A stretch of DNA of 37,618 nt from Planctomycetota bacterium (lineage in GTDB: Bacteria > Planctomycetota > Uabimicrobiia > Uabimicrobiales > Uabimicrobiaceae). The stretch is taken from the NCBI GenBank assembly GCA_029260735.1, contig JAJDCR010000012.1, positions 1 through 37,618 of the forward strand. Reading direction: 5' to 3'. Made by a program: the position numbers and the translations under genes. The notes beneath the pieces were generated by a model that was not told where the DNA came from, did no database searches, and worked only from the letters and a program-made list of their open reading frames with translations. Below, one piece after another: positions 1 to 37,618 of the stretch (the first letter of the stretch is position 1; each line of letters begins with the position of its first letter).

Positions 1-264
1 TACGACACAAAAAGACTCTAGCATTTCTACTTGTCTTTTTAGGTCTTCTTTTTGGTCATGGCTTGATACTCTCGCATAAACTACTGTTGATCGTTTTTCG
101 GGAGCAAATTTTCTTGGAATCACTCCTCTTAGTTTCGCTAGATCATATCTTCTATGACCGTTAGGAGTTCTTTCTACTTCTATTTTTCCTGCTGCTTCCC
201 ATCGGCGAAGAGTATCTATCGATACTCCTAATTCTTTTGCTGCTTGACTTATTCTTACTTTCAT
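1..264 (-). CDS. tnpA: IS607-family serine transposase TnpA, N-terminal part (cut by window edge)
   Basis: The first 88 residues are visible, starting at the ATG at 264. They contain a MerR-like DNA-binding helix-turn-helix (ISQAAKELGVSIDTLRRWEA, then NGHRRYDLAKLR), followed by the start of a serine recombinase domain (YARVSSHDQKEDLKRQ). In this motif the serines of ARVSS are the catalytic region. The order MerR-type HTH then resolvase is diagnostic of IS607 TnpA, which excises and inserts the element. The rest of the gene and any TnpB partner lie outside the window to the left. The element's end should lie between 265 and about 335, next to the truncated-looking gene that follows. Confidence 0.9.
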   Translation of the reverse strand, partial: MKVRISQAAKELGVSIDTLRRWEAAGKIEVERTPNGHRRYDLAKLRGVIPRKFAPEKRSTVVYARVSSHDQKEDLKRQVEMLESFCVV

Positions 265-272
265 AATATATA

Positions 273-295
273 ATTCTACTTAAAACAAGTAGAAT
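273..295. repeat. Inverted repeat upstream of tnpA
   Basis: A perfect 9-bp inverted repeat (ATTCTACTT at 273-281, AAGTAGAAT at 287-295) with a 5-nt centre lies 9 bp upstream of the tnpA start. A further partial copy (TAGAAT) is at 310-315. By position it could be a TnpA-binding site at the element end or an operator for tnpA. The sequence alone cannot decide between these. Confidence 0.5.
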
Positions 296-342
296 AGTCA
301 AGAAATAAATAGAATTTTTTTAGCAGTAACTAGCCCCAAGAA

Positions 343-1047
343 ATGGCGGTAGTTTCTTTCGCTCTAGTTACCTTGACACGCCCCTCTAAAGTTCTAATCG
401 AGCTTAACAATCCAGAAAAAGTAAAAGATTTTCTTCGCTATGCTTATCCCACCAATAGCGACGATGATTTTTCCATACAGTTTATTAAAGTAAAAAATCA
501 AGATTCCTGGATTTGTATTATCGATATAATGGGATTGATAAAATTACGCTACGGTATAGAAGTCAAAAATAACTACCTAATTATTAGCAATATCCCCTGG
601 TCCCAAGAAGGAGAAGTTCATCCCAGCAAAGAAAAACATCTCCTCAGTGCAGCCCTAAGTATCAACCCCGACGCCGGAAGATTACAACTACCAGGGCTTT
701 TCGATTCAGCAATGGAACAACAACGCAAAGCAACCCTAAGCAGTGCCGCCTACTTATATCCCATACTCCTAGCAAGTAACACCACCATCGCCCAAGCCCA
801 AAAAAAACACAAACAACTCTTTGGTTTCACCCCCATCCATCCAGGAAACGGAGAGTGGCATATAAAAAACAAAACCCTCTTCAGCTCTCAATTTGGAAAT
901 TTCTATGAACAAACTCAGCCCCTCTATAGCCCAGGAAATCGCGATTTTGGAGCCCTCGACATAATCAGTAAAATAACACTGAGTATGCAGTTTGAAGAAG
1001 ATGGTTTACGCACCCAATTGCGTTGGTCTTTGCGTAAAACAGAATAA
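343..1047 (+). CDS. Unrecognised protein, probably the 3' remnant of a gene interrupted by the IS607 element
   Basis: An open frame of 234 codons. I do not recognise the family. It has no signal peptide and no obvious membrane segment or catalytic motif. The C-terminal half is well-formed protein sequence (for example LPGLFDSAMEQQRKATLSSA and a conserved-looking tail ending in LRWSLRKTE). The ATG at 343 has no Shine-Dalgarno sequence, and an in-frame TAG lies just four codons upstream at 331-333, right where the IS607 left end is expected. The simplest reading is that the element separated the 5' part of a longer gene from this remnant. It could also be a short intact gene with a weak start. 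Confidence 0.5.
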   Translation: MAVVSFALVTLTRPSKVLIELNNPEKVKDFLRYAYPTNSDDDFSIQFIKVKNQDSWICIIDIMGLIKLRYGIEVKNNYLIISNIPWSQEGEVHPSKEKHLLSAALSINPDAGRLQLPGLFDSAMEQQRKATLSSAAYLYPILLASNTTIAQAQKKHKQLFGFTPIHPGNGEWHIKNKTLFSSQFGNFYEQTQPLYSPGNRDFGALDIISKITLSMQFEEDGLRTQLRWSLRKTE

Positions 1048-1089
1048 TGATCCAAAATTATTCTACATCAATAATTATGTACCTTAGCA

Positions 1090-1115
1090 AATAGTGCAAC
1101 AGCTGTTGCACTATT
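1090..1115. repeat. 26-bp perfect palindrome between convergent genes (possible bidirectional terminator)
   Basis: A perfect palindrome centred at 1102/1103, containing GCAACAGCTGTTGC. It lies in the 147-bp gap between two genes that point at each other. A T-rich stretch follows about 13 nt downstream on the + strand, not directly after the stem, so it is an imperfect terminator. A dimeric protein-binding site is the other possibility. Confidence 0.5.
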
Positions 1116-1194
1116 GCGCACTTCAATCTTTTTTCTCTTTTAAAGTCAATAATATATACAACTTAAAACCTTTCATGAGTTTTTTCTCGTATAC

Positions 1195-2499
1195 CTAGCA
1201 ATTCTTCTTCTGAATACTGTATAGAGTAAGTCTTCCCTTTTTCTCTTTAAAAAGGTATCCTTCTTTAGATAATTCATTTAATATCCGACTGAGACGACTA
1301 TGGGAGTAGCCAGTAGCTTTTTGTAAGTCCAAGTCAGAAGGAGAGACTTTTTCTCTTTTAGACAATAGTTTTAAAAGGCCTGAGTATCTCTTCTCTAGTT
1401 TACGAGAACTCTGAAATTGAGTTTTCTCTATCCCCTTGATTTTCTTTTCAATTTGCCCAGCCGAAGGTAGTTTCCCCTTCAGGTCTTCAGGAAGTTTCTT
1501 TGTGAGATAGTACTGAGCTACTCCCATAGGTTTTTCAATTCCTTTTACAGCAAACTCAACTGTTGTACGATTTTTACTACGACAAAAAATTATCCCAATG
1601 GTTGGATTTTCATGGGGAAACTTGACAAAGTTGTCCAAAATATTCAGATAAAAATTCATTTTACCAGCATACTCTGGAATGAAACGATCTATTTTTAGCT
1701 CGCACGCAATTAGACATTGCAATTCCCGATGAAAGAAGAGTAAGTCAATAAAGTATTCATCCTCTTCTACTTGAACTCTATACTGGTTTCCCACAAAAGC
1801 AAACCCTTGGCCAAATTCAAGCAAAACATCTCGGATTTGTCTCAACATTTGTCCTTCTAGCTCACGCTCTTGAAGCGTCTTTTGAACTCCCAAAAACTCT
1901 AGATTAAATTCATCTTTAAATATTTTCTGGGCTTTACTCGACAAGCTCTTAGGAAGTGTTTCTTTAAAGTTATTTTGTTTCTTAGTTTCATTATCTCTCT
2001 CATATAGATTGGACTCAATTTGATATACCAAAACATTACGACTCCAGCCATTTCCAAGACATTCCTTAATATAATACTCTCTCTCCTCAAAAGATTTTAC
2101 TTTATCCATAATTACAATGTTATGGCTCCAAGGAACCTGTATGATACTTTTTTGCAACGCTGTATATCCCAAATAGGTTTTATAAAACTTTAGCATATAT
2201 TTCAGATTACGAACTGAAAAGCTGCGACTATCAGGTATCTCTTTTCGTAAATCAGAAGAAAGTTTTTCAATTACCTTCGCTCCCCATCCTTGCTTATTTT
2301 GTCTATCCACGATCAACTGTCCAATTTCCCAGTAAAGAAGAATCATTTCTCTTGTGATGGAAAGAAATGCACGATTTTGAGCTTGTTGGATTTTGTCTTT
2401 GACCTCAGAAAACAAAGCAGAGTAAGCTGGTTGTGAAATTGTTTTTTTTCTCTTTTTCTTTTCTCCCGTAGCTCGGATGATTTTTGTTTTTTTGCTCAT
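1195..2499 (-). CDS. PDDEXK nuclease of the DUF1016/YhcG family with an extra C-terminal helix-turn-helix
   Basis: The product is 434 residues. The N-terminal DUF1016 helical region begins near YSALFSEVKDKIQQAQ and includes YWEIGQLIVDRQ. The central PDDEXK endonuclease fold has YFIDLLFFHRELQCLIACEL, giving the D...ExK signature (D252, E267, K269 from the chosen start). The last roughly 65 residues are an added winged-helix-like segment (ATGYSHSRLSRILNELSKEG), not usual for the family. I chose the ATG at 2499 because AAGGGA sits 6 bp upstream. An upstream ATG at 2544 would add 15 residues but has no ribosome site. Family members are often linked to defence or mobile DNA, but their substrate is not established. 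The gene diverges from an XRE regulator with a shared palindromic intergenic region. Confidence 0.85.
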   Translation of the reverse strand: MSKKTKIIRATGEKKKRKKTISQPAYSALFSEVKDKIQQAQNRAFLSITREMILLYWEIGQLIVDRQNKQGWGAKVIEKLSSDLRKEIPDSRSFSVRNLKYMLKFYKTYLGYTALQKSIIQVPWSHNIVIMDKVKSFEEREYYIKECLGNGWSRNVLVYQIESNLYERDNETKKQNNFKETLPKSLSSKAQKIFKDEFNLEFLGVQKTLQERELEGQMLRQIRDVLLEFGQGFAFVGNQYRVQVEEDEYFIDLLFFHRELQCLIACELKIDRFIPEYAGKMNFYLNILDNFVKFPHENPTIGIIFCRSKNRTTVEFAVKGIEKPMGVAQYYLTKKLPEDLKGKLPSAGQIEKKIKGIEKTQFQSSRKLEKRYSGLLKLLSKREKVSPSDLDLQKATGYSHSRLSRILNELSKEGYLFKEKKGRLTLYSIQKKNC

Positions 2500-2702
2500 C
2501 TTATTTCCCTTAAAAAGCGTTTTGTTCAGTAAAAACTCTGACATTTTTTTACTCGCTCTTTAGCTTGCCAAAGCGACTTTAACTGGCGATGAAGAATAAA
2601 CAAGCTTTACTTCTAGCCAGAAGAAAGTACAATTATTTCTAGAGTTTCGTTTAGAACTAAACGTAGATTTTTTTTAAAACTAATCTATAAAACAAACCAA
2701 TA

Positions 2703-2741
2703 TGTGATTATCACACAAATCAATTGTGCATAAAAACACAA
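2703..2741. promoter_or_regulatory. Candidate operator: nested TGTG/CACA inverted repeats
   Basis: Between the divergent nuclease and XRE genes lies TGTGATTATCACA (2703-2715, 6-bp arms around one base). A second inverted repeat, TTGTG (2724-2728) with CACAA (2737-2741), follows. CACAA at 2714-2718 also pairs with TTGTG at 2724-2728. Such repeated half-sites beside an XRE gene usually bind the encoded repressor. That link is inferred from position. Confidence 0.45.
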
Positions 2742-2798
2742 AACTAGCAAGATGTTTTTAAAAAAATATTCGCTTTATTAATCTTGAACAGGAAAACT

Positions 2799-3137
2799 AT
2801 GTGGGGACCACAACTAAAGAAGTTAAGGAAAAAAAAAGGATTAACCCAAGTGCAGCTTGCCGAATCTGTCGGGATAACTCATGGAACAATCTCTAGGTTA
2901 GAAAAAGGACATATCAAGGAGGTGGGTTCAGAAACAGTAAAAAAAATAGCGAAGTCTTTAGGCGTGACAATGGATTACCTTTTAGGCACAACAGAAGAGC
3001 TGGCCTCTCAAGATATAATATTGCGTGATACCGAGGCAGAATACATTGTTCAGCAATATGCAAAGCTTTCTGACCAAAGAAGAAAGCAACTCAAGGATTT
3101 TGCCAAATTCTTAGTTAAAGAGCAAAGCGATGACTAG
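2799..3137 (+). CDS. XRE-family helix-turn-helix transcriptional regulator
   Basis: The product has 112 residues. Residues 5-62 form a classical Cro/cI-type HTH (LKKLRKKKGLTQVQLAESVG, then THGTISRLEKG, ending in DYLLGT). A short helical tail (residues 75-112) may dimerise. The ATG at 2799 is preferred because AGGA lies 6 bp upstream. An in-frame TTG at 2784 would add five residues, but it overlaps that ribosome site. It is divergent from the DUF1016 nuclease gene, with palindromic sequence between them, so it probably represses itself and perhaps the nuclease. Its exact targets are unknown. Confidence 0.9.
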   Translation: MWGPQLKKLRKKKGLTQVQLAESVGITHGTISRLEKGHIKEVGSETVKKIAKSLGVTMDYLLGTTEELASQDIILRDTEAEYIVQQYAKLSDQRRKQLKDFAKFLVKEQSDD

Positions 3138-3333
3138 GCCAAGGAATAGATTTGCTTAATCAAGACTATTCATATTATATTTTTGAATCAGACAAGAGGA
3201 GAATAGGTGGAAAAGATCAAGATATGAGGCCTTGGAATACGCCGACTATCCTAAGACCCAATAGGGAAGGCAAATAACAATCACTGCGAGTAAAATGGAT
3301 GAATGATCCACTTATAAAGTATCAAAACAAACA

Positions 3334-3942
3334 CTACCTGTACTTACGATATATCCCCAGCATACTAAGACCTAGCAAAAATGCTAAACTCGTCGATGGC
3401 TCAGGAACCGCAACAGAATCTCCAAACTCAACTATCAACTGAGACGTAAACCCTGCCTCTATTGAGTCAAATACTGCTTGCCCAGTACTTCCTGCTTGTC
3501 TTAGTTGGATACCCATAAATGTATTTCCGTTGTTAACCAGGCTTTGTAAAAAAGCTGTTGGAATGCTATAGGTATTCACTCCCGCAAGAGGGCTAAGATT
3601 TCCTAGAAAATTATCCCCCAGCGCATCAGAGGCATCGTTCGCTCCATTGCCAATGTATCCATGCACTTCAATCAAGCCGGTAGGAAAACCAGAGTTCGTG
3701 CTAAGCTCAATATCCAAGGAGTTAACGGAACTTCCTGCTGTAATTACAGATATATTAAACTCTAACATAGCCCGCGTCTCAAAACCACTACCGCTATTGA
3801 AGGTCTCTAACAATGTATCATCGTTGAGAGTATTAGCCACACCAACATTACGAACTCGAAAATCGTTTGTCACATCAATTTGTATTACATCGGCATAGAG
3901 GAAACTCGAAAAGACAATCAAAAACAATAGTAGTTTATTCAT
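3334..3942 (-). CDS. PEP-CTERM sorted exported protein, DNRLRE-like
   Basis: About 202 residues. An N-terminal signal peptide (MNKLLLFLIVFSSFLYA) is followed by a beta-rich domain. Phrases such as ETRAMLEFNISVI and SVNSLDIELS resemble DNRLRE/CBM96-type surface domains. The C-terminus is a textbook PEP-CTERM tag: VPEPSTSLAF, a hydrophobic stretch, then basic YRKYR. Exosortase-type enzymes cleave such tags and release or anchor the protein outside the cell. No exosortase gene is visible here. The ATG at 3942 has a weak GGAAA upstream. The ATG at 3954 would add four residues. The domain name is a resemblance, not certain. Confidence 0.85.
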   Translation of the reverse strand: MNKLLLFLIVFSSFLYADVIQIDVTNDFRVRNVGVANTLNDDTLLETFNSGSGFETRAMLEFNISVITAGSSVNSLDIELSTNSGFPTGLIEVHGYIGNGANDASDALGDNFLGNLSPLAGVNTYSIPTAFLQSLVNNGNTFMGIQLRQAGSTGQAVFDSIEAGFTSQLIVEFGDSVAVPEPSTSLAFLLGLSMLGIYRKYR

Positions 3943-4113
3943 AATTTTTTCCATTCGAACAAAGATTTATTTAGGCAGAACTACTAGTATTATAACAAAA
4001 ATAAAGTCCTATCGCAAATTTAGTTCACTCCAAAAATAATAAATAAACGCCAAAGAGAAGAGTTCTCTATGAACGAAATTTGACTAAGCCCCAAAATTTT
4101 TTCCACTTTTATC

Positions 4114-4347
4114 GAACCTTCTCTCTTTAAAACAGTTTTACCACCACTGTAGGCTATAAAGAAGCTTCCTTCTAACCCTTTGACTGTGAATCAAAATATA
4201 GCTTCTTTAATCTCCTACAACCAAGGCCATGATAGAGCTTCCTTCTAATAACCTTATAACAGGGTCATTTAGCTCTATCAATATCTTTACTTTTTTTTAA
4301 GGCCATGGTAAAGCTTCCTTCTATACATCTAAAAAACAGCTTTACCA
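4114..4347 (+). repeat. Tandem family of stem-loops with a shared motif and different, compensated stems
   Basis: Three stem-loops lie one after another in the 420-bp gap before the gene at 4375. Stems pair 4157-4166 with 4200-4209, 4230-4239 with 4271-4280, and 4306-4315 with 4338-4347, each 10 bp and perfect. Their 5' arms are TAAAGAAGCT, TGATAGAGCT and TGGTAAAGCT. All end in AGCT and are followed at once by TCCTTCTA, while the outer pairs differ yet stay paired. Copies 2 and 3 are also preceded by AAGGCCATG. A decayed fourth copy without its 5' arm lies at about 4114-4146. They may be a 5' leader structure of the next gene, small RNAs, or a mobile repeat. The rest of the gap (3943-4113) shows nothing I recognise. 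Confidence 0.7.
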
Positions 4348-4374
4348 CTTCCCTTTTTTATTTTTGAGAGTATT

Positions 4375-6435
4375 ATGAAAAACCAAATTTCACTTAAAGA
4401 AAACAAAATCGTCATTGAAAAAAGCTCTTCCTCTGCTCATAAAAATCGGGCCGCTTCTTTCAATGCAAATATAATGCAGCTTGGCTACATTATGGATGAA
4501 GATCTATTTGAAAAGATCGCTTGTCTACCGGAAAAAGAAGTCGGAGAACTTTATTTCTCTGTGATCACAGAGCTAAAGAAAAGAAAAGGGGCAGATGTTA
4601 GCTACGAACCTTTCTACCCTAACTTTCCTCAACAAGTGATGGAAATGAGCACTTTAGAGCTGTATCTCAATGCTATTTTTCACTACTGGTCCTGCGGAGA
4701 ATGGCGACCTTTTTATGAAAAACAGGCGAGAGAAATTGCCTTTGAGGAAACTGACTTTCAAGTTCTTTCTGCCATGTCAGAGAAAGAGTTTCGAGGTATT
4801 TTTACCCAAAAAATTTCCTCTCAAGATTCGATTTCAGAAGAAGACAAAGAAATTGTCGAGTGGTTCATCGATAACTACAACGACCTAGAGTATCCGCAGA
4901 TTCCTTTCAAAGAAAACCTCTGCTTAGTTGTGGCAAAACTCTTACAAAAAGGGGAAGATGTTACCGCTTGCTTAAAAACAAGCACCGATGTTTTGCGGGT
5001 AGTGACCTACCTTTCTGGAGGAGATATCTCTCTGGCTGAGAATACAAAATTCAAATCTCTCCCCCGAAAAACCAGAAAGGTTTTGTGCAAAGTTTTAGAA
5101 AAGATCATTTCTGAAGAAGATATTCAGCGCCACCGAAACAAGTGGATTCGGCTTTTTCACAGCTTACACGTAGGAGAGTACTCGGAAAAGCTTTTTAAAG
5201 TTGCTGCTAAATTTCGCAATAATAAAAAGATCGAAACCTTCAACAGTAAAGTAGAAGCTTCTCTCCAAGAAAAAAATCTAGAGAAGGCCATCGAAAGCTT
5301 ACAAACTCGACCCGGAGATTTTAGTCGAAGGCTGGATCATCTTCTCCGTCTTGCCGGTTTTGATGGTCAAAAAATAGTAATAGCCTTTCTGGCCAATGCC
5401 AACAAAGTATCGACCAGAGTTTTACTCCAACTTTTGGGACACTTCAAAGTTCGAGACCAAGAAGTCAAAAAGAGAGTTGTCTTCCCCAAGGGATCTGTCC
5501 AAAAAGCCGTCTTGCTAAAAGAAAAGCTAGAATCTATAGACGAAAAATGCTGCCAAAAACTAAAAGAAGGAATCGAAAAAATTCTAACCGAGCGTTTCCT
5601 ACAATTGCCCTCTCTCGGAAAGACTTGGATTGATCCTCAGCTAAAAAATTGCCCTCTACCTACTCAGCAAAGAAGTGCTTCCAAATCACTTTTCACTGTG
5701 GCCAGAGGAACTCGTTTACCTTTAGGCTCCAAAAAAACTTTACGCTTTTTTGTTTATTGGGTGGGAGAAGACATCGATCTCTCAGCCTCTCTACACAACA
5801 AAGACTTTGAGATGATAGAACAGATCAGCTATACCAATCTAAAATTGGATAAATACGAATCTTGTCATAGCGGAGACATCGTAAGCGCTCCCGAAGGAGC
5901 CTCTGAGTTCATTGACATATCTATCGACCAAGCACTCAAGTTTGGGGCTCGCTACGTCGCAATGAATGTCTATGTCTACGCAGGGCCTAACTTTTCAGAA
6001 CATGAGAAATGTTATGTCGGCTGGATGACTCGAAACGAAGTCAATAGCAATGAGATCTATAAACCAAGCACTGTCGTCCAAAAGATCGACCTAGCTTGCC
6101 CTTCTCGTAATGCTATTCCCTGTGTTTTTGATCTAGAAAAACGGGAGATGATTTGGTGCGACTTAGCCGCAAAAGCCCGCTTCAGCCAAGGTGGTAACAA
6201 CATTGAAAGCAATGCCGCCACCACTCAAAATATTCTGGAGGCAATCATAAGCTTAGAAAACAAAGTTACCCTAAAGGAACTTTTGGCCTTGCACGTAAAA
6301 GCCCGAGGAGAACTAGTCGAAGACAAAGAGCAAGCCGACAATGTTTTCACCCTAGACTTTGTCTACAAAGTAAGCGAAATCAACTGCGATTTCATTGTTG
6401 ATCCCGTAGAATCCAAGCCCGATGGTTTGGATTAG
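4375..6435 (+). CDS. MXAN_6230/SCO0854-like protein with C-terminal TerD-like domain
   Basis: 686 residues. The first ~440 are helical and highly charged, with family-like phrases such as HVGEYSEKLFKVAAKFRN, PGDFSRRLDHLLRLAGF and VVFPKGS. From about residue 445 a TerD-like beta domain begins (TRLPLGSKKTLRFFVYW, DLSAS, then HSGDIVSAPEGASEFIDISI and GARYVAMNVYVYAG). This layout matches my memory of the MXAN_6230/SCO0854 family, whose function is unknown. TerD-like domains bind calcium in tellurite/stress systems. I see no clear RING Cys/His cluster, although the family name mentions one. The ATG at 4375 has GAGAG about 5 bp upstream. It is preceded by the stem-loop family. Confidence 0.7.
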   Translation: MKNQISLKENKIVIEKSSSSAHKNRAASFNANIMQLGYIMDEDLFEKIACLPEKEVGELYFSVITELKKRKGADVSYEPFYPNFPQQVMEMSTLELYLNAIFHYWSCGEWRPFYEKQAREIAFEETDFQVLSAMSEKEFRGIFTQKISSQDSISEEDKEIVEWFIDNYNDLEYPQIPFKENLCLVVAKLLQKGEDVTACLKTSTDVLRVVTYLSGGDISLAENTKFKSLPRKTRKVLCKVLEKIISEEDIQRHRNKWIRLFHSLHVGEYSEKLFKVAAKFRNNKKIETFNSKVEASLQEKNLEKAIESLQTRPGDFSRRLDHLLRLAGFDGQKIVIAFLANANKVSTRVLLQLLGHFKVRDQEVKKRVVFPKGSVQKAVLLKEKLESIDEKCCQKLKEGIEKILTERFLQLPSLGKTWIDPQLKNCPLPTQQRSASKSLFTVARGTRLPLGSKKTLRFFVYWVGEDIDLSASLHNKDFEMIEQISYTNLKLDKYESCHSGDIVSAPEGASEFIDISIDQALKFGARYVAMNVYVYAGPNFSEHEKCYVGWMTRNEVNSNEIYKPSTVVQKIDLACPSRNAIPCVFDLEKREMIWCDLAAKARFSQGGNNIESNAATTQNILEAIISLENKVTLKELLALHVKARGELVEDKEQADNVFTLDFVYKVSEINCDFIVDPVESKPDGLD

Positions 6436-6501
6436 AGAGCAGTTTTAGATAACTAGAATCGAAGAGCTTGGATAAAACAAAGCTTTTCGGTGGGGAGAGT
6501 T

Positions 6502-6621
6502 ATGAACTGGTGTGATGAACAAGGCCAAGATGTTTATGGCTACTTATTTTCTGTAGCAATATCAGTAAGACACCTTATCTTTCGTCCAAAAAATATGTTT
6601 TTAAATAGGCAAATATTATGA
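6502..6621 (+). CDS. Small ORF of 39 codons, start overlapping the next gene
   Basis: ATG at 6502 follows a good ribosome site (GGGGAGAG, 3 bp gap). The peptide begins MNWCDEQGQDVYGYLFSVAI and ends in a TGA that overlaps the ATG of the CPCC gene by four bases (ATGA), the usual form of translational coupling. I know no family for it. It could be a genuine leader peptide, the remnant of a longer gene, or chance. Confidence 0.35.
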   Translation: MNWCDEQGQDVYGYLFSVAISVRHLIFRPKNMFLNRQIL

Positions 6622-6935
6622 GAAAACAAGCGAAAAATGGTTTCTTCGATTGTCCGTGCTGTGGGTATGCTACAATTGAGCATCCAGGATGCTATGATAT
6701 ATGTAAAATATGTTTTTGGGAAGATGATAGTCAAGATGACCCCGAAGCCGATGAACATTATGGTGGGCCAAATGGATGTTCTCTTACTGAAGGACGAATT
6801 AGTTTTCTTGAAATTGGCGCAAGCGACTCGGAAAATCTAAAATACTGCCAAAAACCTTGCGAATCAGATATTCAACTAAGGAAATTCCGCATCTCAAAGG
6901 ATAAAGTAATCGAAGAAAACTATAAAAACATCTAA
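6618..6935 (+). CDS. CPCC-family cysteine-rich protein (zinc-ribbon-like)
   Basis: 105 residues. The N-terminus has the hallmark FDCPCCGYATI, followed by YDICKICFWEDD, so two CxxC-type pairs probably bind a metal. Then comes the family phrase DPEADEHYGGPNG and a variable tail. This matches the small Cys_rich_CPCC family, whose members are frequent in polymorphic toxin/immunity and accessory regions and whose role is unproven. It overlaps the upstream 39-codon ORF by four bases. Confidence 0.85.
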   Translation: MRKQAKNGFFDCPCCGYATIEHPGCYDICKICFWEDDSQDDPEADEHYGGPNGCSLTEGRISFLEIGASDSENLKYCQKPCESDIQLRKFRISKDKVIEENYKNI

Positions 6936-6979
6936 GACTTTTTTGATAAAAGATTTATTGGAAATTATTAACATAGGGA

Positions 6980-7009
6980 GTTTCTGGATTCAAGTTTGAA
7001 TCCAGAAAC
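6980..7009. terminator. Perfect 14-bp hairpin between convergent genes
   Basis: GTTTCTGGATTCAA (6980-6993) and its exact complement (6996-7009) are separated by only GT. The hairpin lies between the CPCC gene (+) and the toxin-antitoxin remnant (-), which converge. No strong T-run follows directly, so a bidirectional terminator is likely but not certain. Confidence 0.45.
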
Positions 7010-7057
7010 CCTCTAATATTCTTCATACAACTCGCCATTCTATTCTGCGTATTCTAG

Positions 7058-7088
7058 AATATATTATCAGGTGTCTGGCAAGAATGGA
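7058..7088 (+). repeat. Short dispersed repeat, copy 1
   Basis: The core TATTATCAGGTGTCT at about 7061-7075, with the following GAATGGA, recurs at 7573-7600. The two copies are 512 bp apart and bracket the toxin-antitoxin remnant. The GGTGTCTGG part resembles REP-type sequences seen near RAYT genes. That comparison is from memory. Confidence 0.5.
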
Positions 7089-7090
7089 CT

Positions 7091-7380
7091 CTAAAAACGT
7101 GATAAAACTATATTTGTGTCAATATCCAATCCTTTAGAAAAATGCCCTCTATTTGCACCTTCGGCTATAGCCTCTTTCATATCTTCTATCGTTGCAAAGG
7201 AGATACTCCTTCTGCTAAGTATGAGTTCAAAACTCCAGTACTTGGCACCTCTACTTCTCTATCAATGGCTTCTATTTCGTCTATAACTATTTTTTCACCT
7301 GCTTGTCTCCCCATTTTAGTGAGCATGTCTTTAGAGAAAAGAATTCTACCGTCTGGTGAATATTCGCCTCGAATTTCCAT
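7091..7380 (-). pseudogene. Remnant of a VapBC-like toxin-antitoxin pair (frameshifted antitoxin, truncated PIN toxin)
   Basis: A frame starts at 7380 after a strong ribosome site (AGGAG, 6 bp gap) and reads MEIRGEYSPDGRILFSKDML...STGVLNSYLAEG, then meets a stop at 7186. In another frame the sequence continues sensibly: FATIEDMKEAIAEGANRG. This is the typical C-terminus of AbrB/VapB-type antitoxins. It runs into KGLDIDTNIVLSRF, which resembles the first strand of a VapC PIN domain (xxDTNxxxxxF), and ends at 7091. A one-base shift near 7195-7215 and loss of nearly the whole toxin explain this pattern. The antitoxin reading is fairly solid. The toxin reading rests on about ten residues. Confidence 0.6.
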
Positions 7381-7524
7381 GGGAATCTCCTAAATATTAT
7401 TAAAAAAGTAGTCTTATCTATTAGACGCCGTATCTATAAAATAAAGGTAAGAATTTTCTAGGATTTCTAAAATTGATATCTAATCCTCTTTAACAAGAAA
7501 TGAGAACCATTTTTTCGCTTTATA

Positions 7525-7601
7525 AACAAATACATTATCGGGTGTTTTCTTTGTCTTTGTAAATAAACAAATATATTATCAGGTGTCTAGAACGAATGGA
7601 A
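7525..7601 (+). repeat. Short dispersed repeat, copies 2 and 3 in tandem
   Basis: Two similar units, AACAAATACATTATCGGGTG (7525-7544) and AACAAATATATTATCAGGTG (7567-7586), lie 42 bp apart. The second also shares TCT and GAATGGA with copy 1 at 7058. They fill part of the 339-bp gap before cas6. The remainder of the gap (7381-7524 and 7602-7646) holds nothing I recognise. Confidence 0.5.
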
Positions 7602-7646
7602 AAGAACTCCCACAAACCATTATAAATTTTGCATATTAGAAAACTA

Positions 7647-7677
7647 TTGACAAGAGAAGAAGTATTATGTTTGTATT
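7647..7677 (+). promoter_or_regulatory. Candidate promoter of the cas operon
   Basis: A perfect -35 hexamer TTGACA (7647-7652) is followed 18-19 bp later by weak -10 candidates, TTGTAT (7671-7676) or TGTATT (7672-7677). This lies about 50 bp upstream of the cas6 start. The -10 match is poor, so this is tentative. Confidence 0.35.
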
Positions 7678-7725
7678 AAAAATACTTACCATTTTCTACT
7701 AAAACAAAACAGAGAGGAGTTGCTT

Positions 7726-8526
7726 GTGCGTTTTAAACTTGAATTATCTGTTCATAAAACTAACAATATTTTACCCATCAATTATCAATATGAAGTTTCC
7801 TCATGGATTTATAAGGTTCTTCAGCAAGGAAACTTTGATTTTGCTAAGTGGCTACACAACGAAGGCTGCCAATGGCAAAACAAAAAATTCAAACTTTTAA
7901 CTTTTTCTCAGATATTTATTCAACCACAATGGAAAAGGGAAGGAGATCGCATTCATATTCTGAGTGGCAAAGCCTCTCTTCAGATTTCCTTTTATCTACA
8001 AGAAGCTGTTCAAAATTTCTTAATCGGAATATTTCAAGAACAACAATTCTCCATCGGTGACAGCAAAACAAGAGCTGAATTTCAAATCACAAAAGTAGAA
8101 CCTCTTCCCATCCCACGCTTTGAAAATGAAGCCGAGCTTTCATGCCTTTCTCCCATCGTCTTGTCTAAATATATAGATAACAAAAAACACCCGGAATACT
8201 TGTCTCCAGAGCATGAAGAATATAGCGAATATTTCTTTAACAACTTAATCCACAAGTACCTTATTGCTCATACAGCATCTTCAGATTCTTTTACTGACTT
8301 TAAGCGGGAAACAGAAAGAAAGTCTCCTCTAAAGTTAGAGCCTTTGTCGACTTCAAAATCCCGCCTGGTTAAAATCAAGGCAGGCAAAAAAGATGAAACA
8401 AAAATAAAGGGGTACATCCAGAAATTCAAAATAGTTGCTCCCTCTGAACTAATAGAGTTTGGTTATCATGCTGGATTTGGAGAAAAAAATGCCATTGGAT
8501 TCGGATATACGGAGGTTCTAAATTGA
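7726..8526 (+). CDS. cas6: CRISPR pre-crRNA endonuclease Cas6
   Basis: 266 residues from a GTG start at 7726, with AGGAG six bases upstream. A TTG two codons earlier overlaps that site and is less likely. Cas6 cuts the repeat transcript and stays on the crRNA. The C-terminal glycine-rich loop is clear (HAGFGEKNAIGFGYTEV), as is the N-terminal RAMP-like strand (FKLELSVHK). His44 in WLHNEG occupies the usual place of the catalytic histidine. It is the first gene of the cas operon. A 246-bp gap separates it from cas8, much longer than any other gap in the operon, and that gap holds a crRNA-like element. Confidence 0.92.
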   Translation: MRFKLELSVHKTNNILPINYQYEVSSWIYKVLQQGNFDFAKWLHNEGCQWQNKKFKLLTFSQIFIQPQWKREGDRIHILSGKASLQISFYLQEAVQNFLIGIFQEQQFSIGDSKTRAEFQITKVEPLPIPRFENEAELSCLSPIVLSKYIDNKKHPEYLSPEHEEYSEYFFNNLIHKYLIAHTASSDSFTDFKRETERKSPLKLEPLSTSKSRLVKIKAGKKDETKIKGYIQKFKIVAPSELIEFGYHAGFGEKNAIGFGYTEVLN

Positions 8527-8623
8527 AAATTTATCTTTTTCGAGAAAAAATGAAAAATAAAAAGTTTTTTTTCTTGAAATGCAAAAATAAAGCCGTAAGA
8601 TAAAAGCAACTACATAAAAAATC

Positions 8624-8661
8624 AATGTTATTGTAATTAGTATTATTTTATTGTAATTAGT
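8624..8661 (+). promoter_or_regulatory. Predicted target site of the crRNA-like RNA: two direct repeats 20 bp apart
   Basis: TTATTGTAATTAGT occurs at 8628-8641 and again at 8648-8661, exactly 20 bp apart, and a third time inside the pseudo-spacer (8702-8715). The first copy matches the first 17 nt of the pseudo-spacer perfectly (8625-8641 with 8699-8715) and is preceded by TCA (8622-8624) in the PAM position. After base 17 the match ends almost completely (1 of 14). The second copy has one mismatch in the seed and ATT in the PAM position. A pair of transcription-factor half-sites two helix turns apart is the alternative. Confidence 0.6.
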
Positions 8662-8676
8662 AATTGAACCAGAGTA

Positions 8677-8752
8677 GCTTTAAAAATGGAATTGAAAAAT
8701 GTTATTGTAATTAGTTACTACAATTAACTGTTTTAAATCGTACCAATTGTGG
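8677..8752 (+). ncRNA. Degenerate mini-CRISPR (CreA/CreR-like crRNA-like RNA)
   Basis: Between cas6 and cas8 lies pseudo-repeat 1 (8677-8698). It starts GCTTTAA and ends ATGGAATTGAAA, both exact to the array repeat, with the middle deleted, so the 3' handle region is kept. A 31-nt pseudo-spacer follows (8699-8729). Pseudo-repeat 2 (8730-8752) begins GTTTTAAATCGTACCAA, close to the array repeat's 5' half. Keeping the 3' half of repeat 1 and the 5' half of repeat 2 is what Cas6 processing into one crRNA-like RNA needs. A second repeat-like piece (TAATTGAACCAGA, 8661-8673) lies just upstream. No promoter could be assigned. A 17-codon mini-ORF (8550-8603) upstream and a 13-codon one within (8686-8727) could be toxin-like parts, but neither has a convincing ribosome site. 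Confidence 0.7.
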
Positions 8753-8772
8753 TTTTCGAAGGAAACTAAACT

Positions 8773-10599
8773 ATGCTGAAAGAAATTGTAGATTTCACCA
8801 GATATATCCAAAAAAACAGTCCCGACACTTTCACCCGAAACATATATCCCAAAGTAGGGCTACACTTGGAAGTTCACTTAGATAATTCTGGTAGCCTAAA
8901 AAAAGAACCTCAATATGAGGTTTTTCCTAAAGCCAAGATTCCTCCACCTCTTTCTTCTTTTTTAGAAAAGTGTTTGGCAAGGGAAATCCATACCAAGTGG
9001 GTGTCGGCCAACAAGGCTTTAGATTCAAAAAAGAAAATTCATACATGCTCTCCTTTTTCCGTAGCTTTTAAATTAAAAACAATAGAAGAGGTGAATGGGC
9101 GCTGGAAAGACTATTTTCAAACCGCGATAAACTATTGTCAAAGTGAAGAGCAAAAAGAACTGTCGAGACTTTTCCAAGGTTTTTGCCAAACCAACTTAAT
9201 TAAGTTGGTAGAGGAAACCATTCTAAAGTTAGAAAAACAAGAGGAAGGAAAGAAGAAAAAGACAACGCTGGGAAAAGATGACTACATTTACTGTTACTTA
9301 GGTAACGCAAGTCTGTCTTTTTATGAGGAAACTCACACCAACTATTTGAGAACAAAGGTTTTTAATAGCGAAAAATTTAATATAACCCTAGAAGAGCAAA
9401 CCTTTGGAGTCTCCGATTATCTTACAGGTTATAATGAAAAGAAGCCTTTTCTAAAGCACCACACAGCTCCCTTCTCGATCGGGACTCGAGTTACGACAGA
9501 CAATGCCGTCGACTTGTATCGTTTTTCTCAACTCCAGCAAAATAGACAACTTCCAATCCCCACTCCAATATTTGTAGATCAACAAGAGCATAATGTAGAA
9601 ATGATTCGTCTTTTCAATGAGACGGGAGAGAGAAAAAACTATCGATCCATCATAAAAGATTTACACGAGGAAAAATCTGAAAAACTATCAAGTTTTTATT
9701 TGTTGTTTTTTTATATGGGAGGAGTGAAAGATTTTGATTTTGTCCCTGTTTTCCAGTACGACATTTCCCTTCCTCATTTCCAAGATATTTGCGAGTTGTC
9801 AACATCTAAACACGTTTGGAAATTACAGTCTTACTCAATAGAGAATATCTTTGCATTCGAGACAGAGGTAGTGCAACGCATTTTTAACAATCAGCTAATC
9901 CAAAAAAACAAAGAAGGTCAGCTTCGCTTTCGTTACTTTGATGATCTTGAAAGTAACAAAATGCGCTCTGCTATTTTCCATATGGTATCAAGGTATAGAA
10001 AAAACTTCTACGACTACATATATAAAAGCCAAAAGCAAGCCGTTTCAAGAAGCATGTTCTCTGAAATCATGGAAACCTTGATTATCGATGATATAAAACA
10101 AGATGAAGTAAAAAATGACAAGCACACCAAAGAATACACCATTAAAGAAAAAATAAATATATGGTTCTCTCTAAACGAATTCTTTGTTAATGACACAGGA
10201 AAGGAAGAGATGAAAATGGCTCAAGAAATAGAGTTAGTCCGAGAAAAAATCAACGATATGGTCGAAAACTCCGAAATTGGTATAAAAAGTGATAACGAAT
10301 TTGCTTATGCAGCAGGACAAATCATTTATTACTTACTAAGTTGTAGCGAAGCGAGCAATAAAAAACATTCATTGCTAGAACCCTTTCTCCAAAAAAGCGA
10401 TTTAAAACAATTTAAATTAACCATTTCCAGAGTTTTTAATCAGTATAAACATGGCATTGGCTTTCACCACCTTCGATTCAATAATCTTGCAGCAAATGTA
10501 TTTTCTTACGAAACAAAGACAAATATAAAAGAGCTGACTCCAATGCTTTTAGCAGGATATTTTTCTAAAAATCGAATTTTTAAAGATAAAAACGACTAA
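8773..10599 (+). CDS. cas8b: Type I-B Cascade large subunit Cas8b (Csh1/TM1802-like)
   Basis: 608 residues, the usual size for Cas8b. It recognises the PAM and unwinds target DNA in Cascade. Sequence support is its place between cas6 and a Csh2-type cas7, and the C-terminal region NEFAYAAGQIIYYLLS...KKHSLLEPFLQKS, typical of Csh1/TM1802 proteins. I see no CxxC zinc-finger pairs. The ATG at 8773 follows GAAGGAAA, giving a reasonable ribosome site. The last ~127 codons look able to be translated separately as Cas11. The upstream gap holds the crRNA-like element, so transcription of cas8 and everything after it may be controlled there. Confidence 0.88.
   Translation: MLKEIVDFTRYIQKNSPDTFTRNIYPKVGLHLEVHLDNSGSLKKEPQYEVFPKAKIPPPLSSFLEKCLAREIHTKWVSANKALDSKKKIHTCSPFSVAFKLKTIEEVNGRWKDYFQTAINYCQSEEQKELSRLFQGFCQTNLIKLVEETILKLEKQEEGKKKKTTLGKDDYIYCYLGNASLSFYEETHTNYLRTKVFNSEKFNITLEEQTFGVSDYLTGYNEKKPFLKHHTAPFSIGTRVTTDNAVDLYRFSQLQQNRQLPIPTPIFVDQQEHNVEMIRLFNETGERKNYRSIIKDLHEEKSEKLSSFYLLFFYMGGVKDFDFVPVFQYDISLPHFQDICELSTSKHVWKLQSYSIENIFAFETEVVQRIFNNQLIQKNKEGQLRFRYFDDLESNKMRSAIFHMVSRYRKNFYDYIYKSQKQAVSRSMFSEIMETLIIDDIKQDEVKNDKHTKEYTIKEKINIWFSLNEFFVNDTGKEEMKMAQEIELVREKINDMVENSEIGIKSDNEFAYAAGQIIYYLLSCSEASNKKHSLLEPFLQKSDLKQFKLTISRVFNQYKHGIGFHHLRFNNLAANVFSYETKTNIKELTPMLLAGYFSKNRIFKDKND
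10216..10599 (+). CDS. cas11: Probable small subunit Cas11 from an internal start within cas8b
   Basis: In frame with cas8b, ATG codons at 10210 and 10216 (residues 480 and 482) follow a purine-rich site, AGGAAAGGAAG (10197-10207), with correct spacing. The product would be a helical ~127-residue protein (MAQEIELVREKIND...NEFAYAAGQ...HSLLEPF...). Internal translation of Cas11 from the 3' end of cas8 is established for several type I-B, I-C and I-D systems. Here it is inferred from the internal ribosome site and the helical, small-subunit-like sequence. Which of the two ATGs is used is unclear. Confidence 0.6.
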   Translation: MAQEIELVREKINDMVENSEIGIKSDNEFAYAAGQIIYYLLSCSEASNKKHSLLEPFLQKSDLKQFKLTISRVFNQYKHGIGFHHLRFNNLAANVFSYETKTNIKELTPMLLAGYFSKNRIFKDKND

Positions 10600-10664
10600 G
10601 CAGGTTTTTAAATAGTTATTCAATGCTTAAAAAAGAAATCATCGAATTTACAAGGAGAGATTTT

Positions 10665-11615
10665 ATGAGTGAATTCAAAAGTCGGGTTTTCGGATGTGTT
10701 ATTGTTAAAGCAATTAACTCCAACTACAATGCTGATTTTACCCATCAACCGCGAACCTTACCTGATGGTATTGTTTATGCTACAGATAAAGCGCTCAAGT
10801 TTAGTATTCGGCATTACTTAAAAGAACAGTACTCCAAAGAAATCATTTTCTTTTATAAAAATCTTAATGAAGAGTTGGTTCCTCGAACTCTTTCCGAAAG
10901 CTATGAAAACGTTTTTGGAGAGCTAAAAAAAGAAGAAAAAAATAAAGTTTTAACAAATCTTCTAGGGTGTTTAGATGTGCGCTTTTTTGGGGCCACTTTT
11001 GCTGCTAAAGGAAAAGGAGTTACTGTTAACTTGTCTATTCATGGCCCTGTTCAAATTAACCACGGAGTAAATCGATTTCCCAAAAATGAAATTTATTCTG
11101 AACAAATAATGTCTCCTTTCCGCAATCCAGGAAAAGAAGATGAGGAAGCTAAAGGAATGACAACATTGGGCCAACAATCGAAGCTACGAGAAGGCCACTA
11201 TGTTCATCATTTTTCAGTGAACCCAAGAAATCTTTATCCTCTGAAAAGTGCAGCCTCAGAAATCCCCTTGTTGACGGACGAAGATATTAAAAAACTCAAA
11301 GAAGCGATGACAACCGGCGTCACCTACTACGATTCAACTTCCAAAGCAGGTAGTGAAAACGAAATGCTAGTTTGGATAGAGCTGAAAGAAGAGTCAAAAC
11401 TGGTTTTACCAGTGCTAACGGAAATGATTAAAGTCGAACGAGAAAATGATATGGTTTATATCGACTTTAATAACCTCACAGAGCTTTTAAATAGCGTTTC
11501 CGAACATGTTTCTAGTCTTGAAATACACTATTCTCCTGAAACAACCAAGCTCGAAAATGAACCCAAGAATGCCCAATATTTTCACTTGGTAAATGGAAAA
11601 AAAATTCAATCTTAG
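10665..11615 (+). CDS. cas7: Cascade backbone subunit Cas7 (Csh2 family)
   Basis: 316 residues from the ATG at 10665, which follows a strong AAGGAG. Cas7 forms the filament that coats the crRNA spacer. Typical Csh2 phrases are SRVFGCVIVKAINSNYNAD, DVRFFGATFAAKG and the long loop SIHGPVQINHGVN...TTLGQQSKLREGHYVHHFS. An upstream in-frame ATG at 10623 would add 14 residues but lacks a ribosome site. Those extra codons read MLKKEIIEFTR, oddly like the start of Cas8b (MLKEIVDFTR). It lies 65 bp after cas8b and just before cas5. Confidence 0.92.
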   Translation: MSEFKSRVFGCVIVKAINSNYNADFTHQPRTLPDGIVYATDKALKFSIRHYLKEQYSKEIIFFYKNLNEELVPRTLSESYENVFGELKKEEKNKVLTNLLGCLDVRFFGATFAAKGKGVTVNLSIHGPVQINHGVNRFPKNEIYSEQIMSPFRNPGKEDEEAKGMTTLGQQSKLREGHYVHHFSVNPRNLYPLKSAASEIPLLTDEDIKKLKEAMTTGVTYYDSTSKAGSENEMLVWIELKEESKLVLPVLTEMIKVERENDMVYIDFNNLTELLNSVSEHVSSLEIHYSPETTKLENEPKNAQYFHLVNGKKIQS

Positions 11616-11628
11616 AGAGAAATATTTC

Positions 11629-12378
11629 ATGGATAAACTAATCTCTGTAGATTTTAAGGCTTCTTTTGGGTTTCTGAAAAAACCAGACATCAATGAAGGA
11701 GTCTATCTCACATTTAACATTTTGCATAAGCCTGCTTTCTTAGGAATTTTAGGAGCTATAGTCGGTCTGGAAGGATTTCAAAGTAAAGGTAAACTACCTG
11801 AGTACTACCAAAAATTGAAAAATCTCCTCATAGGAATCCAGCCTTTGCAAAGCCGACAAGGCAATTACGAAAAAATAATTTTAGCTTACAATAACTCTAC
11901 TGGTTATGCCAGTCGCGAGGAGGGAGGAAACTTAATTGTTTCGGAGCAAACACTTATAAAACCTTCTTTTCGCTGTTTTATTGGCTTAGAAGATAAAAAT
12001 CCATTGCACCAAGAAATCGACACTCACTTAGAAAAAAGACTAGCAGAGTATATCCCCTATTTGGGGAAAAATGACTTTTCCCTTTGGTGGGATAATTATC
12101 GAGAATACTCTTGGAGTCCATTTTCGTGTCAGAAAAACTTTACTTTAAAAACTATCTTCCAAAAACCTGAAAGAGTGGTTCCAATCGTTGATTATGATGG
12201 TAACTCTAAAAACGAATTTATCTATTTTGAAAGACTCCCTATTCAGTTTGATGAAAAGCTATTACAGTACCAGTACGCAAACTTTGTCTTTACAAACTAT
12301 CTTCTAGACAAAGACAACCATATCGAAAATACTTTTCAACTTGAGGGACACGAGGATAATGTCATCCAACTCATCTAA
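11629..12378 (+). CDS. cas5: Cascade subunit Cas5 (type I-B)
   Basis: 249 residues. Cas5 caps the 5' handle of the crRNA. The N-terminus MDKLISVDFKASFGFLKKPD is the RAMP strand typical of Cas5h, followed by ILHKPAFLGILGAIVGLEGF. The ATG at 11629 has AGAGAG upstream and follows the cas7 stop. An ATG at 11593 would overlap cas7 by 23 bases and add 12 unconserved-looking residues. The 3' end overlaps cas3 by 20 bases, so the two are probably translationally coupled. Confidence 0.9.
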   Translation: MDKLISVDFKASFGFLKKPDINEGVYLTFNILHKPAFLGILGAIVGLEGFQSKGKLPEYYQKLKNLLIGIQPLQSRQGNYEKIILAYNNSTGYASREEGGNLIVSEQTLIKPSFRCFIGLEDKNPLHQEIDTHLEKRLAEYIPYLGKNDFSLWWDNYREYSWSPFSCQKNFTLKTIFQKPERVVPIVDYDGNSKNEFIYFERLPIQFDEKLLQYQYANFVFTNYLLDKDNHIENTFQLEGHEDNVIQLI

Positions 12379-15055
12379 TAAAAATCCAGTGAGTTTCCAG
12401 AATATAGCCCAAGAGAAGCTAATCTTTTGGGAAAAACTTCCTGCGGATAAAATCTATTACGCTCACACTTCTTCAGGGAAAAAGAAAGAAACTCTCAAAG
12501 AACATACCGATTTGGTAACAAAATATACCTTGAAAATTTTGGATAAATTTTGTTTAGAAACGCCTATCGATCAATTTAGTAAAGAATTTTGCTCAGTTTT
12601 TCAAATAAAAGATACTCTTCTTGGGCAGCGTTTTTTCAAGCAACTGTTTTTGAATGCCATCATTTACCATGACCTTGGAAAAATAAACGAAAACTTTCAA
12701 TACCATAAGATGGAAAACTCTGCTTTCTCGGAAAATCCAAAAAACGCCATCGGAACCAAGCACTCCATTTTAAGTGCTTATCTCTATGTTGTTCATCACA
12801 TTGCCGAAGTAAAAAAACACTTCACTGGATTAGAAAGACAAAGATTTTTTTATCTTGTCTTTTTATTTGCTTGCTCCATAAAAAAGCACCACTCCTCTTA
12901 CTTGAGCTTCCAAAAAGCACTAAGATATAAACCCGAGATTAAAAAATTAGATAGCTATTTAGTTTTTTTAGGTATAGAGGAAGAAGATAAAAAAGACGCT
13001 CTCCATCAATTTGATAGGTGTGAGACAATTGAAATTTTTTTTTATAAAGATGATATAAAAAAAGAAAATTTGTCTTTCCTTTTTATTCTCCTCAAACTTC
13101 ATTTCTCTATTCTGACAGCAGCGGATTTTTATGCGACCTCTGAATATATGCAAAATCTAAAGATAGAAGATTTTGGTCTTTTCAAAAAAGCAGATACGAC
13201 AAAATTGCACCGCCAGTTTTGGGACTACAAGCACAATCAAAAACTACATAAAAACTTTCATTTTTATGAAAATTTAACATCCCAAGAACTATTCACCCAT
13301 AGCCAAGACAATCTCAACTTGCTTCGTCAAAAAATGCTAGCAGAAGTGATTGCTAATATTCGCCAACATCCCGAAGAAAATATTTTTTATTTAGAAGCCC
13401 CGACGGGAGCAGGAAAAACCAATATCTCTCTGGCTATTGCCCTGGAACTTATGCTAAAAAATGAAAATCTCAATAAGATTTTTTATGTCTTTCCCTATAC
13501 CGCAATAGCCACTCAAACCTTCAAAAAAATAAAAGACACTTTAGGTATCGGCAACGAGACCATCATAGAGCTTCACTCTAGGGCTGGATTTCACAATAAA
13601 ATAGAAGAAGAAAAAAATGATGGATTCTATGGAGACGAACGCTATAACTATTTAGATAATTTATTTTTAAACTATCCCCTCGTTTTACTCACGCATGTTC
13701 GTTTTTTTGAAATCCTAAGTGGTAATAGCAAAGAATCTAATTACCTAATGCACCGATTGGCAAACTCGATAGTTATTATTGACGAACTCCAGTCCTATCC
13801 TCCGCATATCTGGGACAAAATTTGCTATTTCATTTGTCAGTATTCTCGTTACCTCAACATGAAATTTTTATTCATGTCAGCAACTTTACCCAAGCTAGGG
13901 GATATCAATCCTTCCCTTACCAAGGGAACCGTTTTTTTTCCTCTGGTCAAAGAAAAATCGGACTATTTCCAAAATCCCAATTTTAAAAACAGAGTACAAT
14001 TTGACTTTTCTTTTCTCGATAAACAAATAGATTCTGTGGAAAAATTAGCTCCTCAAGTAAAAGCCATTTGCGAACAATACTACTCCCAGAAGGGGCACAT
14101 AAAATGTCTTGTTCAATTTATTACCAAGAGAAGTGCCCGTGTTTTTCGGCACAATATAGAACAATCAAAACTATTTCAAGGATATGATATATATTTGCTT
14201 TCGGGAGATATTCTGGAGCACAAACGGCAAGAAATAATTGACATAATAAAAGATACATCCGATGAGAGTCACAAAATTTTACTAATCTCGACCCAAGTTA
14301 TAGAAGCTGGGGTCGACATAGACATGGATATTGGATTTAAAAACAAAGCTTTAATCGATAACGAAGAACAGGTTGCAGGTCGTATCAATAGGGAAAACTC
14401 TAAGATAAACTCGGTTCTTTATATCTTTGAAATTGATGAGGCCAAAACAGTTTACCGAGATGATTTACGCTGTAAAGTTATGACAAGCGAAGAAATTTCT
14501 GAAGAATACAAAAACATCTTACAAAACAAAGATTTTGATAAGCTATACCAACTTGTTTACGAAAAAATCAACCGAAAAAATAAAGATCCCTTGATCGAAA
14601 ATCTATCTTCCTACCAAAAAAACATGGCATCCTTAGATTTAGAAAAGGTCAAAGAAGGCTTAAAAATTATTAAGCAAACAACCTACTCCATTTTTGTACC
14701 TCTCAAGATACCCGAAGAGACATTTTCGAACACAGAAAAAGAGTTTCTCCAAAGCCAAAAAGCTTACCAAGGAGAAAATAAAATCGATGGAGAAAAAGTA
14801 TGGAAACTTTACCAAAGTTTCATAAAAGCAAAGGACCTGGAATTAATCCAAAAAAAAGCAGGAATCAAAAAAATATATGGAATAATCTCAAAATATATTT
14901 TCTCTGTTCATAGCAAACAAAAAGATGATCTTTTACACTATACCGATCCAGAGAATTCCTTTGCTGGTATTTTATATCTATCGCACCATGAAAAAATATA
15001 TAGTGAAGAAGAAGGACTTAAGCCAGAAGATTTTCAAGATGGGTATTGTTTATGA
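12359..15055 (+). CDS. cas3: CRISPR nuclease-helicase Cas3
   Basis: 898 residues from ATG 12359 (GAGG just upstream). Cas3 unwinds and degrades DNA marked by Cascade. The N-terminal HD nuclease has KEHTDLV (H49), IIYHDLGKINENF (H104, D105), TKHSILSAY and a KKHHSSY cluster. The SF2 helicase follows: Walker A EAPTGAGKTN near residue 346, DELQ in IIDELQSYPP near 475, MSATLP near 506, STQVIEAGVDIDMD and AGRINR near 671. All key residues look intact. It overlaps the end of cas5 and shares ATGA with the start of cas4. Confidence 0.96.
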   Translation: MSSNSSNKNPVSFQNIAQEKLIFWEKLPADKIYYAHTSSGKKKETLKEHTDLVTKYTLKILDKFCLETPIDQFSKEFCSVFQIKDTLLGQRFFKQLFLNAIIYHDLGKINENFQYHKMENSAFSENPKNAIGTKHSILSAYLYVVHHIAEVKKHFTGLERQRFFYLVFLFACSIKKHHSSYLSFQKALRYKPEIKKLDSYLVFLGIEEEDKKDALHQFDRCETIEIFFYKDDIKKENLSFLFILLKLHFSILTAADFYATSEYMQNLKIEDFGLFKKADTTKLHRQFWDYKHNQKLHKNFHFYENLTSQELFTHSQDNLNLLRQKMLAEVIANIRQHPEENIFYLEAPTGAGKTNISLAIALELMLKNENLNKIFYVFPYTAIATQTFKKIKDTLGIGNETIIELHSRAGFHNKIEEEKNDGFYGDERYNYLDNLFLNYPLVLLTHVRFFEILSGNSKESNYLMHRLANSIVIIDELQSYPPHIWDKICYFICQYSRYLNMKFLFMSATLPKLGDINPSLTKGTVFFPLVKEKSDYFQNPNFKNRVQFDFSFLDKQIDSVEKLAPQVKAICEQYYSQKGHIKCLVQFITKRSARVFRHNIEQSKLFQGYDIYLLSGDILEHKRQEIIDIIKDTSDESHKILLISTQVIEAGVDIDMDIGFKNKALIDNEEQVAGRINRENSKINSVLYIFEIDEAKTVYRDDLRCKVMTSEEISEEYKNILQNKDFDKLYQLVYEKINRKNKDPLIENLSSYQKNMASLDLEKVKEGLKIIKQTTYSIFVPLKIPEETFSNTEKEFLQSQKAYQGENKIDGEKVWKLYQSFIKAKDLELIQKKAGIKKIYGIISKYIFSVHSKQKDDLLHYTDPENSFAGILYLSHHEKIYSEEEGLKPEDFQDGYCL

Positions 15056-15570
15056 GCAGACAAATTAGAGTCACGGGAACTCATATGAACTACTACCATA
15101 TATGCAAAAGAGAGCTCTGGCTTTTTGCTCATGATATTCGTATGGAGCATTCCTCTTCTTTGGTCTCAGAAGGACGCTTTATTCACGAGAACACTTATCC
15201 TCAAAGAGCCTCTCGTTACCAAGAAGTTCAAATCGAAGGAATAAAAATTGATTTTTACGATGCTAAAAACAAAGTCGTTCATGAAATCAAAAAATCAAAC
15301 AGAGCAGAGAAGGCTCATATTTGGCAAGTCAAATACTACATTTATGTGCTTCAGCAAAAAGGAATTTGTGAGGTCACCGGAGTCTTAGAGTACCCTAAAT
15401 TACGAGAAACTAAAAAAATAGAACTTCTTCCTGAGGACGTTCCTTACATAGAAACAACGATTACAGAAATTCAAGCGATTATCGCAAGTCCAACTTGTCC
15501 TCCTCGTTTAGCCAAGAAGCACTGCCAAAATTGCTCCTATTTCTATTTTTGTTGGAGTGGAGAAGGCTAA
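15052..15570 (+). CDS. cas4: CRISPR adaptation exonuclease Cas4
   Basis: 172 residues from the ATG at 15052, which overlaps the cas3 stop (ATGA). Cas4 trims prespacers and helps choose the PAM and orientation. The RecB-like nuclease motifs are present: GIKIDFYD, VHEIKKS (ExK) and QVKYYIYVL (QxxxY). The iron-sulfur cysteines are one near the N-terminus (YYHICKRELW) and three at the C-terminus (HCQNCSYFYFCW). This is the usual short Cas4 of type I-B. The stop codon is followed directly by the cas1 ATG, so adaptation genes are tightly coupled. Confidence 0.95.
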   Translation: MSRQIRVTGTHMNYYHICKRELWLFAHDIRMEHSSSLVSEGRFIHENTYPQRASRYQEVQIEGIKIDFYDAKNKVVHEIKKSNRAEKAHIWQVKYYIYVLQQKGICEVTGVLEYPKLRETKKIELLPEDVPYIETTITEIQAIIASPTCPPRLAKKHCQNCSYFYFCWSGEG

Positions 15571-16575
15571 ATGAAAAAAACATACTATCTATTTAATCCA
15601 GGACGTTTAGTCCGCCAAGATAACACTTTAAAATTTATCCCTGTCAACGAAGATGGTGAAGAGGAAAAACCTCGTTTTCTTCCTGTAGAAGGGACAAGCG
15701 ACTTGTATATATTTGGTTCCCTCGATGCCAATAGTGCTCTCTACAATTTTTTGGCAAAGAACCAAATCATGGTTCATTTTTTCGACTTTTATGAAAACTA
15801 CACCGGTTCTTTTATGCCCAAAGATTATCTATTGGCAGGAAAAATGCAAGTGGAACAAACCCTTGCTTATGCTCAAAGCGAAAAAAGGCTAGCTATTGCC
15901 CGTTTAATCCTAGAAGGAGCGAGCTATAATATTCTAAAAAATATTCGATACTACAATAGCAGAGGCAAAGACTTAGAAACAGAAATAGAGAGAATTGAAA
16001 ATCTTGCTCGGCAAATTCCAGAATCTAACCAAATAGAAGAATTGATGGGAATAGAAGGAAATATTCGCCAAGTCTACTACATCGCATTTGATAAAATACT
16101 CAACCATTTGCAAATGGGAGGAAGAACAAGACAACCTCCACTCAACGAGATCAACGCCCTAATTTCTTTTGGAAATATGATGTGCTATACAACCTGTCTT
16201 AAGGCTATACATCATACTCAACTTAATCCAACGATCAGTTTCCTTCACGAACCCGGTAGTCGAAGATATTCTTTAGCATTAGATTTAGCTGAGATTTTTA
16301 AACCCATTCTAGTAGATCGAATCATTTTCCGGGTCATAAACAAAAAAGAGATTACGGAAAAAGATTTCTCTAAAGAACTCAATAAATGCCTTCTCAAGGA
16401 AAAAGGAAGAAAAAAGTTTATTTCGGCATACCAAGAAAAACTTAAAGAAACCATAAAACATCGAACTCTCAAAAGAAATGTCAGTTACGAACGACTAGTC
16501 AAAATGGAATGCTACAAATTGAGTAAACATATTCTAAATATCGAAGAGTATAAACCTTTCAAAATTTGGTGGTGA
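15571..16575 (+). CDS. cas1: CRISPR integrase Cas1
   Basis: 334 residues, normal length. Cas1 with Cas2 inserts new spacers at the leader end. The metal-binding residues are visible: E162 in IEGNIRQVYY, H226 in FLHEPGSRRYSL and E241 in LAEIFKPILVD. The N-terminal beta domain starts KKTYYLFNPGRLVRQDNTL. It starts on the base after the cas4 stop and ends three bases before cas2. All catalytic positions are intact, so adaptation should be functional. Confidence 0.96.
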   Translation: MKKTYYLFNPGRLVRQDNTLKFIPVNEDGEEEKPRFLPVEGTSDLYIFGSLDANSALYNFLAKNQIMVHFFDFYENYTGSFMPKDYLLAGKMQVEQTLAYAQSEKRLAIARLILEGASYNILKNIRYYNSRGKDLETEIERIENLARQIPESNQIEELMGIEGNIRQVYYIAFDKILNHLQMGGRTRQPPLNEINALISFGNMMCYTTCLKAIHHTQLNPTISFLHEPGSRRYSLALDLAEIFKPILVDRIIFRVINKKEITEKDFSKELNKCLLKEKGRKKFISAYQEKLKETIKHRTLKRNVSYERLVKMECYKLSKHILNIEEYKPFKIWW

Positions 16576-16578
16576 AAA

Positions 16579-16842
16579 ATGTATGTAATAGCGGTATACG
16601 ATGTCAACCAAAAGCGCGTAGGAAAAATGCTCAAGCTCTTCCGCCAGTACCTACACTGGATTCAAAACTCTGTTTTTGAAGGAGAAATTACGAAAGTAAA
16701 ACTCCTAGAGCTCAAAAAAAAAGCCGAAGAAATTATGAAAAAAGAAGAAGATAGTCTGATAATATTTCAAAGTCGAGACAAAAAATGGCTCGATAAAGAA
16801 ATTATCGGCTGTGATAAAAATCCCCTCGATATGTTCCTATAG
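16579..16842 (+). CDS. cas2: CRISPR adaptation protein Cas2
   Basis: 87 residues with a ferredoxin-like fold. The first strand MYVIAVYDVNQKRVGKML carries the usual aspartate (D8), followed by FRQYLHWIQNSVFEGEI. Cas2 dimers bridge two Cas1 dimers in the integration complex. It is the last gene of the operon. The leader and array begin right after it. Confidence 0.95.
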   Translation: MYVIAVYDVNQKRVGKMLKLFRQYLHWIQNSVFEGEITKVKLLELKKKAEEIMKKEEDSLIIFQSRDKKWLDKEIIGCDKNPLDMFL

Positions 16843-17148
16843 GACATACCCACTTATAAAATAAGGGATTACGAAGATAATTATTTAAAGAAAGTCGTCG
16901 TCCTCAAAAAATAAGGAGAAAATAAAGAAAAAATTTATAAACTCTAACTTAGCTGTTTACAGCAAAGCCTTGCAATCAAAGGAATAAAACAGTATCGTCG
17001 ATAGTGGGCTAAAATCTTATTATTGAGAAGCGACAACTTTTATGAAGAAAAAGAAAGATCTTTTATGAAAACCCCTCTTTCTATTAACCTTAATTTCCCT
17101 AGATATAGAACAGTTTTTATTTTCCGTTTTGTCAGGATACAAAACGTA
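16843..17148 (+). promoter_or_regulatory. CRISPR leader
   Basis: 306 bp of AT-rich DNA between the cas2 stop and the first repeat, with no convincing gene. It should hold the array promoter and the signals for spacer insertion. Directly before repeat 1 is an 8-bp inverted repeat (CGTTTTGT at 17125-17132, ACAAAACG at 17139-17146) ending 2 bp from the repeat, a good candidate anchor for the integration complex. An isolated AAGGAG-like stretch near 16912 has no start codon after it. Confidence 0.8.
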
Positions 17149-20100
17149 GCTTTAATCGAACCAAGATGGAATTGAAATACTCTACAGGTTAATGGCCATA
17201 ACCTTTTCGAGATCCATGCTTTAATCGAACCAAGATGGAATTGAAATCTCGAAACACAAAGTAAAGGATTATTCCAAAAAATGCTTTAATCGAACCAAGA
17301 TGGAATTGAAATAAGAAAAAGACAAGCCAAAGCGAAAAAGAAAATCTGGGCTTTAATCGAACCAAGATGGAATTGAAATATATTTTGGGGTATGAGATTG
17401 AGCCGAACATGTTTGCTTTAATCGAACCAAGATGGAATTGAAATCAACAGAGTTAGAAGTGAAAGAAGCTACTCAAGACGATAGCTTTAATCGAACCAAG
17501 ATGGAATTGAAATCCAATAAATAGGAGATAACTCAAAATGACAGTTGAGCTTTAATCGAACCAAGATGGAATTGAAATGGAATGAACCGGAACCAGAACC
17601 GGAACCACTTCCAGCTTTAATCGAACCAAGATGGAATTGAAATAGGCTACTCGCGGAATGGAGGAAGAAAAGATAATCGCTTTAATCGAACCAAGATGGA
17701 ATTGAAATCTGACTCCGTGATTGCCCTAGAAACGTCTGGATCTGTAGCTTTAATCGAACCAAGATGGAATTGAAATTAGAGTTGACCATCCCAACGACTA
17801 TAGGAGAGCCCCGCTTTAATCGAACCAAGATGGAATTGAAATGAGCAGATTTAGAGAGCAATCCATACAGAAATGCCTCGCTTTAATCGAACCAAGATGG
17901 AATTGAAATCAGTCAGGACAATGTGTCCGGTCGTGTATAAGGGTTGTGCTTTAATCGAACCAAGATGGAATTGAAATCAAGAATATAAGGCACGTCTTCT
18001 CTGAAAACCTTTCGCTTTAATCGAACCAAGATGGAATTGAAATAAAATTTGCCAAAGATAGAGCACAAAGATCCTTTCGCTTTAATCGAACCAAGATGGA
18101 ATTGAAATGCGATAGAGAAAATCCCTGTAGTGGAGGCATACAGCTTTAATCGAACCAAGATGGAATTGAAATCTTGATTAGCTAGGTTATTGTCTTTAAA
18201 CTTTACAAGCTTTAATCGAACCAAGATGGAATTGAAATCGAACTTTACTTGAGCCAACAACAATAATTTTTTTAGCTTTAATCGAACCAAGATGGAATTG
18301 AAATCTCCTCGATTAAGAGCTTGTTTTTCAAGCTCGTCTGGCTTTAATCGAACCAAGATGGAATTGAAATTCATAGTGTTTCTTGGGATCATTCCTTTTC
18401 TTAAGCTTTAATCGAACCAAGATGGAATTGAAATCCGGAGAGCATATCATGTTGGGCTCTCTCCCTTCGAGCTTTAATCGAACCAAGATGGAATTGAAAT
18501 AGCGGAGGTGCTTTGGCTATATTTTCTTTATCCTTAGCTTTAATCGAACCAAGATGGAATTGAAATATAAACAGGACGATTGGCAGAATAGCCCACCCAA
18601 GGGAGTGCTAGCTTTAATCGAACCAAGATGGAATTGAAATTAATAAAACTCTCCTAAAAAAATCCCTCCCATATGGGAGGGATAAGCTTTAATCGAACCA
18701 AGATGGAATTGAAATCGCTAGTCGATTGGAGAGAAGCTGCTACCCCCGTAGTGCTTTAATCGAACCAAGATGGAATTGAAATTCATTTCCTGTGCCGTAA
18801 TCAACGACATGGATAACGCTTTAATCGAACCAAGATGGAATTGAAATTCGCTCATCTTGCTGGAGTAAACAATAAGCTTGTCGCTTTAATCGAACCAAGA
18901 TGGAATTGAAATTACTCCCTAATAGGGCTTTCCTGTACTGCCTCAACCGCTTTAATCGAACCAAGATGGAATTGAAATTCCGATGTAGGCATTGTTCCCA
19001 TGTCTATCCTCTAAAGCTTTAATCGAACCAAGATGGAATTGAAATTTTTAAAGAGTCTTACATGATACACTGCTTAGAGCTTTAATCGAACCAAGATGGA
19101 ATTGAAATGGTGTAAAACCTATGGTGCAACCTGTCGTTTTTATTGCTTTAATCGAACCAAGATGGAATTGAAATAGGAGAAAAACATGGATCACCAAGAA
19201 ATTTTAAACCAGCTTTAATCGAACCAAGATGGAATTGAAATCAAGAAAAACATTATCACTCATGATATTTTTCTCCGCTTTAATCGAACCAAGATGGAAT
19301 TGAAATAGGAACCATAGAGGGAAAGAGCATCTATTATCAGGGCTTTAATCGAACCAAGATGGAATTGAAATCGCTTTGTTTTGTCGTGCTTGTCTCTCAC
19401 TGTCGCTTTAATCGAACCAAGATGGAATTGAAATTAGGAGTACAAATAAGCGATGAAAAACAAGGAGCAAGCTTTAATCGAACCAAGATGGAATTGAAAT
19501 ACTGAACAAGCTTGGTAAGAGACAAGTTCTTCGCGGACTAGGCTTTAATCGAACCAAGATGGAATTGAAATGAGGAAAATTTCTTTCCTTTGTACGAAAA
19601 AACCTCTCCGCTTTAATCGAACCAAGATGGAATTGAAATGAGAGAATAATTGGCGCGACTCTGGGGATTCTAGCTTTAATCGAACCAAGATGGAATTGAA
19701 ATTGGTTGTTTTCGATGGGGATGTTTTTGCTTGGAGCTTTAATCGAACCAAGATGGAATTGAAATAAGGTAAGCGGTATGACCATTTCTTGCGCCGTATA
19801 GCTTTAATCGAACAAAGATGGAATTGAAATAGGAAGTTATAGAGGAGTATCCCGCATGACTTTTAAGCTTTAATCGAACCAAGATGGAATTGAAATTCGG
19901 GAATGATAAAGCTATTACCGATAGTTTTAGGCTTTAATCGAACCAAGATGGAATTGAAATAGGCACTTTTACTGGAGCTTTTAAAATATGGGGCTTTAAT
20001 CGAACCAAGATGGAATTGAAATACTCCAAAAAAAAACACTGACAAAAGCCAGCGTTTTTGCTTTAATCGAACCAAGATGGAATTGAAATTAGCACTTCTT

Positions 20101-20419
20101 CGCTTCCTCTAACTGCCCCAAAGCCAGCTTTAATCGAACCAAGATGGAATTAAAATTGGGAAAGGTCGTAGTGATTAGAGTCCCCAAAATTAAGTTTTAA
20201 TCGAACCAAGATGGAATTAAAATGCAAAACATAGCGGTCAAAATCAAGTGACTTAATAGACGCTTTAATCGAACCAAGATGGAATTGAAATAATAGAATC
20301 GGTAGCTTGGGTTTCCGAACTAAGAGGCTTTAATCTAAGCAAGATGGAATTGAAATAAGGTGCCGATGGCGTCATCGACCGCCGCCTCTAAGACAGCTTT
20401 AATCGAACCAATATGGAAT
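17149..20419 (+). CRISPR. Type I-B CRISPR array, 50 repeats and 49 spacers
   Basis: The repeat is 30 bp, starting GCTTTAATCGAACC and ending ATGGAATTGAAAT, so the crRNA 5' handle is ATTGAAAT. Spacers are 32-45 nt, mostly 35-37. Repeats 1-45 are identical except repeat 41 (19801; C to A at position 14). The distal end decays: repeats 46 and 47 (20127, 20194) share G to A at position 26, 47 also has C to T at position 2, 49 (20327) has two changes, and 50 (20396) loses its last six bases. Decay at this end and the cas2-side leader give the same orientation: newest spacers at 17179. The array stops 18 bp from the stop codon of the convergent TPR gene. Spacer 23 holds a 22-bp palindrome, and spacers 45 and 48 match the neighbouring TPR gene family. 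Confidence 0.98.
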
Positions 20420-20437
20420 CACACACACCTTTCCACC

Positions 20438-22168
20438 TCAATCCCCCAAGCGACGCAACTCCTCTCGTACCAACTTGTTTCCAGGCTCCGCCTCAAGAAC
20501 CTGCTCATAGTACATTCTCGTTTCCTCTAACTGCCCCAAACCCAAATAAACCCTTGCCATGTTGTAGTTTGCATCGGTATCTCGTGGGTTTATAGCAAGC
20601 ACTTCTCGATAGTGATATATCGCTTCTTGCCACTTTCCTCGTTCGGCATAGAGGGTTCCTAGGTTATTGTGGGTTTCGAGGTGGTGGGGTTCTATTTTTA
20701 GAGCTTGCTTGTAGTGCTTTATGGCTTCTTGGACTTTGCCTTGTTTTTCGAGGGCATTTGCGATGTTATAGTGGGCGATGGCGATGTGTATATCGAGGTT
20801 AAGAGAGCGTTGGTAGTATTCTAGGGCTTGGTTAATTTTGCCTTGTTTTTCTAGGATGGTGCCTATGTTGTTGTGGGCGGTGGCGGAATTGGGGGCTTGG
20901 TGGAGGGCTTTTTCGTAGTATTGGATTGCTTGGGGGAGATTGCCTTGTTTTTCGTAGGCTTTGCCGAGGTTATTGTAGGCCATGGTTTGGTTTGGGTAGC
21001 TTGTTATGGCGTGGTGCCATAGTTTTTCGGGGGTTTGCCAGGTGGGGAGTTGGGTGTGGGTGCGATAGCTGAGAAAGAAAATTAAGATGATAGCAAGCAA
21101 TAAATATTTCTTAGAGTATTTTTCTGAGAGTAGTAGGGCGGGGCCTAGAAGGGAGAGGTACAGGTAGCGGTCGGCTACGGTGGAGTGGTTTTGGAAAGCG
21201 AAGGGGATTAGGCCAGAGACGGGGAGAAATCCTAGGATAAATATGGCTAGAGGGACGATTAGGGGGGAGAGTTTTTTTTGGTAGTAGAGTGTTACGCTTA
21301 GGGCTAAAAGAGGGAGGATGGCTAAGAGGAAGTGGCTTTGATTTATGATGTGCTCGGGGGTTCTTCCGTAGGAGACGCACAGGTTAAAGGGCCAGAGTAG
21401 TTTGCTTAAGTAGAAGTTGAAAGCGTCGGCGAAAATGAAAGGTCGTAGAGCGATGGGGGGAACAAATTCGAGAGCTTGGGTCGGTTGAGCTAGTTTGGTT
21501 GTGATTACAATAATTAGGGTTATGATAATCCAGGGGCTTAAAGTAAGGAGGAGTTTTCGGGGAGAGGTTTGGTGGAAAAAAATTGCCAGGGTTGCGGCAA
21601 AGAGGGGAATAACTGCTCCTAGGGGTTTTGCGAGAAGAGATAGGAGTAGAAAAAGAGTAGCTATGATGTAAAGAGAGATATGTGCTCTTTCCTTTATATA
21701 GATCAAAAACAGTAGCAATGCACTTAAACCAAGAAACGAAGAAAGAAGTCCTCGTAGTTCGGAAACCCAGGCGACAGATTCGACTTGGAGGGGATGGAGG
21801 AGAAAGAGCAGGGTTCCAAAAAAGGAGCCCCAAGGGTTTTTGCTAAGATAGTGGAGGAGGGCAAAAACGAGGAGTCCATTTAAGATGTGTAGAGTTATAT
21901 TTGCTAGATGATAGGGGTAGGGATTAAAGCCCGTTTCATTTTTCAGTAGAGCCCAGGTTGTGTAGCTTACAGGGATATACATTCCGACGTAGGGCTTTTG
22001 CCAAATCTGAAGGAGAGATTGGGTGCTGACTTTTTGTAGGCTTGGGTGATTTTGGTGGAGATAGTCGTCCCAGACAAATTCATAGTTTACGGCAGGAAAA
22101 AAAATTATGAATGGTATTAAAATCAAGAGAAAGATTTTCACTTTTGATTCGGCTAGAAATTTACTCAT
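20438..22168 (-). CDS. TMTC/GT-C-like multi-membrane protein with C-terminal TPRs (paralogue A)
   Basis: 576 residues. An N-terminal region of about ten membrane segments carries the GT-C-like acidic pair after helix 1 (EFVWDD, D34-D35) and the family block HPLQVESVAWVSELRG. About five TPRs follow (from AYNNLGKAYEKQGN). This resembles TMTC-type O-mannosyltransferases, which use lipid-linked sugar on the outer face of the membrane. The bacterial acceptor is unknown. It is the last and shortest member of the five-gene operon, and its start overlaps the stop of the upstream gene by eight bases. Its 3' end faces the CRISPR array 18 bp away. Spacer 45 matches 20508-20544 within it (31/37). Confidence 0.8.
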   Translation of the reverse strand: MSKFLAESKVKIFLLILIPFIIFFPAVNYEFVWDDYLHQNHPSLQKVSTQSLLQIWQKPYVGMYIPVSYTTWALLKNETGFNPYPYHLANITLHILNGLLVFALLHYLSKNPWGSFFGTLLFLLHPLQVESVAWVSELRGLLSSFLGLSALLLFLIYIKERAHISLYIIATLFLLLSLLAKPLGAVIPLFAATLAIFFHQTSPRKLLLTLSPWIIITLIIVITTKLAQPTQALEFVPPIALRPFIFADAFNFYLSKLLWPFNLCVSYGRTPEHIINQSHFLLAILPLLALSVTLYYQKKLSPLIVPLAIFILGFLPVSGLIPFAFQNHSTVADRYLYLSLLGPALLLSEKYSKKYLLLAIILIFFLSYRTHTQLPTWQTPEKLWHHAITSYPNQTMAYNNLGKAYEKQGNLPQAIQYYEKALHQAPNSATAHNNIGTILEKQGKINQALEYYQRSLNLDIHIAIAHYNIANALEKQGKVQEAIKHYKQALKIEPHHLETHNNLGTLYAERGKWQEAIYHYREVLAINPRDTDANYNMARVYLGLGQLEETRMYYEQVLEAEPGNKLVREELRRLGD

Positions 22169-24128
22169 TTTTTTCTTGTTCTCGATAAATTTGTTCTAGG
22201 TTTTGTTGAGCAGTTTTATTTTTGGGATCGATCTCTAATGTTTTCTGGTAATGCTCTATCGCTTTTTTGGTTTTCTTTATTTGATAAAATATAGCTGCTA
22301 AATTTAGGTGGAGCAAAGCTTGTTTTGGTCGAATTTGGAGAGCTTGTTTGTAGAGTTCAATGGCTTTATTGTTTTGGCCTTGTTTTCGGGCAATGTTTGC
22401 TAGATTATTGTAGGCTTGGAAATATTTGGGAGAAAACTCTATTGCTTTGTAGTAGTGGTGTTGGGCTTCAGCGATCTTGTTTTGTTTACGAAAGAGAGTT
22501 GCTATGTTGTAGTGTACTATGGCTAAAGATGACTTTTCTTGGAGGGCTTTTTTGTAGAAAGCGAGGGCTTCGGTTTGCTTTCCTTGTTTTTCGTAAGTAT
22601 ACCCCAGATTATTGAGTATCATAGGATTACGAGGATTCTTTTTTAGAGCGAATGTATAATGAGTGATCGCGGCATTTACTTGTCCTATATCGCTTAGAAA
22701 ATTGCCATAGTTATAGCGAATTATCGCAGACTCAGGATTGAGTTTAACTGCTTGAGCAAAGTAATTTTCAGCTTGTTCGTATAGCTTTTTTTTACAAAAA
22801 GCGTTTCCTAGATTATTGTAGGAATCTGCGTAGCTAGGATCACACTCTATTGCAAGAAAATAATGTTCCATCGCAAGCTCTTTTTTGTTATCACTAGAAA
22901 AAGCACTTCCTAAGTTGTTGTGAGCAACAGCTTGTTTAGGATATTTGCGAAGAACATTTTCCCAAAGGGTGATATCGTTTTTCCAAAAGGAAATTTGAGA
23001 TCGGCTTTGCCATCCCCACAAAGAAAGGATCAATACCCAAATGATTATCCCGAGATTTTTTTGGGGGGGATAAAAAGCTAAAAGTAAGGCCGGACCCAGC
23101 ATTCCTAAGTATAAATAGCGATCTGCTACGGTGGAGTAGCTTTGGAAAGCGAAAGGGATTAAACCTGAGACAGGCAAAAAACTGACAAGAAAAATAGCTC
23201 CTGTTATTAAAAGCTTGGAATAAAAAACAGGAGATGCGTTTTTCCTTTTGTGGAGGATATAGAGTAAAACAGTTCCTGGAATCCATACCCAAAAGAGATA
23301 CCACTGTTCCATAACAAACTGAGGAGATCTCCCATACAAAGCACATAAATCAAAGGGAAAGAACAATTTAAGGAAATAGAAATTTAGGGCATCTAAAGTA
23401 ATTAAGGGGCGTAAAAACAGAGGACAGAGAAACTCAATTTTACTATCAGGCTGAAGAATTTTTGTAATAACAATGATCAACAGGGAAATAGGTAGCCATA
23501 AAGCCCAGGTTTTGTTTTTACTTCGTAGAAGGGTATGGTCGATAATTCCTACGATAATAGGAAGTACTACTACATTGGGTTTAGCGAGGGTCGCCAAGAG
23601 AAAAGAAATAGTCGCTAGAAAAAAATAAAGGCGTTGCTCTTGTTTTCGGTAGAGAAGATAAAGGCCCAAGGCGCTAAAGCTGAGAAAACAGCTCAGAAGT
23701 CCTCTTAGTTCGGAAACCCAAGCGACGGATTCTATCTGGATGGGGTGGAGAAGAAAGAGAAGTGAGCCCAGAAGAGAACCGCGGTGGTTTGAGGTCAAAG
23801 ACTTTAAAAGAAAATAGAGAAGTAGACCATTGGCGATATGGAGAAATAGATTGCAAAGGTGATAGTGAAAAGCAGAAAAACCGTTGGCTTCTCCCGAGAT
23901 ACATTTAATTATCCCCCAGAGGGTATAGGTTACAGGTATATACATTCCAGTGTAAGAGTTTGTCCAAAAATATACTAGGTTGCTTGGAGTAATTTCTTCC
24001 AGATGAGGATTACCATGCAAATGATAGATCCGATCGTCCCAGGCAAAATCAAGATGTACCACTTGCCAAAAAAGTGCTAAGGGTACCAAGGTTAGCAAAA
24101 GTATAGTTAAAAAGTGGGGCAAGCGCAT
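22161..24128 (-). CDS. TMTC/GT-C-like multi-membrane protein with C-terminal TPRs (paralogue B)
   Basis: 655 residues from the ATG at 24128, one base after the stop of the upstream paralogue. A start at 24191 would overlap that gene and precede the first membrane helix with an unrelated basic stretch. Membrane region: FAWDDRIYHLHGNPHL with the paired aspartates, then HPIQIESVAWVSELRG and ADRYLYLGMLGPALL. At least seven TPRs follow (AHNNLGSAF, SYNNLGNAF, ILNNLGYTYEKQG, AYNNLANIARKQG and others). Spacer 48 of the array matches 23702-23736 (32/35), the codons for IESVAWVSELR. Confidence 0.8.
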   Translation of the reverse strand: MRLPHFLTILLLTLVPLALFWQVVHLDFAWDDRIYHLHGNPHLEEITPSNLVYFWTNSYTGMYIPVTYTLWGIIKCISGEANGFSAFHYHLCNLFLHIANGLLLYFLLKSLTSNHRGSLLGSLLFLLHPIQIESVAWVSELRGLLSCFLSFSALGLYLLYRKQEQRLYFFLATISFLLATLAKPNVVVLPIIVGIIDHTLLRSKNKTWALWLPISLLIIVITKILQPDSKIEFLCPLFLRPLITLDALNFYFLKLFFPFDLCALYGRSPQFVMEQWYLFWVWIPGTVLLYILHKRKNASPVFYSKLLITGAIFLVSFLPVSGLIPFAFQSYSTVADRYLYLGMLGPALLLAFYPPQKNLGIIIWVLILSLWGWQSRSQISFWKNDITLWENVLRKYPKQAVAHNNLGSAFSSDNKKELAMEHYFLAIECDPSYADSYNNLGNAFCKKKLYEQAENYFAQAVKLNPESAIIRYNYGNFLSDIGQVNAAITHYTFALKKNPRNPMILNNLGYTYEKQGKQTEALAFYKKALQEKSSLAIVHYNIATLFRKQNKIAEAQHHYYKAIEFSPKYFQAYNNLANIARKQGQNNKAIELYKQALQIRPKQALLHLNLAAIFYQIKKTKKAIEHYQKTLEIDPKNKTAQQNLEQIYREQEKNE

Positions 24129-24129
24129 C

Positions 24130-26046
24130 TTAGTTTTTCCTCGATTGTAGCTCTTGGAGCTGATTTTGGGCGACCCTATTGCTCGGGTCAATCTTTAGTA
24201 CTTGTTCGTAGCATTTCTGGGCTTGCTGGGGTTCTTTCCACTGGATATAAATTTTGGCTAAACTAAGATAGCTTTGAAAAAAATCGGGTTTGATTTTTAG
24301 AGTCTGCTTGTAGTAAGCATGGGCTTTTTTTAGTTGCTTTTGCTCTAAAAAGAGGCATCCTAGGTTATGCCAAATAATCGGATCATAAGGATTGCTTTGC
24401 TGGGCAACTAGGTAATGCTGGAGAGCTTGGGAGTATTTTTTTTGCTTCAAAAGAACATTTCCCATGTTGCTGTGGGCTTCTGCATAGTAAGGATTTAGTT
24501 TAAGGGCTTGATTGTAATGATCTATCGCTAAGGATAGACTTCCTTGGTCTTGGTAGATATTTCCCAAGTTGTTATAGGGTTGTGCGTAGTTGGGATCTAT
24601 TTTGATGGCACAGGAAAAATGGTAGATCGCTTGCTCTGCTTTGCCTTGCTCGGACAAAATACTGCCCAAGTTATTATGGGCTCCGGCGTAGTTGGGATCG
24701 ATTTCCAGAGCTTGGAGAAAATGATCGCTCGCTTTTTTGATTTCTCCTTTTTCGTGGAGAGCTTTGCCTAGGTTGTTATGGGGTAGATCCTGGTTAGGGT
24801 ATTTGCTTAAAACATCTTGCCAGAGGGTGATTTTATTTTTCCAAATGGGCAGTTGGGCTTGGATTCTGTAGCTGTAGAAGGAGAGTAGGAGGGCTAGTGT
24901 TATCCAGGTTATTTGGGTATAGTGGAAGACTCGATTATGATTACGATTACGATTATGGTCAATAGTGGATTGAAGGGTGTGGGAGAAGAGGAGGGCGGGG
25001 CCTAGTAGGGATAGGTATAAGTAACGATCGGCTACGGTTGAGTTGTTTTGGTAGGCGAAGGGGAGTAGGCCAGAGACGGGTAGAAATCCTATGATAAAAA
25101 TAATTAATGCTACTAAAACCATTTTGCTTTTATCTCGGTAATGCCAAAGAAAAAAGGCTAATATTGCTAGAGGAATCCAGTTATAAAAGAAATAGCTCGC
25201 TTCCATTACTTTTTCGGGGCCTCGTCCGTACATAGCAGAAAGAGGGATTGGCAGAATTAGTTTTGCTAAATAAAAATTGCAAGCATCGATAAAAATGAGA
25301 GGCCGAAAGATAATGGGGGTAACGAACTTGATAATATCATTGGGTTGAGACTGTTTTGCAATAAAGGTTATCCCTGCTGCGATGACAAACCAAAGAGCAA
25401 GTGATTTTATTGTTGTTTGTAAAGGTCGTGAGAAAATAAAGTATTCTAGTATTCCTAAAATTAAGGGGAGGATAACGGTGGAGGGTTTTGCTAATGTGGC
25501 TAAGATAAAAAAAATCGTTGCTAGGATATAGTAGTGTTTTTTTTGTTTGGTCAAATAGAGACAGTATTGCCACATCGCACTCAGGGCAAGGAATGAGCTT
25601 AGAAGACCTCGAAACTCAGAAACCCAGGCGACGGATTCTATTTGTAAGGGATGGAGCAAAAAGAATAAAGCCCCTCCACAAGCAGCCCCACGATGAGAGA
25701 CTAAGAGATGGAGAAGGGCAAAAACTAGAAGGCCATTGGCGATATGTAAAATAAGATTGACCAGGTGAAAAAGAGAAGAAGAAAAAGGTTCCGTATTCTC
25801 TTTACCCCAAACATCTTGTCCATATTTTAGCAAAGACCAAGCTGTATAGGTTACGGGTATGTACATCCCTTCGTGAGAATTCAGCCAAAAATATTTCACG
25901 CTCTCCCAATTCACAGTATTCATATGCGGATTATCATGAAGATGACAAACCTCATCGTCCCAAACAAAACCAAACTCAAGCACGGGCCAGAAATTAACAA
26001 GAGGAAGTAAAATAAGTAAGGCCCAAATACATTTGTGCTTCCTCAT
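24130..26046 (-). CDS. TMTC/GT-C-like multi-membrane protein with C-terminal TPRs (paralogue C)
   Basis: 638 residues from the ATG at 26046, which shares one base with the upstream stop (TAATG) and has GGGG about 9 bp upstream. The longer frame to 26106 lies wholly inside the preceding gene. Features: FGFVWDDEVCHLHDNPHM, HPLQIESVAWVSEFRG, ADRYLYLSLLGPALL, then about six TPRs (HNNLGKALHEKGE, AHNNLGSILSEQG, PYNNLGNIYQDQG, AHSNMGNVL). The two membrane-side signatures are the same in all five paralogues. TPR number and sequence vary, which suggests a shared reaction with different partners (inference). Confidence 0.8.
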   Translation of the reverse strand: MRKHKCIWALLILLPLVNFWPVLEFGFVWDDEVCHLHDNPHMNTVNWESVKYFWLNSHEGMYIPVTYTAWSLLKYGQDVWGKENTEPFSSSLFHLVNLILHIANGLLVFALLHLLVSHRGAACGGALFFLLHPLQIESVAWVSEFRGLLSSFLALSAMWQYCLYLTKQKKHYYILATIFFILATLAKPSTVILPLILGILEYFIFSRPLQTTIKSLALWFVIAAGITFIAKQSQPNDIIKFVTPIIFRPLIFIDACNFYLAKLILPIPLSAMYGRGPEKVMEASYFFYNWIPLAILAFFLWHYRDKSKMVLVALIIFIIGFLPVSGLLPFAYQNNSTVADRYLYLSLLGPALLFSHTLQSTIDHNRNRNHNRVFHYTQITWITLALLLSFYSYRIQAQLPIWKNKITLWQDVLSKYPNQDLPHNNLGKALHEKGEIKKASDHFLQALEIDPNYAGAHNNLGSILSEQGKAEQAIYHFSCAIKIDPNYAQPYNNLGNIYQDQGSLSLAIDHYNQALKLNPYYAEAHSNMGNVLLKQKKYSQALQHYLVAQQSNPYDPIIWHNLGCLFLEQKQLKKAHAYYKQTLKIKPDFFQSYLSLAKIYIQWKEPQQAQKCYEQVLKIDPSNRVAQNQLQELQSRKN

Positions 26047-28052
26047 TACTTTTGCCCCTGTAAAGCGCTTAGTTTTTTTATAGTAACCTCGTGGTTGGGC
26101 TCCCATTTTAGGGATAGGGAATAATGGTGAATGGCCTTAAGAATATTATTTTGCTTTTGCCAAGCATCGGCAAGATTGCGATGGTTGCGAGCGGACTGGG
26201 GATGAATTGCCACCGCTCTTTGGTAGGCTTCTATGGCGAGAGAATATTGTCCTTGCCGAAAAAAGGCGAAGCCCAAATTATTCCATAAATCATCGTCATT
26301 GGGCTCTATCTCAGCGGCTTTAGTATAAGCAATGGCGGCTTCTGAAAACTGTTCTTTTTTAAGAAAAGCTCCCCCCATATTATAGTAGGCTAAGGCTAAA
26401 TAAGGATTAATCTTAACCGCTTGGGAATAGTGATGTATTGCTTGGTCAAACTCTCTTTGCTTGACCAATACATTACCCAAGTTAGTATGGGCCTCTGCAC
26501 AGTAAGGATCTGTCTTCAAAGCTTCTATGTAGTGTTTTTTTGCCCAGACAATCTGCCCTTCTCTTTCTAAGAGATGCCCTAGATTGTTATGGGCTTCCAT
26601 ATATCCAGGATTGAGCTTGATCGCTAAGGAATAGTACTCTTTTGCCTTGCGTGTGTTTCCTTCTGCAACAAGAGAGTTGGCCGCACTATTGTAAGCATAG
26701 TAGTACTCAGGGAGAATCTCTAGTGCCTTCTCATAGTGGATAAGCGCTTCTGCATTTTTTCCGGTACCAGCCAAGGCATTGCCCATATTGTTGTGAGAAG
26801 CTGCTTGTCCGGGGTACTTTTCAATAACATTTGCCCATAAGGTGATTTTATTTTCCCAGGGGGTCATTTGTTGTCGAGAACTCAAAGCCAAAAAGAGTAG
26901 TAAAACTATAGCTCCTATTTGGGTTATTTTTTTACTCTCAAACTCTCTTATCATAACCGCAAATAAAATGGCCGGCCCGATCATAGCTAAGTAGAGGTAA
27001 CGATCCGCTACAGTAGAGAAGTTTTGAAAAGCAAAGGGAACAATCCCTGACACGGGAAGAAAGCCCGCCGTAAAAATAGCAAAACAAAACAAGATTTTTT
27101 TAGACCGAGGATAGGTATACCACAGCAAAATTAAAATTGCGCTCAGGGGAATCCAGGAAAAAAAGAAATAGGGACTATCGACTGTTACCTGAGGAGTTCT
27201 TCCATAGCAAGCACAAAGATTTACGGGATAAAAAAGCTTAGCTAAGTAAAAATTGATGGCATCAAAAACGATAAAAGGACGCAAGTAGAAGGGGGGAATG
27301 AAGTCCAGTAGTCTATTGGGCTGTGATATTTTTGTAATCAACAAAGTTATTCCGGCCAGCCCTAGCCAAAGCAAGAGAGGACCAAGGTGCCTGCGTAGGG
27401 GATCTTTGTAAAAGAAACAAACGATGAGAAAGACAAGCAAAGGTAAAATCACAGTGGAAGGTTTAGCGAGCAGAGAAAGAATAAAAGCAAGGCTTGCTCC
27501 TCCATAGGACCACGAAAACATGCTTTCTTTGGTTTTATTAGAAAGCAATCTTCTTTTCAAATAGAGCCAGAGGGCAAGGAGGGCAAAAAAAGTGCTCAGA
27601 AGTCCTCTAAATTCTGAAATCCAAGCCACAGTTTCTACTTGCAAGGGATGCAGCAAAAAAAGTAAAGCTCCGGCCCAAGCAGCCCAGGGAAGAGATATCA
27701 AGATATTGAGAATGGCAAAAACGAGAAGTCCGTTGGCAATATGACAAAGCAAGTTAGCTCCGTGAAAAAAACGGGGGTCAAATCCTCCTTGTCCTCGGAC
27801 ATCCACGCAAAAGTCCTGAACACACTTAACCCCTGCCCAAGCATTATAAGAAATAGGAATATACATACCCTCGTAAGGACTTTGCCAAAAATGGAGAAAA
27901 TTTTCGAGCTTAAATTCTTTTAAATAAGGATTGCGGTGCAGATGGCTCAACTCGTCATCCCAAACAAAGTCGTGGTCGATGGTTTCCCAAAAAACCATTA
28001 GGGGAACAAGGATGAGTAAAGCGATCAGTAGGGAAGATTGGTATTTTTGCAT
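26046..28052 (-). CDS. TMTC/GT-C-like multi-membrane protein with C-terminal TPRs (paralogue D)
   Basis: 668 residues. The DD pair lies in HDFVWDDELSHLHRNPYL. The membrane block is HPLQVETVAWISEFRG, where threonine and isoleucine replace the serine and valine of the others. ADRYLYLAMIGPAIL precedes about seven TPRs (SHNNMGNALAGTG, AHNNLGHLLEREG, AHTNLGNVLVKQR, LWNNLGFAFFRQG). It starts 14 bp after the stop of paralogue E with no strong ribosome site and ends in a TAATG overlap with paralogue C. Coupled translation within one transcript is likely for C, B and A. Confidence 0.8.
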   Translation of the reverse strand: MQKYQSSLLIALLILVPLMVFWETIDHDFVWDDELSHLHRNPYLKEFKLENFLHFWQSPYEGMYIPISYNAWAGVKCVQDFCVDVRGQGGFDPRFFHGANLLCHIANGLLVFAILNILISLPWAAWAGALLFLLHPLQVETVAWISEFRGLLSTFFALLALWLYLKRRLLSNKTKESMFSWSYGGASLAFILSLLAKPSTVILPLLVFLIVCFFYKDPLRRHLGPLLLWLGLAGITLLITKISQPNRLLDFIPPFYLRPFIVFDAINFYLAKLFYPVNLCACYGRTPQVTVDSPYFFFSWIPLSAILILLWYTYPRSKKILFCFAIFTAGFLPVSGIVPFAFQNFSTVADRYLYLAMIGPAILFAVMIREFESKKITQIGAIVLLLFLALSSRQQMTPWENKITLWANVIEKYPGQAASHNNMGNALAGTGKNAEALIHYEKALEILPEYYYAYNSAANSLVAEGNTRKAKEYYSLAIKLNPGYMEAHNNLGHLLEREGQIVWAKKHYIEALKTDPYCAEAHTNLGNVLVKQREFDQAIHHYSQAVKINPYLALAYYNMGGAFLKKEQFSEAAIAYTKAAEIEPNDDDLWNNLGFAFFRQGQYSLAIEAYQRAVAIHPQSARNHRNLADAWQKQNNILKAIHHYSLSLKWEPNHEVTIKKLSALQGQK

Positions 28053-28066
28053 GAGAAGGCGCTCTG

Positions 28067-30040
28067 TTAATTGCTATCAAAAATAGGCTGGAGACTTTTT
28101 CGTAAAACCTCATTTTTTGGTTCTAATTGTAAAGCCTTTTGAGCATGAAAAGTAGCTTTTTTTCTCTTCCCCAAAGAAAAAAAGCCTTGGGCTAGATTGC
28201 TGTGCGCAGAGGCATAGTCCGGTTTTATTTGCAAAGCCTTCTCATAGAGATTGATCGCTTCGGCTATTTTCCCTTCCTCATGAAAAATAATCCCTAGGTT
28301 ATGATAAGCTTGGGCATAGTTAGGATGTAGTTTAATAGCTTGCCCAAAATGTTTTTTCGCTTCGGCTATTTTCCCCTGATCCGCAAAAATATTCCCTAGG
28401 TTATAGTGAGTTATCGGTTGCTGCGGACGAATAATTAAAGCCTGCTTGTAGTGTTGAATCGCTGGGGAAAAATCTTTTTCTTGCTCGTAAGTGTAGCCCA
28501 GATTGTTATGAGCCATCGGATGGTTAGGCTCTAAGGCGAGAGCTTGTTTATAGTAACTTCGTGCTTGCTCCATTTGCCCTTGCCGCGTAAAGAGATTTCC
28601 TAAATTAATGTAAGCATTGGTGTATTTTGGATCAATCTTTAAAGCTAACTCGTAGTGATAGAGTGCCTTGCTGATTTCTCCTTTTTGTGCCCATAGTTTG
28701 GCTAAATTATGATGAGCGGGAGCTAAAAAAGAATCGTATTCTAAAGCTTTTTCGTAATAGAGCATCGCTTTAGCAAGCTCACCTTTTTGTTCCCAAGTAA
28801 AGCCTAGATTATAGTGAGCAAAAGAGTCCTTTGGGTACTTTTCTAAAACATCGCTCCACAAAGTCAAATCACTTTTCCACACAGGTAAGCGAGAAAAAGA
28901 AATTCCTCCCCAGCACAAAATCAAAAAAACAGGAACAAGAACTCTCACTTTACCCTTAAGATAAATAGCAATAACTTGAGCAAAAAACAAAGACACTCCC
29001 AACATCCCCAAATAAAGATAGCGATCCGCTATTGTAGATTGATTCTGAAAAGCAAAAGAAACAAGTCCAGAAACCGGCAAGAAACTAAGAGCCCAAAAAA
29101 CAAAGCTTATTAGAAATAAAGGAAAGCGATTTCTTACACGCCACAGAATCCCCAAAACAATTCCAACAGGCACCCAAAGTAGAAAAAAATACCATTGCTC
29201 CATGACCACATCGGGAGTTCTTCCGTAGAGAGCACTCAGAGAAAAGGGAAAGAGTAATTTGCCTAAATAAAAGAGGAAAGTATCGCAAACAATTAAGGGG
29301 CGTAAAGCAATGGGAGCAATAAAGTCGATCTGAGCATCGGGCTGAGCTAGCTTCGTTACGATAGCAAGAATCCCTGAAACAACCAGCCAAGGAGCAAGAA
29401 TTTTTAAAGAATTGCACCAGGAGTTTTTTAAAACACCTATATCAAGAATTCCTACAAGCAGAGGCAAAACCACGGCAGAGGGTTTCGCTAATGCCGACAA
29501 AGCGAATGCAACCAAGGCTACTACATAGTAGACGATCTTTTTCTTTTCCCGAAAAACAAGGTATTGCCACATAGCAATTAAAGCCCAAAAAGAACTGAAT
29601 AGTCCCCGAAACTCGGAAACCCAAGCAACGGACTCCACTTGTAAAGGATGTAAGAGAAAGAGAAAGGCTCCAGCGCATGCGGCCCCATCACTTTTCACAA
29701 AACGCGTAAGAATTCCAAAGACAAGAAGACCATTGAAAATATGAAAAACAACATTAATTCCGTGAAAAATATTGGGAGAAAAAGCATTTCCGGAAAGGAG
29801 TTTGACCAAAGCCCAAAAAGTATAAGTAACCGGAATATACATCCCGACGTAGGAACTCGTCCACAAATCGATTAGCGAAGACCAAGAAATGTTCTGGAGG
29901 TGAGGGTTGTGATGGAGATGGCAGTAGCGGTCGTCCCAAACAAAATCATAGCTTAAAGTACTTCCGAAAATTATGCCTGGCACCAAAATCAGAAGGCATA
30001 AAATCGGAGTTTTAGATTTAAGGGGAAACATTGATTTCAT
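28067..30040 (-). CDS. TMTC/GT-C-like multi-membrane protein with C-terminal TPRs (paralogue E, first gene of the operon)
   Basis: 657 residues. DFVWDDRYCHLHHNPHL with the acidic pair, HPLQVESVAWVSEFRG, ADRYLYLGMLGVSLF, then about seven TPRs (AHYNLGFTWEQKG, AYINLGNLFTRQG, AHNNLGYTYEQEK, THYNLGNIFADQG, AYHNLGIIFHEEG). It is the promoter-proximal member, so the operon promoter should lie between it and the inverted-repeat element at 30187-30277. I could not pick out a clear promoter there. An ATG three codons in (30031) is an alternative start. Confidence 0.8.
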   Translation of the reverse strand: MKSMFPLKSKTPILCLLILVPGIIFGSTLSYDFVWDDRYCHLHHNPHLQNISWSSLIDLWTSSYVGMYIPVTYTFWALVKLLSGNAFSPNIFHGINVVFHIFNGLLVFGILTRFVKSDGAACAGAFLFLLHPLQVESVAWVSEFRGLFSSFWALIAMWQYLVFREKKKIVYYVVALVAFALSALAKPSAVVLPLLVGILDIGVLKNSWCNSLKILAPWLVVSGILAIVTKLAQPDAQIDFIAPIALRPLIVCDTFLFYLGKLLFPFSLSALYGRTPDVVMEQWYFFLLWVPVGIVLGILWRVRNRFPLFLISFVFWALSFLPVSGLVSFAFQNQSTIADRYLYLGMLGVSLFFAQVIAIYLKGKVRVLVPVFLILCWGGISFSRLPVWKSDLTLWSDVLEKYPKDSFAHYNLGFTWEQKGELAKAMLYYEKALEYDSFLAPAHHNLAKLWAQKGEISKALYHYELALKIDPKYTNAYINLGNLFTRQGQMEQARSYYKQALALEPNHPMAHNNLGYTYEQEKDFSPAIQHYKQALIIRPQQPITHYNLGNIFADQGKIAEAKKHFGQAIKLHPNYAQAYHNLGIIFHEEGKIAEAINLYEKALQIKPDYASAHSNLAQGFFSLGKRKKATFHAQKALQLEPKNEVLRKSLQPIFDSN

Positions 30041-30186
30041 ATTTTTGCTTACTCTTGTGATAAACTTGAGGGACTTAAATATAGTAATCCTAAATCGTCT
30101 ATCTTTGTACCAAGCAGACTAACAGTTCTAATATTTCTAGGGGTTGATCACATCTCCGGCCAATGTTTCAGATAAAACAATGTGAG

Positions 30187-30277
30187 GGAGGGCAAGGCTC
30201 CTGCCGCGCCGGGGATGTGCTTGGCTCTTGCTATACTTTCTAGGCACATCCCCTGCTCGGCAGGAGCCTCGCCCTCC
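30187..30277. repeat. GC-rich 34-bp inverted repeat (REP/MITE-like element)
   Basis: Left arm 30187-30220 and right arm 30244-30277 pair at 31 of 34 positions around a 23-nt loop. Arms contain GGCTCCTGCCG and GGGGATGTGC and are much richer in G+C than the surrounding DNA. GGCAGGAGCCTCGCCCTCC is a sequence I associate with dispersed palindromes in many bacterial genomes (from memory). It lies in the 316-bp gap upstream of the five-gene operon. The rest of that gap has no feature I recognise. It could act as a terminator for the PEP-CTERM gene, but no T-run follows. Confidence 0.75.
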
Positions 30278-30356
30278 AGGGAACATGGTGATTAGAACGG
30301 TTCTAGATAAACTAAGTGGCCTAAGTTATGATCAAGACCGATTTCTACGCTACCAT

Positions 30357-30998
30357 CTAATATTTCTTTGACCGCAAAAACAAAGCTAAAAATCCACTAA
30401 AGAGCAGAGCCATCGTGGAAAGTTCGGGTACTGCTCCAGGAGCAGGGCCTTCTAGAGAGATATCATCCAAAACAAAATCATCTCCAAAGGAAACTCCCAC
30501 CGTATCAATAATTTCAATAGTTAGTGCACTTGCTGCTCCTGAGTTCACTGTAGCTGAAAACTCAAAAAACTGTGCTTCTGTATTGCCTGCACTTAAGGTT
30601 CCGATAGACAAGTTGTTTACGCGAAAATCTAAAGTGACCACATTGATATTATTAGCATTAGCCAAAAAAGCTTGAAAATCATAGTCCGTATTTGTAATAA
30701 CATCCACCGTTTGCCGCCAAACCACTCCTAAGCCACCATTAACAACCATCATATTCCCAGAACCGGAAGTATGATCTCCAAAAGAAGCGAAAGAGCCGAT
30801 CCCTGTATCAGAGGGGTCAGTATGAATAGCATAGGTACTCGCCGCACCTGGAGTCGGAGTTTGGAAAATAAAGTCCGTAGAAAAGCCCGTATTACCTGCC
30901 TCAAAATCACCATTTGTAATCAGGTTTAGACCATAAGAGCTAGAAGCAACGAAAAGAACAAGAACTATACAGAGACTGCCATATTTTTGGAGAAACAT
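30357..30998 (-). CDS. PEP-CTERM sorted exported protein with carbohydrate-binding-like fold
   Basis: 213 residues. Signal peptide MFLQKYGSLCIVLVLFVASS. The mature part begins NLITNGDFEAGNTGF and ends its domain with DDFVLDDISLEG, the start and end signatures of CenC-like/DUF642-type beta-sandwich domains. The C-terminal tag is AVPELSTMALLFSGFLALF then RSKKY, a PEP-CTERM variant with VPEL in place of VPEP. A strong AAGGAG lies 7 bp before the ATG. It shows little similarity to the first PEP-CTERM protein except for the sorting signal. Confidence 0.85.
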   Translation of the reverse strand: MFLQKYGSLCIVLVLFVASSSYGLNLITNGDFEAGNTGFSTDFIFQTPTPGAASTYAIHTDPSDTGIGSFASFGDHTSGSGNMMVVNGGLGVVWRQTVDVITNTDYDFQAFLANANNINVVTLDFRVNNLSIGTLSAGNTEAQFFEFSATVNSGAASALTIEIIDTVGVSFGDDFVLDDISLEGPAPGAVPELSTMALLFSGFLALFLRSKKY

Positions 30999-31297
30999 TT
31001 CAAGCTCCTTAAATTACGTAGGTAAAATCATTTAGTTCAATTTTAGATTTTAGATTACAAATGAAATATTTACAATGAAAATTCTTCTTTGGGAAAATCC
31101 CCTCTTTTCTAAAAGACATAAGCGTTTATTTTCAATTATCAGAGTATTTAGTCAATCAGCCCGAGAGAGTCTTCGAAGCCAAGATTTTTTTAGGCAAAAT
31201 ACCACTCTCTTGGCTTTGAGAACTGCCACTAAAAGCAACAAGGATAAAAATAGTTTCGAGCATTACGCTTTTCATAATTTAGATTCCTTTTTCCCTG
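30999..31297. other. Intergenic stretch without a recognised feature
   Basis: 299 bp between the CHAT protein gene and the PEP-CTERM gene. The upstream part (31000-31070) presumably holds the PEP-CTERM promoter. An open frame on the + strand here has no ribosome site and does not look like protein, and I see no repeat or RNA. Confidence 0.4.
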
Positions 31298-34200
31298 CTA
31301 TCTTTTTTCTCTACGGCGTTTTCGTTTAGCCATTCTTTCTTCCAGTAACCTTTTCTCTTTCTTTTTATGTGCTAGCACCAAGAAAACTATTATCAAGATT
31401 ATCACCCCAAGCAGAATAAAAGGAATGATAGAACCTTGTTCTTTCTTTTCGATAACAACTCTATTCTCTTGTTCCATATCATCTGAGTCTCCCCCAATCA
31501 TAACAAAGGAAGACCAGTAAAAAGGGTGAGAGTATCTTTTACTTTTTAAGAACTCCAGTTGAGTATCTCTTACAGCCTTTTGAGGAGAATCCCCGCGCAT
31601 ATACCGCTGATAGAACTTTTCCATAAAAAGCTGAGTGGCCTGATCATCCACTTTCCACAGGGTTGCCAGCACTGACTTTGCCCCGGCTTCTCGAAAAGCT
31701 CTTTGTAGGCTATAGACTCCTTCCCCTTGGCGTATTTCGCCCACTCCTGTTTCGCAGGCGGAAAGAACTACCAAATCTGTCCCCAAAAGATTTAATCCTA
31801 GAACCTCTAGTGCCGTTAAAACCCCGTCTTTCTCTGGATCATTCGCTCCTGTAAATGCTAATCCAGAATAGACAAGGGGATTAGTCAGTTTCCGACCGGA
31901 TGATATTGGAGATGCTCTTTCTGAGATAAAGGCTCCTTGATTTTTGGATTTACTTTTATTTGCTGCATCTAAAAAATATCCGTGTGTTGCGATATGTAAA
32001 ATTTGGGGAGAATTTATTTTAGAAATGTTTTCTTCTGTCGCCTGATCTTGGGTGTATACTTTTGTCGGAATGCGGAGAATTTTTTGAATATTTTTCGACT
32101 CTGCTAAGGTTCCCTTTAAAGGAGAGAACCAAATTTTCTTTTTCTCGACAATTTTTTTGCCTAGTCCCTTTCCATAATTTGGATAAGCAAAAATCGCGGA
32201 GAACTCATTACTTTTCTCTGTTTTCTTCTTTACCAAATCTCTACTCGAAGAAAGTATAATGATATTTTTACTCTCTACTAAATATTGTCCCTTTTCATCG
32301 ATCAAAGATCTAAACGGGAGCAGATGTAAAACTCCATCGGGCACGATGTATACTTTCTTTTTTCCCTGCCAATATCTAGTTAAAGGAGAAAGTATTCTTT
32401 CATAGATTTTTTGGGGCAACTCTTTTGCCACTTCTTTATTCTGAATTTTACCGCGGTAGTTTTGGATTAGGCTTCCAGTATCTTCAAAGTCTCCGAGCTT
32501 AACTAATCTTATATTATTTTTTTCTACTACTACTGCCACTAACTTAGTCGCAGTTTTCTCTCTAATAAATGATCTATACACTACAAAATCTATGAGCAAT
32601 TCATTTTCTAAGAGATTTTTTTTCACCTCATCTACTTTCACATCTGATATCAAGTCTTTAAAATCACTATTTTGCCAAATTAGCTTTTTTTCCAGTTCAT
32701 CTATTTCTTTTTCTAGTTTTTCTACTGAAGCTCTATTTTCTGTTCGTTTTTCGTAATTCAAAGACAAGCGAGAGTATGAAGATCTTTTTTCCAATAAATC
32801 TTTTAGCAGATCTTGATCTGTAACATTGTGGAATGCTTGCTTTAGTTCGCGTGATATTTGCAAAAGTATTCCTTTGTAGTTCACCGAAAAATAGAGAGCT
32901 AGACTATCAAAATCTCCTTTTGGATATTCTTCTAAAGTCGAAAATAAGTTATTTTTATCCGAATCTACGTTAAATTGTTCCAACATACTTAGTCTAGTTT
33001 TTTCCGAGTTACCGAGGAGCTCTCTCTTCAGATATAGACATTTTTTGACTAAATGCTCCTTTAGAATAGATAACGCACTACCGTGTTTTCTCTGCTCGTA
33101 ATACAATCCTGCTAAATTTTTCATTGACCTTAGAGTATTCGGATGGCTTCCCCCTTGAACTTCTCTTGTTAGCTGTAAAGTCTTTAAATTTAGCTGTTCT
33201 GCTTCTTCGTATTTTCCTTGTAACTTATATTGCTCTGCCAGATTGTTCATTAATATTAAAGTATCAGGATGCTTTTCTTCCAATGCTTCTCTTGTCAATT
33301 GCAAAGCTTTTACCAAAAGGGGCTCCACTTTTTGGTGCTCTCCTTGTAATTGATACACCCAGGCTAAATTATTCATTGTTTTTAGAGTATTGGGGTGCTG
33401 TTCTCCCAATATTTCTATTGCTAGGTGTAAAGTTTCTTCATATAAAAGGCTAGATTTTCTGTATTTTCCCTGTAATTCATACAACCCCGCTAAATTATTC
33501 ATTACAGCTAAGGTGCTTGGATGCTTTTTTCCCAATATTTTTCTTTCTAGTTCCAAAGTTTTCAAATACAGAGGCTCTGCTCTACTATATTCTCCCTGCG
33601 ATGTATATAGACTCGCTAAACTATTCATCAAAGTTAGAGTCTCGGGATGCTTTTCTCCCAATACTGATCTTCTTAGTTCTAAAACCTTTACTAAAAATGA
33701 TTCGGCTCTGCTATATTCCCCCTTTGTAACATACAGTTGTGCCAGATTATTCAAGGATATAAAAGTATCGGGATGCTTTTCTCCCAATACTTTTTCTCTT
33801 AGTTCCAAAGTTTTCACATACAAAGGCTCCGCTTTATCGTACTTTCCCTGAGAGTAGTACAAAAATCCCAGGTTGTTCATCGACCCTAGAGTCTCGGGAT
33901 GCTTTTCCCCCAATAATTCTCTTCTTAGTTCTAAAACCTTTACTAAAAATGACTCGGCTTTATCGTATATTCCCTGAGAATGATACATTCCTGCTAGGTT
34001 ATTCATTATCCTTAGAGTCTCTGGATGTTTTTCTCCCAAAATTTCTTTCGTCACCTGAAAAGATTTTAGAAAAAGAAGCTCTGCTTTTTTGTAGTCTAGT
34101 CGATAATAATACATTCCTGCTAGGTTATTCATTATCTTTAGAGTCTCTGGATGTTTTTCTCCCAGAGAAGAAAGACTTCTTTGGTAAGTTTTTTCTGCAA

Positions 34201-34318
34201 AAATGATATCTTTTGTAGACGGAGCATTAAATTCATTGTGACCTTCATTTTCCTGGGAATATCCTAGAGACAAAAAAATATAAAGGCAAGCCATAAAAAT
34301 ACAAACTTTAGCTTTCAT
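31298..34318 (-). CDS. Exported TPR-CHAT protease-like protein with C-terminal membrane anchor
   Basis: 1006 residues. Signal peptide MKAKVCIFMACLYIFLSLGYS. About ten 42-residue TPRs of the kinesin-light-chain type follow (SMNNLAGLYYSQGKYDKAEP, LGEKHPETL). A helical linker spans about 430-580. A CHAT caspase-like domain has both catalytic residues: His779 in ILHIATHGYFL and Cys855 in VVLSACETGVGE. A single membrane helix (IIPFILLGVIILIIVFLVL) and a very basic tail (KKKEKRLLEERMAKRKRRR) end it. The signal peptide and terminal helix imply that the CHAT domain lies outside the cytoplasm. Its ATG follows the stop of the upstream paralogue with no gap. Confidence 0.88.
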   Translation of the reverse strand: MKAKVCIFMACLYIFLSLGYSQENEGHNEFNAPSTKDIIFAEKTYQRSLSSLGEKHPETLKIMNNLAGMYYYRLDYKKAELLFLKSFQVTKEILGEKHPETLRIMNNLAGMYHSQGIYDKAESFLVKVLELRRELLGEKHPETLGSMNNLGFLYYSQGKYDKAEPLYVKTLELREKVLGEKHPDTFISLNNLAQLYVTKGEYSRAESFLVKVLELRRSVLGEKHPETLTLMNSLASLYTSQGEYSRAEPLYLKTLELERKILGKKHPSTLAVMNNLAGLYELQGKYRKSSLLYEETLHLAIEILGEQHPNTLKTMNNLAWVYQLQGEHQKVEPLLVKALQLTREALEEKHPDTLILMNNLAEQYKLQGKYEEAEQLNLKTLQLTREVQGGSHPNTLRSMKNLAGLYYEQRKHGSALSILKEHLVKKCLYLKRELLGNSEKTRLSMLEQFNVDSDKNNLFSTLEEYPKGDFDSLALYFSVNYKGILLQISRELKQAFHNVTDQDLLKDLLEKRSSYSRLSLNYEKRTENRASVEKLEKEIDELEKKLIWQNSDFKDLISDVKVDEVKKNLLENELLIDFVVYRSFIREKTATKLVAVVVEKNNIRLVKLGDFEDTGSLIQNYRGKIQNKEVAKELPQKIYERILSPLTRYWQGKKKVYIVPDGVLHLLPFRSLIDEKGQYLVESKNIIILSSSRDLVKKKTEKSNEFSAIFAYPNYGKGLGKKIVEKKKIWFSPLKGTLAESKNIQKILRIPTKVYTQDQATEENISKINSPQILHIATHGYFLDAANKSKSKNQGAFISERASPISSGRKLTNPLVYSGLAFTGANDPEKDGVLTALEVLGLNLLGTDLVVLSACETGVGEIRQGEGVYSLQRAFREAGAKSVLATLWKVDDQATQLFMEKFYQRYMRGDSPQKAVRDTQLEFLKSKRYSHPFYWSSFVMIGGDSDDMEQENRVVIEKKEQGSIIPFILLGVIILIIVFLVLAHKKKEKRLLEERMAKRKRRREKR

Positions 34319-37300
34319 TTAAACCCTCTCCTGACGCTTTCTGCGTTTAGCAATTCTTTCTTCCAATAACCTTTTTTCTTTCTTTTTGTGTGCTAGTATC
34401 AAGAAAGCTATTATCAAGATTATCGCACTAAGTAGAACAAAAGAAACGATAGAACTCCTATCTTGCTTTTCGACCACAACTATATTTTCTTGCTCCAAAT
34501 CATCTGCTTCTCCCCCTATCATAACAAAGGAAGACCAGTAAAAAGGATGAGAGTATCTTTTGCTTTTTAAGAACTCCAGTTGAGTATCTATTACTGCCTT
34601 TTGAGGAGAATCCCCGTGCATATACCGCTGATAGAATTTTTTCATAAAAATCTGAGTGGCCTGGTCGTCCACTTTCCACAGGGTTCCCAGCACTGACTTT
34701 GCCCCGGCTTCTCGAAAAGCTCTTTGTAAGCTATAGACTCCTTCTCCTTGTCGCACTTCGCCCACTCCTGTTTCGCAGGCGGAAAGAACTACCAAATCCG
34801 TCCCCAAAAGATTTAATCCTAGAACCTCTAGTGCTGTCAATATCCCGTCCTCTCCTCGATTATTCGCTCCTGCCAAGGCCACTCCTGAGTAGACGAGAGG
34901 GTTTGTCAGCTTTTCCCGTAGGATCGGTCGATTTGACATTTCCTTCCCCGCAGAAAAACTCCGTCCCTCTTCGTTTTCTGCAATTTTTTCTTCGGACAAA
35001 TCTAAAAAATAGCCGTGTGTGGCTATATGTAAAATCTGAGGAGAATCCATTTGAGAAATGTTTTTTTCTGTCGCTTCATCTTGCGTGTAGACCTTGGTAG
35101 GGATATTCAGGGTAAGAGATATAACTTGAGCTTCTCCTAAAGTCCCTTTCAGGGATGAAAACCGCATCGTTTTATCTTCTAGAATTTCTTTGCCTTCTCC
35201 TTCTCCATAATTCGGATAAGCAAAAATCGCTGCGGATTGATTACTTTTCTCTCTATTTTTGATCACCAAATCTCTACCAGAAGATAGTAACACTATGTTT
35301 TTACTCTCGACTAAATATTGTCCATTTTCATCGATCAAAGATCTAAAGGGCAGCAGATGCAAAACTCCATCGGGCACTATATATAATTTCTTTTTTCCCT
35401 GGAGGTGTTTTATTAAAGGAGAAAAGATTCTTTCATAGATTTTTTGAGATAGCTCTTTGCCTTCTTCTTTCTTTCCTTCTTCTTCTTTCTTTTGAATTTT
35501 ATTTCGGTAATTTTTGATCAGGCTGGTAAGACCTTCAAAGTCTCTTAGGCTAACTAGTTTGATATCTCTTTTATTTACAACAACTGCCGCCAATTTATAT
35601 TTATTCTTGTCTACAATTAATGATTTATAGACGACAAAATCGACTAACAATTCATCTTCGGAAAGAGCTTTTTGAACATCCTCTGCTTTTACGTCTGATA
35701 TTAAGTCCTTAAAGTTATTGCTTTTCCAAATTAGCTTTTTTTCCAGTTCATCTATCTCTTTTTCTAGTTTTTCTGCTAAAACTCTATTCTTTTTTTGTTT
35801 CTCGTAGCCCAAAGACAAACTAGAGTAGGCCGACCTTTTCTCCAGTAGCTCCTTTAGTAAATTCTGATCAGAAACATCATGAAATACTTGCTTTAGCTCC
35901 CGAGATATTTGTAAAAGTATTCCCTTATAGTTTGCTGAAAAATAAAGAGCTAAGCGATCATAATCTTCTTTTGGATATTCTTCTAAAATTGAAAATAAAT
36001 CATTTTTATCCGAGGTAACATCAAATTTTTCTAACATACTCAATCTAGTTTTTTCTGAGTTTCCCCGAAATTCTCTCTTTAAAAGCAGATATTTTTTGGC
36101 CAAGTGCTCTTCTAAAAGAGGCAACGCTCGGTCGTACTCTCCCTTCGATCTGTACAGCCTTATCAAGTGATTCATAGAAGCTAGAGTATTGGGGTGCTTT
36201 TCCCCCCATACCTCCTTTGTTAGCTGCAAAGTTTTTGCGTACAGAGCCTCGGCTTTTCCGTATTTTTTCTGCACTCTATACAGCCCTGCTAGATTATTCA
36301 TAGAAGATAGAGTGCTAGGATGCTTCTCTCCCAGTACTTCTTTCATCGACTCTAAAACCTTTATGTACAAAGTCTCGGCTTTACTGTACTTTCTCTGCAA
36401 TATATACAGTCCTGCGAGATTATTCATAGAAGCGAGAACATTTGGATGTTTGTCTTCTAAGACTTCTTTCATCAACTCTAAAACCTTTATATACAAAGTC
36501 TCAGATTCTGCATATTTTCCTTGCGATTTATATAGCCCCGCTAGATTGTTCATAGATACAAAAGAACTGGGATTCTTTTTTCCTAATATCTTAACTCTTA
36601 GCTGTAAAGCCTTTGTGTATAGTGGCTCCGCTTTTTTATACTCTCCTTGTGATTCATAAAGTCCTCCTAGATCCATCATGGATCTTAGAGTGTCAGGGTG
36701 TCTTTCTCCCAAGACTTCCTTTTTTCGCTGCAGTGTCTTTAGAAACAACCGTTCCGCTTCACTATACTCTCCCTGAGATTCATAAAAACCAGCCAAATCT
36801 CCCATCGAAATGAGAGTGTCTGGATGATTTTTTCCTAATACTTTTTCTCTTAGCTGCAAAACATTTACCAGTAAGGGTTTAGCCTTACTATACTCCCCAT
36901 GAAATTTATACAAGTTTCCCAAACCACTCATGGCCAAGAGAGTATCAGGATGTCTTGCTCCCAATGCTTCTTTTTTTCTCTGTAGTGTCTTTATAAGCAA
37001 TGATTTTGCTTTGCTATATTCTCCCTGTAAATTATACAACTCTGCCAGATTGTTCATCAGTATGAGTGTCTCAAGGTGATTCTCTCCCAATACTTCTCTC
37101 ATCAACGGCAAAGCTTTTATATACAGAGGCTCCGCCTTACTATATCTTCCTTGCAATCGATACAATGCCGCCAAGTTATTCATTGAGATTAGAGTGTTTA
37201 AGTTCTTTTCTCCCAAGATTTCTCCCGTTAGCTGCAAAGTTTTTTCATACAGAGGCTCCGCTTCACTATACTTCCCCTGCTTTTCATAGAACCCTGCCAG

Positions 37301-37522
37301 ATTATTCATAGAACTTAAAGTAGCGAGATGTTTCTCTCCTAAAAGAGAGAGGCTCTTTTTATAAGCTTTCTCTGCTAAAGCAATCCCCTCTTGGTATCGA
37401 CCTTCTTGGTATAATTTCACAACCTCAGTATTGAGTTTCAGTAGTTCCTCATTTTCTTGCGAATACCCCCAAGACAGAAATAGGCAAAAACAAGCCGTAA
37501 AAATATATGCTTTAGCTTTCAT
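34319..37522 (-). CDS. Exported TPR-CHAT protease-like protein with C-terminal membrane anchor, second paralogue
   Basis: 1067 residues, similar to its downstream neighbour throughout, closest in the CHAT and tail regions. Signal peptide MKAKAYIFTACFCLFLSWGYS. It has about eleven TPRs, one or two more than its neighbour. The CHAT dyad is His836 (ILHIATHGYFL) and Cys916 (VVLSACETGVGE). A membrane helix near 1015-1040 and a basic tail ending KRRKRQERV follow. The stop is directly followed by the next ATG. The start ATG overlaps the stop of a third copy to the right. CHAT proteins are proteases in several defence and cell-death systems, but no substrate or partner is evident here. Confidence 0.88.
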   Translation of the reverse strand: MKAKAYIFTACFCLFLSWGYSQENEELLKLNTEVVKLYQEGRYQEGIALAEKAYKKSLSLLGEKHLATLSSMNNLAGFYEKQGKYSEAEPLYEKTLQLTGEILGEKNLNTLISMNNLAALYRLQGRYSKAEPLYIKALPLMREVLGENHLETLILMNNLAELYNLQGEYSKAKSLLIKTLQRKKEALGARHPDTLLAMSGLGNLYKFHGEYSKAKPLLVNVLQLREKVLGKNHPDTLISMGDLAGFYESQGEYSEAERLFLKTLQRKKEVLGERHPDTLRSMMDLGGLYESQGEYKKAEPLYTKALQLRVKILGKKNPSSFVSMNNLAGLYKSQGKYAESETLYIKVLELMKEVLEDKHPNVLASMNNLAGLYILQRKYSKAETLYIKVLESMKEVLGEKHPSTLSSMNNLAGLYRVQKKYGKAEALYAKTLQLTKEVWGEKHPNTLASMNHLIRLYRSKGEYDRALPLLEEHLAKKYLLLKREFRGNSEKTRLSMLEKFDVTSDKNDLFSILEEYPKEDYDRLALYFSANYKGILLQISRELKQVFHDVSDQNLLKELLEKRSAYSSLSLGYEKQKKNRVLAEKLEKEIDELEKKLIWKSNNFKDLISDVKAEDVQKALSEDELLVDFVVYKSLIVDKNKYKLAAVVVNKRDIKLVSLRDFEGLTSLIKNYRNKIQKKEEEGKKEEGKELSQKIYERIFSPLIKHLQGKKKLYIVPDGVLHLLPFRSLIDENGQYLVESKNIVLLSSGRDLVIKNREKSNQSAAIFAYPNYGEGEGKEILEDKTMRFSSLKGTLGEAQVISLTLNIPTKVYTQDEATEKNISQMDSPQILHIATHGYFLDLSEEKIAENEEGRSFSAGKEMSNRPILREKLTNPLVYSGVALAGANNRGEDGILTALEVLGLNLLGTDLVVLSACETGVGEVRQGEGVYSLQRAFREAGAKSVLGTLWKVDDQATQIFMKKFYQRYMHGDSPQKAVIDTQLEFLKSKRYSHPFYWSSFVMIGGEADDLEQENIVVVEKQDRSSIVSFVLLSAIILIIAFLILAHKKKEKRLLEERIAKRRKRQERV

Positions 37523-37618
37523 TTAACCCTCTCTTGACGCTTTCTGCGCTTAGCAATTCTTTCTCCCAATAATCTTTTTTCTTTCTTTTTATGTGCTAGT
37601 ATCAAGAAAGCTATGATC
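37519..37618 (-). CDS. C-terminal end of a third TPR-CHAT paralogue (cut by window edge)
   Basis: The last 32 codons before the right edge, read on the minus strand, give IIAFLILAHKKKEKRLLGER then IAKRRKRQERVK and a TGA. This is nearly the same membrane-anchor tail as in the two complete paralogues. The TGA overlaps the ATG of the second paralogue (ATGA). The tandem cluster therefore continues outside the window and has at least three members. Confidence 0.85.
   Translation of the reverse strand, partial: IIAFLILAHKKKEKRLLGERIAKRRKRQERVK

What the first reader, a model, noticed from the sequence alone, without database searches (positions are those of the whole stretch)
8624..8752. CreA/CreR-like crRNA-like gene between cas6 and cas8 with a 17-nt seed match to an adjacent site
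Seen: pseudo-repeat 1 keeps the exact 3' half (ATGGAATTGAAA) plus the first seven bases of the array repeat. Pseudo-repeat 2 keeps the 5' half. Between them is a 31-nt pseudo-spacer. Its first 17 nt match 8625-8641 perfectly, after which the match drops to 1 of 14, and that site is flanked by TCA. Known: CreA antitoxin RNAs (haloarchaeal type I-B CreTA) and CreR RNAs are degenerate mini-CRISPRs that use a short seed match to guide Cascade to repress a nearby promoter without cutting. In Haloarcula hispanica creTA also lies between cas6 and cas8. Inference: here such an RNA would repress transcription entering cas8-cas2, its own gene, or a hidden CreT-like toxin. A bacterial type I-B example with a duplicated target would be new to me.
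Basis: partly seen in the sequence, partly recalled or inferred. Interest (0 to 1): 0.93.

Follow-up and report, generated by a model that had tools for sequence, protein, structure and literature searches.

The report
CRISPR guide RNA silencing its operon
Between the CRISPR genes cas6 and cas8 of a bacterium related to Candidatus Uabimicrobium sits a tiny two-repeat CRISPR whose first 17 spacer bases match a TCA-flanked site just upstream; it is predicted to make a guide RNA that would turn the cell's own CRISPR genes down rather than cut DNA, a known kind of switch (CreR), and ten distant relatives carry the same design.

Summary
In the 246-bp cas6-cas8 gap of a type I-B operon, two degenerate repeats enclose a 31-nt pseudo-spacer (8699-8729). 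Its first 17 nt match 8625-8641, flanked by TCA; then 1 of 14. A repeat-only rule applied upstream of cas8 in 97 relatives gave 11 candidates outside arrays; ten have a matching site in the same region. In 11 of 11 members (window included) the best site is flanked by TCA (10) or CCA (1), although the flank was not used to choose it. In the relatives the mismatches fall at positions 6 and 12, which a Cascade guide does not pair: 4 mismatches elsewhere, against 18-21 for the other five phases. Swapped spacer-region pairs almost never score as well. This is the signature of published CreA/CreR RNAs. With no toxin-like ORF after the target, autorepression of cas8-cas2 (CreR) is likelier than a toxin pair. 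Expression, Cas6 cutting and repression are untested. The kind is known; here the RNA gene lies in the sense direction, inside the likely cas8 leader, whereas in the ten relatives it lies on the opposite strand.

The parts
7720..8526 (+). cas6 (mechanical ORF from TTG; true start not settled)
   Evidence: Pfam Cas_Cas6_C 4.9e-26 and Cas6_I-A; NCBIfam TIGR01877 above cut-off
8574..8601 (+). candidate sigma-70-like promoter TTGAAA-16-TAAGAT, upstream of the target
   Evidence: consensus match only; 3 sites found in the region, 2.4 expected by chance
8622..8624 (+). TCA flank, read as the PAM of the target
   Evidence: sequence; TCA or CCA at the best site in 11 of 11 members, flank not used for the choice
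8625..8655 (+). target protospacer; first 17 nt (8625-8641) identical to the pseudo-spacer
   Evidence: only exact site for the 17-base pattern YCA plus guide positions 1-14 (6 and 12 free) in the own genome
8645..8661 (+). second, imperfect copy of the target (16 of 17, mismatch at position 3; flank ATT)
8677..8698 (+). pseudo-repeat 1, shortened in the middle; predicted Cas6 cut before ATTGAAAA (8691-8698), the 8-nt 5' handle
   Evidence: cut site inferred from the 8-nt 5' handle of CreA (PMC8501985)
8699..8729 (+). pseudo-spacer; positions 1-17 are the guide part
8730..8752 (+). pseudo-repeat 2 (5' half kept, 3' half degenerate)
8773..10599 (+). cas8b (Csh1-like), first gene of the operon likely repressed
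   Evidence: no Pfam/NCBIfam match; 295 homologues, two named Csh1 among the best 16
10623..16842 (+). cas7, cas5, cas3, cas4, cas1, cas2 (overlapping or closely spaced, rest of the operon)
   Evidence: Pfam/NCBIfam
17149..20373 (+). CRISPR array, repeat GCTTTAATCGAACCAAGATGGAATTGAAAT
   Evidence: limits approximate

Best explanation
The gap between cas6 and cas8 holds a mini-CRISPR, two degenerate repeats around a 31-nt pseudo-spacer whose first 17 nt match a TCA-flanked site 74 bp upstream, and it is predicted to yield a Cas6-cut, CreR-like guide RNA with which Cascade would bind that site and likely repress its own cas8-cas2 operon. Shown: the anatomy, the match, its register to the first spacer base, the TCA flank, and the same design in ten relatives with mismatches confined almost wholly to guide positions 6 and 12. 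Inferred: transcription, Cas6 cutting before 8691, binding without Cas3 attack because pairing stops after position 17, and repression. Because the RNA gene lies downstream of its target and in the sense direction, the same transcript would carry the guide and the cas8 message, so that CreR would limit both its own making and Cas production. Ordinary crRNAs would compete for Cascade and lift the block when the array is busy; anti-CRISPRs that disable Cascade would do the same (as reviewed for CreR, PMC12737573).
For: Repeat-only scan: 9 mini-CRISPRs among 78 upstream regions incl. the window, each with a YCA-flanked target; 2 more among 20 new loci, both with targets. Spacer-region swaps: 0 of 693 reach the own score; for the two later ones 0 of 97 and 1 of 97. 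Phase test on 10 relatives: 4 mismatches outside positions 6/12 versus 18, 20, 20, 20, 21 for the other phases. Flank at the best site, not used in choosing it: TCA 10, CCA 1 of 11; YCA is 3.3% of positions. TCA and CCA fit the YYD PAM of the T. maritima I-B system (PMC13199841 passages). In 5 of 9 relatives with a minus-strand target a Bacteroidota-type TAnnTTTG lies 13-24 nt beyond the PAM-proximal base, P about 4e-7 at the local rate for a 10-26 nt window set after seeing the offsets (motif per PMC7366714 passages). Cas6 lies upstream of the gap in 6 of 6 tested of the ten. Published CreA pairs at 1-5 and 7-11 and tolerates changes at 6 and 12 (PMC8501985 passages).
Against: No expression data and no close relative: of 149 genomes searched, own included, only the own and one other (weak, 7.9e-16) match cas8. 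Only 10 of 97 relatives carry the element by this rule; 14 of the 97 regions are shorter than 1500 bp. The rule and the 6/12 idea were formed after a looser look at the same loci; only L133 and L139 are out of sample. One candidate (L056) has no target; L139 is equalled by 1 of 97 swaps. In L111 the unmasked best site is another, unflanked one that ties with the YCA site. The window differs from the relatives: sense strand, unbroken match including positions 6 and 12, and no flanking stem (10 of 20 swaps as stable; RNA fold z-score 0). The promoter prediction is at chance level. Pseudo-repeat 2 lacks a recognisable 3' half, so the 3' end is uncertain. The array's own PAM could not be measured.
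Confidence: 0.75

Rival explanations
1. CreTA-type module: the guide RNA represses a small toxin gene rather than cas8, making the cell dependent on Cascade.
For: H. hispanica creTA lies between cas6 and cas8 (PMC8501985 passage). Some relatives have short ORFs after the target, e.g. a 39-aa CxxC ORF in L102 and a 70-aa ORF in L087.
Against: In the window no ORF of 18 codons or more lies between target and cas8; a 13-codon ORF at 8686 lies inside the RNA gene itself. CreT toxins can be tiny RNAs, so this is not excluded.
Confidence: 0.1
2. Relic: a minimal CRISPR left over from a self-acquired spacer, no longer transcribed or processed.
For: Both repeats are degenerate; pseudo-repeat 1 is shortened and pseudo-repeat 2 has lost its 3' half. 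No expression data.
Against: A 17-nt guide match with PAM is intact; ten relatives keep seed pairing with mismatches almost only where pairing is not needed, which decay would not give.
Confidence: 0.08
3. Plain operator: three TTATTGTAATTAGT boxes are binding sites of a protein regulator, and the CRISPR-like features are incidental.
For: Three boxes, two of them 20 bp apart.
Against: No box near cas6, the leader or elsewhere in the window with up to 2 mismatches. The match starts exactly at spacer base 1 and is flanked by TCA. Relatives keep the guide-target relation with unrelated sequences.
Confidence: 0.05

Closest known systems
CreR (cas-regulating RNA; Liu et al. 2023 Cell Host Microbe, not held, seen only as a reference entry; reviewed in PMC12737573, passages and section 9 read)
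   Same: crRNA-like RNA gene at a cas locus; partial complementarity to the region before the cas operon; no toxin gene apparent; reported for types I-B, I-E, V-A (PMC13131331 passage)
   Different: Here in a Uabimicrobium-like planctomycete, on the sense strand between target and cas8, with a 17-nt unbroken guide match and a second imperfect site; repression not tested. Whether published CreRs include this layout could not be checked
CreA of haloarchaeal type I-B CreTA (PMC8501985 passages and section 14; PMC9458426 abstract and introduction)
   Same: two degenerate repeats, pairing at 1-5 and 7-11, PAM beside the target, cas6-cas8 gap in H. hispanica, CreA also regulates the promoter of its own module
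   Different: PAM TTC there, TCA/CCA here; no toxin seen here; bacterial
scaRNA/Cas9 and tracr-L autorepression (scaRNA in PMC9458426 introduction; tracr-L recalled)
   Same: CRISPR effector reused as a repressor by a short guide match
   Different: type II Cas9, other RNA architecture

Membership tests
CreR | crRNA-like gene: repeat-derived sequences flanking a spacer-like sequence outside the array | tested here: met
CreR | limited complementarity to DNA ahead of the cognate cas operon, with a PAM | tested here: met
   17 nt, TCA. That the site is a promoter in this genome: not shown
CreR | pairing pattern of a Cascade guide (positions 6 and 12 free) | tested here: met
   met across 10 relatives; the window itself matches at 6 and 12 too, so it is silent on this point
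CreR | Cas6-processed RNA bound by Cascade | not testable with these tools
   needs small-RNA sequencing
CreR | represses its own cas operon | not testable with these tools
   needs reporter or deletion
CreA (CreTA) | paired toxin gene under the targeted promoter | tested here: inconclusive
   no ORF of 18 codons or more between target and cas8; tiny RNA toxins not excluded
CreA (CreTA) | two degenerate repeats giving 5' and 3' handles | tested here: inconclusive
   5' handle sequence kept; pseudo-repeat 2 keeps the 5' half; processing untested
Type I-B CRISPR-Cas | cas6-cas8b-cas7-cas5-cas3-cas4-cas1-cas2 with repeats ending ATTGAAA | tested here: met
   Cas1b and Cas5b above cut-off, Cas7 best NCBIfam match Csh2 below its cut-off (Pfam Cas7 above), Cas8 by homology only

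The most novel reading that the evidence does not exclude
The cas8-cas2 message carries its own brake: CreR is cut by Cas6 out of the leader of the very mRNA it represses, so each transcript is at once messenger and source of guide, and two tandem sites 20 bp apart let one guide place Cascade twice. Cas6 cutting of the leader would add a second, post-transcriptional feedback on cas8. The antisense relatives would be the separately transcribed form of a broad family, mostly in Bacteroidota.
Probability: 0.3. Interest if true: 0.7.

Novelty: new member of a known kind. Interest (0 to 1): 0.52.

Why it matters
It extends RNA-guided self-control of CRISPR-Cas to a Uabimicrobium-like planctomycete. 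It also gives a comparative, controlled signature (position-6/12 mismatches plus PAM) by which such regulators can be found where no biochemistry exists. Ten further cases can be followed up, three of them under isolate names in the records (Chitinophaga qingshengii, Mongoliitalea lutea, 'Cellulophaga sp. BC115SP'). If the sense-strand layout works as inferred, it is a compact feedback in which one transcript makes both Cas proteins and their repressor guide.

Tried and rejected
Hidden toxin: looked for ORFs after the target; none of 18 codons or more. Protein operator: boxes not found elsewhere in the window. Known RNA family: one sub-threshold Rfam match, rteR, 21.5 bits against a gathering score of 72, E 0.71, taken as chance. 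Independent PAM from the array: no phage record matched the array, and 20-base pieces of two of its spacers had no exact match in viral contigs; stopped there. RNA structure: the window's RNA folds no better than shuffles; a stem flanking the mini-CRISPR is strong in L055, L057, L102 and L133 (0 of 20 swaps as good) but not in the window (10 of 20). Trans targets: the minimal pattern YCA plus positions 1-5 and 7-11 has 4 exact sites in the own genome incl. this one (control 0); the longer 17-base pattern has only this one exact, and its five one-mismatch sites are no more than the reversed control gives (9). The other three minimal sites were not examined. My first scan of sense-strand repeats alone missed the antisense relatives; they were seen on reading the gaps and then scanned on both strands. 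A laxer scan also shows L089, L109 and L112 with YCA sites and mismatches mainly at 6, 8, 12, 13 or 18; they were found post hoc and are left out of all counts. Rows dropped before counts: loci L076, L086 and L094 (cas8 start missing); L159, L160 and L166 (partial or weak matches) and re-fetched copies of loci already held; three L080 candidates (judged by eye an ordinary short array; no YCA target). L056 is kept as the one miss. For L075, L112, L158 and L165 the region ends at the first matched residue (23 to 185 of the query), not at the true cas8 start.

Full report
WHAT IS THERE. The window holds one type I-B locus: cas6, a 246-bp gap, cas8b, cas7, cas5, cas3, cas4, cas1, cas2 and a CRISPR array with the repeat GCTTTAATCGAACCAAGATGGAATTGAAAT. 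Cas8 is named by homology only. The genome (8.71 Mb, 174 contigs, 83% complete) has RpoB 74% identical to that of Candidatus Uabimicrobium amorphum, and the other named hits are planctomycetes, so I call it a Uabimicrobium-like planctomycete.

THE OBSERVATION. The repeat 12-mer is absent from 5000 shuffles of the gap, and no shuffle gives a prefix match above 13. The longest repeat in the gap (18 nt) is not beyond the most extreme of 2000 shuffles (19), so the weight lies on register and flank, not on repetitiveness.

RELATIVES. An alignment of 32 Cas8 proteins brought in 80 loci, the best of 112. I scanned up to 1.5 kb before cas8 in 77 of the 80 (three lack the start of cas8), plus the window, on both strands, with a rule that uses repeat features only: RGWATTGAAA with at most 1 mismatch and AATCRNACCA 15-50 nt further, at most 2 mismatches in all. 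The rule was written after a looser look at the same loci. 13 candidates came out: three are a short array in L080 (judged by eye), one is L056, nine are mini-CRISPRs (L055, L057, L075, L087, L102, L110, L111, L118 and the window). Three family searches (222, 295 and 344 genomes) gave 20 new loci, of which two carry the element (L133, L139); these two are the out-of-sample cases. So 10 of 97 relatives have it. All ten lie on the strand opposite to cas8; the window's lies on the sense strand. Cas6 precedes the gap in 6 of 6 tested; in L110 the frame found upstream did not look like Cas6 and was not tested, and L118, L133 and L139 were not examined (one search stopped).

THE SIGNATURE. With positions 6 and 12 ignored, the ten relatives show 4 mismatches in all in their best sites over positions 1-13; ignoring any other phase leaves 18, 20, 20, 20 or 21 (the phase with three ignored positions gives the 18). 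Unmasked, the best site of seven of the first eight is the same YCA site, and mismatches fall at 6 in six and at 12 in six of the eight best sites. L111 is the exception (a tie with another site); L075 matches 16 nt unbroken. Without using the flank, the best masked site is preceded by TCA in 10 and CCA in 1 of 11, against 3.3% YCA overall. The spacer start was free within three bases and came out the same (one base after GAAA) in all nine. Swapping spacers and regions: 0 of 693, then 0 of 97 for L133 and 1 of 97 for L139. L056 is the one candidate without a target. Guide bases 6 and 12 of a type I crRNA do not pair, and experiments on H. hubeiense CreA show that only 1-5 and 7-11 matter (PMC8501985, passages). 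The signature therefore reports selection for Cascade-guide pairing, in guides that differ from locus to locus.

WHERE THE SITE LIES. In 5 of 9 relatives with a minus-strand target a TAnnTTTG, the Bacteroidota -7 element (PMC7366714, passages), lies 13-24 nt beyond the PAM-proximal base; about 0.2 of 9 would be expected at the local rate (window set after seeing the offsets). In 8 of these 9 the target-PAM edge reads TTG on the cas strand, like part of a -33 element, but two of the three bases follow from the PAM itself, and the spacing to TAnnTTTG varies (read by eye). So in the relatives the guide likely sits on a promoter. For the window no promoter stands out: TTGAAA-16-TAAGAT at 8574-8601 would place the site just after the start of transcription, but such matches are at chance level here.

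MECHANISM. Likely order of events: a transcript entering the gap carries the mini-CRISPR and then cas8; Cas6 cuts before 8691; Cascade loads the RNA, finds TCA plus the seed, binds 8622-8655 and blocks transcription; pairing ends after position 17, so full interference is not expected. Array crRNAs compete for Cascade and so set the level (as reviewed for CreR, PMC12737573 section 9). In the own genome the site at 8622 is the only exact one for the 17-base pattern. The second copy at 8645-8661 may hold another Cascade, but its ATT flank does not fit YCA or the YYD PAM of T. maritima (PMC13199841, passages), so I give it little weight.

KNOWN OR NEW. CreR is a published kind, reported for I-B, I-E and V-A (PMC13131331, one passage; original paper not held, its content recalled). 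In one search three papers held at least three of crRNA-like, cas operon, autoregulat and Planctomycet, and none of them held the last; I saw no planctomycete or Bacteroidota CreR in the listings either. This is a statement about that library only. I file it as a new CreR member with the repression step untested. Its own traits are the sense-strand place in the likely cas8 leader, the unbroken 17-nt guide match and the second imperfect site.

Noticed in passing
L102:5462-5581, L087:973-1185 and the L055 gap: Small ORFs between the guide target and cas8 in some relatives (39 aa with CxxC pairs in L102, 70 aa in L087; a similar CxxC frame read by eye in L055). They would be the first gene under the repressed promoter: small partner, toxin or leader peptide.
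   Followed up: partly
L055, L057, L102, L133 mini-CRISPRs: The 5' arm of pseudo-repeat 1 pairs with the 3' arm of pseudo-repeat 2 in a long stem (0 of 20 arm swaps as stable in each), enclosing the guide; not in the window.
   Followed up: partly
L055, L139 and other relatives: Pseudo-spacers in relatives are short (about 16-29 nt by the script's estimate; 32 for the window by the same estimate).
   Followed up: no
L118: Only relative of the ten in which the target lies on the strand opposite to the mini-CRISPR.
   Followed up: no
G000:C39:31818-32789 (L178): A second, divergent Cas1 domain in a 574-codon open frame in the same genome, below the Cas1b cut-off.
   Followed up: no
window 20438-30040 and 31298-37522: Five large paralogous ORFs in a row and two larger related ones; TPR-like by eye, no family search made.
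   Followed up: no
G000:C77:5202, C127:92453, C162:18843: Three further exact YCA plus minimal-seed sites in the own genome; possible trans targets or chance.
   Followed up: no
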